A DNA stretch of 64,000 nt from positions 383,459 through 447,458 of the forward strand of contig NZ_AYOD01000001.1 of NCBI RefSeq assembly GCF_000497755.1, given 5' to 3'. This stretch comes from Aliihoeflea sp. 2WW. Its GTDB lineage: Bacteria > Pseudomonadota > Alphaproteobacteria > Rhizobiales > Rhizobiaceae. Both the position numbers and the translations under genes were made by a program. Below the pieces are notes generated by a model. It did no database searches. It had not been told where the DNA came from and saw only the letters and a program-made list of their open reading frames with translations. Shown here one piece after another: positions 1-64,000 of this stretch (position 1 is its first letter; the number at the start of each line of letters is the position of its first letter).

Positions 1-2361
1 ATCAGGCTTGTCGACCTGGCCTATGTGCGCGGCAGCGGCGGCGCGGGCCTGCCAGGCAAGCGCGCGGCACTGGGCACGATGATTACGATGGGCGGCCCGC
101 CGATCCCGCTGGCGCCCCCTCCCGCTTATGACGAGCCTCCCGAGCTTGCCCTCGCCGAACAGACGGGCCTCGACGCCCTCGAACGACGACGGCTTGTCAC
201 GATCGACGCACAGCCGACCGTCGGCTTCGCGCATCCCTTCTACCGCGCCGCGGCCGAGACGCTGCTTGAGGCGCCGACCCATCACGCCGCACAAGCCATC
301 GGTCCCGCGTTACAACGCGGGCTGTTCTGCCTGTCGCCGCAGACTTCCCGCGCCACCGCGCGCAATCTCGACTGGATCTTCGACCGGCTCCAAGCGCGTC
401 CGACCGCGCGCGCGTCCCTCGTTGAGCAGGCCACTGAGGGGCTGCGCTCGTTCTTCCCAGCGACGCGCGATCTCTGCTTCGGCTTCCTTGTCAACCGTCT
501 GTCCGACCTACCCGCCGAAACCCAGCGAGAGCTGCCGAGATGGATTAGTTCGGTCACGTCGGTGACGCTCGACGACCTCGAATGGAGCGAGGGCGAGGCG
601 CATCTTCCCTATGGCGAGCAGCTCGGGACCGACTATTTCGAACGCGCCTTCCGGACCGTCCGCCGCCGCGAGGTCGCGGCCGAACTAGCCCTGCTCGATG
701 CGCCCGAGGGCTTGGTCGGCCCCGAGCGCGCCGCCGCCGCCCTGCGTTTCCTGGCCGCCTCTCCCGAGGCCATGACCCTTACGATGGTTGGGCGCCTGCT
801 TAGCTATGACGAGGCCGCGTTGCGTGCCGAGGCGACAAAACTCTGGTTGAGCCGGCCACGAATAGGTGACGACGAGATCCTCGACCGCATCTTCGCCGAC
901 GATCATCCAAGCTGCGCGCTCGCGGCGCTTAAGGGCGCTGTACGGGGCTGGGAGGCCAGCTCAGCCGATCGGCGGGCGCGGCACCTCGACGGTCTCGCGG
1001 CTCTCGCGTACAACGTCGCAGCCGCAGCCGCGATGCTCGACTTTCTCGTCGTCTTCGATCGCGAAGAACATACGGGCGAGCACCCGCCCTGGCCGATATT
1101 CGAGCGGCTCATGCCGGTCGTAATGGCGGCCCTGCCGCACAACGCCGCGTTCATCGAAGCAAGACTGTTTGCCGTCGCACGCAACGCACTCGGCGCGCTC
1201 TCGCCGTCATCGCTCGTCGCTCTCTGCGACGGTTGGATCGACTGGCTGGAGCGCAACGAACGTGCCGGGCGCTTGCCGAGCGAGTTCTCGCTCGGTGTCA
1301 CCGAGATCCTGCTGCAGGCGACCGCGGCGGAGCCGGAACGCCGTGAATCCCGGGTCACGCGCTTGCTCGATTTCACGGGAACCGGCGCGAAGATCACCTT
1401 CATGGCCGACCTCATAGACCACTGGTCGCTGCTGCGTGACGACGAACGCGCCGCGGTCTTTGAGCGTCTGAAATGCGGTCGCTCGGATGATCGCTGGCTC
1501 CAGGCTGTTACCCTGACGCGCTCAGAGGTTCCCGACGCGGTCGTCGTGACGCTGCTCCCGGAAGGCATCGACCTTTCACAGCCGCCCACGCGATTGATCG
1601 ATATGGTGCCGCCCTCGCTGATTGAGGCTGCGATCCATGTCTATAGCGGCCAGCCTCAGCCCTTGTGGTGGCTCGGCACGCATCACAGCGGCGAGGCCGT
1701 ATGGGAACCGGTTGTGGAGATCATCGCGCGTCGGCCGGACCACCCGCTGTTCGAGCTCGCGTGGGAACACATTGCTTTTAACGGCGACGGCAAGCGTGTG
1801 GCGCGCATCGTCGCCGACCTGGGCGCCAAGAACGCCGAACACGCACTGAGCATTCTGCTGAGGATCAAGGTCGGGTTCACCGGCAATTTCATGCCGGAGG
1901 CCTGGGCAACGCTGCTCCGCCTCGCCGCCGACTCGCACGAATATAGCCGGTGGCTCGACCGGATGGCCGAGGCGTCGCCCGCGATCCTCGACGACATTTC
2001 CGATCTGAGACATTGGCTGAGCGACAATGGCGATCTTTGCGGCATGCTGGACCGACTGCAGAACGATTTTCTGCCCTTGGAGATGGCCAAGATTGCCTTC
2101 GATTTGCCCGACGATGTCGACGGCCGCGAGATGCAGGACAACGCGGTCAAGGTGCTGGCATTCTTGGTCCATGAGCGCCCGCCGCTGCTATTCGGCACCT
2201 GCGATCGCCTGCTCAGTTGGCTCAAGCGCGCAACGGTCGATACGGCCGAGCTCGTCACCCTGCTGCGTGAGCGGCGCGCAGCAATACTTGCCGAGCGTGA
2301 GGCTATTGAACAAGCTATGAAGCAGCCAGACCCGCAGCTCGACGGCTGGATCGATCCCTAG
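1..2361 (+). CDS. Large helical-repeat protein, possibly STAND-like, 5' end outside window
   Basis: The frame is open from base 1 (about 786 codons visible), so the true N-terminus lies upstream; the GTG at 25 is not a convincing start. The first 100 residues read like the end of a winged-helix segment of a P-loop ATPase (LERRRLV, then FAHPFYRAAAE). The rest is almost entirely amphipathic helix without a recognisable catalytic motif, resembling the helical C-terminal sensor arms of STAND-type proteins. No Walker A or B is visible in this part; these would lie upstream. It is in the same orientation as the Gabija-like pair starting 370 bp downstream, so a defence role is an inference from context. 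It could equally be an unrelated large helical scaffold protein. Confidence 0.6.
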   Translation: MRLVDLAYVRGSGGAGLPGKRAALGTMITMGGPPIPLAPPPAYDEPPELALAEQTGLDALERRRLVTIDAQPTVGFAHPFYRAAAETLLEAPTHHAAQAIGPALQRGLFCLSPQTSRATARNLDWIFDRLQARPTARASLVEQATEGLRSFFPATRDLCFGFLVNRLSDLPAETQRELPRWISSVTSVTLDDLEWSEGEAHLPYGEQLGTDYFERAFRTVRRREVAAELALLDAPEGLVGPERAAAALRFLAASPEAMTLTMVGRLLSYDEAALRAEATKLWLSRPRIGDDEILDRIFADDHPSCALAALKGAVRGWEASSADRRARHLDGLAALAYNVAAAAAMLDFLVVFDREEHTGEHPPWPIFERLMPVVMAALPHNAAFIEARLFAVARNALGALSPSSLVALCDGWIDWLERNERAGRLPSEFSLGVTEILLQATAAEPERRESRVTRLLDFTGTGAKITFMADLIDHWSLLRDDERAAVFERLKCGRSDDRWLQAVTLTRSEVPDAVVVTLLPEGIDLSQPPTRLIDMVPPSLIEAAIHVYSGQPQPLWWLGTHHSGEAVWEPVVEIIARRPDHPLFELAWEHIAFNGDGKRVARIVADLGAKNAEHALSILLRIKVGFTGNFMPEAWATLLRLAADSHEYSRWLDRMAEASPAILDDISDLRHWLSDNGDLCGMLDRLQNDFLPLEMAKIAFDLPDDVDGREMQDNAVKVLAFLVHERPPLLFGTCDRLLSWLKRATVDTAELVTLLRERRAAILAEREAIEQAMKQPDPQLDGWIDP

Positions 2362-2730
2362 GTAAGTTCAGGTCGCCGTCACGCCGACGACAATCTCATA
2401 TCGCCGCCGCGTTCACGTCCTTTGTGATTTCAGGGCAGCGCGCCATCAGAGCATCGAGGGCCGCGGCCTCATCCAACAACAGGCCGTCTTCGTCCATCGG
2501 CGCCTCTGAGCGGTCCGAAATCCTGGGCACGAGACAGCGGACCCGAGCTCGACCGCGATTAGTGTTCGGACTTTGGGTCGGAGATGGCGAATTCCGATCT
2601 ATCTTTAGCTCATCACCAGCACTGCCATCGTGTATAGCCATTTGGACAGTGGAGGTGCATCTAAACTCTTGCGGCATTTCGTTTGACGTCGCTACAGCCT
2701 CAACCTAACCTAGAACAGGGGGCAAAGTAT
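2362..2730. other. Intergenic region before gajA, no supported gene
   Basis: These 369 bp separate the helical-repeat gene from gajA. A leftward frame (2396-2677) ends in an acidic, plausible-looking stretch but has no ribosome-binding site or recognisable family. The last 100 bp are clearly more AT-rich than the flanks and probably hold the promoter of the gajAB pair. No terminator hairpin was seen. Confidence 0.4.
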
Positions 2731-4488
2731 ATGCGCGTCGGCTACGTAGAAATTGAGAATTTCCGAGGGATAAAAGAACTATGTTGGGCGCCTGCATTAG
2801 GGGTCAATTGTCTGATCGGTCCAGGAGATTCTTGTAAGACTACAATTTTGGATGCCGTCGAACTGGCGCTTTCACCTCGCCACACCTTGAGTTTCGACGA
2901 TCTCGATTTTTTTGGAGGCGAGTTCAATAAAGTCGCCAAAATCATTGTTACTTTAACTGACCTGCCGGACGAATTCATTTCGGATGCGACGTATGCTCCG
3001 TATCTGAGGGGCATCTCTGACGATGGAAAGGTCGTCGACGAACCTCCTTTGCCCGAGAAGGGCCAACATGCCTTATCAATCATGCTCAGCATCGATGAGG
3101 GCCTTGAGGGAACGTGGACGCTTTGGAATGAGCGTGTTGCTGCAGGCGACATGAAAGAGCGCTCGCTGACTTATGCGCACAGAGCAAGCGTTGCCCCGGC
3201 TCGCTTGGGTGTCTATGCGGACCGACATCTGAGCTGGGGGCGGAATTCCACACTTGCCCGCATGAGCGAAGGAGCCGCGGGCACCCAGGACATTCTCGCC
3301 CGTGCTGGCCGACTTGCCCGCAATCATTTCAAAACCGAGGCGGCGGCGCTTTTCAAAAGCAGCCTCGAGAGCGTCAAGCTGGCTGCCAAGAAGGTGGGCC
3401 TCGCACTGCCGGGTACGATCGCTGCCGGTCTGGACGTGCAGAACCTTGCTATTGCAAAGGGAAGCGTCGCCATTCACGATGGGCAAGTTCCCCTTCGTGC
3501 ATTGGGCATGGGATCGGCAAGGCTACTCGTCGCGGCCTTGCAGGATTACTCCAAATCGTCCTTATGCCTAACCATCATCGACGAAGTCGAGCACGGGCTC
3601 GAGCCTCACCGGATCGTTCGCCTGCTCAAGCACCTGAAATCGAAGGACCGCGTAAGTCCTCAGGTGTTCATCACTTCGCATTCGCCCATTGTTATCCGCG
3701 AGCTGAGTGTTCACGATCTGCATGTCGTCCGCCGCGCGGAGGACGGTAAGGTGACGGTTCGGCCTGCCAACAAGAGATATAGCAAGCGGGATCCCCAGGC
3801 GCCCCCTCGTTCGATGCCTGAAGCATATCTGGCTCCCACAGTGCTCATATGTGAGGGAAAGACCGAAGTCGGCCTCCTGAAGGGACTGGATGATTATTGG
3901 GTCGCCCTGCATTTCGACAACCTGGCTCTCAAAGGCATCGCGCTGGCTGACGGGGGCGGGGTCGACAATGCCCCAGCGCTGGCGGGACAGTTCTGCGGCC
4001 TGGGTTACCAGGTGGGCTTACTGTTGGATTCCGATCAGGATCCTGCGGACACCGAGATTCTTGGCAAGTTGGAAAAGGCGGGTGTCGCCGTGTTTCGTTG
4101 GGATAAGGGTTGTTCAACGGAAGATGTCCTGTTTCACCAGCTGCCCCTGGCCGCCGTCGAGATGCTCTTCGATTACACCCTCACCTTCCTCGAACAGTCA
4201 GCTATTCTCGACGCGGCCAACAAGCCCCGGCAAGCGGATGATCGCTTCACTTCCATCGATCAGGTCAGAGCCCGCCTGAGCGACGCGACCGTTCTCGACG
4301 CCTTAGCAGCTAGGGCAAAGGGGAAGAAGAGAAACGACAGCGAGGTCCTGCATGGAGCTTGGTATAAGGATATCGCGAAGGCGGAGCATATAGCGCAAAA
4401 GATCCTCGGCCCGCATCTTAAGGACGCGCGAAAGGGACTGCAGGAAACGGTGAGCGCTCTTCGGAGCTGGATCGATGACAATTCCTGA
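2731..4488 (+). CDS. gajA: OLD-family ATP-dependent endonuclease, Gabija GajA-like
   Basis: A 585-residue protein with an N-terminal ABC/SMC-type ATPase domain and a C-terminal TOPRIM nuclease domain, the architecture of GajA, the DNA-nicking subunit of Gabija anti-phage systems. Visible motifs: a Walker A-like GPGDSCKTT around residues 30-38, a signature-like LGMGSARLL, Walker B IIDEVEHGLEP near 284, an H-loop TSHSP near 316, TOPRIM glutamate in CEGKTE near 374 and the acidic DSDQD near 433. ATG 2731 is preferred over an upstream TTG (2683) because an AGGGGG purine run precedes it and MRVGYVEIENFRG is the normal OLD start. In Walker A the invariant Gly before Lys is Cys (codon TGT, 2833-2835). 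The 5' part is AT-richer than neighbouring genes, suggesting transfer. It overlaps gajB by 14 bp. A non-Gabija class 2 OLD nuclease is the alternative. Confidence 0.85.
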   Translation: MRVGYVEIENFRGIKELCWAPALGVNCLIGPGDSCKTTILDAVELALSPRHTLSFDDLDFFGGEFNKVAKIIVTLTDLPDEFISDATYAPYLRGISDDGKVVDEPPLPEKGQHALSIMLSIDEGLEGTWTLWNERVAAGDMKERSLTYAHRASVAPARLGVYADRHLSWGRNSTLARMSEGAAGTQDILARAGRLARNHFKTEAAALFKSSLESVKLAAKKVGLALPGTIAAGLDVQNLAIAKGSVAIHDGQVPLRALGMGSARLLVAALQDYSKSSLCLTIIDEVEHGLEPHRIVRLLKHLKSKDRVSPQVFITSHSPIVIRELSVHDLHVVRRAEDGKVTVRPANKRYSKRDPQAPPRSMPEAYLAPTVLICEGKTEVGLLKGLDDYWVALHFDNLALKGIALADGGGVDNAPALAGQFCGLGYQVGLLLDSDQDPADTEILGKLEKAGVAVFRWDKGCSTEDVLFHQLPLAAVEMLFDYTLTFLEQSAILDAANKPRQADDRFTSIDQVRARLSDATVLDALAARAKGKKRNDSEVLHGAWYKDIAKAEHIAQKILGPHLKDARKGLQETVSALRSWIDDNS

Positions 4489-5893
4489 CCGGATCCGGAT
4501 GGCCCTGCAAGAGAAAGGCAACGGCTCGGTGGTGGCGCCGGCTGGCTACGGCAAGACAGAAACCATCGCCGACATCGTGGCGGAAACATCCTGCCGCTGT
4601 CTGCTGCTCACCCATACCCTCGCCGGCGTCGATGCGCTCCGAAAGCGCCTCCGGGAAAAGGGCGTGAGTTCCGATCGCTACCAGCTCGAAACAATTGCCG
4701 CCTGGTCCTTGAGGTACGCGGCCGCCTATCCGGTCACGTCGGGTTTCCCACGACTGGTGACTCCACGTGGGCATCAGTGGTCGACGGTCTACGCGTCTAC
4801 GCGGAAGCTGCTCGACGGCCGCTCGATCGACCGGGTGATCCAAGCATCTTACGGTCTCGTTCTCGTGGATGAATACCAGGACTGTAGCGCTGACCAACAC
4901 GCGGTCGTGGTGTTGTTATCGAGACTTGTGCCCACCCTCATTTTCGGAGATCCGCTGCAGAGCATCTTCGATTTTGGCGGCGAAGCAACCGTGCGCTGGC
5001 AGGAAGACGTACTGCCGGCCTTTCCTGAACTCGACGAGCTGGGCACGCCGTGGCGCTGGAAGAACAAACAGAATGATCGTCTTGCCGAATGGCTTCGCAT
5101 CGTGCGGGCCGACCTACTCGCAGGCAAGGCGATCGACCTGCGCAAGGTGCCAGCCTGTGTCCAGGTTCACCACCTGGACGAACCCGGGCGATTACGGGCC
5201 TTGGAGAAAAAGGCCTGTGGCCATCGTAGCCTGTCAGACGCCAACCGGCTCGCCATTATAGGCTCGAAAAGCAGCGAACGGATGCGTGCGGCATTGGCGA
5301 AGCGGGTACATGCTCAAAACGTCGAGACGATCGAATGCAAGGATTTGCAGACAGCCTGCTCAACGATTGAGGCAACGGCTGGCATGGATCGCTTAACGTT
5401 CGTCATGGGACTGCTTCAACGGTCGATTGTCGGGGTAAACAAGACGCCTTTCCTACGCCGGATAAGCAAAATTCACAGCGGCAAGCAGATCCGCAAGTCC
5501 CTCACGGCGCCCGAAGCCGCAGCCCTGGCGATCGTGACGAGTGACAAGTTGGAGCCGATCATCGCGCTGCTCGACGAATTCCGGAATGGAAGGCGTATGT
5601 TCCGCGGTGAACTCATCTTTGCGCTCCGTGAAAGCCTTCAGCTGCGCTGCCTGCCCGGAAGCCCGTCGCTGCTGGACTGCGCCTGGCATGTGCAGGAACG
5701 CCGCCGCCATGCCGGCCGACGCTATGGCTATAAGATCGTCACCAGCACCCTCCTCGCGAAGGGCTTGGAGTATGAAAATTCGGTGATTTTCCTGACTGAG
5801 CCCGCCACGAAGGAAGATATCTATGTTGCATTGACTCGAGCGTCGCGCCGGATCGACATTGTAACGGCCGCTCTCGATCTCTCAGCCAAGTGA
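4475..5893 (+). CDS. gajB: UvrD-like helicase, Gabija GajB-like
   Basis: A 472-residue superfamily 1 helicase that begins inside the 3' end of gajA. Motifs seen: Walker A APAGYGKTE (residues 21-29), Walker B LVLVDEYQD near 132, motif III GDPLQSIFDF near 158, and motif VI YVALTRASRRID near 452. It lacks the large 1B/2B insertions of UvrD and Rep, giving the compact ~500-residue size of GajB. In Gabija, GajB binds nucleic-acid ends and works with the GajA tetramer to restrict phage. The translational overlap and gene order (nuclease then helicase) are the main reason for the Gabija call. The 218 bp between this gene and lacI contain no gene that could be supported. Confidence 0.85.
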   Translation: MTIPDRIRMALQEKGNGSVVAPAGYGKTETIADIVAETSCRCLLLTHTLAGVDALRKRLREKGVSSDRYQLETIAAWSLRYAAAYPVTSGFPRLVTPRGHQWSTVYASTRKLLDGRSIDRVIQASYGLVLVDEYQDCSADQHAVVVLLSRLVPTLIFGDPLQSIFDFGGEATVRWQEDVLPAFPELDELGTPWRWKNKQNDRLAEWLRIVRADLLAGKAIDLRKVPACVQVHHLDEPGRLRALEKKACGHRSLSDANRLAIIGSKSSERMRAALAKRVHAQNVETIECKDLQTACSTIEATAGMDRLTFVMGLLQRSIVGVNKTPFLRRISKIHSGKQIRKSLTAPEAAALAIVTSDKLEPIIALLDEFRNGRRMFRGELIFALRESLQLRCLPGSPSLLDCAWHVQERRRHAGRRYGYKIVTSTLLAKGLEYENSVIFLTEPATKEDIYVALTRASRRIDIVTAALDLSAK

Positions 5894-6111
5894 TTGCGAC
5901 CGCTGCCGTGATGGCTCACGCCAGAAGCAGCCAGTCTGCATTCGGGCCTGGGCTCTGCCGTCAGTAGCGAGCCTCACGAATGGCAAGTCTTGGCGGCGAC
6001 GGAGGCACCCCCGAACCGCGGCAATGGGGTCGTTGGCCGAACGTCGGCTATCTCAGTTTTCCACCCAGAACCGGACAGGCAGCAGACGGCCCCGGATCTG
6101 CCTCTGATTGC

Positions 6112-7152
6112 TCACCCTGTTGAGCGGTCCGGAGATCGGACAAGCGATCCGCACGATTCGCGGATGACGAGTTCGGTAGGCAATATGATCTCGCGCCCCC
6201 CGGCACTCTCAGGGGGGGCCGAGATTCGATCCAGCAGGAGTTGTGCGCAAATACGTCCCCATGCTGGGACGTCCCAGCGTATAGCCGTTACCGGCGGTAC
6301 GGAAAGTTCGGCGAGATCGGAATTGCAGCCGGCTATGACCGAGACATCCTTCCCGATCTGCAGATTGTGCATTCGGGCAGCCCGCAGAACCGCCGGCAGA
6401 AGCGACATCCCACCGGCGATGATCGCCGATGGGCGCGGCTCCGACGTCAGCACGAGCGAGGCGTGCTGGAATGCCTGTTCCGCGTAGAAGCTCTGCGCCG
6501 ATACGAGCCGCGGATCGACCGGCAATCCCCGTTCGCCCATAGCTTCCTCAAAGGCCAACAGTCGCTCGCGTGCCGGACGCATCGTCGGGCGTCCCGTTAG
6601 AAATGCGATCCGGCTGTGACCCAGCGCAGCCAAATGATGGACAGCCGCCCGGATGCCATGGCGGTGATCGATGACGACCGTGTCGGCAATCGGCGAGGCG
6701 TCGCGGTCGATGTAGACGACAGGAATGCCTAGCTTGGTCAAGGCTTCGTCGACGCGCTTGTCGCCATCGGCGCTACGCGTCATCATGAGGCCGTCGACAC
6801 GACGCCGGCCGAGCATGCGGGCGAGATCCCGCTCCTGCTCGGAGCTCTCGTCGATATTGGTCAAAAGTAGAGTATACCCTGCTTGGCGGATGACCGCTTC
6901 TGCAGCCCGCACGAACGCCGCGAATTCGGGTATCGAGCTGTCGCGAATGGCGCAGGCGATCTGGTGCGTCGCGCGCATCCGCATGGATTGTGCGGAGGCG
7001 TCGGGCTCATAGCCCAACTCGCGCATTGCTGTCTCCACGCGCTCGCGCAGTTCCTGGGCCACCGACGGATGGCGGTGGACGACGCGCGACACGGTGGAAA
7101 TCCCGACGCCTGCCGCGGCCGCCACATCTCTGATCGTCACAGTGCTGGACAT
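6112..7152 (-). CDS. LacI-family transcriptional regulator
   Basis: A 346-residue LacI/GalR regulator. The N-terminal HTH (VTIRDVAAAAGVGISTVSR, about residues 5-24) is followed by the hinge and a periplasmic-binding-protein-like effector domain with typical strands VDGLMMTRS, VVYIDRD and GHSRIAFLTG. The start at 7152 was chosen because an AGGGAAGAG purine run lies just upstream and the HTH begins at the usual position; the open frame runs further upstream without homology. It is the last gene of the leftward operon that begins with the CoA transferase. The CG-centred palindrome at 15783-15796 between the operon and the divergent acyl-CoA synthetase is its likely operator (inference). The effector is probably the transported acid or its CoA ester. 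Confidence 0.93.
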   Translation of the reverse strand: MSSTVTIRDVAAAAGVGISTVSRVVHRHPSVAQELRERVETAMRELGYEPDASAQSMRMRATHQIACAIRDSSIPEFAAFVRAAEAVIRQAGYTLLLTNIDESSEQERDLARMLGRRRVDGLMMTRSADGDKRVDEALTKLGIPVVYIDRDASPIADTVVIDHRHGIRAAVHHLAALGHSRIAFLTGRPTMRPARERLLAFEEAMGERGLPVDPRLVSAQSFYAEQAFQHASLVLTSEPRPSAIIAGGMSLLPAVLRAARMHNLQIGKDVSVIAGCNSDLAELSVPPVTAIRWDVPAWGRICAQLLLDRISAPPESAGGREIILPTELVIRESCGSLVRSPDRSTG

Positions 7153-7167
7153 TCGTCTCTCTTCCCT

Positions 7168-7195
7168 GATTGCGGGCGCCCGGCCGCCCGCAATC
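7168..7195 (-). terminator. Hairpin between dctM and lacI
   Basis: A perfect 11-bp inverted repeat (7168-7178 with 7185-7195) encloses a 6-nt loop, in the 53-bp gap between dctM and lacI. No U-run follows on the transcribed (minus) strand; the distal side runs directly into the lacI ribosome-binding site. It therefore looks more like an intercistronic processing/stability or partial-attenuation hairpin than a full intrinsic terminator. Confidence 0.6.
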
Positions 7196-7205
7196 GCGCT
7201 TCCAT

Positions 7206-8483
7206 TCAGTTGAGAATGGCATTCGGCAACCACAAGGACAGTTGCGGGAATACCATGACCAACACAAGAAGCAGAAACATTAAGACGACGAAAGGCGTCG
7301 TACCCTTGATGACATCCCACAGCGGCGCTTTCGTGATCGACGCGAGCACGAATAGGTTGAGCCCCACGGGCGGCGTCAGCAGCGCAATCTCCATATTGAT
7401 GACGACGATAATGCCGAAGTGGACTGGATCGATGCCAAATGGCTCCAGAAGCGGGATCAGCAGCGGCAGGGCGATAAGCATCACCGAGAAGACCTCGAGG
7501 AACATGCCCAGTAGGAACAGCATGACCGAGACCACGACGAGGAAGTGCCAAGGTTTGAGGTCATGCGCTTGCACGAACTGGACGATCGCCGATGCCACTC
7601 CGCTCTCGGTTACCCAGTGGCCGAAGACCAGCGCGACCACAATGATGATCATGATGGAGGCGGCCTTATAAGAGGCGTTTGCCAGAAGCGGAACAACATC
7701 GGAAAGCGTGACCGTCCGATACACGAACAGCGAAATCAGCAGCGCAGCGACGGCCGAAAGCGCGGCGGCCTCGGTAACCGTGGTGAGCCCGCCATAAATG
7801 CCGCCCAGGACGATCGCTGGTAGCGCAAATGCCGGCAGCGCCCGCACGTTGAGCCGTAAGAATTCGTCCATCGTCGCCTTCTCGGTTCGTGGGTATCCGC
7901 GCCGATTGGCATAATAAATTGCCCACGCTCCCAGGAGCGTCGCCTGTAGCAGACCGGGAATGACGCCAGCCAGAAAAAGCCGGGGAATGGATTCGTCGGC
8001 CAGTACGCCATAGACGACCATTGCAAGGCTTGGCGGGATGAGAATGCCGAGCGTGCCCGACGCCCCAACCACGCCCGCAGCAAAATGGCGATCATATCCC
8101 TGCCGCAGCATGGCAGGGACCAGAATTGTTCCCATAGCCAACGCGGTCGCAACGCTCGAACCAGCCATTGCGGAAAAGAGCATGCAGGCAATCACGCAGA
8201 CGAGGCCGAGACCGCCACGAACTCGTCCGACCCAACTCATCGCGGCTTCGATGAGCGCGCGCGCAATGCCCCCGCGCTCCATGAAGACGGCTGCCACGAC
8301 GAAAAAGGGCAATGCGATCAGCGTCTGGGAATTCAACTCGTCGACGATCTTCTGTGTAACGGACACCATCGGTGTCGCGTCCATCCACAGCAATGCTGCA
8401 GCTGTCAGGCCCAGGACGAGATAGATGGGAAATCCGAGAGCCATCAGGCTGCCGAACATCCCGGCGAAAATACCTCCAGCCAT
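7206..8483 (-). CDS. dctM: TRAP transporter large permease, DctM type
   Basis: A 425-residue polytopic membrane protein of the DctM family, with about a dozen hydrophobic helices, the family's usual length and topology. Recognisable segments include the glycine-rich SAMAGSSVATALAMGT and SGTLGILIPPS. It forms the ion-coupled membrane channel of a TRAP transporter together with DctQ and takes substrate from DctP. It starts 3 bp after the dctQ stop, so the two are translationally linked. The substrate is not determined by sequence; TRAP systems commonly import carboxylates, and the downstream acyl-CoA genes agree with that. Confidence 0.94.
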   Translation of the reverse strand: MAGGIFAGMFGSLMALGFPIYLVLGLTAAALLWMDATPMVSVTQKIVDELNSQTLIALPFFVVAAVFMERGGIARALIEAAMSWVGRVRGGLGLVCVIACMLFSAMAGSSVATALAMGTILVPAMLRQGYDRHFAAGVVGASGTLGILIPPSLAMVVYGVLADESIPRLFLAGVIPGLLQATLLGAWAIYYANRRGYPRTEKATMDEFLRLNVRALPAFALPAIVLGGIYGGLTTVTEAAALSAVAALLISLFVYRTVTLSDVVPLLANASYKAASIMIIIVVALVFGHWVTESGVASAIVQFVQAHDLKPWHFLVVVSVMLFLLGMFLEVFSVMLIALPLLIPLLEPFGIDPVHFGIIVVINMEIALLTPPVGLNLFVLASITKAPLWDVIKGTTPFVVLMFLLLVLVMVFPQLSLWLPNAILN

Positions 8484-8486
8484 GGC

Positions 8487-9056
8487 TTAGATCTCCTCGC
8501 CGATTTGCAGTTTTTCGTCCGTAGGACCGTCGACGATCATTTCCATTGCGGCTCTGGCATGCCCAAGGGCCATCAGAAGCGCGCCAATTGGCAGGGCGGA
8601 ATAGTAAACCCAGAGCGGAAAACGGATGTTGGTCGGCGACAAATCACCGAAATCCCAAGCTTCATAGGCGACCAGATAGCCGAACCAGCCCAGGAACAAC
8701 GCGAAGGCAAATCCCACGACATTGGCAGCGATTTCGCTCAAATGGCGAAGGCGCGGCGGCATAACATGCAGGACCAGGTCGGCGCGCACGTGATTGCGTG
8801 AACGGCTCACGCCTCCCCATGCGAGCATAACGGCCCACATGACTCCATAGACGACGATCTCATCGGTGAAGCGCGGAGCATTTGCCGGTGAGACATAGCG
8901 CATCAGTACTGTGTAAAAGACAAGCGCCATGGCCGCGCCCATCAACCCGCCGATGATGATCGTTTCTACGCGTGCACGCCACAGATCGAACCGGCCCCGC
9001 GGCGCGGAAGAACGACGCAATTCGTCTGAAGGCGCCGAGGCTGTCTCAATCCCCAT
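8487..9056 (-). CDS. dctQ: TRAP transporter small permease, DctQ type
   Basis: A 189-residue membrane protein with four predicted hydrophobic segments, matching DctQ, the small membrane subunit that contacts DctM in TRAP carboxylate transporters. The family signature region is seen in DEIVVYGVMWAVMLAWGG followed by the HVRAD motif. The start at 9056 (MGIETASAPS) was chosen because it overlaps the 3' end of dctP by 11 bp; the longer open frame would extend deep into dctP. It lies between dctP and dctM in the usual P-Q-M order. Confidence 0.92.
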   Translation of the reverse strand: MGIETASAPSDELRRSSAPRGRFDLWRARVETIIIGGLMGAAMALVFYTVLMRYVSPANAPRFTDEIVVYGVMWAVMLAWGGVSRSRNHVRADLVLHVMPPRLRHLSEIAANVVGFAFALFLGWFGYLVAYEAWDFGDLSPTNIRFPLWVYYSALPIGALLMALGHARAAMEMIVDGPTDEKLQIGEEI

Positions 9057-10086
9057 ATCCTCGCTCCTCAAGTTCCTCCAACGCCATGTCGACCAAATCC
9101 TGGTCGATGCCGATGGAGGAAGCCAGCCCATCCTGGCTGCTCATGAGCTTCGTGCGAGCTGCCGCAAGCTGCTCCTCTGTCGCAGTCACAATCGTGATCC
9201 CGCTGGCTGCAACTTTCTCGCGCGCTTCGAGCTGAGCTTCATCGGCAAGGCGGCGGGTCTCCTCAATCACCTCGACCCACGCTTGGGTCATGGCCTCCTG
9301 CAGATGTGGGCTCAAGTCATCCCAGAAGCGCTGCGAAACCATCGGCACATATTGGCCGAACCACTGGTCGTCCTCGAAGGCAAAGCGCAATCCCGCATCC
9401 CAAAGCTGCGCCGATGCGATGCTTTCGTGCGTGGAGGAAACGGCGTCGACGACATCAGTCGACAGAGCGAGCGGCACGTCGGGCCAGGCGATGAGGTTGG
9501 GCACGCCACCCATATCCTCGACCCGTTTGGCGTTCGACGTCCCCCCCGATATGCGAATACGCATGCCTGCGAGATCGTCGTGCGAATTGAGGGGACGGCT
9601 TGTCGAATAATAGTGCGACATGCCGAGGCTCATCCAAGGGCCCAGAACTTTGACGCGCATTCGCTCCTCGGCTTGCGCGTTGATAGCCTCGCCAAGTTCG
9701 CCGTCGATCAAATCCAGAGTGACCTCTTGCGGAACCCCATAGAATGCGGGCAAGGACGTGAGTGCCATTGCAGGCACCATGCCATCCAGAACCCAGGTCC
9801 CTGGGACGGCCATCTCCACGCTTCCCTGGCGCAGGGCACGTCCGACGTCGCGGTCACGGTAGAGCTGCGCGCTCGGGTAAACCTCAATGACCATTTCGTC
9901 ACCGACACGCTCGCGCAAAGCCTCCACGAAAAGCTCAACCCCTTCGTTTCGGACGTGGCTCGGATTGGTGTCGAGCGAGATGCGCAGCCGCTCGGCCGCC
10001 TCGACGAGGCCTGCTCCTGTCAGCGAAACAAGCGCCGTAGCAGCAAGTGCCGAGGCCTGCATTTTCCAGTTCAACCGGTATGGCAT
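9046..10086 (-). CDS. dctP: TRAP transporter solute-binding protein, DctP type
   Basis: A 346-residue periplasmic binding protein with a cleavable signal sequence (positive MPYRLNWK, a hydrophobic core, then probable cleavage after VEA near residue 30). The mature part has family features: VGDEMVIEVYPSAQLYRDRD, and RIRISGGTSNAKRVEDMGG carrying the conserved arginine region that binds substrate carboxylate. It captures the acid in the periplasm and delivers it to DctQM. It is 89 bp downstream of the MmgE/PrpD gene in the same operon, with a TTTCTCCTCC-complement ribosome-binding site before the start. The substrate class (mono- or dicarboxylate) is inferred only from the family and gene context. 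Confidence 0.94.
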   Translation of the reverse strand: MPYRLNWKMQASALAATALVSLTGAGLVEAAERLRISLDTNPSHVRNEGVELFVEALRERVGDEMVIEVYPSAQLYRDRDVGRALRQGSVEMAVPGTWVLDGMVPAMALTSLPAFYGVPQEVTLDLIDGELGEAINAQAEERMRVKVLGPWMSLGMSHYYSTSRPLNSHDDLAGMRIRISGGTSNAKRVEDMGGVPNLIAWPDVPLALSTDVVDAVSSTHESIASAQLWDAGLRFAFEDDQWFGQYVPMVSQRFWDDLSPHLQEAMTQAWVEVIEETRRLADEAQLEAREKVAASGITIVTATEEQLAAARTKLMSSQDGLASSIGIDQDLVDMALEELEERGYGD

Positions 10087-10175
10087 GATGTTTCTCCTCC
10101 TAGCTTTTGAATCTTCTTACTTGCGGAAATACTTATGGCCGATCCCACGCGTTACGGGCTCTCCTCCCCAAACCG

Positions 10176-11537
10176 TCATGGGTGTACCGTCAGTGGCACC
10201 TCCCGAACTGAGACAAGGTTCGGCATGTCTCCCAGTGACCGGAACAGCCGTGCTGCATGATCGTCTGACAGATGCGCATGGCAGCAATCCAGGAATTTTT
10301 CCTCGAGTTCATCCTCGCTCATAGGGCTTTGCCAGCTTCCCTTGGCATGAACGATAGGGACGTGAGCCACACGCCGCCCATCGCGCAACCGTACACTGAC
10401 GGTGTCCGAGGGTGCGAATGGCAACCCAGGCATGGTTTCATCGGTCGTGGTACAGGTCACCTTGCGCATTGCCGCGACAACGTCGCTGCGGCCCACGAAA
10501 TCGTCGGTGAGTTCGCTCAACCCGACCTTGCGCTCTACGAGCGCCGACGCCATCGCAAACTCCATCGAGAACTTCGCCTCCAGGCCGGTTTTCGGCGCGA
10601 TATTGCGCAGCATCAGGCGCTGGGTGCGTCCCGTCTCGACGTGAATTTCCTCTACTTCATCGGGACGAAGGTCATGGCCTTCGGCAAGATCGATCATGGC
10701 ATCGATAGAGCGGTGCGTCGCATAGCAAATCGGGTAGCGTTTGATGTGAACGCCCTGCTCCTCAAGTCGCCACTCTTGTCCCAAACCCAAATACCCTCGC
10801 GCCAAGTCAGGCGAGCCGCTGGCCGAATGAGCGCGCAGGAAGCCTGTGCGGTGTTCGAGCGCATCGGAAGAACCGGTGAAACCCGCCTTCGCCAGACGTG
10901 CCGCCATCACGCCCGCTTGCGCTGCGCGTCCGGCGTGGAGCGATTTCGTCATGGTGCCGAAATTGGCGACGAGGCCGGATGCAAGTGACGCTGCGATCGC
11001 GAGCGCATGGCCGGTCGTCTCGTCATCGAGCCGGTTGAGATAGGCGCAGGCGGCCGCGCTGGCGAGCGTACCGGAGACCGCAGTCGGATGAAATCCGCGC
11101 TCATGCATTGCGCCGGGCTCCAGATTTTCGAGAAGCGCCCACACTTCATACCCAGCGACATAGGCCGCCAGCGCCTCGGCACCACCAACATCGAGCGCCC
11201 AGCCCTCCGCCAGGATGGCAGGTGTCATGGCAACGCTCGGATGACCATCGAGCCCGACATCGTCGTAATCGAGCACATGACCGGCAACGCCGTTGACAAG
11301 GGCCGCATCTGCGGGGGAGAGCCACCGGCCCAGTGGGATCTCTGGAACACCGTCATTGGCGCGCGTTTCGTGGACCGTGTCGGCAACGAGCCGGGGTGCG
11401 GGTTCGTTGCGGCCGGCGATCATGACCGCCACGCAGTCGCGCATGCCGATCCGCGCCGCGTCAAAGCAACGCGCGGGGATATCTTGCGTCGAAAGCCCGG
11501 AGACGAACGCCGCAATGTCCATGGTCAACCCAGTCAA
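10176..11537 (-). CDS. MmgE/PrpD family protein
   Basis: A 453-residue member of the MmgE/PrpD family, which includes 2-methylcitrate dehydratase and cis-aconitate decarboxylase; the exact reaction cannot be read from the sequence. Family features are the all-helical N-terminal domain with GMRDCVAVMIAG, the GHVLDYDDVGLDGHPSVA segment with conserved Asp/His residues, and KRYPICYATH further on. TTG 11537 was chosen because a GGGAGG site precedes it by 7 nt; an in-frame ATG at 11522 is the alternative. It follows the acyl-CoA dehydrogenase by 37 bp. In this operon it may dehydrate, isomerise or decarboxylate the acid before or after CoA activation. Confidence 0.88.
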   Translation of the reverse strand: MTGLTMDIAAFVSGLSTQDIPARCFDAARIGMRDCVAVMIAGRNEPAPRLVADTVHETRANDGVPEIPLGRWLSPADAALVNGVAGHVLDYDDVGLDGHPSVAMTPAILAEGWALDVGGAEALAAYVAGYEVWALLENLEPGAMHERGFHPTAVSGTLASAAACAYLNRLDDETTGHALAIAASLASGLVANFGTMTKSLHAGRAAQAGVMAARLAKAGFTGSSDALEHRTGFLRAHSASGSPDLARGYLGLGQEWRLEEQGVHIKRYPICYATHRSIDAMIDLAEGHDLRPDEVEEIHVETGRTQRLMLRNIAPKTGLEAKFSMEFAMASALVERKVGLSELTDDFVGRSDVVAAMRKVTCTTTDETMPGLPFAPSDTVSVRLRDGRRVAHVPIVHAKGSWQSPMSEDELEEKFLDCCHAHLSDDHAARLFRSLGDMPNLVSVREVPLTVHP

Positions 11538-11574
11538 TTTTTTTCCTCCCGGACGCAGTGGAGCCAATGCCTTT

Positions 11575-12786
11575 TCAATAGGATCGCGGCAGACCGAGCA
11601 CGTGCTGGCCGACATAAGCGAGGATCAGATTGGTCGAGATGGGAGCGATCTGATAAAGCCGCGCCTCACGCCATTTGCGCTCGATGTCGTATTCCTTGGC
11701 GAAGGCGAAGCCGCCATGGGTCTGCATCGCTGCCTCCGCCGCGTTCCAGGTCGCTTCGGACGCCATTAGCTTGGCGATGTTCGCATCCGCTCCGCACTCG
11801 CGTCCCGCATCGAAGAGTGCGGCTGCGCGGCGGCACATCATGTCGGCGGCTTCCAACTCCGTGAAGCAGCGCGCAAGGGGGAACTGTACGCCCTGATTGG
11901 CGCCGATCGGGCGACCAAAAACCTCACGTGAGCCAGCGTACTCCTTCGCCTTCTTCAGGAGCCATCGCCCATCGCCCAGCGCTTCCGTCGCGACAAGAAT
12001 GCGCTCGGCATTCATCCCGTCGAGAATGTAGCGGAAACCCTTTCCTTCCTCGCCAATGAGGCTATCGGCGGGAATTTTCATATCGTCGAAGAAGACTTCC
12101 GTCGTGTTGTGGTTGATGAGGGCGTCGATGGGATTGATCGTCAGTCCCTTGCCGAGGACCTCGCGCATGTCGACCAGAAAAACCGACAGGCCCTCTGTCT
12201 TGCGCTTCACCTCCTCAAGCGGAGTTGTGCGAGCGAGAAGAAGCATCAGGTCCGAATGGCGCGCGCGCGATGTCCACACTTTCTGGCCGTTGATGACATA
12301 GGTATCGCCGCGCCGTTCAGCGCGCGTCTTGAGTTTGGTGGTGTCCGAGCCCGTGGTAGGCTCGGTCACTCCGAACGCCTGCAAGCGCAATTCGCCTCTC
12401 GCGATAGCGGGCAGATACGTTCGCTTTTGCGCCTCGCTGCCGTGCCGAAGAAGCGTTCCCATGATGTACATCTGCGCGTGCGCGGGGCTCGCGGTACATC
12501 CCGACGCGTTGATCTCCTCAAGAATGACCGCCGCAGCACGAAGTGGCAGGCCGGACCCACCATAAGTTTCGGGAATGAGGGCACCGAGAAACCCGGCTTT
12601 CGTAAGTTCGTCGACGAACTGGCTGGGATATCCGCTTTCGCTCTCCAGCTTGCGCCAGTATTCCGAAGGATAGCGCACGCAGATGCGGCGCACCGCTTCA
12701 CGCAGTTCGGGATAGTCCTCGCCTAGGGTGACAAAGACTTCGTTCTCTTCAATTTCCCTGGCTAAGGCCTGGTTTGCAGTACTCAC
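11575..12786 (-). CDS. Acyl-CoA dehydrogenase
   Basis: A 403-residue flavoprotein of the acyl-CoA dehydrogenase family, full length, starting with GTG. It has the FAD/substrate motifs GVTEPTTGSDTTKLKT and VINGQKVWTSRARH, and the C-terminal QTHGGFAFAKEYDIER, where the catalytic glutamate and FAD contacts usually lie. It introduces an alpha,beta double bond into an acyl-CoA and passes electrons to ETF. The neighbouring enoyl-CoA hydratase and HMG-CoA-lyase-like genes suggest a short branched or dicarboxylic acyl-CoA. The 30-bp spacing from the preceding gene supports co-transcription. Confidence 0.93.
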   Translation of the reverse strand: MSTANQALAREIEENEVFVTLGEDYPELREAVRRICVRYPSEYWRKLESESGYPSQFVDELTKAGFLGALIPETYGGSGLPLRAAAVILEEINASGCTASPAHAQMYIMGTLLRHGSEAQKRTYLPAIARGELRLQAFGVTEPTTGSDTTKLKTRAERRGDTYVINGQKVWTSRARHSDLMLLLARTTPLEEVKRKTEGLSVFLVDMREVLGKGLTINPIDALINHNTTEVFFDDMKIPADSLIGEEGKGFRYILDGMNAERILVATEALGDGRWLLKKAKEYAGSREVFGRPIGANQGVQFPLARCFTELEAADMMCRRAAALFDAGRECGADANIAKLMASEATWNAAEAAMQTHGGFAFAKEYDIERKWREARLYQIAPISTNLILAYVGQHVLGLPRSY

Positions 12787-12816
12787 GACTATTCCTCCCT
12801 CGCAGAGATTTCAGGA

Positions 12817-13755
12817 TCAGGCCGCCTTTTCCACTGGCATGCGGAAGGTCTTGGGAACGCCGGCGCGCGCAATGGCGCCTCCCATCTTCTCCCCGGGCAG
12901 CCAGCGTTCCACCTTGGCGCGCAACGCAATCAGCCTCTCGATGTCGATGCCGGTATCAAAGCCCATGGCCTCGAGCATGAAGACGGTATCTTCGGTATCG
13001 ATATTGCCCGTTGCGCCGGGCGCGAACGGGCAGCCGCCGAGCCCGCCGAGCGACGCGTCGAAGGCGCGGACGCCTGCGTCCAGCGCGGCAGCGACATTGG
13101 CCAAGCCAAGCCCTCGCGTGTCATGGAAGTGCGCCGCGACCGGCAGTGGCGCGACGGCGCGCACGACCGCGCTCATTAGGCGCTTTACTTGGGCGGGGTC
13201 GCCATAGCCGACTGTATCCGCCACGATGATTTCGTCGGCGCCAAGGGCAGCCAGTCGCTCGGCGATCGCGACGACCCTCTGCTCGGAAACGGCGCCCGAG
13301 ATGGTACAGCCGAAAGAGGTCGCAATCCCTGCGCCAAGCCGCACACCAACGCCCGTGGCGGCATCGCGCAATTGGACGATGCGACCGAAATCGGCTATCG
13401 ACTCGTCGGTGGACCGACGCACATTCGCCATGTTGTGTTCTTCCGACGCCGATAGAACGTAGTTCAGCTTTCCGACGCCCAGTTCCATTCCTCGCTGGGC
13501 GCCCCTCAAGTTGGGAACGAGCGCGGACAGCGTGCCGTTCGTCCTCGTCTCGTTCGCCCGCCGGAACACCTCATCACTGTCGGCGAACTGAGGGACTATT
13601 TTCGCCGGCACGAAGGAAGTCAGCTCGATTTCGCTGATTCCTGCGTCGAGCGCGCCGCAGCACCATTCGAGCTTGCGGTCTGAAGACAGCACCGTCTTAA
13701 CCATCTGCAAACCGTCGCGCAGGCCGACCTCGCGGACATAGGCACGTTCAGTCAT
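12817..13755 (-). CDS. Hydroxymethylglutaryl-CoA lyase-like protein
   Basis: A 312-residue TIM-barrel protein of the HMGL family. Active-site elements are complete: REVGLRDGLQ with the metal-binding Asp, HFHDTRGLGLAN with the metal-binding histidines, and the Cys loop GGLGGCPFAPGATGN, typical of true HMG-CoA lyases. It should cleave a 3-hydroxy-acyl-CoA of HMG-CoA type to acetyl-CoA plus a keto acid. The start at 13755 is preceded by AGGGAGGAAGAG; a longer frame upstream overlaps the enoyl-CoA hydratase and has no homology. A citramalyl-CoA or related lyase specificity cannot be excluded. Confidence 0.93.
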   Translation of the reverse strand: MTERAYVREVGLRDGLQMVKTVLSSDRKLEWCCGALDAGISEIELTSFVPAKIVPQFADSDEVFRRANETRTNGTLSALVPNLRGAQRGMELGVGKLNYVLSASEEHNMANVRRSTDESIADFGRIVQLRDAATGVGVRLGAGIATSFGCTISGAVSEQRVVAIAERLAALGADEIIVADTVGYGDPAQVKRLMSAVVRAVAPLPVAAHFHDTRGLGLANVAAALDAGVRAFDASLGGLGGCPFAPGATGNIDTEDTVFMLEAMGFDTGIDIERLIALRAKVERWLPGEKMGGAIARAGVPKTFRMPVEKAA

Positions 13756-13786
13756 CTCTTCCTCCCTGATATTGCACCGGCAACGC

Positions 13787-14584
13787 CTAGCGCCCTTCGA
13801 AGACCGGCCGGCGCTTTTCGTTGTAGGCCAGCACGCCCTCGCGCCGGTCCTTTGTCGACACCAGCCGATTGTAGGCCTCGATTTCGAAGGCCAGCCCATC
13901 GGCGAGTGACATCTGAAGGCCTCTTGCGATCGACTGCTTGGCCTGGCGCACCGACAGCGGCGCGTTACCGGCGATATGCCGCGCAACCGCCACGGTTTCC
14001 TCCAGCAGGTCATCGCGTTCGACGATCCTGTTGACGAACCCCCAGTCGAGCGCTTCCTCCGCCGAAAAAGGCCTGCCCGTGAGAATGAGCTCCTTGGCAC
14101 GGCGTTCGCCGATCGCGCGCGGCAGGTTCTGCGTTCCACCCGCGCCGGGCATGATCCCGAGCGTGACCTCCGTCAGCGCGAAGCGGGCCTGCGGGGCTGC
14201 GTAGATGAAGTCGCAGGCAGCCGCGATCTCGCACCCGCCTGCGAACGCCGCCCCGTTGACCGAGGCGAGGACGGGAAGCGGGCAGAAGAGGAGCGCGCGA
14301 AGCATGCGTTCGAACACGAGATGCTGCGCGCCCCATTCGTCGTCGCTCATGCCCCGACGCTGCTTGAGATCGCCCCCCCCGCAGAACGCCTTCTCTCCGC
14401 GCCCGGTCAGAACCACTGCACGCGCGCCTTGCGGGTCCAGCGCCAGCGTCTCGAACACGTGCATGAGGTCATACCCCATCTGCGTGTTCATGGCATTTGA
14501 GACATCGGCACGGTCGAGCGTGACGATCAGCACATGCGCGTCGCGCCACTCCAACGTGATCGTTTCATAGCTATCCTGCAGCAT
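13787..14584 (-). CDS. Enoyl-CoA hydratase/isomerase family protein
   Basis: A 265-residue crotonase-fold enzyme. Oxyanion-hole segments GEKAFCGGGDLKQ and NGAAFAGGCEIAAACD are present, and both glutamates of true hydratases are retained (one in GGCEIAAACD, one in TEVTLGIMPGAGGTQ). It probably adds water to the enoyl-CoA made by the neighbouring acyl-CoA dehydrogenase. With an HMG-CoA-lyase-like gene immediately downstream, 3-methylglutaconyl-CoA hydratase activity is an attractive but unproven assignment. It overlaps the CoA-transferase gene by 14 bp. Confidence 0.93.
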   Translation of the reverse strand: MLQDSYETITLEWRDAHVLIVTLDRADVSNAMNTQMGYDLMHVFETLALDPQGARAVVLTGRGEKAFCGGGDLKQRRGMSDDEWGAQHLVFERMLRALLFCPLPVLASVNGAAFAGGCEIAAACDFIYAAPQARFALTEVTLGIMPGAGGTQNLPRAIGERRAKELILTGRPFSAEEALDWGFVNRIVERDDLLEETVAVARHIAGNAPLSVRQAKQSIARGLQMSLADGLAFEIEAYNRLVSTKDRREGVLAYNEKRRPVFEGR

Positions 14585-15725
14585 GACTGCTCCTCCGGTT
14601 ATCGCTTTCCCCCAGAAGCGGCGCGGGACGCATGTTTCGCGGACGCGAGCCGTCGAACGATATCGGAATGCCCATGAGCGGCAGCGTATCGCCCTCCACC
14701 GGCTCGACCATGCGCAAAGCCTTGGTCTGAGGGTGGTCCATCACCTGGTCCACGGTCTGGATCGGCGCGTTGGGAACGCCGGCCGCATCTAGGAGAGCTG
14801 CGAGCGTCTGCGTGTCATGCGCTCGCGCGCTCGCCTCGATTTCGCTCAGGAGCTCTTCCCGACGGGCGACGCGGCCCGCATTCGTGGCGTAGGTGGGATC
14901 GGCTGCGAGATCTTCCCGGCCGATCGCCCCGCAAAGCTTGCGGAAGAGGTTGTCGTTGCCGGCCGCCACCATCAGCCAGCCGTCGGCGGTGCTAAAGGCC
15001 TGGTATGGTACGATCTCGGCCACACCCGAGCCGAAAGGCATGCGTACCTCGCCAGAGGCGCAGTAGCCGGCAAGATGCCCCGTCATCCAGGCCAGGCCCG
15101 TCTCGTAGAGCGAAGTTGAGACCTGCGCGCCCCGACCGGTTTTGCCGCGCTCGATCAACGCCGTGAGTATGGCAATCACCGCCCACATTCCCGCGGCCAT
15201 ATCCATGACCGAGACCCCGACGCGGATCGGAGGACGCCCCCCCTCTCCCGTCACGCTCATCACACCCGAAAAGGCCTGCATAAGGGGATCGTATCCCGGA
15301 CGACCGGCCAGCGGCCCCTGCGAACCGAAGGCGCCGATATCGCACCAGACCAACTCGGGCGCTTCATCGCTGAGGCGATGCGGGCTCAGGCCGTAGCGAT
15401 CGAGAATACCAGGGCGCAGGTTCTGGATGACGGCATCGGCCTCCGCGACTATCCGTCTCCGCAGCCCCTCCGCCTGGGTTGGGTCAGAAAAATCTACAGA
15501 AACACTCTCTTTTCCCCGGTTCATAGCGAGAAACGTTGTTGCCGCATCGTTCCAGAAAGGCGGGCCCCATCCCCGCGCATAGTCGCCACCAGACGGATTT
15601 TCCACTTTCACCACCCGCGCACCCAGATCAGCAAGAACCAGCCCCGCATATGGTGCGGCGATGCTATGGCCCAGTTCGTACACGGTAATTCCTGAAAGTG
15701 GCTGCGGTCGCTGCATGATTCCCAA
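14571..15725 (-). CDS. CaiB/BaiF family class III CoA-transferase
   Basis: A 384-residue class III CoA-transferase: N-terminal Rossmann segment with ELGHSIAAPYAGLVLADLG, then KVENPSGGDYARGWGPP, and the catalytic aspartate in VGVSVMDMAAGMWA. The family moves CoA from a donor such as succinyl-CoA to a free acid; eukaryotic SUGCT of this family acts on glutarate, 3-hydroxy-3-methylglutarate and related dicarboxylates. It is the first gene of the leftward nine-gene operon and would activate the acid imported by DctPQM. Start choice is uncertain: TTG 15725 has an AGGGA site at good distance, whereas ATG 15716 gives a more conventional N-terminus. Confidence 0.92.
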   Translation of the reverse strand: MGIMQRPQPLSGITVYELGHSIAAPYAGLVLADLGARVVKVENPSGGDYARGWGPPFWNDAATTFLAMNRGKESVSVDFSDPTQAEGLRRRIVAEADAVIQNLRPGILDRYGLSPHRLSDEAPELVWCDIGAFGSQGPLAGRPGYDPLMQAFSGVMSVTGEGGRPPIRVGVSVMDMAAGMWAVIAILTALIERGKTGRGAQVSTSLYETGLAWMTGHLAGYCASGEVRMPFGSGVAEIVPYQAFSTADGWLMVAAGNDNLFRKLCGAIGREDLAADPTYATNAGRVARREELLSEIEASARAHDTQTLAALLDAAGVPNAPIQTVDQVMDHPQTKALRMVEPVEGDTLPLMGIPISFDGSRPRNMRPAPLLGESDNRRSSHAAG

Positions 15726-15782
15726 GTCACTTCCCTCGTGCTGTTGTCAGGGAAACGCTATTGTGGGATTGTCGGCATGTCA

Positions 15783-15796
15783 AGAAAACGTTTTCT
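15783..15796. promoter_or_regulatory. CG-centred LacI-type operator palindrome
   Basis: A perfect 14-bp palindrome, AGAAAACGTTTTCT, lies in the 91-bp divergent region between the CoA-transferase and acyl-CoA synthetase genes. CG-centred, A-rich/T-rich symmetric sites are typical of LacI/GalR regulators, and a LacI-type gene is the last gene of the leftward operon. One site here could control both directions. Binding is inferred, not shown. Confidence 0.75.
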
Positions 15797-15816
15797 CACC
15801 ATCGGAGGATAGAGAT

Positions 15817-17364
15817 TTGGACCGGATAGCGTGGGGGCAGGAGTTTTCGTCGTTGTCGCAGCGCTTTGCTGGGCGCATTGCGGTAACCGACGACGAGGGA
15901 ACAATGTCCTATCAGGAGTTGTTTTCCCGCGCGGCCGGATTGGCCAATCTTCTGCGGGAGCGAGACCTGCCCCCGGGCACTCCGGTCGCGACCTATATTG
16001 CAAACTCCCGCCAGGCCGTATGGGTCAGCTACGGGGCAATCGCAGCCGGCATCGCGGAAGCCTCGATCAACCCCATGCTCGTTGCCGACGACGTGGCCCA
16101 CTGCATCGAGACCTGCGGCACCAGACTGCTGCTGACAAGCCGCGCGCGCATCGACGGGCTCGCTTCGCTGCGACAGACGATCCCCGGTCTTGAGATCGTC
16201 GCGATCGATGATATCGAAAGCGGCTGCACGACGGGGCTGGCCGGCTTTTCGGGCGAATCCGAGGCGCATGGCAAGATCATCTTCACCTCGGGAACGACCG
16301 GGCGTCCGAAGGGAGTTGTTTACACGCATCGGGGTCGCTGGCTCGCCAACATCGTGTTGCGCGCCAGCCTTCCGGTCGCGCCCGCTCCCGGGATGGACGT
16401 ACTGCTTCTGACGCCGTTCTCCCACGGCGCCTCGCTCATCACCTATGCCTATCTTGATGGAGGCGCGCAGGTAACACTGCTGGACGGCTTGGACGTCGAC
16501 AAGGTGGAAGCCATACTGAAAAACGGGCAGGTCGGCCAGCTTTTCGCGCCGCCAACCGTCCTCGCCAAGCTGATGACCCGGCTCGACGGGACGCGGATCG
16601 AATCGATCCACACCATCTTCTGCGGCACCGCTTCCCTGTCTCCGCAGCTTTACGAACGTGTCCGTGCGTGTTTCGGTCCTGTCGTTCGGATTACCTACGG
16701 TAAATCGGAGACTTTCAATCCCATCACCATATTGACGCCATCCGAAACCGACGCGTGGTATGCGGACGATGCCGCGGCGCGCACGACCTGCGTCGGCTGG
16801 CCGGCCAGCGGCATTGAAATTGCCATCGCGGATGAGGAGAACGAGGCAGACGGGGCCGACACTCGCGTGGGGCCCGTTATGCTGCGCGCACGCCACCAGT
16901 TCGCCGGCCTAATGGTCGACGGCGGGTTCACGCCCCACCCCGCCGACGCCTTCCACCGCACGGGAGATGTCGGCTTTCTCGACAAGCACGGGCGGCTGCA
17001 TCTCGTGGGGCGGGAATCCGACCTCATCAAGACGGGCGGCTATCGGCTCAGCCCGGAAGAAGTCGAAGCCAGCCTTGGCAGAAAGCTTCTCACCTGCGAA
17101 TTCGTAGTCGTGGGCCTTCCTTCCGCCTACTGGGGAGAGGTGGTGACGGCGGTTCTGATTGCGCCCGGCGCGGGTGAGTTGGACCATCTTGCGGAGGCGG
17201 CCGCCCAGATGACGCCCTACAAGCGCCCGCGCCTCTTTGCCGTTCTGGACGAGATGCCGCGCAACGCGATGGGGAAAATCGTCCGGTCGCGCGTGCGCGA
17301 CGCGGTGCTCGCCCGCTACGAATTGTCCGATGGCAGTCATCCGGAGCTGCGGCAGCGGGCCTAA
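15817..17364 (+). CDS. AMP-dependent acyl-CoA synthetase (ANL superfamily)
   Basis: A 515-residue adenylate-forming enzyme with all core motifs: P-loop IIFTSGTTGRPKGVVYTH, the A5 region YGKSET, HRTGDVGFLDKHGRLHLVGR followed by DLIKTGGYRLSPEEVE, and the C-terminal catalytic lysine in PRNAMGKIVRSRVRD. It joins a carboxylate to CoA through an acyl-adenylate. TTG 15817 is used because GGAGG lies 8 nt upstream and the frame upstream of it overlaps the operator region and the divergent gene. It stands alone in its direction, opposite the catabolic operon, and appears to share its palindromic operator. It offers a second, ATP-dependent activation route beside the CoA-transferase. Confidence 0.9.
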   Translation: MDRIAWGQEFSSLSQRFAGRIAVTDDEGTMSYQELFSRAAGLANLLRERDLPPGTPVATYIANSRQAVWVSYGAIAAGIAEASINPMLVADDVAHCIETCGTRLLLTSRARIDGLASLRQTIPGLEIVAIDDIESGCTTGLAGFSGESEAHGKIIFTSGTTGRPKGVVYTHRGRWLANIVLRASLPVAPAPGMDVLLLTPFSHGASLITYAYLDGGAQVTLLDGLDVDKVEAILKNGQVGQLFAPPTVLAKLMTRLDGTRIESIHTIFCGTASLSPQLYERVRACFGPVVRITYGKSETFNPITILTPSETDAWYADDAAARTTCVGWPASGIEIAIADEENEADGADTRVGPVMLRARHQFAGLMVDGGFTPHPADAFHRTGDVGFLDKHGRLHLVGRESDLIKTGGYRLSPEEVEASLGRKLLTCEFVVVGLPSAYWGEVVTAVLIAPGAGELDHLAEAAAQMTPYKRPRLFAVLDEMPRNAMGKIVRSRVRDAVLARYELSDGSHPELRQRA

Positions 17365-17577
17365 TGTCCAAGGCACACTGCACACAAAATTCCAGGATGA
17401 CGCACCTTGCCCACCCATCGATCGAAAAAATGAACCGGAAATAAAACTCATCCAGAAGTTGCCTGTCAACTGCCTCCCAGCGGTGAAGAGTGAGGTCGTT
17501 TCCGACGCGAGACCATCAGTGGAGAAGCAACTGCGGATGAGATCTGTCAAGCCAGCCCTCTTGGGAAAGGTTACTAA

Positions 17578-18438
17578 ATGAAATTGCTAAGATACGGGGA
17601 CGTAGGTTCTGAAAAGCCCGCCATCCTGGATGACAATGGCATTGTCAGGGATTTGTCCGGGGTTGTGCCGGATATCGGGGGCATCCATCTCGATGACGCA
17701 ACGATAGAGCGCATTCGGATGACTGATTTGACTCGGCTTCCTGAACTGCCCCGCGGGGGTCGGATCGGGGCCTGCGTTTCGACGCCTACGAACTTCATCG
17801 CGGTTGGCCTGAACTACGCGGACCACGCGGAAGAATCCGGCATGGCAATCCCGGCCGAGCCGATCCTGTTCTCCAAGGCCCCCAACTGCATCGTTGGGCC
17901 AAATGACGATGTCGTTGCACCGGCCGGATCGGCAAAACTCGATTGGGAGATCGAACTTGCTTTGGTGATCGGAAAGAAGGCCCACAACGTGCAGAATTCG
18001 GATGCCATGTCGCATGTCGCAGGCTTCTGCATTTGCAACGATATCTCCGAGCGTGCTTGGCAAATCGAGGGGACGGGACAGTGGCTTAAAGGAAAGAGCG
18101 CGCCTACCTTCGGTCCTCTCGGGCCGTGGCTGGTAACGCGAGACGAGATCGGTGATGTCGGTAACCTGCCCATGGAACTGAAGGTGGACGGCAAGACGAT
18201 GCAGTCGGGCTCGACGAAAACCATGATCTTCGACGTTCCATACTTGGTTTCCTATATCAGCAAGTTCATCGAACTGATCCCTGGTGATGTTATCACAACA
18301 GGAACCCCGCCCGGGGTCGGAATGGGCAAAAAACCGCCGGTCTACCTAAAGTCCGGCGCAACGATGGAATTGGCTATCGTGGGTCTAGGAACGCAAAGGC
18401 AGATTGTGCGCGCTGCTGGAAATAAGGGCACTGGCTAA
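17578..18438 (+). CDS. Fumarylacetoacetate hydrolase family protein
   Basis: A 286-residue FAH-superfamily protein with the metal-binding signature: AVGLNYADHAEESG, the ExE pair in LDWEIELALVIGKK, CNDISERAWQ, and GTPPGVGMGKKPPVYLKSG. The family hydrolyses C-C bonds of 1,3-diketo acids, decarboxylates oxaloacetate-like acids, or acts on ureidoglycolate-like compounds; which one applies here is not readable. It lies 213 bp beyond the acyl-CoA synthetase in the same direction, and that gap shows no gene. A purine-rich GGGAAAGG precedes the ATG. It may belong to the same regulon. Confidence 0.92.
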   Translation: MKLLRYGDVGSEKPAILDDNGIVRDLSGVVPDIGGIHLDDATIERIRMTDLTRLPELPRGGRIGACVSTPTNFIAVGLNYADHAEESGMAIPAEPILFSKAPNCIVGPNDDVVAPAGSAKLDWEIELALVIGKKAHNVQNSDAMSHVAGFCICNDISERAWQIEGTGQWLKGKSAPTFGPLGPWLVTRDEIGDVGNLPMELKVDGKTMQSGSTKTMIFDVPYLVSYISKFIELIPGDVITTGTPPGVGMGKKPPVYLKSGATMELAIVGLGTQRQIVRAAGNKGTG

Positions 18439-18810
18439 TCCGGCGGTATCGGTTGTCAGTGGCGAACCTCCGTGGTGCTCGGTGCAACGCTCGGGCAGTG
18501 CGGTCATCTTGGCGCCGCCGAAAACGGTGGACCATTCGCCAATGCAACCCCACCGCCCTCAACAAGCTGGCGGAAGAAAAGAGCATCGAATGGTTCCGTG
18601 GCCGGAGCCCGGCTTCATGCGCAACGTCTATCCCAGTCCTGTAATTGTCGGGCTTCATGAGCATGAATCAGGACCGCCACATAATCCTGTATAGCCGAAG
18701 GGCAGACTGACCCAACGAACCGTGGCAGCTCAATCAACCCAAGCGTTCAATCTGGACGGACGCCGCTGTCTCGCGATCGGCCAACTACTAAGAGTCCGTA
18801 CCGGAACTGC
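18439..18810. other. Intergenic region with no supported gene
   Basis: About 370 bp between the FAH gene and the insertion-sequence remnants. Only short frames with mixed, protein-unlike composition are present, probably scrambled remains from insertion and deletion. No promoter, terminator or RNA could be supported. Confidence 0.4.
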
Positions 18811-19175
18811 TCATGAGTTGCGCGCGATGCGCCTGACGAGGATCATGACGGCTGCGACATAGAGGAAAGCCGTCGCGGATACGAGGGTTGCCTCGGCATC
18901 CTTCCAGAGGCGTCGGTTGCGCCTGATCCAGGCGAATAAGCGCTTGCCCCCCCATCCAGACAGCGAAGTCGACTTGATCGAGCTTTCGCTTGACGATCTC
19001 GAAGGCGATGGAGGTGGCTTCGGCGACGCGCGGTCCTTGGTAGCCAGCGTCAGCGAAAACCTTAGGGATGACGGGCAACGGCGCCGCGAAGCTTGTCATC
19101 ATCCCGATTCGTCAGGTCGATTTCGTAGCGCAGGTTCTCTAGGCTGTGCTTGCGGCGGGTAGCTGGCATCCACAT
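18811..19175 (-). pseudogene. IS5-family transposase remnant, internally deleted
   Basis: Leftward translation gives an IS5-type N-terminus (MWMPATRRKHSLENLRYE) that jumps, in another frame, to the typical C-terminal part with VFADAGYQGPRVAEATS. A further frame then completes the ending WIRRNRRLWKDAE to LVRRIARN, with the stop at 18811. About half of the transposase, including most of the DDE domain, is missing and at least two frameshifts are present, so it is inactive. It abuts the IS3 remnant, suggesting that one element inserted in or beside the other. Confidence 0.75.
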
Positions 19176-19220
19176 CAGATCTCTCCGAAAAGGCTTCGAT
19201 ACCCAATTCGGAATCAAGGC

Positions 19221-19470
19221 AACGTAGTCAAACACGTCCTGCCTTGCCTCCTCGCGTGTTCGGTAGGTTCTACGCCGGATCCTCTCGCGCTTGAGGAGAT
19301 TGAAGAAGCTCTCTGCCACAGCGTTGTCGTGACAGTTCCGCGCCGGCTCATCGAGTGCTCAAGGTAGTGGTGCTCCAGGAACGCCGCCCAGTCCCTACTG
19401 GTGACTTGCGAGCCTTGATCGGAATGGACCAAGACCTTGCTCTTCGGCTTTCGACGCCACACCAAGTCGG
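19221..19470 (-). pseudogene. IS3-family transposase (OrfB) fragment, frameshifted
   Basis: The fragment encodes the integrase-core end of an IS3-type OrfB: WRRKPKSKVLVHSDQGSQ, then LEHSMSRRG, then after a one-base loss AESFFNLLKRERIRRRTY. The expected sequence between them (RGNCHDNAVAES) is recovered by adding one A near 19340, so the frameshift is clear. The 5' part of OrfB and all of OrfA are absent. The fragment ends in the IS5 remnant on one side and lies 85 bp from the FAD oxidoreductase stop on the other. Confidence 0.8.
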
Positions 19471-19554
19471 CGCGAACCCACTGCCAAGAGACGTCTTCAT
19501 CGACGTCATGCTGCTTTTCTCATGGAGAGGCTCTCGTACGTCCTCACACGTTCG

Positions 19555-22413
19555 CTATCCGGCTCGCTCGACGTTAACTAACTGCGCGACCAGCCCGAGC
19601 GGATGGCGCAGTTTGTGCGGCGTCAGACGCGCCACCTGGGAGCGGCACGAAAAGCCGGTCGCCGTAGTGACTTGGTCGGCGTTCATCTGTTCCTGCCACG
19701 ATGCTGCGAATAGGTTTCGCGACACGTCCTGATGGCGTCTTTGATGGCCGAACAGTCCGGCCATGCCGCAGCACCCCGTCTCTGGCGTCTCGAGTTCGAT
19801 GCCGATCGCACCAAACACCTCGCGCCATTGCGCCGGGCTTGCCGGTGATGCGGTGCGCTCAGTGCAGTGCGACAGCAGCCGGATGGTACCGACCGCGGAA
19901 CCTAAAACTTTGGGAAAGCTGCGCTTGCCGACTTCGCCGGCAAGAAATTCCTGCACCATCTGGATCTCGGGCAACTTGATGCCCGCCTTGCGGTATTCCT
20001 GTCGCAACATCATGCCGAAAGCAGGCTCGAAGGTGAGCAGCGGTGCCCCGCTGCGCGCAGCGAGCGCGAGACGACGCGAAAGCTTTCTCGCCATCTTGTC
20101 GAAGTTGCCAAGGTCGCCAGCATTGTGGGCCGCCTTTCCGGCCGGCAGCATCGGCAGCAGACGTGGCCCGTAGCCCAGCGCCAGGAGGCCGGCGATCGCA
20201 TCGCGCTGCATTCTTTCGTCGAACAGCGCCGTAAACCAATCCTGCACCAGAATGACTGTGCCTGACGGCAACGGCCGGCCCAGTTCGCTTTCGGACAGGC
20301 GAAACTCACGACCGGGATGGCGCGCCAGGGAAAGGTCGAGTTCTGTCATGCCGACAAGCGGCGCGGCAAGTCGCGTGGCCATCGGCCAGAACGGTCTGAG
20401 CAGCGGCGTGAAACGCTGGATCATAGGGCTCATGCGTTCGGCCATGAGGACAAGGCGATCGGCGAAAGGGCGTCGGTGTCGTTTGAAATAGTCGGCGTAG
20501 AACGCGGTCCGCATCGTTGGAATATCGACCTGAACCGGGCAGCTGGACGCGCAGGCTTTGCAACCTAAGCAGGTGTCGAGAACGCTCATGAGCGCTTGCT
20601 CGCGCTCGTGCAGGTCGTTCGCCCCAGCCTGTCGGGCCGTGTGCCAGCCCCTCAAGGCATCGGCTCGCCCCTTGGGACTGTGGCGTACGTCCCAGCTTGT
20701 CTTGAAACTCGGACACATCGGCGTCGCGGCCATGTAGCTCAAGCATTGAGCGTTGCCGTTGCAACGGAAGGCGAGCGCCAGCGGATCGCCGGCCGGCGCA
20801 TTGAAGCGGCGAAACGGTGGCGTATCGATACCCATAATATCCGGCCCGTTGCTGACCAGCTTGCCGGGATTGTACCTGTCGGTCGGATCGAACGCCGCCT
20901 TGACGCCCTGCAACGCGCCATAGGCCTGCGCGCCTATCCAGTCGCGCAGATAGGTTCCTCGCACGCCTTTGCCATGCTCGCCCCAGAAGATACCGCCATG
21001 CTTGCGGGTCAGCGCATAGACTTTATCGGAAACGGCCAGAAGCCTGGCGCGGTCCTTTTGGGCGTCGACATCGAGAGCCGGACGGATGTGCAGGCAACCG
21101 ACATCGACGTGCCCATAAATCGCATAGGTCAGGCCGTGGCCTGACAGAAGCGCCAGAAAATCGTCTAGGAAGGCCGGCAGATTTTCTGGCGGCACGACCG
21201 TATCCTCAACGAAGGCGATGGGCCGCGCGTTGCCATCCACCTTGCCGAGAAGGCCAACCGAGGCAGAGCGAACAGCCCATAGGCTGCGTACCTCGTCTGG
21301 CCCCGATGCAACGTGCACCGCGCCGGCGCCTGCCAGAGCGGCAAGGGTCGAGCGCGCATGCGCTACCCGTCGGTCTAACACCACCGCGTCGTCGCCGTTG
21401 AACTCGATGAAGACGTAAGCGATACCCTGCCCCTGGCGCGCCATGAGTGCATCGGGCAGTTTTGCGAGAATGCCGGCACGGCCCGCCATCGCCTGCACAG
21501 TCTCGTCCATCACCTCGACGGCGGTCGGATTGGCTTCGATCAGCGGGCCGGCTGCTGCCAGAGCATCGCGCATGGTGGCGAAGCCAGCGACTACCAAGCG
21601 CTTCTCAGGTTCCAACCGGCGCAGCCTGACGCGAATGCGGCTGACGATTCCGAGCGTGCCTTCGGCGCCAAGAAATAGTCGCCACCATTCGAACGTGCCA
21701 TCGTGGTTGCACGCGCGTTCGAGGTCGTAACCGGTGAAGCGGCGAGTGAGGCGCGGCGTGTTTTCAATGAAGGCCTGACGGCCGGCCTCGGCGGCTGTGC
21801 GCGCCTGGTCCAGCATCACATGCGCCCAATCCGGAGGCGTCTTCAGGCTCGACAAGATTCCTTGCGGGCGAGCGATATCGAGGCCATCGATATTGTCGGA
21901 TGTCTTACCATAGATGCGCGAGCCCTTGCCCGAGGCATCCGTGCTGACCATGCCGCCGATCGTGCAGCGGGTTGAGGTCGAGGTTTCCGGCGCAAAAAAC
22001 CAGCCCGCGGGCCGCACCTTCTCGTTCAGATCGTCGAGCACCATGCCGGGTTCGACATCCGCCCAGCCTTCCTCCGCATCGAAGGCGATGAGGCGGTTCA
22101 TGTGGCGACGCAGATCGACGACTACGCCCGCATTCAGGCTCTGGCCGTTGGTACCGGTCCCGCCTCCGCGCGCGGTGATCGCGATCGACCTGAAATCATC
22201 TTCTTCTGCGATGTCGAGCAAACGCACGAGATCGCGGTCGTCGTGCGGGGCGACGATAATGTCCGGTTCAATCTGATAGACCGAATTATCAGTCGACATC
22301 GCCGCGCGCAGCGCGCTGTCGCGGTCGATATCGCCCGCAAAACCGCCCGCGCGCAAAGCGTCAGCGAAGCGGTCGAGACGTTCGCCATCCGTCGTCGTGG
22401 TGAGTTGATGCAT
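19555..22413 (-). CDS. FAD-linked oxidoreductase with 4Fe-4S domain, YdiJ/D-2-hydroxyglutarate dehydrogenase-like
   Basis: A 952-residue fusion. The N-terminus is a PCMH-type FAD-binding domain (IVAPHDDRDLVRLLDIAE, ARGGGTGTNGQSLNAG), followed by an FAD-oxidase C-terminal domain, a cysteine cluster CLGCKACASSCPVQVD near residue 600, and a C-terminal CCG-type region with ETGCCGMAGLFGHQ and TGFSCRSQV. This order is that of E. coli YdiJ (about 1018 residues), which oxidises D-2-hydroxy acids such as D-2-hydroxyglutarate and passes electrons to the respiratory chain. It is the last gene of the tct operon, whose other enzymes are 2-hydroxyacid and 3-hydroxyacid dehydrogenase homologues. It appears intact although insertion-sequence debris lies just downstream. 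Confidence 0.92.
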   Translation of the reverse strand: MHQLTTTTDGERLDRFADALRAGGFAGDIDRDSALRAAMSTDNSVYQIEPDIIVAPHDDRDLVRLLDIAEEDDFRSIAITARGGGTGTNGQSLNAGVVVDLRRHMNRLIAFDAEEGWADVEPGMVLDDLNEKVRPAGWFFAPETSTSTRCTIGGMVSTDASGKGSRIYGKTSDNIDGLDIARPQGILSSLKTPPDWAHVMLDQARTAAEAGRQAFIENTPRLTRRFTGYDLERACNHDGTFEWWRLFLGAEGTLGIVSRIRVRLRRLEPEKRLVVAGFATMRDALAAAGPLIEANPTAVEVMDETVQAMAGRAGILAKLPDALMARQGQGIAYVFIEFNGDDAVVLDRRVAHARSTLAALAGAGAVHVASGPDEVRSLWAVRSASVGLLGKVDGNARPIAFVEDTVVPPENLPAFLDDFLALLSGHGLTYAIYGHVDVGCLHIRPALDVDAQKDRARLLAVSDKVYALTRKHGGIFWGEHGKGVRGTYLRDWIGAQAYGALQGVKAAFDPTDRYNPGKLVSNGPDIMGIDTPPFRRFNAPAGDPLALAFRCNGNAQCLSYMAATPMCPSFKTSWDVRHSPKGRADALRGWHTARQAGANDLHEREQALMSVLDTCLGCKACASSCPVQVDIPTMRTAFYADYFKRHRRPFADRLVLMAERMSPMIQRFTPLLRPFWPMATRLAAPLVGMTELDLSLARHPGREFRLSESELGRPLPSGTVILVQDWFTALFDERMQRDAIAGLLALGYGPRLLPMLPAGKAAHNAGDLGNFDKMARKLSRRLALAARSGAPLLTFEPAFGMMLRQEYRKAGIKLPEIQMVQEFLAGEVGKRSFPKVLGSAVGTIRLLSHCTERTASPASPAQWREVFGAIGIELETPETGCCGMAGLFGHQRRHQDVSRNLFAASWQEQMNADQVTTATGFSCRSQVARLTPHKLRHPLGLVAQLVNVERAG

Positions 22414-22471
22414 TGCAGGCGATCCAGCAAGAAGAGAGTTCGACCCTTTCGGGCCGATCTCTCAGCGCCCG

Positions 22472-23053
22472 TTAGCGCTGGCCGTCATTGACTGAGATAT
22501 CTTCCGGCTTCAAGCCGCCAAGGCGGTTGTTGACGCGCGATCCCGTTGCCATGACAAGCCCGTAGAGCAACTCCTTCGGCTTGGGCGCATCGATGGCGCC
22601 AATTTCCATGCTGTTGAAGTGGCCGCGCACATAGGAGGCTTCCTTGTGGAACAGTGGCACGGGCAGGCGATAGCCCGTATAGGCAACGGTCTTGGCGGCG
22701 GGTACGATAGCCTTGCCGCCGACGACGTCGCGCATCGACCAGCCGCCCGCGACATGCCAGATCGCGCCGTGCTCAAGCTCGCCCTCCACACCGACGATCG
22801 CGCCCTTGCCATAGGCCTGGACAGCATCGCGGCCGCCCAGAGCCTCGGCAAGACGTGTGGCAAGATCCTTGCCGAGCGGCTTCAGGGCGTCCATGAAGGG
22901 CGTCAGGTCTTCGACATAGCGCCCGGCATAGGGGTTTTCGACAACCGCATAGGCTGCGCCGATGCGCAGCGGCGGGTTGGCCACGGGGCCGTTCTCGTGC
23001 ATCACCGTTTCGACGTTGACGGCGAACTTGCGGACGTTGACTTCGAGGGACAT
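22472..23053 (-). CDS. Amino acid synthesis (AA_synth/DUF1185) family protein
   Basis: A 193-residue protein resembling the family annotated as amino acid synthesis proteins (Pfam AA_synth), whose biochemical role is poorly defined. Seen in the sequence: IGAAYAVVENPYAGRYVEDL near residues 30-50, GKGAIVGVEGELEHGA, and YTGYRLPVPLFHKEASYVRG. It is 3 bp from the upstream hydroxyacid dehydrogenase-like gene and 58 bp before the FAD oxidoreductase, so it is certainly part of the operon. It may be an isomerase or hydrolase of the imported acid, but that is a guess. Confidence 0.8.
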   Translation of the reverse strand: MSLEVNVRKFAVNVETVMHENGPVANPPLRIGAAYAVVENPYAGRYVEDLTPFMDALKPLGKDLATRLAEALGGRDAVQAYGKGAIVGVEGELEHGAIWHVAGGWSMRDVVGGKAIVPAAKTVAYTGYRLPVPLFHKEASYVRGHFNSMEIGAIDAPKPKELLYGLVMATGSRVNNRLGGLKPEDISVNDGQR

Positions 23054-23056
23054 GAA

Positions 23057-23989
23057 TTACGCCTCCTTCTTCTTTTCGGATGATTGCGGACCGGATCGCA
23101 CTTCGACGCCGGCCCATTGCTCGATGTGCCGCAGCACCTCGACATTGTCCTTGCGACCGCCGCCCTGCGTCATGGAGAAGGCGAGAAACTGGCGGGCGAC
23201 AGGGTTGACCTGCATCGGTGCGCCGATGCGTTCGGCATCGTCGATGCACATCTTCACGTCCTTGTGCAAAAGCTCGGTCGTAAAGCGAAGTGGGAAGCTG
23301 CCGTCGAGCGCACATTGGGGAATGCGTTCCAGCGTGGCGAAGCTGCGGCCGCTCGAAACGTTGATGACGTCGAGCAGCGTCTGCGGATCAAGGCCCGCCT
23401 TGACCCCGTAGACCAGCGCCTCGCAACTGGCGATCATCGTCGTCGCGTAAAGGGTGTTGTTGACGATCTTGACCGTCTGCCCGAGGCTGGGATCCTCGCC
23501 CAGATAGAAGATGTTGCGACCGATCACGTCCAGTATTGGACGGATGCGCTCACAGGCCGCTTGCGGACCGGCCGCCATGACGGCGAGTTTGCCCTGTTCG
23601 GCATTGGCGGTGCCGCCGCTTACCGGCGCACCGATGAACTGGATAGCCGAACCTTCCAGACCGCCGGCGATCTCGCGCGTCACGGCGGGGCCGGTGGTCG
23701 ACAGGTCGACGATCAGCCGCACCTTGCCGCCCGACGTCAGGCCGCCCTCGCCCAAGATCACTTCCTTGACGATGCCCGGGGTCGGCAAGGACAGCAGAAC
23801 CGTTTCCACGGACGCACCGAGCTCGGCAATGCTGTCCACGGTTTTCGCGCCGGCCTTCTCAAGCGCCGCGGCGGCGCCGGGATCGACGTCGAACCCGATC
23901 ACGTCAAAGCCCGCCGCCATCAGGCGCGTGGCGAAGTGCTTGCCGATATTGCCAATGCCGACCAGCCCGACCGTGCGTATCTCGTCCAT
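23057..23989 (-). CDS. NAD(P)-dependent 3-hydroxyisobutyrate dehydrogenase-like oxidoreductase
   Basis: A 310-residue beta-hydroxyacid dehydrogenase. The Rossmann fingerprint VGLVGIGNIGKHFA is at residues 7-20, the substrate-binding motif is APVSGGTANAEQG, and the catalytic lysine lies in GQTVKIVNN, all in their normal places. It oxidises a 3-hydroxy acid or reduces the semialdehyde. It lies between a 2-hydroxyacid dehydrogenase gene and the AA_synth gene, with gaps of 16 and 3 bp. The specificity (3-hydroxyisobutyrate, tartronate semialdehyde, L-threonate-type) is not resolvable from the sequence. Confidence 0.93.
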   Translation of the reverse strand: MDEIRTVGLVGIGNIGKHFATRLMAAGFDVIGFDVDPGAAAALEKAGAKTVDSIAELGASVETVLLSLPTPGIVKEVILGEGGLTSGGKVRLIVDLSTTGPAVTREIAGGLEGSAIQFIGAPVSGGTANAEQGKLAVMAAGPQAACERIRPILDVIGRNIFYLGEDPSLGQTVKIVNNTLYATTMIASCEALVYGVKAGLDPQTLLDVINVSSGRSFATLERIPQCALDGSFPLRFTTELLHKDVKMCIDDAERIGAPMQVNPVARQFLAFSMTQGGGRKDNVEVLRHIEQWAGVEVRSGPQSSEKKKEA

Positions 23990-24005
23990 GTTTGTTCCTT
24001 GATGT

Positions 24006-24959
24006 TCAGTTCACGCGCGTCAGGAGCGGACGCCCGCTGTAGAAGGCCTCAGCGTTCTCCACGAAACGCATCACCGATGCGTGGATCGCCTGCGGGGAGA
24101 TGCCTGCAATGTGCGGTGTCAGCACCGCGTTCTCGAAGCCGAGAAGCTCGGCAGGCGGTGTCGGCTCGTGCTCATAGACGTCGAGCGCGGCGGCCCAGAT
24201 GCGCTTGTCCGCCAGTGCGGATGCGACGGCGGCGGTATCGACCAGGGTGCCGCGCGCGATATTTACCACGACGCCGTCGGGGCCAAGCGCGTCGAGAACC
24301 TCGGTCGAGACGACGTGATAGGTATCCTTGCCGCCGGGCGCGGCGACGATGAGGAAATCGGACCAGCGCGCCAGGCTGACGATGTCGTCGAACCATTGGA
24401 AGCCGCAATCGTCGCGGCGCGTGCGGCTGTGATAGCCGATTTCCATGTCGAAGCCTGCCGCGCGCTTTGCCACAGCCTTGCCGATGGCGCCGAGGCCGAA
24501 GATGCCAATGCGGCGGCCAGAGACGTGCGGCGGACGCGGGATGTCGTCACGCCACAGCCCTTCGCGCACGCCCGAATTGAGGAAGGGAATGCGGCGGATC
24601 GCAGCGAGCAGGATCGCCATCGCATGGTCGGCGACGGCCGCATCATTGGTGCCGGCGGCATTGCATACGGGAATGTCACGCGCGCTCGCCGCAGGCAGGT
24701 CGACATTCTCGAAACCGACGCCGACCGTGCAGATCAGACGCAGCTTCGGCAATGCGGCGATCTCATCGGCATAGAGCCCATTGGTGCCGTTGGTCAGCAC
24801 GATCTCGATCTCGTCGCCACGCGCCGCGATTTCACGCGCGCCGTTCGTGCGGTCAGCGCCCAAGTCGCCATTGGGGGCATAGATCATGTCGTAGCGCTCG
24901 CCCACGAGTTGGCGATGTTCTTCGGACAGGTAAACGAGGATGAGGAGAACAGGCTTCAT
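24006..24959 (-). CDS. D-isomer-specific 2-hydroxyacid dehydrogenase
   Basis: A 317-residue NAD(P)-dependent enzyme with the glyoxylate/hydroxypyruvate reductase type fold: the nucleotide motif GIFGLGAIGKAVAKR, catalytic Arg in NIARGTLVD, Glu in DVYEHEPTPP and His in VLTPHIAG. It interconverts a 2-keto acid and a D-2-hydroxy acid. The start at 24959 (MKPVLLILVYLS) is chosen because upstream codons overlap the end of tctA and look non-coding. Together with the FAD-linked oxidase in the same operon it suggests metabolism of a D-2-hydroxy acid. Confidence 0.93.
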   Translation of the reverse strand: MKPVLLILVYLSEEHRQLVGERYDMIYAPNGDLGADRTNGAREIAARGDEIEIVLTNGTNGLYADEIAALPKLRLICTVGVGFENVDLPAASARDIPVCNAAGTNDAAVADHAMAILLAAIRRIPFLNSGVREGLWRDDIPRPPHVSGRRIGIFGLGAIGKAVAKRAAGFDMEIGYHSRTRRDDCGFQWFDDIVSLARWSDFLIVAAPGGKDTYHVVSTEVLDALGPDGVVVNIARGTLVDTAAVASALADKRIWAAALDVYEHEPTPPAELLGFENAVLTPHIAGISPQAIHASVMRFVENAEAFYSGRPLLTRVN

Positions 24960-24993
24960 GAAGGCAGTTCCGAACGGTGATTGCGAATGCTGA

Positions 24994-26514
24994 TTACAGC
25001 GGTGGGTTGGCAGACTGTCGCGATTTGCGCAGCACCATCTGGCTGCGGACGAAGGACCAGACCGGCGCGGCAAGAAGCAGCAGCGTCAGGAATGCCAGCA
25101 GCATCGCGATCGGCCGGTCGACGAGGCCCATTAGGTCTCCGCGGGCCTTCATCAGCGACATCAGGAGATTGCGTTCGAGGATCGGCGCCAGGACGATGGC
25201 AAGAATGGCCGGCGCTATTGGAAAGCCGTAGCGGTCCATGAAGAAGGCAAGGACGCCCAGTGCGACCATGACGCCGATGTCGAACGCGGAGTTGGAGACC
25301 GCGAACGCACCTACGATCGCCAGAAGCACGATGATCGGCATCAGCGCTTCGCGAGGGATGCGCAGGATGTTGTTGGCCGATCGGATTGCCAGATAGCCAA
25401 GCGGAATCATCAGGAGATTGGCGAGAATGAAGATGATGAACAGCGCATAGGCCATGTCTGCGGTCTGCGTGAAGACCTGCGGCCCGGGCTGGATGCCCTT
25501 CATCAAAAGCACGCCGATGACGATCGCGGTGATGGCATCGCCGGGAATGCCGAAGACGAGGGTCGGGATCCAGGCACCGCCGAGCGAGGAATTATTGGCC
25601 GAGGACGCCTCGACGACGGCGCTCAGGCTCTTATCCTCCTCGGACTGGCGCTTGCTCGAGAAGCGTTTGGCGACCGCGTAGGAAATCCACGTCGCGACGC
25701 CGCCGCCGGCGCCCGGAAGTATGCCGGTGATGGTTCCAATCAGGCTGCCGCGTACGTTCGCGCGCCAGTAATCGCGCATCAGATCACGTACCTGCTTCAT
25801 CAGATGAAAGTCCACCGGTTTAGCGGGCGCCTTGATGACGTTCCGGTCGACGACGAAGCGAAACACTTCGGCCAAGGCGAACATGCCGATCAGCGCCGGA
25901 ACGAAGCCGATGCCGGCCTGCAATTCCGGATAGCCGAACGTATAGCGCATGCTGCCAGTGCTCAGATCCGTACCGACGGACGCGATCAGCAGGCCGATCA
26001 GAAGCGATATCATGCCTTTGAGTGGCGAACCGGCAAAGATGACCACGGCGCAGGACAGCCCGAGCGCGGCAAGCCAGAAATATTCGTCGGAACTGAAATT
26101 GGCGGCGAAGCGCGCCAGAACGGGGGCGCCGATCATCAGGACGATCGTCGCGAATAATCCGCCCAGCGCGGAAAAGACGAGGCATGCGGCAAGGCCCTTC
26201 ATACCCTCCCCGCGCTGCGTCATCTTGTAGAGGTCGTCGACATAGGCGGCCGAGGAAGGCGTTCCAGGCATCCGAAGGAGCGCGGCTGGGATATCTCCTG
26301 CGAAAAGCGCCATCGCACTGGTCGCGATAATGGCTCCAAGTGCCGGCACCGGGTCCATGGCAAAGGTCAGCGGCACCAGCAGCGCCGTCGCCATCGTCGC
26401 CGACAACCCAGGAATGGCACCGACGAAAAGACCGAAGCACGAGGCAAGGAGAATGACGGTGAGGACATAAGGCGTAAAGACGAGCCCGGCCGAACTGACA
26501 AGGATATCGATCAT
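24994..26514 (-). CDS. tctA: Tripartite tricarboxylate transporter large permease, TctA
   Basis: A 506-residue membrane protein of the TctA family, with about twelve hydrophobic helices. It shows the family glycine-rich loops, LLGPLA-like GAIPGLSATMATALLVP near the N-terminus and GTITGILPGAGGGVATWISY near residue 260. It is the ion-coupled permease that receives the substrate from TctC. Its start overlaps the tctB stop by one base, giving tight coupling. The substrate is unknown; TTT systems import citrate, tartrate, glutamate, terephthalate and other acids. Confidence 0.95.
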   Translation of the reverse strand: MIDILVSSAGLVFTPYVLTVILLASCFGLFVGAIPGLSATMATALLVPLTFAMDPVPALGAIIATSAMALFAGDIPAALLRMPGTPSSAAYVDDLYKMTQRGEGMKGLAACLVFSALGGLFATIVLMIGAPVLARFAANFSSDEYFWLAALGLSCAVVIFAGSPLKGMISLLIGLLIASVGTDLSTGSMRYTFGYPELQAGIGFVPALIGMFALAEVFRFVVDRNVIKAPAKPVDFHLMKQVRDLMRDYWRANVRGSLIGTITGILPGAGGGVATWISYAVAKRFSSKRQSEEDKSLSAVVEASSANNSSLGGAWIPTLVFGIPGDAITAIVIGVLLMKGIQPGPQVFTQTADMAYALFIIFILANLLMIPLGYLAIRSANNILRIPREALMPIIVLLAIVGAFAVSNSAFDIGVMVALGVLAFFMDRYGFPIAPAILAIVLAPILERNLLMSLMKARGDLMGLVDRPIAMLLAFLTLLLLAAPVWSFVRSQMVLRKSRQSANPPL

Positions 26515-26993
26515 CAGATCATGCCCGCGATCGAGAACCAGCCGCGCGGCAGCGGTACCATGAACGCCCTTGCGAAGATCAGTTCCAGCACGCCCGCCGC
26601 GATGAGTGCGAGCACGAAACAGCGAATCAAGCCGCCCCAGAACCAGAGCGAAAGGACAGTCATGATGACGCTGGCGCAGATGAAGAAGCCGGCGGTCGGC
26701 GCGGCGAGGATATAGGCGATCGGCGCGACGGCCACGAGCACCAGCCCAGCGACGTCGCGCATGCCGAGCTTTTCGGGCGTGACCTCGTCCGCGCCTCCGC
26801 CGACTGGCTTCGCCACCATGCTCGTGACAATGAGCGCGGTGCTTGCGACGGCAAGACCGAGGGAAATGACGGACGGAAAGGTCCAGGCGCCGAAGCCCAT
26901 GCCCGGGACCGAGGCAAAGCCCCAGCCTTCAACGAGCGCCGCGAGTGCGACGCCCAGCAGAAGCGCGCCGATCCAGATGTCGGGCTTATTCAT
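26514..26993 (-). CDS. tctB: Tripartite tricarboxylate transporter small permease, TctB
   Basis: A 159-residue protein with four hydrophobic segments, typical of TctB, the small membrane subunit. The conserved GMGFGAWTFPSVISLGL region is near residues 30-48 and the ending PLPRGW matches the family. The start at 26993 is preferred; the longer frame runs into tctC. It lies between tctC (20-bp gap) and tctA (1-bp overlap). Confidence 0.92.
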   Translation of the reverse strand: MNKPDIWIGALLLGVALAALVEGWGFASVPGMGFGAWTFPSVISLGLAVASTALIVTSMVAKPVGGGADEVTPEKLGMRDVAGLVLVAVAPIAYILAAPTAGFFICASVIMTVLSLWFWGGLIRCFVLALIAAGVLELIFARAFMVPLPRGWFSIAGMI

Positions 26994-27013
26994 GCCGTCC
27001 CCTCGCCGATCTG

Positions 27014-27991
27014 TTATTGCGCGTAGCCGGCGGCTTCCAAAACCTGGACCGTGGAGTCGTAAGCCTGCGACATGAACTGCGTGAACTCGTCGCCACTCGC
27101 CCACGTCATGCCGTAACCGAGATTGGACATCTGCTGCTTGAACTCGTCCGAGTTATAGATGTCTTCAATGTGCCCAGCCAGGATCGAGACGGTCTGCGGG
27201 TCCATGCCCTGCGGGCCGGCAAAACCGCGCCACACTCCGGAGACAACGGGAATCCCAATTGCCTCCTCGACCGTCGGTACGTCCGGAAACGCTTCGAGGC
27301 GCTCGGCGCTCATGATCGCAAGCGAGCGGACGTTGCCCGCATCCATCAACGCGTTGGCTTCGGCAACTGACGACGGCACAAAATCGACCGCACCGGCGAC
27401 GAGCTCGTTGAGAGATGGCCCTGCGCCTTCGCTGGGGATGAATACGACTGAGGTCGGGTCGACGTCGATCGCCTGCATCAGGGAAATCCATGCGATGTGC
27501 CACGGACCGCCAATACCGCTGGCAGATGCTGTGAAGCCCTGCGGATCGGTGCGAATCGCCTCAACCGCCTGCTCCAAATTCTCGAACTGCGAGGAAGACT
27601 GCACCTGCACGCCCGCCGGGTCGAAATTGACCAGCGAGATGGCGGTGAAGCTTTCATAATTGATATCGCCGCGTCCCAGCGCTTCGTAGCTGTCGAGAGA
27701 GGATGTCAGGAGGCCGATCACCGAACCATCAGCGGCCGCTCTGGCAACCTCGTTGCTTCCGACGACACCACCCGCACCCGGTCGGTTTTCGACGTTGACC
27801 GGAATTCCGAGGCGTTCGTTGAGACCGGCCGCGACCATGCGTGCAACGGCGTCCGTGCCGCCGCCAGCTCCGAAAGGCACGATAATGCGAATGGAACTTG
27901 CGGGATAGGCAGCGTCCTGAGCGCTTGCCGCCAACGGCGCCATCGCAGCCAGTGCGACTCCGGCAACCAGAATATTGCGTCTCGTAAACAT
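27014..27991 (-). CDS. tctC: Tripartite tricarboxylate transporter substrate-binding protein, TctC (Bug family)
   Basis: A 325-residue Bug-family extracytoplasmic binding protein. The N-terminus MFTRRNILVAGVALA has twin arginines but is probably an ordinary Sec signal, with cleavage after ASAQ near residue 25. Mature motifs are IRIIVPFGAGGGTDAVARM and NRPGAGGVVGSNEVA, the two loops that bind the substrate carboxylate. A GGGAGGAAG ribosome site precedes ATG 27991. It is the first gene of the operon and is divergent from a LysR regulator, the usual arrangement for TTT systems. Confidence 0.95.
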   Translation of the reverse strand: MFTRRNILVAGVALAAMAPLAASAQDAAYPASSIRIIVPFGAGGGTDAVARMVAAGLNERLGIPVNVENRPGAGGVVGSNEVARAAADGSVIGLLTSSLDSYEALGRGDINYESFTAISLVNFDPAGVQVQSSSQFENLEQAVEAIRTDPQGFTASASGIGGPWHIAWISLMQAIDVDPTSVVFIPSEGAGPSLNELVAGAVDFVPSSVAEANALMDAGNVRSLAIMSAERLEAFPDVPTVEEAIGIPVVSGVWRGFAGPQGMDPQTVSILAGHIEDIYNSDEFKQQMSNLGYGMTWASGDEFTQFMSQAYDSTVQVLEAAGYAQ

Positions 27992-28115
27992 GACTTCCTC
28001 CCAAAAAGACCCTTGCGGGCCATCACCTCGCAAACCGCTGCCTCCCCGCATTGGTCGTACGAAGGAATAGCGGTTGATGACATTTTCTTAAAAGCGATAT
28101 ATTTTCATATAAATT

Positions 28116-28132
28116 CATTCCATGAAGGAATG
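28116..28132. promoter_or_regulatory. Inverted repeat in tctC-lysR divergent region
   Basis: CATTCC (28116-28121) and GGAATG (28127-28132) form an inverted repeat with a 5-bp spacer, next to an AT-rich block (TATATTTTCATAT) that could serve as a -10 region. It overlaps ATG 28122 of lysR, which makes the downstream TTG 28161 a credible alternative start. A LysR binding or autoregulation site is an inference. Confidence 0.4.
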
Positions 28133-29057
28133 TCCTTCCCCAATTCTTTGGTTCCCGATTTTGGTCACCCTCAAGCAGCTCGAAGCGTTGTATTGGATAG
28201 GCAAGCTCGACACGTTCGAGCGCGCGGCATCAAAGCTCAACACCACGCAGTCCACCATTTCTAAACGCATACGTGAATTGGAGCTGGCGGCCCGCACGCC
28301 GCTCTTCGATCGCTCGCTGCGCACCGCAAGGATGACCGAAAAAGGCGAGGAACTTTTCATCCTCGCCGAACAGATGCTGGAACTCAGCCAGCGGGTCACC
28401 AATCTTTCGGGCCGGAGCGAGGCACCGGCACGCCAGTTACGGCTAGGCGTAACCGAACTGACAGCCTTGACGTGGCTGCCGCGTTTCATCGGGCACTTGC
28501 GCGAAATCTATCCCCGCCTCGTTATAACGGCGGAGGTCGACATGGGTCGAAACCTTTACGACCGTCTCCTGGAGGACAATCTCGATCTCATCATCGTGCC
28601 GGACGCATTCGCCGATCCGCAGATCGAAACGGTGACGCTGGCACACAGCCAGAACGTATGGATGGGCAGCCCGCGCCTAATCGGCCACGCGCGTCAAATC
28701 TCGGTCGGGGAACTCGCCGAATTCACCGTCCTTATGCAGGGCAGTCGTTCGGGGTCAGGGCAATGGGTCAGCAAATGGCTGAAGTCGCACGCGGTGGTGC
28801 TGCGCAATCAGGTTTCCAGCGACAGCCTTGTCGCTCTTCTGGGAATGGCCGTGGCCGGTCTCGGCGTGACCTATCTGCCGCGCGACTGTTTTGCACCGCT
28901 AGTCGACAACGGCAAGCTGACCGTGCTCGAAACCCAGCCAGAACTTCCGTCCATACCCTATGTCGCAATGTATCGGAAATCAGGACTAATGGACTTCAAG
29001 GAACAGATATCGCAACTGGCAAAGTCAATGTGCGACTTCTCGCAGCAGCTGCAGTAG
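28122..29057 (+). CDS. LysR-family transcriptional regulator
   Basis: A LysR-type regulator of up to 311 residues. The winged-HTH is near the N-terminus (TFERAASKLNTTQSTISKRIRELE), followed by the two-lobed effector-binding domain (RLGVTELTALTWLPRFIG). The family usually starts right at VTLKQLEALYWI, so TTG 28161 may be the true start rather than ATG 28122. It is divergent from the tctC operon (130-bp gap), so it most likely controls tctCBA and the hydroxyacid genes. Downstream, 29058-29206 contains no gene; an eight-T run at 29182-29189 may mark transcript termination. Confidence 0.93.
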   Translation: MKECPSPILWFPILVTLKQLEALYWIGKLDTFERAASKLNTTQSTISKRIRELELAARTPLFDRSLRTARMTEKGEELFILAEQMLELSQRVTNLSGRSEAPARQLRLGVTELTALTWLPRFIGHLREIYPRLVITAEVDMGRNLYDRLLEDNLDLIIVPDAFADPQIETVTLAHSQNVWMGSPRLIGHARQISVGELAEFTVLMQGSRSGSGQWVSKWLKSHAVVLRNQVSSDSLVALLGMAVAGLGVTYLPRDCFAPLVDNGKLTVLETQPELPSIPYVAMYRKSGLMDFKEQISQLAKSMCDFSQQLQ

Positions 29058-29206
29058 GCAAGCTTCGTGGCCGTAGAAGTCGACCGGAGTGCGAAGTTGG
29101 CTCTGAATCATAGTTGACGAAATCGTGACATCGGCATACTCGACGCGGTACTCAGATAGACTGATCTGGCAAGACCTTACATTTTTTTTGCGCTATTTGA
29201 GCCGAC

Positions 29207-30784
29207 CTAGCCTGTGTAGTTCACCACAATCAGGCAAGGACCGTCTTCATACAGTGCATGCTGGAACGCGACATTGAAGGCATCGAGGTCATCAGCCTCC
29301 TTGGCCGGCACGCCCATGCCTTCGGCAAGCCGAACCCAGTCGAGATCGGGCTTGTCGAGATCGATCATGGCGATGGCGTTTGGGCCCGGCACGCCGAAAC
29401 CGACATTGGCGAATTCGCGGTGGAGCGTCGCATAGGTGCCGTTGGCCAGAAGCACGGTCACCACATTCGCCCGTTCACGCGCCTGCGTCCACAGCGCTTG
29501 GAGCGTATACATCGCGCTGCCGTCGGCCTGCAGGCAGACGGTCTTGCGGTTCGGGGCGGCGACTGCTGCTCCCGTCGCCAGCGGCAATCCGATACCGATC
29601 GAGCCGCCGGTTAATTGAAGATGATCGTGCGGCGCGGTCTGTCGCAGAGCCGGTAGGAGCTTGAAGCTGGCGCTGATCGACTCGTCGACGAGAATCGCGT
29701 CGTCGGGGAGGAGTGCGGCGATGGACGCGCCGAGGCCTTCGAGGGTCATGCCGCCCCGCCCTGGCTGACGCTCACCGCGCCCAAGCAGGCGATGGGCCGA
29801 GGCCGGTTTCGACGCTCCAAGGTGGTCTGCGAGCGCATCGAGGAATGTCGCGACTTCATTAGCTCGGGTCCTGACCGAAAATATTTCAGCCTCCGGCGGC
29901 AGAACGAGACTCGGCTTTCCCGGATAGGCGAAAAAGGCGACCGGCTCGGTCATGCCGCAGAAGACCGCGTGGCGAATACCGGACAGCATGTTCAGAGCCT
30001 GGTCGACGACATAGGGCACGCGCTCGACCGCCACCGTTCCTGCCCCGCGGCGGGCCCGGGCGGCGCTCGTCGGGCCGATCAGGCGGCAGCCGGTGACTTC
30101 TGCGATGCGGCCTGCGACCGAAAGGGCCGGGTCGCGCAGGCCCGGACTGCCGATGAAGAGTGCCGCGCCTTCCTTGCGCAGCGTAGCGGCCGCCTCAGCG
30201 ACCAAGGCTTCGTCGGTGCGAATTTGAGGCGCGGCCCGGCCGGAGCCGGTCACCGGCTGGCCGCCCGAATTCCAGGCAACGTCGGCCGGGACGATGAGGG
30301 TGGCGACCTTGCCGCCGCCCTCGCCCGATGCCTCGATGGCTGCGGCGACGTCGCTGCCGAGCGCGGAAGCCGTCATGCTCGTGCGCACCCAGTGCGAGAC
30401 GGGCCGCGCCAAGCCTTCGATGTCGCTCGACAGCGGGGCGTCGTACTGGCGATGGTAGGTGGCGTGCTCGCCGACGATGGAGAGCATCGGCGTGCCGGCC
30501 TTGCGTGCATTGTGGAGGTTGGCAATGCCGTTGGCGAACCCCGGCCCGAGATGGAGGAGCGATGCCGCCGGCCGGCCGGTCATGCGGGCGTAGCCGTCGG
30601 CCGCCCCCGTCACGACCCCTTCGAACAGCCCGAGCACGCAACGCATCCGGCTATAGCGGTCGAGCGCGCCGACGAGGTGCATTTCCGACGTGCCGGGATT
30701 GGCGAAGCACGTGTCGATGCCCGCGCCGAGCAGAGTCTCGACCAGGCTTTCCGCGCCGTTGAGCTGGTTGGATTTGGTGTCCAT
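29207..30784 (-). CDS. ThDP-dependent enzyme, acetolactate synthase/benzoylformate decarboxylase-like
   Basis: A 525-residue thiamine-diphosphate enzyme with the three-domain Pyr/central/PP layout. The catalytic glutamate is in LGLFEGVVTGAADGYARM near residue 50 and the ThDP/Mg motif is LQADGSAMYTLQALW, in the GDG...N position, near residue 430. It belongs to the acetolactate-synthase-large-subunit-like group found without a small subunit; the reaction (decarboxylation or carboligation of a 2-keto acid) is not determined. ATG 30784 is chosen (GGAGG 11 nt upstream); ATG 30802 is an alternative. It follows the IclR regulator by about 20 bp and is probably co-transcribed with it. Confidence 0.87.
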   Translation of the reverse strand: MDTKSNQLNGAESLVETLLGAGIDTCFANPGTSEMHLVGALDRYSRMRCVLGLFEGVVTGAADGYARMTGRPAASLLHLGPGFANGIANLHNARKAGTPMLSIVGEHATYHRQYDAPLSSDIEGLARPVSHWVRTSMTASALGSDVAAAIEASGEGGGKVATLIVPADVAWNSGGQPVTGSGRAAPQIRTDEALVAEAAATLRKEGAALFIGSPGLRDPALSVAGRIAEVTGCRLIGPTSAARARRGAGTVAVERVPYVVDQALNMLSGIRHAVFCGMTEPVAFFAYPGKPSLVLPPEAEIFSVRTRANEVATFLDALADHLGASKPASAHRLLGRGERQPGRGGMTLEGLGASIAALLPDDAILVDESISASFKLLPALRQTAPHDHLQLTGGSIGIGLPLATGAAVAAPNRKTVCLQADGSAMYTLQALWTQARERANVVTVLLANGTYATLHREFANVGFGVPGPNAIAMIDLDKPDLDWVRLAEGMGVPAKEADDLDAFNVAFQHALYEDGPCLIVVNYTG

Positions 30785-30803
30785 CGCGGCTTGCGCCTCC
30801 ATT

Positions 30804-31601
30804 TCAGATGATCTTGCGCCCGATGGCACGTGCAGCCTCGCGCAACAGCACGACATTGCGGTCGAGTTCCGATACGAGCGGCGCCGTCAGTCCGGAAATG
30901 CTGAGCGATCCAACGAACCGACCGTCATGGCCGAAGATCGGCACGCCGAGCCCGGCAAGTCCGAGCACGAAATCGTCGATGGCGAACTCGTAGCCCTGTT
31001 CGCGAATGCGCAACGCTTCCTGCCGCAGGCTTTCGGGATCGGTGAGGCTCAGCGGCGTGCGCCTCGGCATCGGCTGGGCGAGCGCATGTTCCTGGTCTTG
31101 CGGCGACATGTAGGCCAGAAGCACGCGCGGCCCGCCGCCGCAATTCAGAGCGGTGCGCGTGCCGACCGTGAACCAGGGCGCATCGACATTGGGGATCGCC
31201 GCGCGCACCCGCTCGACGCAGAGCCCCATGCCCTCATGCGGAATCCACAGGAAGGACGTCGCGCCGATCCGGTCTGCGAGATCGCCCAGATAGGGAGCCG
31301 CGACCTCGCGCAGCTCACGGCCGGTATCGACGGCCGACGCGATTTCGAGCAGCCCGACAGTAAGAGAATAAAAGCCGTTGCGCGTGTCATGGTCGACGAC
31401 GCCTGCGCTCTGCAACGTGTGCAGGAGACGGCGCGCGGTGCCTTTGTCGAGTTCGGCGGCCCGCGCCAGTTCGGTCAGCGTCCGGCGCGGCTGGGCGGCC
31501 GAAAACGCCCGCATCAGCGCAATGCCGCGCTCCAGCGCCCTGACGACGGGAACGCCGGGCTTGGCGGTCAGCCTCATCTCCGAAACAGCGATATCAGTCA
31601 T
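30804..31601 (-). CDS. IclR-family transcriptional regulator
   Basis: A 265-residue IclR regulator. The N-terminal winged HTH (RTLTELARAAELDKGTARRLL) is followed by the effector domain with conserved motifs such as TALNCGGGPRVLLAYM and YEFAIDDFVLGLAGLGVPIF. ATG 31601 is used; a GTG nine bases upstream is possible. It is divergent from the dipeptide-type ABC operon beginning at 31759 and upstream of the ThDP enzyme gene. The cluster of inverted repeats at 31613-31647 is the natural candidate for its operator. Confidence 0.93.
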   Translation of the reverse strand: MTDIAVSEMRLTAKPGVPVVRALERGIALMRAFSAAQPRRTLTELARAAELDKGTARRLLHTLQSAGVVDHDTRNGFYSLTVGLLEIASAVDTGRELREVAAPYLGDLADRIGATSFLWIPHEGMGLCVERVRAAIPNVDAPWFTVGTRTALNCGGGPRVLLAYMSPQDQEHALAQPMPRRTPLSLTDPESLRQEALRIREQGYEFAIDDFVLGLAGLGVPIFGHDGRFVGSLSISGLTAPLVSELDRNVVLLREAARAIGRKII

Positions 31602-31612
31602 GGGTGCCACAC

Positions 31613-31647
31613 AGTGATAATGTCACTAGATGACACTTGATATCATC
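31613..31647. promoter_or_regulatory. Cluster of overlapping inverted repeats, candidate IclR operator
   Basis: Three short perfect inverted repeats overlap just upstream of iclR. AGTGA (31613-31617) pairs with TCACT (31623-31627); TGTCA (31621-31625) pairs with TGACA (31631-31635); GATGA (31629-31633) pairs with TCATC (31643-31647). The block is AT-rich and sits between the divergent iclR and ABC operons. Binding is inferred from position. Confidence 0.55.
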
Positions 31648-31758
31648 TATTGACACGCTTGTCCACCATTGGTCTACTCCCCGGGGTCAGGCTGACAAGA
31701 CCGGGAAACGGCGTCAGGCGACAGGGAACAATCGCGATCAGGTCCGATGGAGAGTCCG

Positions 31759-33315
31759 ATGAGAATGCGCACCTATCTTGCAGCCGGCGTCGCTGCTTTC
31801 GTGCTTGCCGTATCGTCTGCAGCCCAGGCGCAGGTCGAGGGCGGCAGCATCAGCGTGGTCGTCACGCCCGAGCCGCCGATGCTGATGCAGGCGCTCAACC
31901 AGAACGGCCCGACGAACATGATCGCTGGCAACATCTACGAATCCCTCCTGCGCTTCAACGAGGCGCTCGAGCCGCAGCCATCGCTCGCCCAGAGCTGGGA
32001 AATTTCGGAAGACGGCACCGTCTACACCTTCAAGCTGCAGGAAAACGTCACCTGGCATGATGGCGAGCCGTTCTCGGCCGACGACGTCGTCTTTTCGCTC
32101 GACGTCTTCCTGCGCGAGGTTCATCCGCGCTGGCGCCCGATCGTCAACAACCAGGTCGAAACCATCGAGAAGGTCGACGACAACACCGTCCGCCTGACGC
32201 TGAAGCAGCCCTTCGGTCCGCTCCTGCTGGCGATGGAGACGGCTTCGGCACCGATCGTTCCCAAGCACATCTACGAGGGGACGGAATTCGCTTCCAACCC
32301 GATGAACAACACGCCGATCGGCACCGGCCCGTTCAAGTTCCAGGAGTGGAACCGGGGGTCCTACGTCCACCTCGTTAAGAACGAGGACTACTGGATGGAC
32401 GGCCGGCCCTATCTCGACGAAATCTACTGGCGCTTCATCCCGGATGCGGCCGCGCGCGCGGTGGCCTACGAGACCGGCGACGTGGACGTCTTGACCGGCG
32501 GTGCCGTCGACATCTTCGACGTGCCACGGCTGTCCGAACTCGAGAATTCCTGCGTGACCAGCAAAGGCTGGGAAATGTTCGCCCCGCACGCCTGGATCAC
32601 AATCAACCACCGCAACGGCATTCTGGGCAACCAGCAGTTCCGCCAGGGGCTGATGCACGCGATCGACCGCGAATTCGGCCGCGACGTCGTCTGGAACGGC
32701 TTCGGCGAAATTCCGACCGGCCCGATCTCGTCGAAGACGCGCTTCTACGACGCCGACGTTCCGACCTACGAATACGACCCGGAAAAGGCGCGCGAACTGA
32801 TCGAAGCGTCGGGCTATGACGGCGAGCCGGTCGAGTTCCTTGCCCTGCCCTATGGCGAGACGTGGACGCGCTGGGCCGAGGCGGTCCGCCAGAACCTCGC
32901 CGATGTCGGCGTCGACATGCAGATCGTCACGACCGACGTTCCCGGCTGGACGCAGCGCACCAGCGAGTGGAACTTCGACATGACGTTCAACTTCCTCTAC
33001 CAGCTCGGCGACCCGGCGATCGGCGTTGCGCGCAGCTACATCTCGTCAAACATCATCAAGGGCAGCCCCTTTGCCAATGTCGGCGGCTATTCGAACGAGG
33101 AGGCCGACCGCCTGTTCGCAGCCGCTGCCATCACCCCAAGCGAGGACGAGCGCCAAGAGCTCTACTCGCAGATGCAGAAGCTTCTCGCCGAAGACCTGCC
33201 CGTGCTCTGGCTCCTCGAAATGGATTACCCGACGATCCACCGCTGCAACGTCAAGAACCTTGTCACCACCGCCATCGGCGTCAATGACGGGTTCCGCGAC
33301 GCCTGGAAGGAATAG
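31759..33315 (+). CDS. ABC transporter substrate-binding protein, dipeptide/oligopeptide type (SBP family 5)
   Basis: A 518-residue SBP_bac_5 protein. The signal peptide MRMRTYLAAGVAAFVLA ends near AQAQ (residue 25). Mature motifs are YESLLRFNEALEPQPSLA, WEISEDGTVYTFKLQENV with WHDGEPFSADDVVFSL, and IGTGPFKFQEW. ATG 31759 has GGAGAG 4 nt upstream and is preferred over ATG 31747. It is the first gene of an operon with two permeases, a double-ATPase and an M20 hydrolase, which suggests uptake of a peptide or an N-acyl/amide-linked compound. Confidence 0.94.
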   Translation: MRMRTYLAAGVAAFVLAVSSAAQAQVEGGSISVVVTPEPPMLMQALNQNGPTNMIAGNIYESLLRFNEALEPQPSLAQSWEISEDGTVYTFKLQENVTWHDGEPFSADDVVFSLDVFLREVHPRWRPIVNNQVETIEKVDDNTVRLTLKQPFGPLLLAMETASAPIVPKHIYEGTEFASNPMNNTPIGTGPFKFQEWNRGSYVHLVKNEDYWMDGRPYLDEIYWRFIPDAAARAVAYETGDVDVLTGGAVDIFDVPRLSELENSCVTSKGWEMFAPHAWITINHRNGILGNQQFRQGLMHAIDREFGRDVVWNGFGEIPTGPISSKTRFYDADVPTYEYDPEKARELIEASGYDGEPVEFLALPYGETWTRWAEAVRQNLADVGVDMQIVTTDVPGWTQRTSEWNFDMTFNFLYQLGDPAIGVARSYISSNIIKGSPFANVGGYSNEEADRLFAAAAITPSEDERQELYSQMQKLLAEDLPVLWLLEMDYPTIHRCNVKNLVTTAIGVNDGFRDAWKE

Positions 33316-33330
33316 GCGTCTCATCTATCA

Positions 33331-33362
33331 TTGCCGTCCGGTCGAATCGGGCCGGACGGCAA
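33331..33362 (+). terminator. Intercistronic hairpin after the binding-protein gene
   Basis: A perfect 11-bp stem (33331-33341 with 33352-33362) with a 10-nt loop lies 15 bp after the binding-protein stop. No U-run follows, and the permease gene starts 29 bp later, so read-through is expected. It fits an mRNA 3'-end protecting hairpin that keeps binding-protein message above permease message. Confidence 0.7.
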
Positions 33363-33390
33363 ATGCGGCGGATGAGAGGATTGGCTTGAA

Positions 33391-34368
33391 ATGGATTTGA
33401 TGCGCTTCGTCGCAATGCGGCTCGGCAAGGGCGTAATCGTGCTCTTCGCCATCGCGGTCCTGAACTTCTTTCTCGTGCGGGCCGCCCCTGGGGATCCAGC
33501 CCAGGTGATGGCCGGAGAAGCTGGTGCGGGCGATGAAGTGTTCCTCGAACAGCTCCGCCAGCAATTCGGGCTCGACCGGCCGCTCTACGAGCAGCTGTGG
33601 ACCTACCTCTCCAACTACGCCACCTTCGATCTCGGCTTCAGCTACCGCCAGCAGCAGCCCGTGCTCGACTTGATCCTCGACCGCCTGCCCGCGACGTTGC
33701 TCCTGACCGGCACGGCGTTCTTCATCTCGCTCGTGCTCGGTGTCGTCCTCGGTGCGCTCGCCGCACGGCGCGTCGGCAAATGGTCCGACAGCGCGATCAC
33801 CACGCTGGCGCTCGTCTTCTATGCGACGCCGCTGTTCTGGATCGCGCTGATGAGCCAGATCGTCTTCTCGCTGAAATTCGGCTGGCTGCCCAATGTCGGC
33901 TTCGAGACCATCGGCGCCGGCTATATCGGCTTCGAGCGCGCGCTGGACATCGGCCGCCATCTCGTCATGCCAGCGCTGACGCTCGGCCTGTTCTTCACCG
34001 CGATCTATGCCCGCATGATGCGCGCCTCCATGCTGGAAGTCGCCGGCGCCGACTTCGTCAAGACCGCCTACGCCAAGGGCCTGTCGCCTTCCGTCATCAC
34101 GCGACGTCACGTCGCGCGCAATGCCATTCTGCCGGTCGTCACGCTGGCCGGCCTGCAGGCGGGGCAACTCGTCGGCGGCGCGATCCTGACCGAAACCGTC
34201 TTCGCCTGGCCCGGCATCGGCCGGCTGATGTTCGAAGCGCTTGCCCAGCGCGACTATTCGGTCCTGCTCGGCGTCTTTTTCGTCTCGTCGGCGATGGTGG
34301 TCGTCTTCAATCTCATCACCGACATCATCTATCGCCTGGTCGACCCCCGCATCGAGGCCTCGACATGA
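33391..34368 (+). CDS. ABC transporter permease, DppB/OppB type
   Basis: A 325-residue inner-membrane permease with six predicted helices. The N-terminal signature LNFFLVRAAPGDPAQVMAGE is typical of DppB-like permeases. The EAA-loop region, coupling helix to the ATPase, is RMMRASMLEVAGADFVKTAYAKGL around residues 208-231. It pairs with the following permease, overlapping it by 4 bp (ATGA). It transports the ligand of the binding protein encoded upstream. Confidence 0.95.
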   Translation: MDLMRFVAMRLGKGVIVLFAIAVLNFFLVRAAPGDPAQVMAGEAGAGDEVFLEQLRQQFGLDRPLYEQLWTYLSNYATFDLGFSYRQQQPVLDLILDRLPATLLLTGTAFFISLVLGVVLGALAARRVGKWSDSAITTLALVFYATPLFWIALMSQIVFSLKFGWLPNVGFETIGAGYIGFERALDIGRHLVMPALTLGLFFTAIYARMMRASMLEVAGADFVKTAYAKGLSPSVITRRHVARNAILPVVTLAGLQAGQLVGGAILTETVFAWPGIGRLMFEALAQRDYSVLLGVFFVSSAMVVVFNLITDIIYRLVDPRIEAST

Positions 34369-35201
34369 ATGCGTTCTCCCGCTTCGCCGCCAATCGTGGC
34401 GCCCTGATCGGCCTCGCGCTCCTCGTCCTGCTCGTCGCGCTCGTCGTTCTCGCGCCGATGCTCTACCCGCAATCGCCATGGCGCATGGTCGGCCGGCCGA
34501 TGGGGGCGCCGCTCGACGGCAACTTTCTGCTCGGCACCGACACGCTCGGACGAGACGTCGCGGCCGGCATCGTTCACGGCGCGCGCGTGTCTCTCCTGAT
34601 CGGCATCGTCTCGACCGTCGCCGCCCTTTTGATCGGCGTGCCGCTCGGCGCGGTCGCGGGTTATTTCGGCGGGATCGTCGACGACGTCGTGATGCGCTTC
34701 ACCGAATTCTTCCAGACCATTCCGAGCTTCGCGCTCGCGATCGTGCTGGTGGCGATCCTGCAACCGTCGCTGCCGTCGATCGTGCTGGCCATCGCCATCG
34801 TCTCCTGGCCGCCCGTCACGCGGCTGATCCGCGGCGAGGTGCTGTCGCTTCGAACCCGCGAATACGTCCAGGCCGCAATCACCGTCGGCCAGTCGACGCC
34901 GCGCATCATCTTCACGCAGATCCTGCCCAACACGCTGGCGCCGATCATCGTCATGGCGTCGCTGATGGTGGCGACCGCCATCCTGCTCGAATCCTCCCTC
35001 TCCTTCCTCGGGCTCGGCGATCCGAACCTGATGACCTGGGGCTATATGGTCGGTGCCGGCCGCTCGCGGATCATCGACGCGTGGTGGATCAGCTTCTTTC
35101 CGGGCCTTGCGATCTTCCTCACCGTGCTGGCGCTCAACCTCGTCGGCGAAGGCATCAACGACGCGCTCAATCCGCGCCTGCGCAAGGAGGTCCGCAAATG
35201 A
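34365..35201 (+). CDS. ABC transporter permease, DppC/OppC type
   Basis: A 278-residue membrane permease, the DppC-like partner. Features are the conserved HLLGTDTLGRD-like segment (FLLGTDTLGRDVAAGIVHGA) and an EAA loop RTREYVQAAITVGQSTPRII, followed by LPNTLAPIIV. The start at 34365 overlaps the previous stop by 4 bp; the frame upstream of it overlaps the first permease and is not used. It overlaps the ATPase gene by 4 bp as well. Confidence 0.94.
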   Translation: MNAFSRFAANRGALIGLALLVLLVALVVLAPMLYPQSPWRMVGRPMGAPLDGNFLLGTDTLGRDVAAGIVHGARVSLLIGIVSTVAALLIGVPLGAVAGYFGGIVDDVVMRFTEFFQTIPSFALAIVLVAILQPSLPSIVLAIAIVSWPPVTRLIRGEVLSLRTREYVQAAITVGQSTPRIIFTQILPNTLAPIIVMASLMVATAILLESSLSFLGLGDPNLMTWGYMVGAGRSRIIDAWWISFFPGLAIFLTVLALNLVGEGINDALNPRLRKEVRK

Positions 35202-36811
35202 GCGAGCCGATCCTCAAGGTCGAACGGCTTTCGCTCTCCCTGCCGAGCGTCGCCGACCGCGCATTCGCGCTGAAGGACGCGTCCTTCGGGATCGCCGCCG
35301 GCGAGACACTATGCGTCGTCGGTGAATCCGGCTCCGGCAAGTCGATGACGGCCCATGCGGTGATGGGACTCCTGCCACCGGCGGTGAAGGTGGCCGGAGG
35401 CAGCATCAGGCTCGGCGGCCGCGAGCTTCTGGAGCTCGGCGATCGCGGCATGCGACAGGTGCGCGGCCGTCATATCGGGATGATCTTCCAGGAGCCGATG
35501 ACCTCGCTCAACCCGCTGATGCGCATCGGCGACCAGATCCGCGAAATGTTCGAGGCGCACGGAGCGCTCGATGCGGGCGCCCGCCAGAAGCGCGCGCTCG
35601 ACCTCATCGAGGAGGTCGGGCTGCCCGATCCGGCGCGCATCGTGCGCGTCTACCCGCACCAGCTATCCGGCGGCCAGCGCCAGCGCGTCATGATCGCCAT
35701 GGCGCTCGCGCTGGAGCCCAAGCTGCTCATCGCCGACGAACCGACCACGGCGCTCGACGTCACCACGCAGGCCCAGATTCTCAAGCTGGTCGACCGGCTG
35801 CGCAGCGACCACGGTACGGCCGTGCTCTTCATCACCCATGATTTCGGCGTCGTCGCAGAGATCGCCGACCGCATCGTCGTCCTCCAGAACGGTGAAATCT
35901 GCGAGACGGGAAAGACGGCCGACGTGCTGCGCGCGCCACAGCACGACTACACGCGCAAGCTGATCGCAGCCGTGCCATCGATCACGCCGCCGCAACCGCG
36001 CACTGTCGAGCAGGCCGCGCCCGCCCTCAAGGTCGATGGCCTGGCCAAGACCTACAGGAGCGGCGGCTTCTTCACCAAGGGGCGCGAGGTCAAGGCAGTC
36101 GATGACGTCTCGTTCGAAATCCGTCCGGGCGAGACGTTGGGCCTCGTCGGCGAATCCGGCTCCGGCAAGTCGACGGTCGGGCGATGCTGCCTGCGGCTGA
36201 TCGAGCCCGACGACGGCACGATCCGGCTGGAGGCCGTCGAAATCCAGGCGATGACGCAGCGCACGCTTCGCCCGCACCGGGCGCGCATCCAGATGATCTT
36301 CCAGGACCCCTACGCCTCGCTGAACCCGCGCCGGTCGGTCGGGCGGATCATCGCCGAGGGTCCGATCGCGCAAGGCGTCGACAAGAAGGCAGCGATGGCG
36401 CGCGCCCGCGAACTGCTCGATCTCGTCGGCCTGACGCCCGGCGCCGCCGATCGCTATCCGCACGAATTTTCCGGCGGGCAGCGCCAGCGCATCGGCATCG
36501 CACGCGCGCTCGCGCTCGACCCAAAAGTGCTGATCGCAGACGAGGCGGTGTCGGCCCTCGACGTCTCGGTGCAGGCGCAGATCCTCGACCTGATCCGCGA
36601 CATCCAGAACCGCCTCGGCGTGGCCATACTCTTCATCACGCACGATCTGCGCGTCGCCGCCCAGATTTGCGACAGGATCGCGGTCATGCAGCGCGGTCGC
36701 ATCGTCGAACTTGGGTCAACGACCGAACTCTTTGCCAACCCATCCCACGACTACACGCGCAAGCTGCTCGCCGCCGTTCCAGGCCGCGACGCCTTCGCCC
36801 ATGCCAACTGA
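35198..36811 (+). CDS. ABC transporter ATP-binding protein, fused DppD-DppF type
   Basis: A 537-residue protein with two complete ABC ATPase domains. NBD1 has Walker A GESGSGKS at residues 42-49, signature LSGGQRQRV and Walker [16 protein letters not shown]2 has Walker A GESGSGKS near 316, signature FSGGQRQRI and Walker [13 protein letters not shown]. Both retain H-loops (FITHD). In most peptide transporters these domains are separate genes; the fused form is known in GsiA/YliA-like systems. NBD2 lacks the usual C-terminal cysteine-rich tail. It powers uptake by the two permeases encoded upstream and overlaps the second permease by 4 bp. Confidence 0.94.
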
Positions 36812-36824
36812 ACGGAGACCATCC

Positions 36825-38111
36825 ATGCCCCTCGCATCCGACCTGCGCGACAGGATCATTGCCGCCGTGGAGGCCGGGTTCGACGACCAGGTTGCGCGGA
36901 CGCAGGAGATGATCCGCTTCCCGTCGCTGCGCGGCGAGGAGCACGCCATCCAGGATCACGTGTTCCGGCTGTTGCGCGAGCGCGGCTATGCGATGGAGCG
37001 CTTCGAGATGGACGAGGACGCGATTACGCGGCACCCCGGCGGCGCGCCGTTCACGCCTGAGCATTCGCGTGCGCCCATCGTCGTCGGCATCCACCGGCCG
37101 CGCGAGGAAAAAGGCCGCTCGCTCATCCTGCAGGCCCATGTCGACGTCGTTCCGACTGGGCCGGCGAAGATGTGGAGCCGCCCGCCATTCGAGCCCGCCG
37201 TCGAAGGTGACTGGCTCTATGGCCGCGGTGGCGCCGACATGAAGGCAGGCCACATCGCCAATATCGCGGCGCTCGATGCGTTGCGCTCCATCGGCCTGCA
37301 GCCGGCCGCGACCGTCTATATCCAGTCCGTCGTGGAAGAGGAATCGACCGGCAACGGCGCGCTGATGACGCATCTGCGCGGCTACAGGGCCGACGCCGTG
37401 CTGATCCCCGAGCCGGAAGAAGAAATGCTGGTGCGCGCCAATACCGGCGTCCTCTGGTTCCAGGTCGAACTGCGCGGGCTGCCCGTTCACGTACGCGAGA
37501 TGGCGTCCGGCTCGAACGCCATCGACGCCGCCTACCGCGTGATCGCGTCGCTGCGCGAACTCGAAGCGAAGTTGAACGCGCGCAAGGGCGACCATGAGCA
37601 TTTCAAGGACGAGGCGCATCCGATCAATTTGAACATCGGCAAGATCGAGGGCGGCGACTGGGCGTCCTCCGTGCCGGCCTGGTGCCGCATCGACTGCCGC
37701 ATCTCGCTTTATCCCGGCACCACCGCAGAAGAAGCCGCGAAGGAAATCGAAGATCACCTGCGAGCAGCCGCGCGTGCCGACAGCTTCCTCGCCAACAACC
37801 CGCCTGAAATCATCTTCAACGGCTTCCACGCGGAAGGCTACGTGCTCGAGCCCGGCTCGGAGGCGGAGGCGGTTCTCGGCCGCGCGCACGAAGCCGCGAC
37901 CGGTACGCCGCTTAAGACCTTCATGACCCCCGGCTATCTCGATACCCGTGTCTATGCGCTCTACGATCGCATTCCGGCCCTCTGCTACGGCCCGATCTCG
38001 GAGAACATCCACGGTTTCGACGAGCGCGTCAGCCTCGCGTCGCTGAAGCGCATCACCGCGGCGATGGCCCTGTTCGTCGCAGAATGGTGCGGCCTGGAAG
38101 AGTTGGATTGA
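36825..38111 (+). CDS. M20-family metallopeptidase/deacylase, ArgE/DapE-like
   Basis: A 428-residue M20 zinc hydrolase. The metal-site segments are present: LQAHVDVVPTGP (His and the acidic partner), GRGGADMKAGHIAN (bridging Asp) and SVVEEESTGNGAL (catalytic Glu pair), followed by the lid domain and a C-terminal NIHGFDERV. M20 enzymes remove acyl or aminoacyl groups from N-acyl-amino acids or small peptides. It is the last gene of the ABC operon, 13 bp after the ATPase, so its substrate is very probably the compound imported. The 284 bp that follow before umuC contain no supported gene. Confidence 0.92.
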   Translation: MPLASDLRDRIIAAVEAGFDDQVARTQEMIRFPSLRGEEHAIQDHVFRLLRERGYAMERFEMDEDAITRHPGGAPFTPEHSRAPIVVGIHRPREEKGRSLILQAHVDVVPTGPAKMWSRPPFEPAVEGDWLYGRGGADMKAGHIANIAALDALRSIGLQPAATVYIQSVVEEESTGNGALMTHLRGYRADAVLIPEPEEEMLVRANTGVLWFQVELRGLPVHVREMASGSNAIDAAYRVIASLRELEAKLNARKGDHEHFKDEAHPINLNIGKIEGGDWASSVPAWCRIDCRISLYPGTTAEEAAKEIEDHLRAAARADSFLANNPPEIIFNGFHAEGYVLEPGSEAEAVLGRAHEAATGTPLKTFMTPGYLDTRVYALYDRIPALCYGPISENIHGFDERVSLASLKRITAAMALFVAEWCGLEELD

Positions 38112-38395
38112 AATTTCGCGTCCGAGAAAAGCACTCTGAGTATGCGAGGCTGAGCCACATTCGCGCTGTCTCGGCTGCGGATTCACCCAGCTCGATTGCA
38201 CGGCCGCGCACCGTCCTGCGGTTGGCAACGCTGTGGCCGAGCGGCGGACGGCTTCCGATTAGCGCGGAGGATCGGACACTCCCTCGGTCCCCGCCACGAT
38301 GGCGAGCAGCTGCTATCCCACAAGCTCAAATGGCAGTTCTTGGGATCGATGCTGCAAATGCAGGACGTCCCATTGGGGGTCGGTAGCGGACTCCC

Positions 38396-39673
38396 TTAAG
38401 CCACTTCCAGTATTGGCAATTCGGCCAACCGCGTCGTATATCGCGGCGTCCGCATCTCAGCCTTGAGGTGCCAGCTCTTGTCGCGGAACCCTTCGCTGGC
38501 CAGCACGAGCGACTTTTTGCCGAAGCGGTCATTGACCTGATCTAGGGCGTCCATCAGGCGGCCGTCGCGGGGACGAGTGGGTGCAAACAACATCTGTGGA
38601 GCTTCGTCAGGCCGCAGCAGGTCATCGAGGATGACGCCTGCCTTGGTGAAGCAGTAAAGCCTGTCAGTCCGCCATGACGCCCGCAGGCATCGCATTGCTG
38701 TCTCGACAAGATCGAACGTGTCTGCTGACATCGGCTTGAGCGCCATCGACTTGCTGGCATGGCGCTGCGGCCGGTCCGGTCGATGCGGGTTGGTGTGGTA
38801 GAAGATGGTCAGGGTTCCGGCGACAAGACCATGGCGACGCAGCTTCTCGGCAGCGCGGGTGGCCTGAGCGGTGATCGCTCGGCCCATTGTGTCGATGTCC
38901 GTGATCGGCGTGCCGGGTGACCGGGTCACCGCCATGCCCTTGCGCTGCGGCTCAACTTCTTCCACGTCGAGACAGCGCACGCCATTCAGCTCGGCGACCG
39001 TCCGCTCCAGGACAACGGTGCCTACTTTGCGCGCAAGTGCCATGGGCATGTCCCGCAGGTCGGCGACCGTCTTCACACCCTGCGCAAGCAGCTTGGCCTC
39101 GGTGCGACGCCCGACACCCCATACCTCGCCGACTGCGATGTGAGGCAGGCAAATGGCTCGGATCGTGGCGTCCATCATGTCGCAAACGCCGCCGAAGACA
39201 GGGTTCTTCTTCGCGACATGGTTGGCGAGCTTGGCCAGTGTCTTGGTCGGGCCGATGCCGACGCATGTCGGAATGCCTGTCAGTTGGCGCACGGCCTGAC
39301 GCATGCCCCGCGCCTGTCCCACCATGCGGCCGCCAAAGCCGGACAGATCGACGAAGGTCTCGTCAATCGAATAGACTTCGAGCGATGGTGAGAAAGCATG
39401 GAGAGCGCCGACGACGCGGCGGCTCATGTCGCCGTAGAGCGTGTAATTGGACGACAGCACCTTGATGCCGTTGCGCTCGACCTTGTCGCGGAACAGGTGC
39501 AGCGGCTCGCCCATCTTGATGCCGAGGGCCTTGGCCTCATCGGACCGAGCAACGGCACAGCCATCATTATTGGAGAGCACCACGACCGGCACGCCGACCA
39601 GCCTCTGGTCGAAGACGCGCTCGCAGGAGACGTAGAAATTATTACAGTCGATCAGGGCCAACGGATCGGCCAT
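38396..39673 (-). CDS. umuC: DNA polymerase V catalytic subunit UmuC (Y family)
   Basis: A 425-residue Y-family translesion polymerase. Catalytic motifs: [18 protein letters not shown] (metal Asp), [34 protein letters not shown] (acidic pair) and [18 protein letters not shown]. The length matches UmuC (about 420). It replicates across DNA lesions, with high error, together with processed UmuD. It starts 3 bp after the umuD stop, so the two form one operon driven by the LexA box at 40115-40129. Confidence 0.95.
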
Positions 39674-39676
39674 GGG

Positions 39677-40108
39677 TCATTCGACCGGATAGCGACGCAC
39701 GACCCCGGCGACAACGCCCCAGATCTCGCAATCCTCGGTCATGCGGATCGGCGGATAGTTCTGCTTGCGCGAGCGGGGCATCAGCCACAACTCGCCATCG
39801 CGCCGCTCGATCACCTTGACCGTGACCCCGCCTTCCACCACCGCCAGAACGATGCGCCCCGGCCGTGCCTTGCCCGCCTTGTCCACCGCGATCAGGTCAC
39901 CGTTGAAGATGCCTTCATCGACGAGGCTGTCACCCGAAACCCGCCACCAGAACGTCGCGCTCTCGTGGCGAACGACCCATGCGAACGGATCGACCGTGTC
40001 CTCCTGATCGTCGGCAGCGGGCGATGGAAACCCGGCCGCGACATTGATGCTGACACGCCGATAGGAGCGGCGGTCGATGATGTTCGGGATGCGGACGGGA
40101 CTGAGCAT
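39677..40108 (-). CDS. umuD: DNA polymerase V subunit UmuD (LexA-like, S24 protease fold)
   Basis: A 143-residue LexA-fold protein. The self-cleavage site is the Ala-Gly in NVAAGFPSPA, the catalytic serine is in VSGDSLVDEGIFNGD and the lysine in GGVTVKVIERR. After RecA-stimulated cleavage, UmuD' binds UmuC. ATG 40108 is chosen because the upstream ATG at 40120 overlaps the SOS box. It is the first gene of umuDC. Confidence 0.94.
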   Translation of the reverse strand: MLSPVRIPNIIDRRSYRRVSINVAAGFPSPAADDQEDTVDPFAWVVRHESATFWWRVSGDSLVDEGIFNGDLIAVDKAGKARPGRIVLAVVEGGVTVKVIERRDGELWLMPRSRKQNYPPIRMTEDCEIWGVVAGVVRRYPVE

Positions 40109-40114
40109 GGACAC

Positions 40115-40129
40115 GAACATAACGCGAAC
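40115..40129. promoter_or_regulatory. Alphaproteobacterial LexA (SOS) box
   Basis: GAAC-N7-GAAC on the plus strand, that is GTTC-N7-GTTC reading toward umuD, which is the direct-repeat LexA site of alphaproteobacteria. It lies 7 bp upstream of the umuD start and 62 bp before the divergent small gene at 40192, so it may control both directions. It supports damage-inducible expression of umuDC. Confidence 0.85.
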
Positions 40130-40191
40130 AAACTTGCACGACTAGCCGTCCTGTGTCTTACCTTGCGTCGAAGCGAGGAGGAGTTGTCTCG

Positions 40192-40455
40192 ATGATTGCA
40201 GATGAACCACAGGCCGTCCCACACCTGCCGCAGTCGCCAGCGGGCATTTTCGAGCACTGGTGCACGCATCCAGGATGCACACGCTGGGGCAGCTTCGGCT
40301 TTTCGACCGGGCGCGCGGAGCCGCGATGGTATTGCGGCGAGCACCGTGCGTTCGGCGAGGCCGTCCCCATCCAACTGCCAATGGCTGACGGGAGGGGCGC
40401 GCCTTGTGCAATCTCTACAACATCACAATTGGCCCGCAGGCGATCCTTGAACTGA
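40192..40455 (+). CDS. Small hypothetical protein with His/Cys cluster
   Basis: An 87-residue protein preceded by a strong AGGAGG site. It contains spaced Cys/His residues (EHWCTHPGCTRWG and later YCGEH), which could form a small zinc site. It is divergent from umuDC across the SOS box and its 3' end overlaps the start of the SRAP gene by 52 bp, so it may be SOS-regulated. No family is recognised. Confidence 0.6.
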   Translation: MIADEPQAVPHLPQSPAGIFEHWCTHPGCTRWGSFGFSTGRAEPRWYCGEHRAFGEAVPIQLPMADGRGAPCAISTTSQLARRRSLN

Positions 40456-41118
40456 CGCGCGCGATGACGAACCGCGTCGGCAACCTCGAGCCGCAGGACG
40501 TCTATCCGGACTATCCAGCGCCCATCGTGCGGCAAGGCATGGATCGCGAGCGCGAGCTGGTTCGAGCGCGCTGGGGAATGCCGTCATCAAAGAAGGCGAT
40601 CTTCGATGCGACCGTAAAGCGCACCGAGAAGATGCGGGCAAAGGGAAAGGACATCGACGACGAAGAGTTCAAGCGGCTGTTGGCCATCGAGCCGGACCTC
40701 GGCACCACCAACGTTCGCAACCTGACCTCGCCGCACTGGCGACCGTGGCAGGGTATCGAGAGCCGATGCGTCGTGCCTGCGACATCGTTCTCCGAATACG
40801 GCACCGTGCGCGGACCGGACGGCAAGCTGCCGCTGCATTGGTTCGCCATCGATCAGATAGCCGCTCTTCGTCTTTGCGGGCATGTGGACGAATTGGACCG
40901 GCGTGCGCAAGGCGAAGGAAGGCATGGTGACAGCCGACATCTTTGCGTTCTTGACGACCGAGCCGAACGCCGTCGTCGCGCCGATCCACCCGAAGGCGAT
41001 GCCGGTGTTCCTGACGACCACCGAAGAAATCGACGTTTGGCTGCGCGCGCCATGGGATGAAGCGAAGGCGCTGCAACGGCCCCTGCCAGACGATCAGCTC
41101 GTTGAGGTCGCTGCATGA
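40404..41118 (+). pseudogene. SOS response-associated peptidase (SRAP/YedK-HMCES) with a frameshift
   Basis: The N-terminal frame begins MCNLYNITIG, with the catalytic Cys2 that crosslinks to abasic sites in single-stranded DNA, and carries NVRNLTSPHW and SRCVVPATSFSEYG. The normal continuation [21 protein letters not shown] is found only in the frame starting at 40861, and that frame goes on to the conserved [11 protein letters not shown] and a stop at 41118. One extra base (or two lost) near 40857-40860 separates the halves. The product would protect abasic sites from breakage. It is either a recent pseudogene or a sequencing error. It lies in the SOS cluster opposite umuDC. Confidence 0.85.
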
Positions 41119-41381
41119 AGATCAAACCGCCCAGTCGGTCCGTGCTCGATCCTGAGCGGTTTCACGATTGCGCCGACGCGCTAGAGCCATATGTCTACGC
41201 GCTGCTTCGCATGGTCGATCATCAGCGCGCGGATTTAACTCAGCCAATTTTCACCAAGTCCGCGAAGCGGCGCGTGCTGCAGGGTCGGATGACCCAACGT
41301 GCATACGCCGGCCACTGTAGAAACGTTTCTACAACCACCATTGTTCAAGATCGGGGGTGCGTGCCGACCTCACCTAGCTGA
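41115..41381 (+). CDS. Small hypothetical protein after the SRAP gene
   Basis: An 88-residue frame overlapping the SRAP stop by 4 bp (ATGA), which suggests coupled translation. Its first 70 residues ([27 protein letters not shown]) look protein-like and helical. The last 20 run through an 18-bp palindrome and read poorly, so the 3' end may be truncated or replaced. No family is recognised. Confidence 0.45.
41316..41333. repeat. 18-bp perfect palindrome
   Basis: TGTAGAAACGTTTCTACA reads identically on both strands, near the 3' ends of the convergent small gene (41115) and the 465-residue gene (41370). It is CG-centred and shares GAAACGTTTC with LacI-type operators. It could also be a recombination or partition site. 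It lies at the border between the SOS cluster and unrelated sequence. Confidence 0.6.
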
Positions 41382-42767
41382 GCCGGAGCCCGTTTGGGAC
41401 ACCGGATGGCCGCTCTCACGCCTGGCTCGCCATACTAGTGCTGTTGCGACCTGCGCCCGCAGCCGCGACGAAGGTCCAGGCAGTTCCTCGACCCGGCGAC
41501 CGCACACCATAAGGTCCGACAGGACGTCGGCCGTCTGGCGGCATGCTTCATCCGTCTCCGCAGGCGACGTTCCCCGGGAAATGAAATGCTGACGCAGAAA
41601 GACCAGGAATTCCACCGCTTTGGAGATGTCCTCGCGTGGCACGCGACGCACGGCGCGGCTGTTGATCGCCGCCATCGTCCTTCCCTCCGCGTCGATCCAG
41701 AAGCCAGCCAACGGCGTTGCGTGCATCCACTCAGAGCTCGCCGAGGTGAGAATCTCGCACGCGTCCCCCTCGCCCGCATCGCTCATCAACAGATCATACT
41801 CATCGCTCGTGGGGGAAGGCGCCTGTTTTTTGGTAGGCCCGCCGGCCAAGCGCCCGGCATCGACGTCGCTGACCTGGTCGAGATCCGTTGCCGGCTCCTC
41901 AGCGCGCGCAGCCCAGCGCAGAGGAGGCAGAACCATCTCATGCAGCCAAGCCGCAAGGTCCTTCTTGGCCGGCCATAAGTCGATACCGCCGAGATCGTAG
42001 AGCACGTTGGTGACTTGACGCCACCGGCTACCGACAGGAAACTCGATCGGGCCGCGCTTCGCTTCAGTGGCATCCGGCGCGTGGACGAAAGAACACAGGT
42101 TGAAGAATTCCGCGCGTGCCTGACGCGCTTCCATCACGACTTTTCTGGCGAGCGAACCCTTCTGTACACGGGGAGCAGCTAGCGCATCCTCGATGGACCG
42201 CACAATGCCCTCCAGACGGCCTGCCAATTCCGGAATGTGGCTGCGCTTGGCCGCATGGAGGCGCCGAATCCCCTTCGGGCCGCCTTGTTCCGCACCGCCC
42301 TCAACTTGCCCTTGATCCGGACCGCCGGCTGCTATGATCGCCTTGGCCTTCGCGAAGGTCAGGCGCCGGCCTGCTTCGAAAATTGCAAGCAGTTCCTCCA
42401 CTTTCTCCGGCTTCGAGGCGAGTTCCATCACCGTGGCTCTCTCGACCTGGGCTGCAACAATGCGCCGCCGAAAGCCGGATAGCCGCCGGGCCACCCGCAT
42501 GTATTTGTAGGCGTAGCTCCGATGGTAGGCCCACCGTACAGAGCACCATTTCGAGAAGGTACCGACGCTTACCGACGTATGAACGGATAGGAGTGCTTCG
42601 CCCTTTACGAAAGTTATTTCCGTGTCGGTGCCTTCCGCCGCCTCGAGTTGCTCGTCGCCTTTAAGAACCGCCGCGCGTTCCCTCTCATCAAGGGATTCGT
42701 AAAACCTATCGACCTCGGCTTTTCCGGATGTGTGCTGCACGCCGTTGTCCTCCCGGAAGACGGTCAC
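41370..42767 (-). CDS. Unrecognised 465-residue protein
   Basis: Good coding character across the whole length, but no family that I can name. The N-terminal 150 residues are basic and helical (FSKWCSVRWAYHRSYAYKYM and KVEELLAIFEAGRRLTFAKAK), a pattern loosely like ParB- or DUF3102-type DNA-binding helices. The middle is acidic with spaced Trp and Pro; the C-terminal 150 residues contain an alpha/beta segment (MHATPLAGFWIDAEGRTMAAI). It stands alone, with an 18-bp palindrome just downstream and a gene-poor 328 bp upstream. A plasmid- or island-borne DNA-binding protein is possible. Confidence 0.65.
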   Translation of the reverse strand: MTVFREDNGVQHTSGKAEVDRFYESLDERERAAVLKGDEQLEAAEGTDTEITFVKGEALLSVHTSVSVGTFSKWCSVRWAYHRSYAYKYMRVARRLSGFRRRIVAAQVERATVMELASKPEKVEELLAIFEAGRRLTFAKAKAIIAAGGPDQGQVEGGAEQGGPKGIRRLHAAKRSHIPELAGRLEGIVRSIEDALAAPRVQKGSLARKVVMEARQARAEFFNLCSFVHAPDATEAKRGPIEFPVGSRWRQVTNVLYDLGGIDLWPAKKDLAAWLHEMVLPPLRWAARAEEPATDLDQVSDVDAGRLAGGPTKKQAPSPTSDEYDLLMSDAGEGDACEILTSASSEWMHATPLAGFWIDAEGRTMAAINSRAVRRVPREDISKAVEFLVFLRQHFISRGTSPAETDEACRQTADVLSDLMVCGRRVEELPGPSSRLRAQVATALVWRARRESGHPVSQTGSGSAR

Positions 42768-43095
42768 GCCCTATGCCATTGTAAAAGTATAACGGAATGC
42801 AGGAGTAGGGAACGACCGTTAATGGCACTGACTGCTAAGCATCGCCTGTTTCCCCGGCGACGTCGCCCCCCGCCATGGAGCGGCTGAAGGAGCTTGAAGA
42901 CTGTCGGAGCAGACGATCAGCAGAGTTCGCGTGCCTCGCTTGATCTCTTGGCATTCTCTAGCAAATGCTCGGAACAAAGCCCCATCGCCACTCTCTCTGG
43001 CGCCCATAACGCCGACTCATGCGTGTCAGCCTGACCGTCTCGACGCTCGAAATGGGCTCGTTTACAGGTGGCGGCTTGCATCGCAGCGAACACTG
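42768..43095. other. Intergenic region with no supported gene
   Basis: 328 bp between the start of the unknown 465-residue gene and the stop of the HDAC-like gene, both leftward. The part next to the unknown gene has TTGTAAAAGTATAA-like AT-rich sequence that may be its promoter. A few short frames are present in the rest but none has a ribosome-binding site or a family. Confidence 0.4.
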
Positions 43096-44136
43096 CTACG
43101 TGCGGCCAGTCATGCACGATTGGTACGCACCCAGAAACGCTGTCAGATTGGCGCCGAGCGCGTCACAGAGATAGCCGCCCTCCTGCACTATGACCGACGG
43201 CATGCCGGGGCCGGCGATCGCGGCGGCCATCCGTGCGAACCCCGGGGTGGTCACTGAAAGTCCGCCGAATGGGTCTCCCTCGAACGCGTCAAGCCCGAGC
43301 GCGACCACTAGCGCGCTAGGGGCGAACGCTCGGATGCGGCGCAGTGCCGGCTCCAGCGCGGCCATGAACTCGTCATCGCCGGACTTGCGCGGCAGCGGCA
43401 GGTTAAGGTTGTAGCCCAGCCCCGGCCCCTCGCCCCTTTCGTCGGCGTGGCCCCAGAAGAACGGGTAAAAGCGCACCGGGTCGGCATGGATCGAGACGGT
43501 GAGCACGTCGGACCGCGCGTAGAAGATGCCCTGCGTCCCGTTGCCGTGGTGGAGGTCGACGTCGAGGATAGCTACCCTTTCCGCCCCTCCAGCCAGCAGA
43601 CGCTGGGCAGCGATCGCCGAATTGTTGAAGAAGCAGAACCCACCGGCGACGTCCGCGAAGGCGTGGTGGCCGGGCGGGCGGCAAAGCGCATAGGCGGCCG
43701 ACGACCCCGTCGCCACCGCGTCGGCCGCATCGACCGCGCTCCAGGCACTCCAGCACGCGCTCTGAAACGTCTCGGCAGAGATCGGACAGGCCGTATCCGC
43801 CATATGGTACCCGGCCTGGCCAACGGCCGACGCCGGATAGCTGCCGCCCCGCGCGATCGGGTGGATGTTGGGGATCACCTCCGCCGATGCCCCCGCGATG
43901 TGCTGCCAGCGCGCGTAGATGTGCTCGAGGAAATCGAGATATTCGGGCGTGTGGACCGCGGCGATGGGGCCAAGGCCGTGGTCGCGCGGGCGCTCGATCT
44001 CGAGCCCTGCCGCGCGAGCGCCAGCAAGCAGCCGCTCGACCCGTTCGGGCTGCTCCGGGTTCGGCTGGGGCGCACCGCTCGAAAGGAACGCCTTGGGATC
44101 GTGGTGCTTCTGTTCGTCAGCGTAATAGGCTTTCAC
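43096..44136 (-). CDS. Histone deacetylase/acetylpolyamine amidohydrolase family protein
   Basis: A 346-residue arginase-fold zinc deacetylase, start GTG. The active site is complete: tandem histidines in CRPPGHHAFADVAGGFCFFN, zinc ligands in ILDVDLHHGNGTQ, the third ligand Asp in LGLDAFEGDPFGG, and the transition-state Tyr in QEGGYLCDALG. Bacterial members remove acetyl groups from polyamines or other N-acetylated small amines. It is the last gene of the amide-catabolism operon, overlapping the GNAT gene by 4 bp, so it probably acts on an N-acetylated intermediate. Confidence 0.93.
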   Translation of the reverse strand: MKAYYADEQKHHDPKAFLSSGAPQPNPEQPERVERLLAGARAAGLEIERPRDHGLGPIAAVHTPEYLDFLEHIYARWQHIAGASAEVIPNIHPIARGGSYPASAVGQAGYHMADTACPISAETFQSACWSAWSAVDAADAVATGSSAAYALCRPPGHHAFADVAGGFCFFNNSAIAAQRLLAGGAERVAILDVDLHHGNGTQGIFYARSDVLTVSIHADPVRFYPFFWGHADERGEGPGLGYNLNLPLPRKSGDDEFMAALEPALRRIRAFAPSALVVALGLDAFEGDPFGGLSVTTPGFARMAAAIAGPGMPSVIVQEGGYLCDALGANLTAFLGAYQSCMTGRT

Positions 44137-44636
44137 GGCCGCTCCTGTTTATTTGCGCGCAGAAGGTTCTGGAATGCATCGCCATAGGCGCCATGCTCCC
44201 GCTCGTCCTCCCGATATGTGATCCCGACGCGCTCGTAGAAGGTCTGCGCACGAAGGTTGGTGACGTCGACGGATAGCCGCAGATAGGCGCCGCCGCGCTC
44301 TGCCGACCATGCCGCGACGGCGCGGACGAGCGCCTCGCCCACCCCGCGCCCGCGAAACTCGCCGGCGACGTAGAGGTCCTGAACGAAAACGCCGCCCCGC
44401 CCGAGCCATGTCGAGAAGATAGGGAAGAACAGCGCCAGTCCCGCCAGAACGCCTTCCGCTTCCGCAATCAACCCATGGAAGGCCGGCTCGGGACCGAAGC
44501 CGGCGCGACGCAGGTCTTCGGCGGTGCCGGTGATCTTCTTCCGCTGGCCGAGCGCATCGCCCAGTTGCAGGAGCGCGGCATGGATCGCCTCCACGTCCGC
44601 TTCGAGCGCCGGGCGGATTGCGATCAGGGCAGCCAT
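44133..44636 (-). CDS. GNAT-family N-acetyltransferase
   Basis: A 167-residue GNAT fold. Motif A is VQDLYVAGEFRGRGVGEALV, with the acetyl-CoA pyrophosphate loop RGRGVG, and motif B follows (LRAQTFYERVGI). It transfers an acetyl group to a primary amine of a small molecule or protein. It is inserted between the beta-keto acid cleavage enzyme and the deacetylase, overlapping both by a few bases. The pairing of an acetyltransferase and a deacetylase suggests that N-acetylation is a step or a detoxification valve in the pathway. Confidence 0.88.
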   Translation of the reverse strand: MAALIAIRPALEADVEAIHAALLQLGDALGQRKKITGTAEDLRRAGFGPEPAFHGLIAEAEGVLAGLALFFPIFSTWLGRGGVFVQDLYVAGEFRGRGVGEALVRAVAAWSAERGGAYLRLSVDVTNLRAQTFYERVGITYREDEREHGAYGDAFQNLLRANKQERP

Positions 44637-45583
44637 CAGAATGCGACCCGGTCGCCGCCCTTCAATCCCAAGAGTTCGCGTGCCTCACCGGGCGTCGCGA
44701 TCTCCAGCGAGAGAGCTTCGAGAACGGCGCGGATGCGGCGCACCTGGTCGGCATTGGATTTCGCCAACGTGCCGCGCCCATCATAAAGGCTGTCCTCCAG
44801 CCCGACGCGGACATTGCCGCCCATGGCCGCCGCCATCGTGATCATCGGCATCTGATGGCGGCCCGCCGCCAGCACCGAGAAGCTGTAGTCGTCGCCGAAA
44901 AGCTTGTCTGCGATCCGCTTCATGTGGGTGAGGTTCTCGGGATCAGCGCCGATGCCGCCCAGCACTCCGAACACGAACTGGACGAACATGTGCCCATTCA
45001 CGAGACCCCGATCGCGCAGATGAGCAAGCGAATAGAGGTGCCCGACATCGTAGCATTCGAACTCGAACCGCGTTCCGCAGCCTTCGCCCAGCGCCGACAA
45101 TGTGTGCTCCATGTCGGCGAAGGTGTTCTGGAAGATCGAGCTGCGCGTCGCTTCGAGCAGCTTCGGCTCCCAGTCGTGCTTCCATTCGGCCTGCTTGTCG
45201 AGCGCGGGAAAGAGCGCGAAGTTCATCGATCCCATGTTGAAGGACGACATTTCGGGCTTCGCGCGCAGGGCTGCGGCGAGCCGGTCTTCCACCGTCATCA
45301 GCGACGATCCGCCCGTCGATATATTGATCACCGCGTCCGTCGACTGCTTTATGCGCGGTAGAAACTGCATGAAGATTTTGGGATCGGCGGACGGGCGCCC
45401 ATCCTTCGGATCCCGGGCATGAAGATGCAGGATCGACGCTCCGGCCTCGGCGGCCGCGATCGCATCCGACGCGATCTGGTCGGGCGTCAGCGGCAGGTAG
45501 GGCGACATGGTCGGCGTGTGGACCGAGCCGGTGACCGCGCAGGTGATGATGACCTTGCGGCCGTTGGTCTTCTTCAAAGCCAT
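44636..45583 (-). CDS. Beta-keto acid cleavage enzyme (BKACE, 3-keto-5-aminohexanoate cleavage family)
   Basis: A 315-residue TIM-barrel protein of the BKACE (DUF849) family. Zinc ligands are in SILHLHARDPKDG and the acidic/basic catalytic region is NVRVGLEDSLYDGRGTLA. The family condenses a beta-keto acid with acetyl-CoA and releases acetoacetate plus a new CoA ester. Specificity varies widely among members and cannot be assigned from sequence alone. Directly upstream is a class III aminotransferase that could generate the beta-keto acid from a beta-amino acid. Confidence 0.93.
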   Translation of the reverse strand: MALKKTNGRKVIITCAVTGSVHTPTMSPYLPLTPDQIASDAIAAAEAGASILHLHARDPKDGRPSADPKIFMQFLPRIKQSTDAVINISTGGSSLMTVEDRLAAALRAKPEMSSFNMGSMNFALFPALDKQAEWKHDWEPKLLEATRSSIFQNTFADMEHTLSALGEGCGTRFEFECYDVGHLYSLAHLRDRGLVNGHMFVQFVFGVLGGIGADPENLTHMKRIADKLFGDDYSFSVLAAGRHQMPMITMAAAMGGNVRVGLEDSLYDGRGTLAKSNADQVRRIRAVLEALSLEIATPGEARELLGLKGGDRVAF

Positions 45584-45592
45584 GGTCTGCCT

Positions 45593-46978
45593 TCAGCGAT
45601 TGACGGGAAGATCGAGCTCAGCGGCGAGCGCGTCGAGTGTATCGGCCAGGATCGCGACCATTTCGCCGACCTGCGCCGCAGTGATGATGAGCGGTGGCGC
45701 GAGGATGAAATTGTCGCCCTCGATGCCGTCGCCGCGGATGCGCCGCGAATAGACGATCATGCCGCGTTCGTAGGCAAGGTCGATCAGGCGCTGGTTGGCG
45801 CTCTTCACCTTCGGCAGCGGCGCGAAGGTCTCAGGGTCCGCGACAAGGTCGGCGCCGATCAACAATCCTTTGCCACGCACGCCCGAGACGAACGGATAGC
45901 GCGTCGAAAGAGCTTCGAGCTCGCTCTTCAGTAGCTCGCCCATCGCTGCGGCGTTCTCGACGCAACCGAGACGCTCGGTTTCGTCAAGCACTGCCAGCCC
46001 CGCCGCGCAAGAGAGCGGATTGCCGGCATAGGTATAGCCGTGCTGGAAGCCGCCGGCGTCGAGCACCGGCTTGACCAGCCGCCGCGACGCGGCCATCGCG
46101 CCGAGCGGCGCGTAGCCGGAACCTATTCCCTTGGAGAGCGTGACGATGTCGGGCCGGCAGTTCCAGTGGTCGCCGCCTAGATAGCGCCCGGTGCGCCCTG
46201 CCCCGGTCATTACCTCGTCGTGGATGAGCAGGATGCCATGTTTGTCGCAGATTTCGCGGATGCGCGGGAAGTAGCTGTCGGGCGGAACAAGCGCTGCGGT
46301 AGCGGCGCCGCCGATCGGCTCCATGATGAAGGCAAGCACGCTTTCGGGACCTTCGGCGAGGATCTTTTCCTCCAGCATGTCGGCGTAGCGAAGCCCGCGC
46401 TCCTCCATCGAGAAATTGTCGCGGTCGCGATAGGCGCGCGGCGCGGGAATGGTCGGCATGTCGCGAATCTGCGGCGCGAACGTTTCGGTCAATGCGAGGT
46501 CGCCCGTCACGGCAAGAGAGCCCATCGTGCCGCCGTGATAGGAGGGGAACCGCGAAATCACCTTCCAGCGCTTCGCCTGTCCGGTGACCACCGCCCACTG
46601 CCGCGCCAGCTTGATCGCGGATTCGACCGCTTCGGACCCGCCCGAGACGAAGAAAATGCGGTCGAGATCGCCCGGCATCTTTTCGGCCATGTGGCGCGCA
46701 AGTTCCTCGGCAGGTTCGTTTTCGAAATGCAGACGGTAGGCGAAGGTCACGCGCTCCATCTGCTGTTTCATGGCGTCGATGACGTTGCGGTTGCCGTGAC
46801 CGACATTGACCACCATCGCCCCGCTCGACCCGTCGATCATGCGCCGGCCCTGCGTATCCCACAGATATATGCCTTCCGCCCGGTCGACGAGCGGACGGCG
46901 AAGGCGCGTCATGTAGAAGAGGTGCGAGGCCGGGCGCGGCGGTTCGTTGGAAAGAGCGAAGGGTGTGGCAGCGGTCAT
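45593..46978 (-). CDS. Class III PLP-dependent aminotransferase
   Basis: A 461-residue fold-type I aminotransferase. Motifs: SGGSEAVESAIKLARQW (cofactor phosphate), SYHGGTMGSLAVTG, the PLP-ring Asp in LLIHDEVMTGAGRTG, and the Schiff-base lysine in IVTLSKGIGSGYAPLGA. Class III members act on omega- or beta-amino groups. ATG 46978 overlaps the DMFase-like stop by 4 bp; the open frame further upstream has no homology and is not used. In this operon it would convert a liberated amine or beta-amino acid to the corresponding aldehyde or keto acid, the substrate for BKACE. Confidence 0.93.
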   Translation of the reverse strand: MTAATPFALSNEPPRPASHLFYMTRLRRPLVDRAEGIYLWDTQGRRMIDGSSGAMVVNVGHGNRNVIDAMKQQMERVTFAYRLHFENEPAEELARHMAEKMPGDLDRIFFVSGGSEAVESAIKLARQWAVVTGQAKRWKVISRFPSYHGGTMGSLAVTGDLALTETFAPQIRDMPTIPAPRAYRDRDNFSMEERGLRYADMLEEKILAEGPESVLAFIMEPIGGAATAALVPPDSYFPRIREICDKHGILLIHDEVMTGAGRTGRYLGGDHWNCRPDIVTLSKGIGSGYAPLGAMAASRRLVKPVLDAGGFQHGYTYAGNPLSCAAGLAVLDETERLGCVENAAAMGELLKSELEALSTRYPFVSGVRGKGLLIGADLVADPETFAPLPKVKSANQRLIDLAYERGMIVYSRRIRGDGIEGDNFILAPPLIITAAQVGEMVAILADTLDALAAELDLPVNR

Positions 46979-48636
46979 GGATGCGCCTGTCGTGGAAAGG
47001 ACCCGAGGTAGCGGTCGAGGACATTTGCGGTAACGCGCTCGACCATGGCGTCGCCGCGCTTGAGCGCCGCGACCCATTCGCAGCTTCCGGCGTGGAAGAC
47101 CTCACCTTGGCCGCGCGTGAAATTGACGATCATGCCGCAGCCGCGCTTGACGCGGTCGACGGCGGCCTCGCCATCGTCGCCGACGAGCGTGCGGGCGACG
47201 AACTTGGCGTCGGCGTCGGAAAGGAACTGGTCATCTGCGGCGATGTCGGCGCTTTCCTCCTTCAGCGACGACATGCCGAGCGCCAGCACCTGAAGGCCCT
47301 CCGGCGCTCCGCTTTCGGGCGTCGGTTCGGGCAACCCGCCGCGGATCACGTAGTCGAGCCCGTCGACCTCGTAGCCGAAGGCGTGGCCCTCGGATCCGAG
47401 AATGTCGCCGTAATAGATGCCGGTGCCAACGAACGCCCAGTGTTCGGGTCGGTAGACGGGAAATCCGCGCGCGCCGCGCGGTGCGCATCCACCCCAGCCG
47501 ACATAGAGCCCCGAAGTGGCGTTGAGCCCGAAAGTCAGCGCGCCCGGACGACCGATCGCCTCGTCTTCCCACGAGCCCGACATGCGCGTCGGATCGCCCG
47601 ACTGGAACACCGGGTCCTCGGCGCGGGCGCGGTATTTGTAGCAGACCTGCCGCTTGCCGCCGTCTTCGAGACGCGTCTGCCACATGAAGTTGCCGGCGAA
47701 GCGGGCGGCGCTGCCTCCGCGCTCGACATAGCCATCGACCGCGTCGCGCATTTCCCATGTCCAGTATTCGTCATGGCCGAGAAAGGCGACGCAATCGTAG
47801 CCCTCCAGGATTTCCGGCGTGAAATGGAGTTCGTGCTGGCTGACGAGATCGACGCCGTAGCCCTGCCGTTCGGCCCAGCGGAAGAAGTGGCTGTCATAAC
47901 TCGCCCAGCCGGACGACGCGTATTTCTTGGAATAGCCGTTGGCGTAGGCCCACTCCATGTGCGGGTAGCGCGGTGCGGTGGCGACCGGCGTATGGATTTC
48001 GAGCGGCACGCGCGGCGCGTCCGGCGGCAGGACGACGAAGCCCCGGCAGAACGGACGCTCGATGCTGACCGTCGTCGCATACTGGTTGCGGTCCGGGCCG
48101 GTGATGCCCTGATAGTGGTTCGATCCGCCCCAGGTGTTGTAGGCGGTCCAGGAGCCGGTCGCGGCGACCTGCAAAACCCGGCCTGGCTTGCGGCCCAGCG
48201 AGGGGCGGACGATGAAGAAGTGATGGCAGTGGATCGGCCTGCCGTCGCGGCCCTCGGCCGTCAGCGTGAGGCGGTAGCCGCCTGACGGCCAGTCCGGATC
48301 GACCGGGAATTCGAACGACGTCTCCCACCCGCAGCCGGTGACCGAGCATTGGTCCGGCGTCTCGTGCCAGCGAGAGAAAAGGTTCTCGCGCAGCAAGATC
48401 GGCGTCTCGACGCCACCGTCACGCACGATCTCGATGCGATATCGCTCGGCGGTCGAGCTGACCTGCAGCCGGACGGTCGCGCCCGGTGCATAGGAATAGG
48501 CATCCGTATAGCACCAGATCTCACCGCGCTCGCCGTCCATGCCGGGATACTCGTAATAGTGCCCGAGGACAGCCTCGCGGCGCTGCTCGGGCGTCAGCCC
48601 GAAATCGGGAAAGTCGTTCTTGCTCATGGCGTCCAT
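46975..48636 (-). CDS. N,N-dimethylformamidase large-subunit-like hydrolase
   Basis: A 553-residue protein resembling the beta (large) subunit of N,N-dimethylformamidase, an iron-dependent amidohydrolase. It has an Ig-like N-terminal part (YAPGATVRLQVSS), then the glutamine-amidotransferase-like core with TGSWTAYNTWGGSNHYQG, FLGHDEYWTWEMRDAV and YVERGGSAARFAGNFMWQ, and near the end GQGEVFHAGSCEW, which holds candidate Glu/His ligands. No small alpha subunit gene is adjacent, unlike classical DMFase. It overlaps both neighbours by a few bases. It likely hydrolyses an amide of the imported compound; DMF itself need not be the substrate. Confidence 0.85.
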   Translation of the reverse strand: MDAMSKNDFPDFGLTPEQRREAVLGHYYEYPGMDGERGEIWCYTDAYSYAPGATVRLQVSSTAERYRIEIVRDGGVETPILLRENLFSRWHETPDQCSVTGCGWETSFEFPVDPDWPSGGYRLTLTAEGRDGRPIHCHHFFIVRPSLGRKPGRVLQVAATGSWTAYNTWGGSNHYQGITGPDRNQYATTVSIERPFCRGFVVLPPDAPRVPLEIHTPVATAPRYPHMEWAYANGYSKKYASSGWASYDSHFFRWAERQGYGVDLVSQHELHFTPEILEGYDCVAFLGHDEYWTWEMRDAVDGYVERGGSAARFAGNFMWQTRLEDGGKRQVCYKYRARAEDPVFQSGDPTRMSGSWEDEAIGRPGALTFGLNATSGLYVGWGGCAPRGARGFPVYRPEHWAFVGTGIYYGDILGSEGHAFGYEVDGLDYVIRGGLPEPTPESGAPEGLQVLALGMSSLKEESADIAADDQFLSDADAKFVARTLVGDDGEAAVDRVKRGCGMIVNFTRGQGEVFHAGSCEWVAALKRGDAMVERVTANVLDRYLGSFPRQAHP

Positions 48637-49400
48637 CAGGCGGCGAGATATTTGCGCAGGAAGGTGCGGGTGCGTTCGTGCTGCGGCGCGCGGAACATGT
48701 CTTGCGGCACGCCCTCCTCGACCACGACCCCGCCATCCATGAAGAGCACCCGGTCGGCGACCTCGCCGGCAAAGCGCATTTCATGGGTGACGATCAGCAT
48801 GGTCATGTGCTCGGCGGCAAGCTGCCTCATGACCGCGTTGACCTCGTCGACGAGTTCGGGGTCGAGCGCCGAGGTCGCCTCGTCGAAGAGCATGACCTTG
48901 GGCTGCATGGCCAGCGCGCGGGCGATCGCCACGCGCTGCTTCTGCCCGCCGGACAGCCGCGAGGGAAATTCGTCGATCTTCTCGGCAAGCCCGACCTTGC
49001 CGAGAAGCTCTTCGGCCAAGCCACGCGCATCGCGCTTGCTCGTTCCCTTGAGAACGATCGGTCCCATGGTGATGTTGTCGAGCACGCTGAGGTGCGGGAA
49101 CAGATTGAAGTGCTGGAACACCATCCCCATCTGCTGGCGCACCGCATTGATGTGCCGCTCGAAGGCCCTGCCCTTCAGTGGCTGGTTGACCAGCTCCCCG
49201 TCGAGCCAGACCTCGCCCGCGTTCAACGTTTCGAGATGGTTGATCGAGCGCAGCAGGGTCGACTTGCCAGAACCGCTCGGCCCGATGATTGCGACGATCT
49301 GGCCGCGATCGACGGACAGGTCGATGCCCTTGAGCACTTGGAGCGCGCCGAAGGATTTGCGCGCGCCCTTCACTTCGACCATCGGCCGCAAATCGGTCAT
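48636..49400 (-). CDS. Amino acid ABC transporter ATP-binding protein, polar amino acid type
   Basis: A 254-residue ATPase of the GlnQ/HisP class. Walker A is GPSGSGKS near residue 40, the Q-loop is [13 protein letters not shown], the signature [15 protein letters not shown], Walker [15 protein letters not shown] and the H-loop IVTHEM. ATG 49400 overlaps the preceding permease stop (ATGA). The longer open frame upstream is shadow sequence of that permease and is not used. It energises uptake through the two permeases. Confidence 0.94.
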
Positions 49401-50056
49401 CGCGAGACCTCCACTTTCCGTTCGACCCGGCGCAGGCCCGCTTCGAGGACGAGATTCAAGATGTAATAGAGCGCCGCCGCTGTGAGGTAGAACTCGAACG
49501 GACGGAACGTCTCGCTGATGCCGAGCTGGGCGGCGTGGACGAGTTCGGCGATGCCGATGACCGAAACGAGCGAGGATTCCTTCAGGAGCGCGATCATGTT
49601 GCTGCCGATCGGCGGTGCGGTGTTGCGCACGGCCTGCGGCACCACGACGTATCGCAGCGTCTGCAACCGGCTGAAGCCTATGCTGCGCGCGCCTTCGGCC
49701 TGGCCCGGATCGACCGCGACGATGCCGGCCCGCAGGATGTCGGCATTGTAGACGGCGAAATGCAGGCCGAGCCCGATGATGCCGGCGGCAAGTGCCGGGA
49801 TGTCGATGCCGATCTGGACGAGGCCGTAATAGATCAGGAAGAGCTGCAGGAGCAGCGGCGTTCCCATGAACAGCCAGATGAACGACCGGACGGGATAAGT
49901 GACGATTTTCGGCGCATAGAGAAGGGTGACAGCGAAGACGATGCCGAAGATGAAGCTCACGACAGCCGACGAAACGGTGAGCACGACCGTCCACCAGACC
50001 CCCATCCACAGGATGCCCGAATAGGGAAGGACGACGGAGAAATCCAAGCCTTGCAT
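49397..50056 (-). CDS. Amino acid ABC transporter permease (HisM/GlnP family)
   Basis: A 219-residue permease with the His/Glu/Gln/Arg/opine family topology. The EAA-loop signature is [20 protein letters not shown], followed by [16 protein letters not shown]. It overlaps the ATPase gene by 4 bp and starts 10 bp after the second permease stop. The two permeases form a heterodimer. Confidence 0.94.
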
Positions 50057-50066
50057 CTGCCGCCCC

Positions 50067-50714
50067 TCAGACGATTTCGTAGCGCTTGTCGATCAGATCG
50101 ACGGTGCGGGCGACGGCGTAGACGATGATCATGTAGAGGAGTGCCGCGACGGCGAAGATCTCGAACGGCTTGTAGGTGGAGCCGATGAAGCGCTGCGCTG
50201 TATAGGTCATCTCGATGACCGAAATCGTCGAGACGAGCGCCGATCCCTTGACCAGCGCGACCGCGTTGACGCCAAGCGGCCGGATCATCAGGCGCGCGGC
50301 CTGCGGCAGGATCACCCGGCGCATCGTGTCGAGCCGTCCGAAGCCGATCGTGCGCGCCGCTTCCGCTTGGCCGCGATCAACCGCAAGAACCGCGCCGCGG
50401 ATTGATTCGGCCATGTAGGCGCCGATGTTCATGCCGAGCCCGATAACGCCTGCGGCGAAAGGCTCGAGATTGATGCCGATCTGCGGTCCGCCGAAATAGA
50501 GGATGAAGAGCTGGATCAGGCACGGCGTGCCCCGCCAGACGCTGACATAGACCGTCCCGATCATCCGCAGCGGCGCCGAACGCGACAGCTTCGCCGAAGC
50601 GGCAAGGGCTGCGACCACGAGGCCGAGCCCAAGCGCCAGGGCTGAAATCTGGATCGTGACCAGGGCGGCTTCCAGGAAGAACGGGAAGACGCGCTGCATC
50701 AGCGCAAGGTCCAT
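50067..50714 (-). CDS. Amino acid ABC transporter permease (HisQ/GlnP family)
   Basis: A 215-residue permease. The EAA loop is VDRGQAEAARTIGFGRLDTM, followed by ILPQAARLMIRPLGVN. ATG 50714 (MDLALMQRVF) is preferred over TTG 50732, with GGAG upstream. It follows the binding-protein gene across a strong hairpin at 50742-50768. Related to, but distinct from, the permease at 49397. Confidence 0.93.
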   Translation of the reverse strand: MDLALMQRVFPFFLEAALVTIQISALALGLGLVVAALAASAKLSRSAPLRMIGTVYVSVWRGTPCLIQLFILYFGGPQIGINLEPFAAGVIGLGMNIGAYMAESIRGAVLAVDRGQAEAARTIGFGRLDTMRRVILPQAARLMIRPLGVNAVALVKGSALVSTISVIEMTYTAQRFIGSTYKPFEIFAVAALLYMIIVYAVARTVDLIDKRYEIV

Positions 50715-50741
50715 GCGGAGAACTCCGGGCAAATCAGGGAG

Positions 50742-50768
50742 CTTCCGGGCCGGTCATCGGCCCGGAAG
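50742..50768 (-). terminator. Intercistronic hairpin after the binding-protein gene
   Basis: A perfect 11-bp GC-rich stem (50742-50752 with 50758-50768) with a 5-nt loop lies 16 bp after the binding-protein stop and 27 bp before the permease start. There is no U-run. It matches the position of the hairpins at 33331 and 62644 in the other ABC operons. Confidence 0.75.
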
Positions 50769-50784
50769 TCTCATGGGCGCGGGA

Positions 50785-51567
50785 TCAGCGAATGTCGCTG
50801 CCGACCCATTCCATGGCGATCTTTTCGTAGGTGCCGTCTTCCATCATCTCGTCGAGTGCGGCCTGCATGGCTGCCTTGAGTTCCGGATTGTCCTTACGGA
50901 TCGCGATGCCGATGGCGACGCTGCCGCCTTCGATGTCCGGCGTGTCGAGACGGCGGATCTTGTCGCCGGTTTCCTTGATGGCCACCATCACCGGAATGTT
51001 GTCGACTACGATGGCGTCGACGCGCCCGGCCTTCAGTTCCAGCATCAGCTCGGGAAGGCCCTTGTAGGTGCGGATGTCCCAGCCGCCCTGCTCGCGCGCC
51101 CACTTCTCGTGCGTTTCGCCCAGCGTCACGCCGAGCGTCTTGCCCTTCAGGTCATCGAGCGCCTGGACTTCGGCGTCTTCCATGACGAAGACCGCGCGGC
51201 CGGCGTGATAATAGGGGCCGACGAAGTCGACGGCCTTCTCGCGTTCGGGCGTGATCGTCATCGAGCCGACGATGGTGTCGAACTTGTTGGCGAGCAGCCC
51301 GGCGATGATGCCGTCCCAGGCCGTCGTCACGATCTCGCCCTCGACGCCCATGCGCTTGGCGATTTCCATTCCGACCGACGCGTCGAAGCCGACGACCTCG
51401 TTCTGGTCGTTGACAAAATTGAACGGCGGATACTGGCCGGTCATGGCGATCTTCATGGTGCCGGCCGACTTGATGGCCTCGAGGTCTTCGGCCATGGCGG
51501 ACGATACCGCGAAGGCGGAGGCGATCAGCAGGCCGGCGGCGGCGATGCCGGAGAGAAGCGATTTCAT
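50785..51567 (-). CDS. Amino acid ABC transporter substrate-binding protein (SBP family 3)
   Basis: A 260-residue periplasmic binding protein. The signal peptide MKSLLSGIAAAGLLIASAFA ends near MAED (residue 27). Mature motifs: MKIAMTGQYPPFNFVND, VGFDASVGMEIAKRMG, DTIVGSMTITPEREKAVDF and GKTLGVTLGETHE. Domain and length match SBP_bac_3 proteins for polar amino acids and opines. ATG 51567 is used; the frame continues upstream without homology. It is the first gene of the nine-gene operon and is divergent from a LysR regulator (146-bp gap). Confidence 0.94.
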   Translation of the reverse strand: MKSLLSGIAAAGLLIASAFAVSSAMAEDLEAIKSAGTMKIAMTGQYPPFNFVNDQNEVVGFDASVGMEIAKRMGVEGEIVTTAWDGIIAGLLANKFDTIVGSMTITPEREKAVDFVGPYYHAGRAVFVMEDAEVQALDDLKGKTLGVTLGETHEKWAREQGGWDIRTYKGLPELMLELKAGRVDAIVVDNIPVMVAIKETGDKIRRLDTPDIEGGSVAIGIAIRKDNPELKAAMQAALDEMMEDGTYEKIAMEWVGSDIR

Positions 51568-51666
51568 TCGGCTTTCCTTTGTTCCTCTGGATGTGGCGCG
51601 CGAATTGATTGTCATTCTTGGGACGCGTCCAGCGACGCAACCGAACGGCATCCTTGCCTTGTCATA

Positions 51667-51690
51667 TCCATTGCGCAAATAGATAATGGA
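51667..51690. promoter_or_regulatory. Inverted repeat upstream of lysR, candidate LysR site
   Basis: TCCATT (51667-51672) and AATGGA (51685-51690) form a perfect inverted repeat with a 12-bp spacer, in the divergent region between the binding-protein gene and lysR. Its overall size and position suit a LysR recognition/activation site. No binding evidence exists beyond position and symmetry. Confidence 0.5.
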
Positions 51691-51713
51691 AATAATCAGG
51701 ATAGATTTCGAGA

Positions 51714-52673
51714 ATGCTGCCGTCACGAAACGATCGACTGATCTGGGAACTCGACTGGAACCTGCTGCGGACGTTCGTGGTCATTGCGGAGGTTAAGAGC
51801 ATCACCCGCGCGGCCGAGCGCCTAAACCTCAAGCAGCCGAGCGTGAGCAATGCGCTCCGCCGCCTCGAAGCTAGGCTCGGGCGCAAGCTGGTCGAGCGCG
51901 ACGCGACCCGGTTCGAACTTACGGATGTCGGCCGCCTGCTCTACGAACAGAGCGTCGAGGTGTTCGGCACCATTTCGCAGCTTCCGCTTCTGATGCGGGG
52001 CGTCAGCGATGACGTGACCGGCCATGTCACTATCGCATTGGCGAGCCATGTCGTCTCGCCGCTCCTCGACCGCGCGCTCGGCGACTTCCATCGCACCTAT
52101 CCGCGCGCCAGCATCACGCTATCCGTCGCGCCCAGCGTCGAGGTCGCCAAACAGGTGCGCGAGCGGCGCGCCTCGTTCGGCATATGCCTCGTCAGCCAGC
52201 GCGATCCCGCACTCGACTATCTCGCCTTTTACCGCGAGTTCTTTGGCTTCTTCTGCGGCCCCGGCCACAGGCTGTACGGGCGCCAGAACCTCACCTTGGC
52301 GGACCTGGAGGGCGAATCCTCGGTGTCTTTCCAGACCGACCACATCTCCGACGCGCTTCGTCCGGTGGCGCTTCTGCGCAGCGAGGCAAAGCTCGACGCC
52401 AACGTCGTCGGCGTCTCTTCGAGCCTGGAGGAGGTCCGGCGGATGATCCTGGCAGGATTGGGCATCGGCCCCTTGCCGCTCCATGTCGCGCGCCGCGACG
52501 TCGCCGACGGCCTGCTGTGGCCCCTTCCCCCGTACGCCGCCTCGCCCGCGATTGACATCTACCTGCTGACGAACGCGGAGAAGGTACTCAACCGCGCCGA
52601 ACGCGCGCTGATCGGCGGATTGAGTGAGCTGATTGAACAGACCCCATTCGTAGACCGCACCTACGGCGCCTGA
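51714..52673 (+). CDS. LysR-family transcriptional regulator
   Basis: A 319-residue LysR protein. The winged HTH at about residues 18-75 reads SITRAAERLNLKQPSVSNAL, followed by the effector-binding domain (VTGHVTIALASHVVSPLLD). It is divergent from the amino-acid ABC/amide-catabolism operon, so it most likely activates that operon in response to its substrate. The start is ATG 51714; a short N-terminal extension precedes the HTH. Confidence 0.93.
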   Translation: MLPSRNDRLIWELDWNLLRTFVVIAEVKSITRAAERLNLKQPSVSNALRRLEARLGRKLVERDATRFELTDVGRLLYEQSVEVFGTISQLPLLMRGVSDDVTGHVTIALASHVVSPLLDRALGDFHRTYPRASITLSVAPSVEVAKQVRERRASFGICLVSQRDPALDYLAFYREFFGFFCGPGHRLYGRQNLTLADLEGESSVSFQTDHISDALRPVALLRSEAKLDANVVGVSSSLEEVRRMILAGLGIGPLPLHVARRDVADGLLWPLPPYAASPAIDIYLLTNAEKVLNRAERALIGGLSELIEQTPFVDRTYGA

Positions 52674-53392
52674 TCGTCATGCGGTGCGTTGCCAGGACCG
52701 CGGTCTAGTGACAAGCGGGGTGCGTGACTGGCATCAACGGCACTCGGGATAGATAGCTCGTAGCGTAGATCGCTGACGCTGTCGATCTCAAGACCGGGCC
52801 ACGACGGCGAGCTATTCAAGTTCGGCCTCTTCCTGGGCTCAAGGACTCGTTCCAGCACCGACGGCTGCTACACCTGACCGATGACGCTCGGTTGTTGGAC
52901 GCCTGATTGCGGTCTTGCCCGGCAAGAGAGGGCGTCGGGCATCGTCATCGGCGAATCCTTCGGGATGCCTTCCGCTCTCGCGAGGCCTGGACCCCGCCTG
53001 GGGTGGTGACGGCGCCTTGGCTGACGTCAATACGAATAGAGATTGGAATCGTCAGCGACGCATTTCCGGCGCCCCCTCGAAGGTGACTCATTCGCGCATC
53101 ATGTGCTTGTCACGGGGATTCCGAACCACGCAGGTGACTGGTTAGAGGAATCGCGTCGTTCTCGACCCCGGTAGACTTATGGCATCGTCGTAATGACAGA
53201 GGCGCTGCTGGTTCAATAGGCCGAATGACCGGCGTGAATTTTTCGGTCTTCGTGTTTACGCTTCGAGACATTCGTTTGCCAGGCCGCAAGCATCCAGAGC
53301 CGCCGGTGCGGACTAGGCAGATGCAGGATGGCATGCGGTCTCGGCGGGTCCGCCATGACCGAAACCAGAAGCGCAGGAAACCTCGGTCCGAT
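52674..53392. other. Gene-free region between lysR and the integrase module
   Basis: About 720 bp with only short frames of scrambled composition in all six frames. It looks like decayed sequence of the kind often found at island borders. No RNA gene, clear repeat or terminator was recognised. Confidence 0.45.
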
Positions 53393-53647
53393 ATGGAAGA
53401 AGGTCCGCGACGGAACTCAGGACACTCTTGCCCTCCGGTGACGGCGGAGTTGCTTGAATGCTGCCTCGACCGGGTAGCGCTCGCGATTGCCCGGGATCCA
53501 GCAGGCGCGGCCTACCTTCCGATCTACGAGAGGCTGGACGCCGAGCTCGCGGCCATGCGGCGGAAGGCGGCCGTCTTGCAGCAAATCCGGGCACGGCTCG
53601 GACAGCGGAGAGCCGGCCTGCCAAAGGACCAAACCATCACGTTCTAG
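53393..53647 (+). CDS. Small hypothetical protein
   Basis: An 84-residue frame with credible coding composition in its second half (CLDRVALAIARDPAGAAYLP, then helical ERLDAELAAMRRKAAVLQQI). ATG 53393 is a guess; upstream in-frame sequence is arginine-rich and unlike protein. No family recognised. It lies opposite the integrase genes and may belong to the island cargo. Confidence 0.4.
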   Translation: MEEGPRRNSGHSCPPVTAELLECCLDRVALAIARDPAGAAYLPIYERLDAELAAMRRKAAVLQQIRARLGQRRAGLPKDQTITF

Positions 53648-53821
53648 GAAATCTAGCCCCCTAAGGCTATAGTCCCCTTCTATCCCCAACGCCCCCGCCG
53701 CTGCTGAAAAGGACGGTCCGGCTTCCTGCGTAGACGACCATGGAACTGACGCGGTGGTCATCTCCATGAACTAGTTCGGAGCGTGGCAGAGCAGTCCATA
53801 TTCGGCAACACTCGCGCGGGC

Positions 53822-54370
53822 TCAGACGATTGATGGGTCGAAATCGTAGGCGATCGCCCTCAGCGCCTCACGGCGCTCGCATAGCGGCACTTCGAGTGCC
53901 AGTTCGTCCCATCCGCCCTCGTGCCGGTAACCCAGTATGGCCTCCCGCACCGGCCCTCCGACCTTGTTCATGAGCAGGCGCTCATGCATCGCGCCTCTGA
54001 GCCCGACGATCGACTGGCCGCGGGACAGAAGACCGTTCTCTCGCAGGCAACGGGACGCGTGGGCGCAGTAGGAACGGGTGTTCCCGCGGTAGCGCGGAAA
54101 ACCGGCCGGATTCCGGGTGAACACGGCGTGCGCGACCCCGACGAGCGGAATCCGGCGCCGCCTCGGCGCGAATAGCTCGTTCCGGATGTAGATAAAGGAG
54201 CAGCCGTCGTCCAGCGACAGGTCTTCCGGCGTAACGTCGCAGATTTCCTTGGGGAAGCATCCGGTCTCGACGAGCGCGAGCGTGATCCCGCGCGCCTCGT
54301 CGTTCATCCCGGCCAAGGCGCCCGGTACGAGGAACGCTCTGACCGCGGCTGGATTTAGCATTACGCGCAT
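53822..54370 (-). CDS. Catalytic-domain-only tyrosine recombinase paralogue, predicted inactive
   Basis: A 182-residue protein colinear with the catalytic domain of the integrase next door (shared PGALAGMNDE, ITLA-VETGC, IPLVGV, GFPRY and the ending YDFDPSIV). The N-terminal core-binding domain is missing. Compared with the neighbour, the box I Arg is Phe (GCFPKEI), the His after the box II Arg is Gly (GLRGAM), the GH motif is GY (LGYR) and the tyrosine nucleophile region is unrelated. Yet the frame is intact and ATG 54370 has a strong AGGAG site 6 nt away, so it seems to be expressed rather than simply decayed. A regulatory or accessory role in excision is a possibility. Confidence 0.75.
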   Translation of the reverse strand: MRVMLNPAAVRAFLVPGALAGMNDEARGITLALVETGCFPKEICDVTPEDLSLDDGCSFIYIRNELFAPRRRRIPLVGVAHAVFTRNPAGFPRYRGNTRSYCAHASRCLRENGLLSRGQSIVGLRGAMHERLLMNKVGGPVREAILGYRHEGGWDELALEVPLCERREALRAIAYDFDPSIV

Positions 54371-54527
54371 TGCGATCTCCTTTCCGAAGATCAGTTGCCG
54401 CCGGCGTCGGCGAGGATGCAAGGCCATCCCTTCTCGCCTGAGCCTGCGGGGTGCCGGCGCTGCCACGACCCTTTGACGGGACAGTGACCGGCCGGCTGCT
54501 GAGGACGTCCGCGCCGAGCACGCGCCG

Positions 54528-55901
54528 TCAGACGATCGCCGGGTCGAAATCGAAAGCCATCCTGCTGAGGATCCGCTCGCGGAAGGCCAGCGATCCCTTC
54601 TTGCCGTATCTCGGCCTCTCGATCTTGTGACCCATCAACACCGCGCGCACCTCCAAGTCGACGCCGCTTTCGAGCAAACGGTCGTCGAAGGAGTGTCTGA
54701 ACGAATAGACGGTGTGCGCGCGGCTCGGCTTTAGACCGTTTTTAGCGAAGTACTTGTTGGCGGCCGCCGAGTACGTGCTCTCCTTGTCCTTGTAGCGGGG
54801 GAAGCCGCGAGGATGCCGCCGGATCGCCTCCAAGCTGACTCCTACCAACGGGATCTCCCGGTCCGACTGTTTGGTCTTCAACTGACGCTTGTCACCCGGG
54901 GTGGTCCGCGCCCGGATATGGATGTAGGGAACGTCCCCGTCCAGGTGAATGTCCTCCGGCGCGATGTTGCAGAGTTCACCCGGGCGGCAGCCCGTTTCCA
55001 CTTGAGCCAGCGTGATGGCCCGCAGTTCGTCGTTCATTCCGGCAAGAGCACCGGGTGCGAGTATCCGGTCCCTGATCCAATCGCAGGTAAACGAGTCCCG
55101 CGTGCGCAATTTGCTTTCGCTGAAACCGAAGCCAGAGAACGGGTTGCTCCTGCCGTGATCGCCACCCAGGTGCTCGAAATAGGCCGAGTAGAGCCTGCGG
55201 ACGGCGCAGAGCTGCTTGTTGCCGGTCGAAGCCGACACTGGTTTCTGGCTCGGGTCTTTCGGAGCGACACGGTCCAGCATGTTCTTGTAGAATGCGCGGC
55301 CGTCCTCCCGCGTTGTCTCCGTGACCGGCTTGTCGCCGATCACCTGCATCAGGTTGGCGATGGCACGCCTCTGCGTGGTCTCCCAGCGTTTGAGCTGGCC
55401 TGGGCTTTTCTTCGCTAGCTCGCTCCAGACGATTTCTGTCTTGTATACCTCCAGTGCGTCGTCCCAGGAGGCCTCGGGACGGTCTTCGCGGCCGAGCACG
55501 GCTGCCTCGACGGCAGGCGGCGTCGCCTCTGGCAGGATTGCGAGCACCCGCCGGACGAGGTCCTCGAACGGCCCGGAAGCGATCTCGGCGCTCGTGCGGT
55601 AGGCAAATCCCAGCGCCTCGGCGCGGCGGACGGCCGCCCTGTGCTGCCTGAGCGCCGCCTCCCCTTCGCCGCCCTCCTCGACAAGGAGCGCCGACCAGTA
55701 GTCATTGTCAGCTGCTTCGAGCACGTCGCGCTTCCGTCGCGCCATGCACAGGTCGTCGGTCTTCAGGGAAATTCGCACCAGGCCGGAGCGGGACCGGAAA
55801 TCCAGTCGCGCCACCGGGGACGGTATCCGCCGCCAGTAGTAATAGATGCCGCTGCGCGGCATCAGGTACCGGTCGGGGTCTGCTACCCGGCAAAGCCGCA
55901 T
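54528..55901 (-). CDS. Tyrosine-type site-specific recombinase (integrase)
   Basis: A 457-residue integrase. The N-terminal part has the arm/core-binding region of large rhizobial integrases (YLMPRSGIYYYWRRIP, RISLKT), and the C-terminal catalytic domain begins near residue 285. Active-site elements: Arg in VETGCRPGELCNI, Lys region KTKQSDREIPL, box II VYSFRHSF (with Tyr in place of the usual first His), MGHK, and the tyrosine in RPRYGKKG. ATG 55901 follows a GGAGG site; the longer frame reaches into tRNA-Gly and is rejected. Lying 126 bp from the 3' end of tRNA-Gly, it probably integrates its island at that gene. Confidence 0.92.
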   Translation of the reverse strand: MRLCRVADPDRYLMPRSGIYYYWRRIPSPVARLDFRSRSGLVRISLKTDDLCMARRKRDVLEAADNDYWSALLVEEGGEGEAALRQHRAAVRRAEALGFAYRTSAEIASGPFEDLVRRVLAILPEATPPAVEAAVLGREDRPEASWDDALEVYKTEIVWSELAKKSPGQLKRWETTQRRAIANLMQVIGDKPVTETTREDGRAFYKNMLDRVAPKDPSQKPVSASTGNKQLCAVRRLYSAYFEHLGGDHGRSNPFSGFGFSESKLRTRDSFTCDWIRDRILAPGALAGMNDELRAITLAQVETGCRPGELCNIAPEDIHLDGDVPYIHIRARTTPGDKRQLKTKQSDREIPLVGVSLEAIRRHPRGFPRYKDKESTYSAAANKYFAKNGLKPSRAHTVYSFRHSFDDRLLESGVDLEVRAVLMGHKIERPRYGKKGSLAFRERILSRMAFDFDPAIV

Positions 55902-56027
55902 GACACGAACTCCTCCGTTGCCAGATGTATCCCCAGAATGTATCCCAAAAAAGGACACAGGACAATGGCAGGCCCAGAACGCAACCATTGCGAAACCGGG
56001 CTTTCTGGCGCCTTCGGAGAGGAAATT

Positions 56028-56062
56028 TGGAGCGGGTAGCGGGAATCGAACCCGCGTATTCA
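56028..56062. other. Probable integration (att) site in the tRNA-Gly 3' half
   Basis: Tyrosine recombinases next to a tRNA gene generally use its 3' half (T-arm to CCA) as the crossover region. Here that is about 56028-56062, with the integrase 126 bp away on the same strand. I saw no second copy of this segment elsewhere in the window, so the distal end of the island is either outside it or lost. Confidence 0.45.
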
Positions 56063-56101
56063 GCTTGGAAGGCTGCTGCTCTACCATTGAGCTATACCCG
56101 C
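56028..56101 (-). tRNA. tRNA-Gly (anticodon TCC), CCA encoded
   Basis: Read on the minus strand it begins GCGGGTATAGCTCAA and ends with the T-arm GGTTCGATTCC, acceptor CTACCCGC, discriminator T and CCA (56028-56030). The anticodon loop has CTTCCAA, giving TCC for glycine. All arms pair. Its 3' end faces the integrase, making it the probable attachment site of the island. Confidence 0.95.
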
Positions 56102-56135
56102 CTCACGTGCAGGTTCAACTTTCGATGTGGGCCGG

Positions 56136-56220
56136 TGGTGGAGGGGGCTGGATTCGAACCAGCGTACGCATAGCGAACGGATTTACAGTCCGTCTCCTTT
56201 AACCACTCGGACACCCCTCC
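56136..56220 (-). tRNA. tRNA-Tyr (anticodon GTA), CCA encoded
   Basis: Minus-strand sequence starts GGAGGGGTGTCCGAG, has the anticodon loop CTGTAAA (GTA) and a long class II variable arm, then the T-arm GGTTCGAATCC and an acceptor ending CCA. The length, 85 nt, fits bacterial tRNA-Tyr. It is 35 bp upstream of tRNA-Gly and they are probably co-transcribed. Confidence 0.95.
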
Positions 56221-56417
56221 GTCAGACCACATCGGAGCCGTGCAACGAGGCTTGGCTTGCAGACCCTGCCGAGACCGAAATCCAAGCCAAATCCGCGATG
56301 GGCCTTATGGCGGCAGCGCGAAATGCTGTCAACCGCGGCCGCGCCAATTGTCCAGAAATTCGCCATGACCTTGCGTCGCCCCATGTCCAAGGTCCGTCGC
56401 GCTCGCTATAGAGGGCC

Positions 56418-57278
56418 ATGAGCGAGAAGAAGACGCCTCCCGCCGGCACGGCGCGGGACACCCATTTCGCAAAGCTGCGCCGCAAGTTTCGCGACGAGAA
56501 GGCCGGCGGTCCGGTCTTCCGGCCGCGCGCGCCGATCGAACCCGGTGCGCAGCCCGAAGACGGCTCCGTGCGGCTTTACGGCATCCATACCGTTCGCGCG
56601 GCGCTGGACAATCCGCGCCGCAAGATCACCCGTCTGATGGTGACGCGCAATGCGCTGGCGCGGCTTGAACTTTCCGAGCCGCTGGACCTGCCCTACCCGG
56701 CCGAGATCGTCGAGCCGCGGGAGATCGACAAGCTGGTCGGCTCCGACGCCGTCCACCAGGGCGCGTTGCTCGAAGCAATGCCGCTGAAGCCGAAGCGGCT
56801 CGGCGACCTCAAGGAGACGCGCCTGCTTCTGGTGCTCGACCAGGTGACGGACCCGCACAATGTCGGCGCCATCATGCGTTCGGCCGTCGCTTTCTCGGCC
56901 GGCGCCTTGATCACCACCGGGCGGCACAGCCCGCAGGAATCGGGCGTGCTGGCGAAATCGGCCTCCGGCGCGCTGGAGCATGTCGACCATATCGAGGTGC
57001 GAAACCTCGCCGATGCGCTCGGGGAACTGGCCGAACTCGGATTCCAGACAATCGGGCTTGATTCGGACGGGCCGGCGGTGCTGGAAGAGACGTTTGCCGG
57101 GGAACGCATCGCGCTGGTGCTGGGCGCCGAGGGCAAGGGGCTGCGCCAGAAGACGCGCGAGACGGTTTCCGCCCTCGCCCGGCTGGACATGCCCGGCGCG
57201 ATCCGTTCGCTCAACGTGTCGAACGCAGCGGCGATCTCGCTTTATGCCGCCCACCGGCATCTGGGCCAAACGGGGTAA
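56418..57278 (+). CDS. rlmB: 23S rRNA (guanosine-2'-O)-methyltransferase RlmB/TrmH-family
   Basis: A 286-residue SpoU/TrmH-type methyltransferase. The basic N-terminal extension precedes the substrate-binding domain (RLYGIHTVRAAL near 53). SAM-knot motifs are LDQVTDPHNVGAIMRSA (motif 1), VLGAEGKGL (motif 2) and the C-terminal SLNVSNAAAISLY (motif 3). It 2'-O-methylates a guanosine of 23S rRNA. It is divergent from the tRNA-Tyr/tRNA-Gly pair, an arrangement familiar in Hyphomicrobiales. Confidence 0.93.
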   Translation: MSEKKTPPAGTARDTHFAKLRRKFRDEKAGGPVFRPRAPIEPGAQPEDGSVRLYGIHTVRAALDNPRRKITRLMVTRNALARLELSEPLDLPYPAEIVEPREIDKLVGSDAVHQGALLEAMPLKPKRLGDLKETRLLLVLDQVTDPHNVGAIMRSAVAFSAGALITTGRHSPQESGVLAKSASGALEHVDHIEVRNLADALGELAELGFQTIGLDSDGPAVLEETFAGERIALVLGAEGKGLRQKTRETVSALARLDMPGAIRSLNVSNAAAISLYAAHRHLGQTG

Positions 57279-57287
57279 CTTGAGTTT

Positions 57288-57307
57288 GGCCAGCTTTCGT
57301 GCTGGCC
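57288..57307 (+). terminator. Short hairpin after rlmB
   Basis: A perfect 7-bp stem (57288-57294 with 57301-57307) with a 6-nt loop, 9 bp after the rlmB stop and 44 bp before pncB. The following bases (TTCCCC) are not a true U-run, so it is a weak terminator or processing site. Confidence 0.45.
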
Positions 57308-57351
57308 TTCCCCGGGAGCGCGAAAGGCGCTGAGGGAAGAAGACACGCATC

Positions 57352-58656
57352 ATGATCAAGACCGACATCGCGCGCCGGGTCTACAACCACACCTGGAAGC
57401 TCGATCCCATCATCCGCAGCCTGCTCGACACGGACTTCTACAAGCTCCTCATGCTGCAGATGATCCGGGGCGTCTATCCGGATGTCGATGCGACTTTTAC
57501 GCTGATCAACCGGACGAAGACCGTGCGTCTGGCCGACGAGATCGACGAGGGGGAGTTGCGCGCGCAGCTCGACCATGCGCGCTCGCTGCGCTTCTCCAAG
57601 AAAGAGATGATCTGGCTCGGCGGCAACACGTTCTATGGGAAGAGCCAGATTTTCCGGCACGACTTCCTGCGTTGGCTGGCCGATTTCCGGCTGCCGGAAT
57701 ATGAGCTGACGCGCAAGGACGGCCAGTTCGAGCTGACCTTTCACGGCCGCTGGCACGACACGACGATGTGGGAAATCCCGGCGCTGGCGATCATCAACGA
57801 GTTGCGCTCGCGCGCGGCGCTGAAATCGATGGGCCGGTTCGCGCTCGACGTGACCTATGCGCGCGCCAAGGCGCGGGTGTGGGGAAAGGTCGAGCGGCTG
57901 CGCGCCTATCCGGACCTGCGCATCTCCGATTTCGGCACGCGGCGGCGGCATTCCCATCTGTGGCAGCGCTGGTGCGTGGAAGCCTTGAAGGAAGGCATCG
58001 GCCCCTCCTTTACCGGCACGTCGAACGTGCTCCTGGCCATGGACACCGACCTCGAGGCGCTGGGCACCAACGCGCACGAACTGCCGATGGTGCTGGCGGC
58101 GATGGCGAATTCGGATGCCGAACTGAAGACCGCGCCGTATCGCGTGCTGCAGGACTGGCAGAGTTATTATGGCGGCAACCTCCTGATCGTCCTGCCCGAC
58201 GCCTTCGGCACCGAATCCTTCCTGCGCGGGGCGCCGGACTGGGTCGGCCAGTGGACCGGTTTTCGGCCTGACAGCGCGCCGGCGATCGAGGGCGGCGAGC
58301 GCATCATTCGCTGGTGGGAGGAGCACGGCATCGATCCGAAGGAGCGGCTGATCATCTTTTCGGACGGGCTCGACGTCGACACGATCGAGCGGGCGTATTT
58401 GCATTTCAACGGCCGCGTGCGCATGGCGTTCGGCTGGGGCACGAACCTGACCAACGATTTCCACGACTGTGCGCCTGAGCGCAACGAGGCGCTGAAGGCG
58501 ATCTCGCTGGTCTGCAAGGTGACGTCCGTCAACGGCCGGCCGGCCGTCAAGCTTTCGGACAATCCGGAAAAGGCGACCGGCGACGCTGCCGAAATCGAGC
58601 GCTATCTGCGCGTATTCGGTGGAAAGGAACGTGTAAGACAGCCGGTAACCGTATGA
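57352..58656 (+). CDS. pncB: Nicotinate phosphoribosyltransferase
   Basis: A 434-residue enzyme of the NAPRTase family that makes nicotinate mononucleotide from nicotinate and PRPP in the NAD salvage pathway. Family features: [15 protein letters not shown] at the N-terminus, [16 protein letters not shown] in the active-site region, [11 protein letters not shown], and the phosphate-binding [13 protein letters not shown] with [10 protein letters not shown] near the C-terminus. The length matches. It is 73 bp downstream of rlmB. Confidence 0.95.
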
Positions 58657-58837
58657 TAAATCAACGTTGTTGATCAAAATTCGCGCAACCGGCGAAATTG
58701 CTCAAATAGCGGCTTGAAATGCGCCGGCCGCGATGCTCACATGCGGGCAAGACGACTTTTCGATTGCCCGCAGCCGCTGCTCGCCGCAGCCCGTTTCGTG
58801 AGTAGATACGATAAGCCAGGTCCTCGAAGTTCGCGAT

Positions 58838-59803
58838 TTGCGTACTCACTTCCACACCCAGGACGGTGTGGTCCACGCCGTCAACGGCATCAGCTTCCAT
58901 CTGGACGAAGGCGAACTGCTCGCGGTGGTCGGCGAGAGCGGCTCGGGCAAGAGCGTGGCGATGATGTCGCTGATGCAACTCCTGCCGATGCCGCCGGCCG
59001 AGATCGCATCCGGCAGGGTGAATTTCCAGGGCCAGGACCTCGTCAAGCTCAAGGCTTCGCAGATCCGCCAGGTGCGTGGCTCGCGGATCGGCTTCGTCTT
59101 CCAGGACCCGATGACCTCGCTCAACCCGGTGTTCACCGTCGGCTACCAGGTCATGGAGCCGTTGCGCGAGCATATGGGCCTGTCGAAGAAGCAGGCGCGG
59201 CAACGGGCGATCGAGCTTCTGGAACTGGTCGGCATTCCGGCTGCCCGCCAGCGCATCGACGATTATCCGCACCAGTTCTCCGGCGGCATGCGCCAGCGCG
59301 TGGTCATCGCCATCGCACTGGCCTGCGATCCGAAGGTGCTGATCGCGGACGAGCCGACGACCGCGCTCGACGTGACGGTGCAGGCGCAAATCCTCGAGCT
59401 GATCAAGGAGCTGCGCCAGAAACTCGGCATGGCGATCATCTGGATCACGCACGATCTCGGCGTCGCGGCCGGCATCGCGGATCGCATCGTCGTCATGTAT
59501 GGCGGGCAGATCGTCGAGCATGCCCATGTGGACGATCTGTTCGACGATCCGCAGCACCCCTATACGCGCGCGCTGCTCGATTCCCTGCCGGGCCGGCACG
59601 AGGCGCACGAGAAGCTGCGGTCCATCGCCGGCCAACCGCCGCTCCTACTGAGCCAGCCGGAATTCTGTCCGTTTTCCGCGCGTTGCAAGCATGTGTTCGA
59701 CAAGTGCCTGAGGCAGAACCCGCCGCTGATCGCGGTCGATGGAGACCATCGTGCGGCGTGCTGGTGGGACCCTGAAACCGGAGGCCCGCGCGATGTCGCT
59801 TGA
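58838..59803 (+). CDS. Peptide ABC transporter ATP-binding protein, DppD/OppD type
   Basis: A 321-residue ATPase (from TTG 58838). Walker A is GESGSGKS near residue 33, the Q-loop [10 protein letters not shown], signature FSGGMRQRV, Walker [14 protein letters not shown]-loop WITHD and the C-terminal oligopeptide extension with [14 protein letters not shown] cysteines. The start is a problem. The normal first strand ([11 protein letters not shown]) lies in frame from 58820, but between the in-frame TGA at 58799-58801 and TTG 58838 there is no ATG, GTG or TTG. The real start may be a non-standard codon such as ATA 58811, or the sequence may contain an error. It is the first gene of the peptide operon. 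Confidence 0.88.
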
Positions 59804-60836
59804 AACTGCGATGGCACGCCCGACGCATCATGTCCCGAGCGACGAGACGCTGGTTTCGATCGACAATCTCAAGGTCCATTTTCCGATCCACAAGGGCATC
59901 CTGCGGCGCAAGGCGGGCGCGGTGCGGGCGGTCGACGGGCTGACCTTCGAGATCAAGAAGGGCGAGACGCTGGGTCTCGTGGGCGAATCCGGTTGCGGCA
60001 AGTCGACGACCGGGCGGGCGCTGCTGCGGCTCTACCGCGCGAGTGATGGCAGGATCATCTTCGACGGCACCGACATTGCCTCGCTCGAGGGCGATGCGCT
60101 GCGAAGGCAGCGGCCGCGCATGCAGATGATCTTCCAGGACCCGCAGGCTTCGCTCAACCCGCGCATGACGGTCGGCGCGATCATTGCCGAACCGCTGGTC
60201 GAACATGGCGTGATGGACGCCAAGGGACGCAAGGCGCGGGTGCGCGAACTGCTGGATGCGGTCGGCCTCAACCCCGATTACGTCAACCGGTATCCGCATG
60301 AATTTTCTGGTGGGCAGCGCCAGCGCATCGGCATCGCGCGGGCGTTGGCGCTCGATCCGGAATTCATCGTCTGCGACGAGCCGATCGCGGCGCTGGACGT
60401 TTCGATCCAGGCGCAGGTGGTGAACCTGCTCGAGGATTTGCAGGCCAAGCTCGGCCTGACCTATCTGTTCATCAGCCACGACCTTTCCATGGTCAAGCAC
60501 ATCGCGGACCGCGTCGCCGTCATGTATCTCGGCAAGATCGTCGAACTTGCCGATGTCGAGACCTTATTCGCGTCGCCGAAGCACCCCTACACGAAGGCGC
60601 TGCTGTCGGCCGTGCCGGTGCCCGATCCGAAGGTCGAGGCGAACCGGCGCCGCATCATCCTGACCGGCGACATCCCCGACCCGGCGAATCCGCCAGCGGG
60701 ATGCCGATTCTGCACACGATGCCCGGAGGTCTTCGACCGCTGCCGGGTCGAAGAACCAGCCTGGCGCGAGGTGCAGCCGGGCCGCTTTGCTGCATGTCAT
60801 CGAGTCGAAGGAGGAGAAGCGTCGAGCGCGACGTAG
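59793..60836 (+). CDS. Peptide ABC transporter ATP-binding protein, DppF/OppF type
   Basis: A 347-residue ATPase with Walker A GESGCGKS near residue 64, Q-loop [13 protein letters not shown], signature [15 protein letters not shown], Walker [14 protein letters not shown]-loop FISHD and the cysteine-containing C-terminal oligopeptide region ([14 protein letters not shown]). ATG 59793 overlaps the DppD stop by 11 bp. Together with DppD it energises the permeases encoded downstream. Confidence 0.94.
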
Positions 60837-60924
60837 GAAATTCAGCATGTCGCACCGTGGCGGATGGGAGCCAAAGCGGATGCGAAAACCGAGCAAAATC
60901 AATAATATCGCAAGGGGAAATGCA

Positions 60925-62631
60925 ATGAAGAAACTGACGACGTTCCTGACGGGAACGGCAGCGGCCATTGCCATGACGGCTGGCGCTGCCCAGGCCGAGC
61001 GCGGAAGCGACGGCCATCTCAACATCCTCTACTGGCAGGCGGTCTCGATCCTCAACCCGTTCCTTTCGGGCGGCACGAAGGATGTCGAGGGCTCCTCGCT
61101 GGTCATCGAGCCGCTGGCGAAGTTCAACGAGGCGGGCGAAATGGTCCCTGCCCTCGTCGACGAAATTCCGACGGTCGAAAATGGCGGCGTGTCGGAAGAT
61201 TTGAAGTCGGTCACCTGGGTGCTTTCGGAAGGGCTGATGTGGTCCGACGGGACACCGGTGACGGCGGAAGACGTCAAGTTCACCGCCGAATATTGCATGG
61301 CCGAGGACGGCGGCTGCCAGCAGGTCGCGAACTTCACCGACGTCGAGAGCGTCGAGGCGGTCGACGAGCGCACGGTCAAGGTCAATTTCTCGATCGCCAA
61401 GCCCTACCCGTACGGCCCGTTCGTCGGTGCGCAGTCGCCGATCATCCAGAAGGCGCAGTTCGAAAACTGCGTCGGCGCGCGCGCGCCCGAATGCACGGAT
61501 GCCAATTTCGGCCCGATCGGCACCGGTCCGTTCGTCGTGACGCGCTTTGCGGCCAATGACGTCATCGAGCTCGAAGCCAACCCGAACTATCGCGATGCGG
61601 CCAAGCCCGCCTTTGCGACCGTGACGCTCAAGGGCGGCGGCGACGCGGCCTCGGCAGCGCGCGCGGTGCTTGAGACCGGCGAGTTCGACTATGCCTGGAA
61701 TCTGCAGGTCGAGCCGGAAATCCTGGCGCAGATGGAAGCCGCGGGCCGCGGCGAGCTCATCTCTTCCTTCGGCACGTCGGTCGAGCGTATCAACCTCAAC
61801 ATGACCGATCCAAGCCCGGACAAGGGCGCCGACCGTTCGACCGTCGAGGCGGGGCCGCATCCATTCCTGTCCGATCCGGCCGTGCGCCGCGCATTGTCCA
61901 TCGCCCTCGACCGCGAGTTGATCGTCGAGGCCGGCTACGGCGAGACCGGCCGTCCGACCTGCAACATCCTGCCCGCGCCAGAAGCCTATGCCTCGAAGAA
62001 CGTCGACTGGTGCCTGACGCAGGACATCGAGGAGGCCAACCGCCTGCTCGACGAAGCCGGCTGGATGCCGGGCGGCGACGGCATTCGCGAAAAGGACGGC
62101 GTTCGCCTGTCGATCCTCTACTCGACCTCGACCAATTCCGTGCGTCAGGCGACACAGGCGCTGGTCAAGGACATGTGGCAGCAGATCGGCGTCGAGTCCG
62201 AACTGCGCAACGTCGACGCGGCCGTGTTCTTCGGCGGCGATCCGGCAAGCCCCGACACGTTCCAGAAGTTCTATGCGGACGTCCTGATGTACACCAACAA
62301 TTTCGACGGGACCGACCCGGAGAAATACATGGCCGAATGGCTCTGCGACGATGCTCCGAAGCCGCAGAACGGTTGGCTCGGCGCCAACATTCCCCGCTTC
62401 TGCTCGGAGGAATATGACGCGCTGGTCAAGAAGATGGGCGAGACCGCCCCGCTCGAGGAGCGCCAGGCCCTCGCCATCCAGATGAACGACATCCTCACCA
62501 ATGAGGGTGCGCATCTGCCGCTCGTCCACCGTGGCGACGTTTCCGCGAAGTCGACGACGCTGAACGGCGTCCTGATGAATTCGTGGGACTCGGAACTCTG
62601 GAACGCGGCCGACTGGACCCGCGCTGAGTAA
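60925..62631 (+). CDS. Peptide ABC transporter substrate-binding protein (SBP family 5)
   Basis: A 568-residue periplasmic binding protein with signal peptide MKKLTTFLTGTAAAIAMTAG and probable cleavage after AQA (residue 24). Mature motifs: LWSDGTPVTAEDVKFTAEY-like region (MWSDGTPVTAEDVKFT), GTGPFVVTRF and the C-terminal HLPLVHRG. ATG 60925 is preceded by AAGGGGAA. In this operon the binding protein follows the two ATPase genes, an order less common than binding protein first. Confidence 0.94.
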   Translation: MKKLTTFLTGTAAAIAMTAGAAQAERGSDGHLNILYWQAVSILNPFLSGGTKDVEGSSLVIEPLAKFNEAGEMVPALVDEIPTVENGGVSEDLKSVTWVLSEGLMWSDGTPVTAEDVKFTAEYCMAEDGGCQQVANFTDVESVEAVDERTVKVNFSIAKPYPYGPFVGAQSPIIQKAQFENCVGARAPECTDANFGPIGTGPFVVTRFAANDVIELEANPNYRDAAKPAFATVTLKGGGDAASAARAVLETGEFDYAWNLQVEPEILAQMEAAGRGELISSFGTSVERINLNMTDPSPDKGADRSTVEAGPHPFLSDPAVRRALSIALDRELIVEAGYGETGRPTCNILPAPEAYASKNVDWCLTQDIEEANRLLDEAGWMPGGDGIREKDGVRLSILYSTSTNSVRQATQALVKDMWQQIGVESELRNVDAAVFFGGDPASPDTFQKFYADVLMYTNNFDGTDPEKYMAEWLCDDAPKPQNGWLGANIPRFCSEEYDALVKKMGETAPLEERQALAIQMNDILTNEGAHLPLVHRGDVSAKSTTLNGVLMNSWDSELWNAADWTRAE

Positions 62632-62643
62632 ACCGAACGAACT

Positions 62644-62673
62644 GGGCATTCGCATGTGACCATGCGGATGCCC
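62644..62673 (+). terminator. Intercistronic hairpin after the binding-protein gene
   Basis: A 13-bp stem (62644-62656 with 62661-62673, one G-U pair) with a 4-nt loop lies 12 bp after the binding-protein stop, 57 bp before the permease start. No U-run follows. A further GC-rich inverted sequence occurs just downstream. Same relative position as the hairpins at 33331 and 50742. Confidence 0.75.
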
Positions 62674-62730
62674 GTTCGCGGGCATGGGGCAAAGCCGCGC
62701 GGCTGACCGCGACGGCCGGAGTTCGGTCAT

Positions 62731-63744
62731 ATGTTTCACTACACGCTGAGGCGCCTGATGTTCGCGGTGCCGACATTGTTCGTCATCAGCTTCATCATTT
62801 TCGCGCTGCTCGACCTGGCGCCCAACGATCCGACCGGCAATCTGCCGCTGACGATCCCGCCGGAAGTGCGCGAGCAGATCCGCATGTCGCTCGGCCTCGG
62901 CGAGCCGTTCCACATCCGCTACCTGAAGTGGCTGCAACAGTTCTTCATCGCCGAACCGCTGAACCTGATCGAGCGGATGTTCGGCATCGAGATCGGCAAC
63001 TCGGAAGATCGCCTGCGCATACGTTCCTGGGCGACGCGCAGCCCCGTCGTCGACCTGATCATTCAGCGTATGCCGCAGACGCTCTGGGTCGTCGGCATGT
63101 CCTATGTCGTCGGCATCCTGATCGCGCTGCCGGTCGGCATCATCTCGGCCTACCGCCAGTATTCCTGGTTCGACCAGATCGGCACCTTCGTCTCGATGGT
63201 GGGCTTCTCGGTTCCGACCTTCTTCACCGGCGTGGTGCTGATCGTCGTCTTCTCGGTCTATCTCGGCTGGTTTCCCTCGATCTACGACACGACGCATCGC
63301 GTGACGGATTGGAACAGCTTCTGGATACAGGTGCGCCAGATGGTGCTGCCGGTGATGGTGCTTGCGCTCTACAACGCGGCGCAGCTCAGCCGCTTCGTGC
63401 GCGCGTCAATGCTCGACAATCTGAACCAGGACTATGTGCGCACGGCGCGCGCCAAGGGTATGAAGGAAAAGGTCGTCCTTCTCGTCCACGTCCTGCGCAA
63501 CAGCCTGATCCCGGTCGTCACCGTCATCGCGCTCGGCATTCCGACGATCTTTTCGGGCGCGATCATCACCGAGCAGATCTTCCGGGTGAACGGGCTCGGC
63601 CAGCTCCTGATCATCGCGATCCAGGGCGCGGACATCCCGCTCGTCCAGACGCTGACCTTCATCTTTGCGGTGCTGATCATCCTGTGCAATCTGATCGCCG
63701 ACATCCTTTACGGCATTCTGGACCCGAGGATTCGCTATGACTGA
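62731..63744 (+). CDS. Peptide ABC transporter permease, DppB/OppB type
   Basis: A 337-residue permease with six predicted helices. Signature: FIIFALLDLAPNDPTGNLPL at the N-terminus and the EAA-loop RFVRASMLDNLNQDYVRTAR with AKGMKEK. Longer than the permease at 33391 because of extra residues in the first periplasmic loop. It overlaps the next permease gene by 8 bp. Confidence 0.94.
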   Translation: MFHYTLRRLMFAVPTLFVISFIIFALLDLAPNDPTGNLPLTIPPEVREQIRMSLGLGEPFHIRYLKWLQQFFIAEPLNLIERMFGIEIGNSEDRLRIRSWATRSPVVDLIIQRMPQTLWVVGMSYVVGILIALPVGIISAYRQYSWFDQIGTFVSMVGFSVPTFFTGVVLIVVFSVYLGWFPSIYDTTHRVTDWNSFWIQVRQMVLPVMVLALYNAAQLSRFVRASMLDNLNQDYVRTARAKGMKEKVVLLVHVLRNSLIPVVTVIALGIPTIFSGAIITEQIFRVNGLGQLLIIAIQGADIPLVQTLTFIFAVLIILCNLIADILYGILDPRIRYD

Positions 63745-64000
63745 TCAGGTCTCGATGGCGCCCGAGAGGATCATTCCACCGGCACCGGGCTCGCCCGTCG
63801 CCGCCGAACCGCGCAAGCAGCGCACGCTAACGGCCGATGTCTGGCGCCAGTTCCGCCAGCACAAGGGCGGCGTGATCGGCGCGATCGTGTTTCTGACGAT
63901 CGTCTTTCTCGTGGTGTTCGGACCGTATATCCACGGCGTCGACCCGTCGGCGCTGAACGTGCGCGAGCGCAATGCGGGCATATCGCTGTCGCATCCGATG
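63737..64000 (+). CDS. Peptide ABC transporter permease, DppC/OppC type, cut by window end
   Basis: The first 88 codons of a DppC-like permease. A long Pro-rich cytoplasmic N-terminus (RIIPPAPGSPVAAEP) precedes VWRQFRQHKGGVIGAIVF, the first membrane helix that is typical of this family. The start at 63737 overlaps the previous gene by 8 bp. The 3' end lies beyond 64000. Confidence 0.9.
   Translation, partial: MTDQVSMAPERIIPPAPGSPVAAEPRKQRTLTADVWRQFRQHKGGVIGAIVFLTIVFLVVFGPYIHGVDPSALNVRERNAGISLSHPM

Follow-up and report, generated by a model that had tools for sequence, protein, structure and literature searches.

A catalytic-domain-only, probably inactive paralogue of a tyrosine integrase at the tRNA end of a genomic island

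The window analysed here, a stretch of 64,000 nucleotides (G000:C1:383459-447458), carries at the tRNA end of a genomic island a full-length tyrosine integrase gene followed by a small gene. The small gene would be an old integrase paralogue that was reduced to the catalytic domain, lost catalysis and had its fold kept by selection; this reading is tentative, and we rate it just short of an even chance. It is nearly balanced by the reading of the gene as a late-stage relic, retention being slightly ahead. The gene belongs among the degenerate recombinase paralogues, which are an already known kind. The features of the region are collected in Table 1.

Table 1. Features at the tRNA end of the island (window positions)
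Feature	Positions	Strand	Remarks
Tyrosine integrase, 457 aa	54528..55901	-	Pfam DUF6538 and Phage_integrase
Small gene: catalytic-domain-only integrase paralogue, 182 aa	53822..54370	-	ATG at 54370; open frame
Gap of 157 bp, integrase stop to small-gene start	54371..54527	-	No terminator-like site, no remnant of the N-terminal domains
Stretch with ribosome-binding site AAGGAG upstream of the small-gene ATG	54375..54388	-	
Attachment-site core TGGAGCGGGTAGCG	56028..56041	+	Equals the 3' end of tRNA-Gly; second copy at L089:11957-11970, 63,030 bp away
tRNA-Gly (TCC), integration target	56028..56101	-	

An integrase at the 3' end of a tRNA gene, direct repeats and the empty arrangement of relatives identify the region as a tRNA-borne genomic island. 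The island measures 63,030 bp and has a 14-bp direct repeat at both ends; 7 kb of it lie outside the window, and its annotation covers the part inside. In the window and the neighbouring stretch L089, which were both searched, TGGAGCGGGTAGCG occurs once each, at the tRNA end in the window and in the same orientation in L089. Between the integrase and the 3' end of tRNA-Gly are 126 bp. Four congeneric genomes match the window DNA to the right of the tRNA gene (from position 56028, in one of them from 56023), while to the left they had no match to the window and were alike among themselves. In all four, tRNA-Gly is at most a few kb from DNA that here stands at the far end of the island, and most of that left-side DNA corresponds to C1:370983-376284 in the window's own genome. 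In G211, one of the four, the left side of tRNA-Gly holds what we take to be xthA-, dgt- and argS-like genes. The GC content of the island is 0.630, compared to 0.637 and 0.645 in the flanks. Two cargo segments (42859-52699 and 29204-36643) are also present on another contig of G211 (L058) at 94 and 89 % identity, about 1.5 kb apart there, and the cargo is thus not unique to this insertion. No integrase match at E≤1e-8 was obtained in G211.

The large integrase looks functional, judging from its catalytic residues, which are all present (R306, K342, Y399, R402, H403, G424-H425 and Y432). The small protein is colinear with the integrase catalytic domain only, at 43-44 % identity over 168-169 aligned positions. 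The integrase is its sole meaningful relative in its own genome, and the E value of 4.7e-33 (0.07 for the third match) excludes a chance likeness. The small protein had no match in Pfam or NCBIfam at E≤1 and none in PHROGs at E≤0.1. No remnant of the integrase N-terminal domains was found upstream of the small gene in any frame. The gene has neither a stop nor a frameshift and its gaps relative to the integrase are whole codons. Ribosome-site matches of at least six bases, the grade of its AAGGAG, were found at 1.1 % of the 2086 ATGs of the window. The GC content at third positions is 0.803 in the small gene and 0.799 in the integrase. An earlier note on this DNA had claimed the colinearity, the missing N-terminal domain, the intact frame and the excellent ribosome-binding site, and all four were borne out. 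Many long open frames occur in this GC-rich DNA, and the frame could in principle be a high-GC by-product from which no protein is made. This is highly improbable given the in-frame homology to the integrase, the codon-position GC pattern of a gene and an omega below 1 on the small-gene branch. Six of the 182 residues of the small protein are cysteines, compared to three in the integrase catalytic domain. A 140-aa open reading frame of uncertain coding status (53225-53647, + strand) faces the small gene and has no match in Pfam, NCBIfam or PHROGs.

The active site was compared in an alignment of 73 rows, the window integrase and 72 relatives whose match spans from integrase residue ≤150 to ≥436; this span rule favours intact ends, the included loci L098 and L099 have shortened frames and some rows are near-identical. 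The catalytic Lys and the nucleophilic Tyr, present in 73/73 rows, correspond in the small protein to an in-frame gap and to L, respectively. The box I Arg (R in 68/73 rows) is F, the box II Tyr/His position (Y in 65, G in 7 and H in one of the 73 rows) is V, and G replaces the His that follows the box II Arg (69/73). All 73 rows have the box II Arg and the GH motif; the small protein retains this Arg as well as the Gly and the His, with YR inserted between the latter two. The earlier note was right about the changed box I Arg, box II His and nucleophilic Tyr, but the change it reported in the GH motif is this insertion, Gly and His themselves being kept. Among the columns conserved in at least 95 % of the rows, 5/18 are lost. 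Without the nucleophilic Tyr the known chemistry cannot take place, and the pentad Arg-Lys-His/Tyr-Arg-His is incomplete; with five catalytic positions lost relative to the 73 rows, the description of the protein as catalytically dead is well supported.

The identity of the small protein to the integrase is 9/26 around the Lys, 8/26 in box II and 3/19 around the Tyr, whereas four active relatives have 12-15/30-35, 13-16/26 and 9-11/19 in the same stretches. Identity is not low in the first stretch, that of the box I Arg (23/31), or in the tail (8/14), and these are the parts that one would expect to be kept for packing and subunit contact. Since three other relatives match the integrase about equally there (20-21/31 in the first stretch and 4-10/14 in the tail), the values give no sign of specific co-adaptation.

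Of the 46 hydrophobic-core columns 44 are kept in the small protein, equal to the integrase's own count at these columns. An AlphaFold2 model made from a 14-row alignment had a mean pLDDT of 88.6 and a pTM of 0.88; the rows were active relatives, which aids the model, and it is supportive rather than independent evidence. In a Foldseek search with 137 matches, nine of them at E≤0.001, the best 50 were tyrosine recombinases throughout, with 5vfz at the top (E 4.4e-5, TM 0.73). Sequence homology and the predicted structure support a recombinase catalytic fold for the small protein.

Real integrase remnants served as a control. The frames of this family, or close to it, are short or broken at 13 loci (L094-L098, L100, L101, the L119 fragment, L120 and L170-L173, with the contig-end-cut L099 excluded), and the Lys was present in 12/12 and the Tyr in 12/12 cases where the site was spanned; the set overlaps with the 73 rows at L098, and some of its members (L100, L170 and L171) may be integrases that are naturally short and not truncated. 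Ordinary remnants here have poor frames and good active sites, whereas the small gene has a good frame and a broken active site. The short frames of G1107 (233 aa) and G244 (242 aa), which span most of the domain, were rejected as candidates as their catalytic residues are kept, and short frames in G412, G628, G217, G1067, G126, G346 and others were partial, some with stops.

The closest alternative is that the gene descends from a second integrase at this tRNA, older or co-resident, whose N-terminal half was lost first and its active site next, and that it is now decaying without function, its constraint stemming from the active past. We regard this as a serious possibility, somewhat below even. 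Remnants do occur at such sites: in G650 a full integrase is followed after about 600 bp by a C-terminal integrase fragment with intact GH and Tyr (L119:2662-2901), an ordinary tandem remnant. The small protein also has the longer branch, 1.87 compared to 0.26 for the integrase in one tree and 1.21 compared to 0.54 in a second tree that differs in model and placement, a difference to be expected under relaxed constraint. However, a long neutral phase should break the core and add stops, a recent one is too short for the loss of five catalytic positions, and the whole-codon gaps and strong ribosome site also speak against decay. Neutral decay was simulated from the present integrase, with substitutions only and with a joint statistic chosen after inspection of the data. 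The core reached at least 44 in 0/300 runs at each of four divergence levels, and at 60 % identity its mean was 34.7/46 with a maximum of 42 in 300 runs. Simulated decay loses core and catalytic positions together: at least 5/8 catalytic positions changed, a core of at least 44 and no stop coincided in at most 1/20,000 runs at each of eight levels, the joint probability being ≤0.0012 with conserved columns and ≤0.00005 with catalytic positions.

In the codon models the small-gene branch is long and synonymous sites are near saturation, which makes the omega estimates for it rough. A two-ratio model of 14 sequences and 175 codons gave the small-gene branch an omega of 0.14 and the background one of 0.055; setting this branch to omega=1 cost 6.2 lnL units (2dlnL 12.3) and was rejected, and setting it to the background value cost 0.7 units. 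With 18 sequences and free topology the values were 0.067 and 0.19, and omega=1 cost 4.7 units (2dlnL 9.4). The pairwise NG86 dN/dS between small gene and integrase (0.60/1.03) was set aside as a test, since its dS approaches saturation and the value mixes both branches. In a mixed model of constraint followed by neutrality the neutral phase went to its lower bound, and a phase of 0.15 substitutions per site cost only 1.4 lnL units; the likelihood thus tolerates a recent neutral phase, as the relic explanation would have it. The constraint is an average over the branch and, with no orthologue found to date it by, may stem from a past as active integrase. The random decay that had been named as the refuting outcome was not observed, as there is no stop, gaps are whole codons, the core is kept and neutrality over the whole branch is rejected, with a recent neutral phase tolerated.

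The small gene was found in a single genome, which favours the relic explanation. Genomes with a match to the small protein at E≤1e-8 numbered 36/297 in the family, 60/397 in the order and 4/385 in the class, in draws that overlap and each include the window's own genome, and none of the 297, 397 and 385 genomes held an orthologue. A profile search gave none in 394 and 397 genomes among the matches listed; at most eight candidates per genome were scored, and short proteins may therefore be missed. The gene had been called conserved, which in the sense of orthologues found no support in any draw or with the profile. The same two-gene arrangement was also expected in other islands, and no second tandem pair appeared in the match lists of the 297, 397 and 385 genomes. 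In a profile scan of the fetched loci, which include repeat fetches of the same places, 141 had an integrase match and eight had more than one frame; some stretches end with the contig (e.g. L152, L154 and L161), where a second gene could be missed. Four of the eight (L001, L002, L147 and L150) were the window's own pair, L094 and L116 were one frameshifted integrase, L119 was the C-terminal fragment and L090 is described below. Among 18 relatives fetched with wider flanks, some stretches again ending with the contig, no second catalytic-domain frame was found. A tRNA gene adjoins the integrase at 9/12 loci scanned. G301 also has its integrase at tRNA-Gly(TCC) (L152), with no second gene in a stretch that stops at the contig end. 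Searches of phages, plasmids and viral contigs with the small protein gave 3, 1 and 7 records, respectively, all of them annotated integrases or within full-length frames, and a search of genome contigs gave one full-length integrase. The DNA of 52600-56110 had, among 61 relatives, only tRNA matches and a few short pieces besides its own genome. No report of a retained dead tyrosine-integrase paralogue was found among titles and abstract openings, in coverage that leaves subscription journals mostly outside, and the words 'inactive' and 'paralog' do not occur in PMC8138268.

In an LG+R4 tree of 78 rows the small protein was unplaced (support 39), and in a mixture-model tree of 35 chosen rows it joined the window integrase with support 89/90. 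On the basis of these sequences it and the integrase next to it are likely sisters.

A comparable protein, a second instance of this design, was found in another genus, g177 (L110-L113), where 4/18 genomes have a 229-codon open frame for a catalytic domain only. Like the window's small protein, the g177 protein has lost catalytic positions (in its case the box II Tyr/His, the His next to the box II Arg, and the GH-His), has kept its core (43/47) and has a constrained stem. Both have kept the box II Arg. The g177 protein differs in having also kept the box I Arg and the Lys, and in its distance of 7-68 kb from the full integrase. It aligns with a gap at the nucleophilic Tyr, but as a Tyr stands nearby this loss is less sure. 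The other copies are 92-94 % identical to that of G487, and the protein groups with the full integrases of its own genus (support 95), a separate origin from the small protein in that tree. In a branch model its stem had an omega of 0.037, with the length at the upper bound, and omega=1 was rejected (2dlnL 12.6), whereas the omega within the clade was 0.67 and did not differ from 1 (2dlnL 0.8). Pairwise dN/dS was 0.40-1.15 (six pairs); the full integrases that these four genomes also carry gave 0.12-0.18. The frame is intact in 3/4 copies, that of G589 having a TAG at codon 183/200. That this analogue is now near-neutral, with one stop, is a further point for the relic explanation of the small gene, and it is a warning that a constrained stem is no proof of present use. 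The broader claim, that tRNA-island integrases in this order repeatedly yield dead stand-alone catalytic-domain proteins that are kept as regulators of their own integrase, here and in g177, appears rather unlikely. The g177 protein has six cysteines in 200 residues. In G487 (L090:9992-13384) it is followed by a 194-aa and a 606-aa protein, in the same order as in L092, and the tail MRHGQASLLL of the 606-aa protein looks recombinase-like by eye.

If the small gene is a retained paralogue, the two genes would share one message, with the small protein translated second, given the shared strand, the short gap, its own ribosome site and no terminator found between the two. Lacking the arm- and core-binding domains, it would act by protein contact. 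Tyrosine recombinases such as lambda Int, Cre and Xer use a subunit surface and a C-terminal tail in their tetramers, and through these the small protein may join or cap integrase multimers, and so damp or order the integrase reactions, much as transposases are inhibited by truncated forms of themselves. A putative role as decoy or subunit is compatible with the data. The other role proposed earlier, that of a recombination directionality factor for the integrase, was unsupported and is the least probable of the explanations weighed. The gene does adjoin the integrase, and a Pfam scan of 24 window proteins, a subset of the island ORFs, recognised no excisionase. However, the factors known to give tyrosine integrases their directionality are small DNA binders of the winged-helix or MerR-like type, whereas the small protein has the predicted recombinase catalytic fold and no excisionase-type family match in Pfam, NCBIfam or PHROGs.

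The small protein shares the predicted fold, the box II Arg, the Gly and the His with the catalytic domain (PF00589) of lambda Int, XerH, Tn1549 Int and Brujita Int, but differs from them in having no nucleophile, Lys, box I Arg, core- or arm-binding domain, and no Pfam match at E≤1. A further parallel is Tn5 Inh and similar transposase inhibitors, N-terminally truncated enzymes proposed to act by mixed multimers. The small protein is likewise an N-terminally truncated version of an enzyme, and inhibition would be by analogy only; the transposase gene itself also encodes Tn5 Inh, whereas the small protein comes from a separate, diverged gene. In archaeal SSV-type split integrases a C-terminal integrase piece stands at the island end, as here, but in the present island the attachment core lies within the tRNA gene and the integrase is whole. 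If the dead copy works, a pseudo-recombinase beside the integrase could set the mobility of the island, as a layer of control besides excisionases and transcription, and many open reading frames dismissed as truncated integrases would deserve testing. Should it prove a relic, it would still warn against taking an open frame and a branch under constraint as proof of a living gene.

No relaxase was found among 20 scanned ORFs of the island. Its cargo includes two overlapping genes (2683-5893, + strand) that matched the Gabija defence pair in PADLOC (GajA E 9.3e-185, GajB E 8.9e-146), and an S24 peptidase gene adjoining a Y-family polymerase gene in an umuDC-like arrangement (38396-40120, - strand). 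Catabolic genes lie within 7206-33315 and encode TRAP and tripartite tricarboxylate transporters, an acyl-CoA dehydrogenase, MmgE/PrpD, an enoyl-CoA hydratase, an AMP-binding enzyme and an FAD-linked oxidase.
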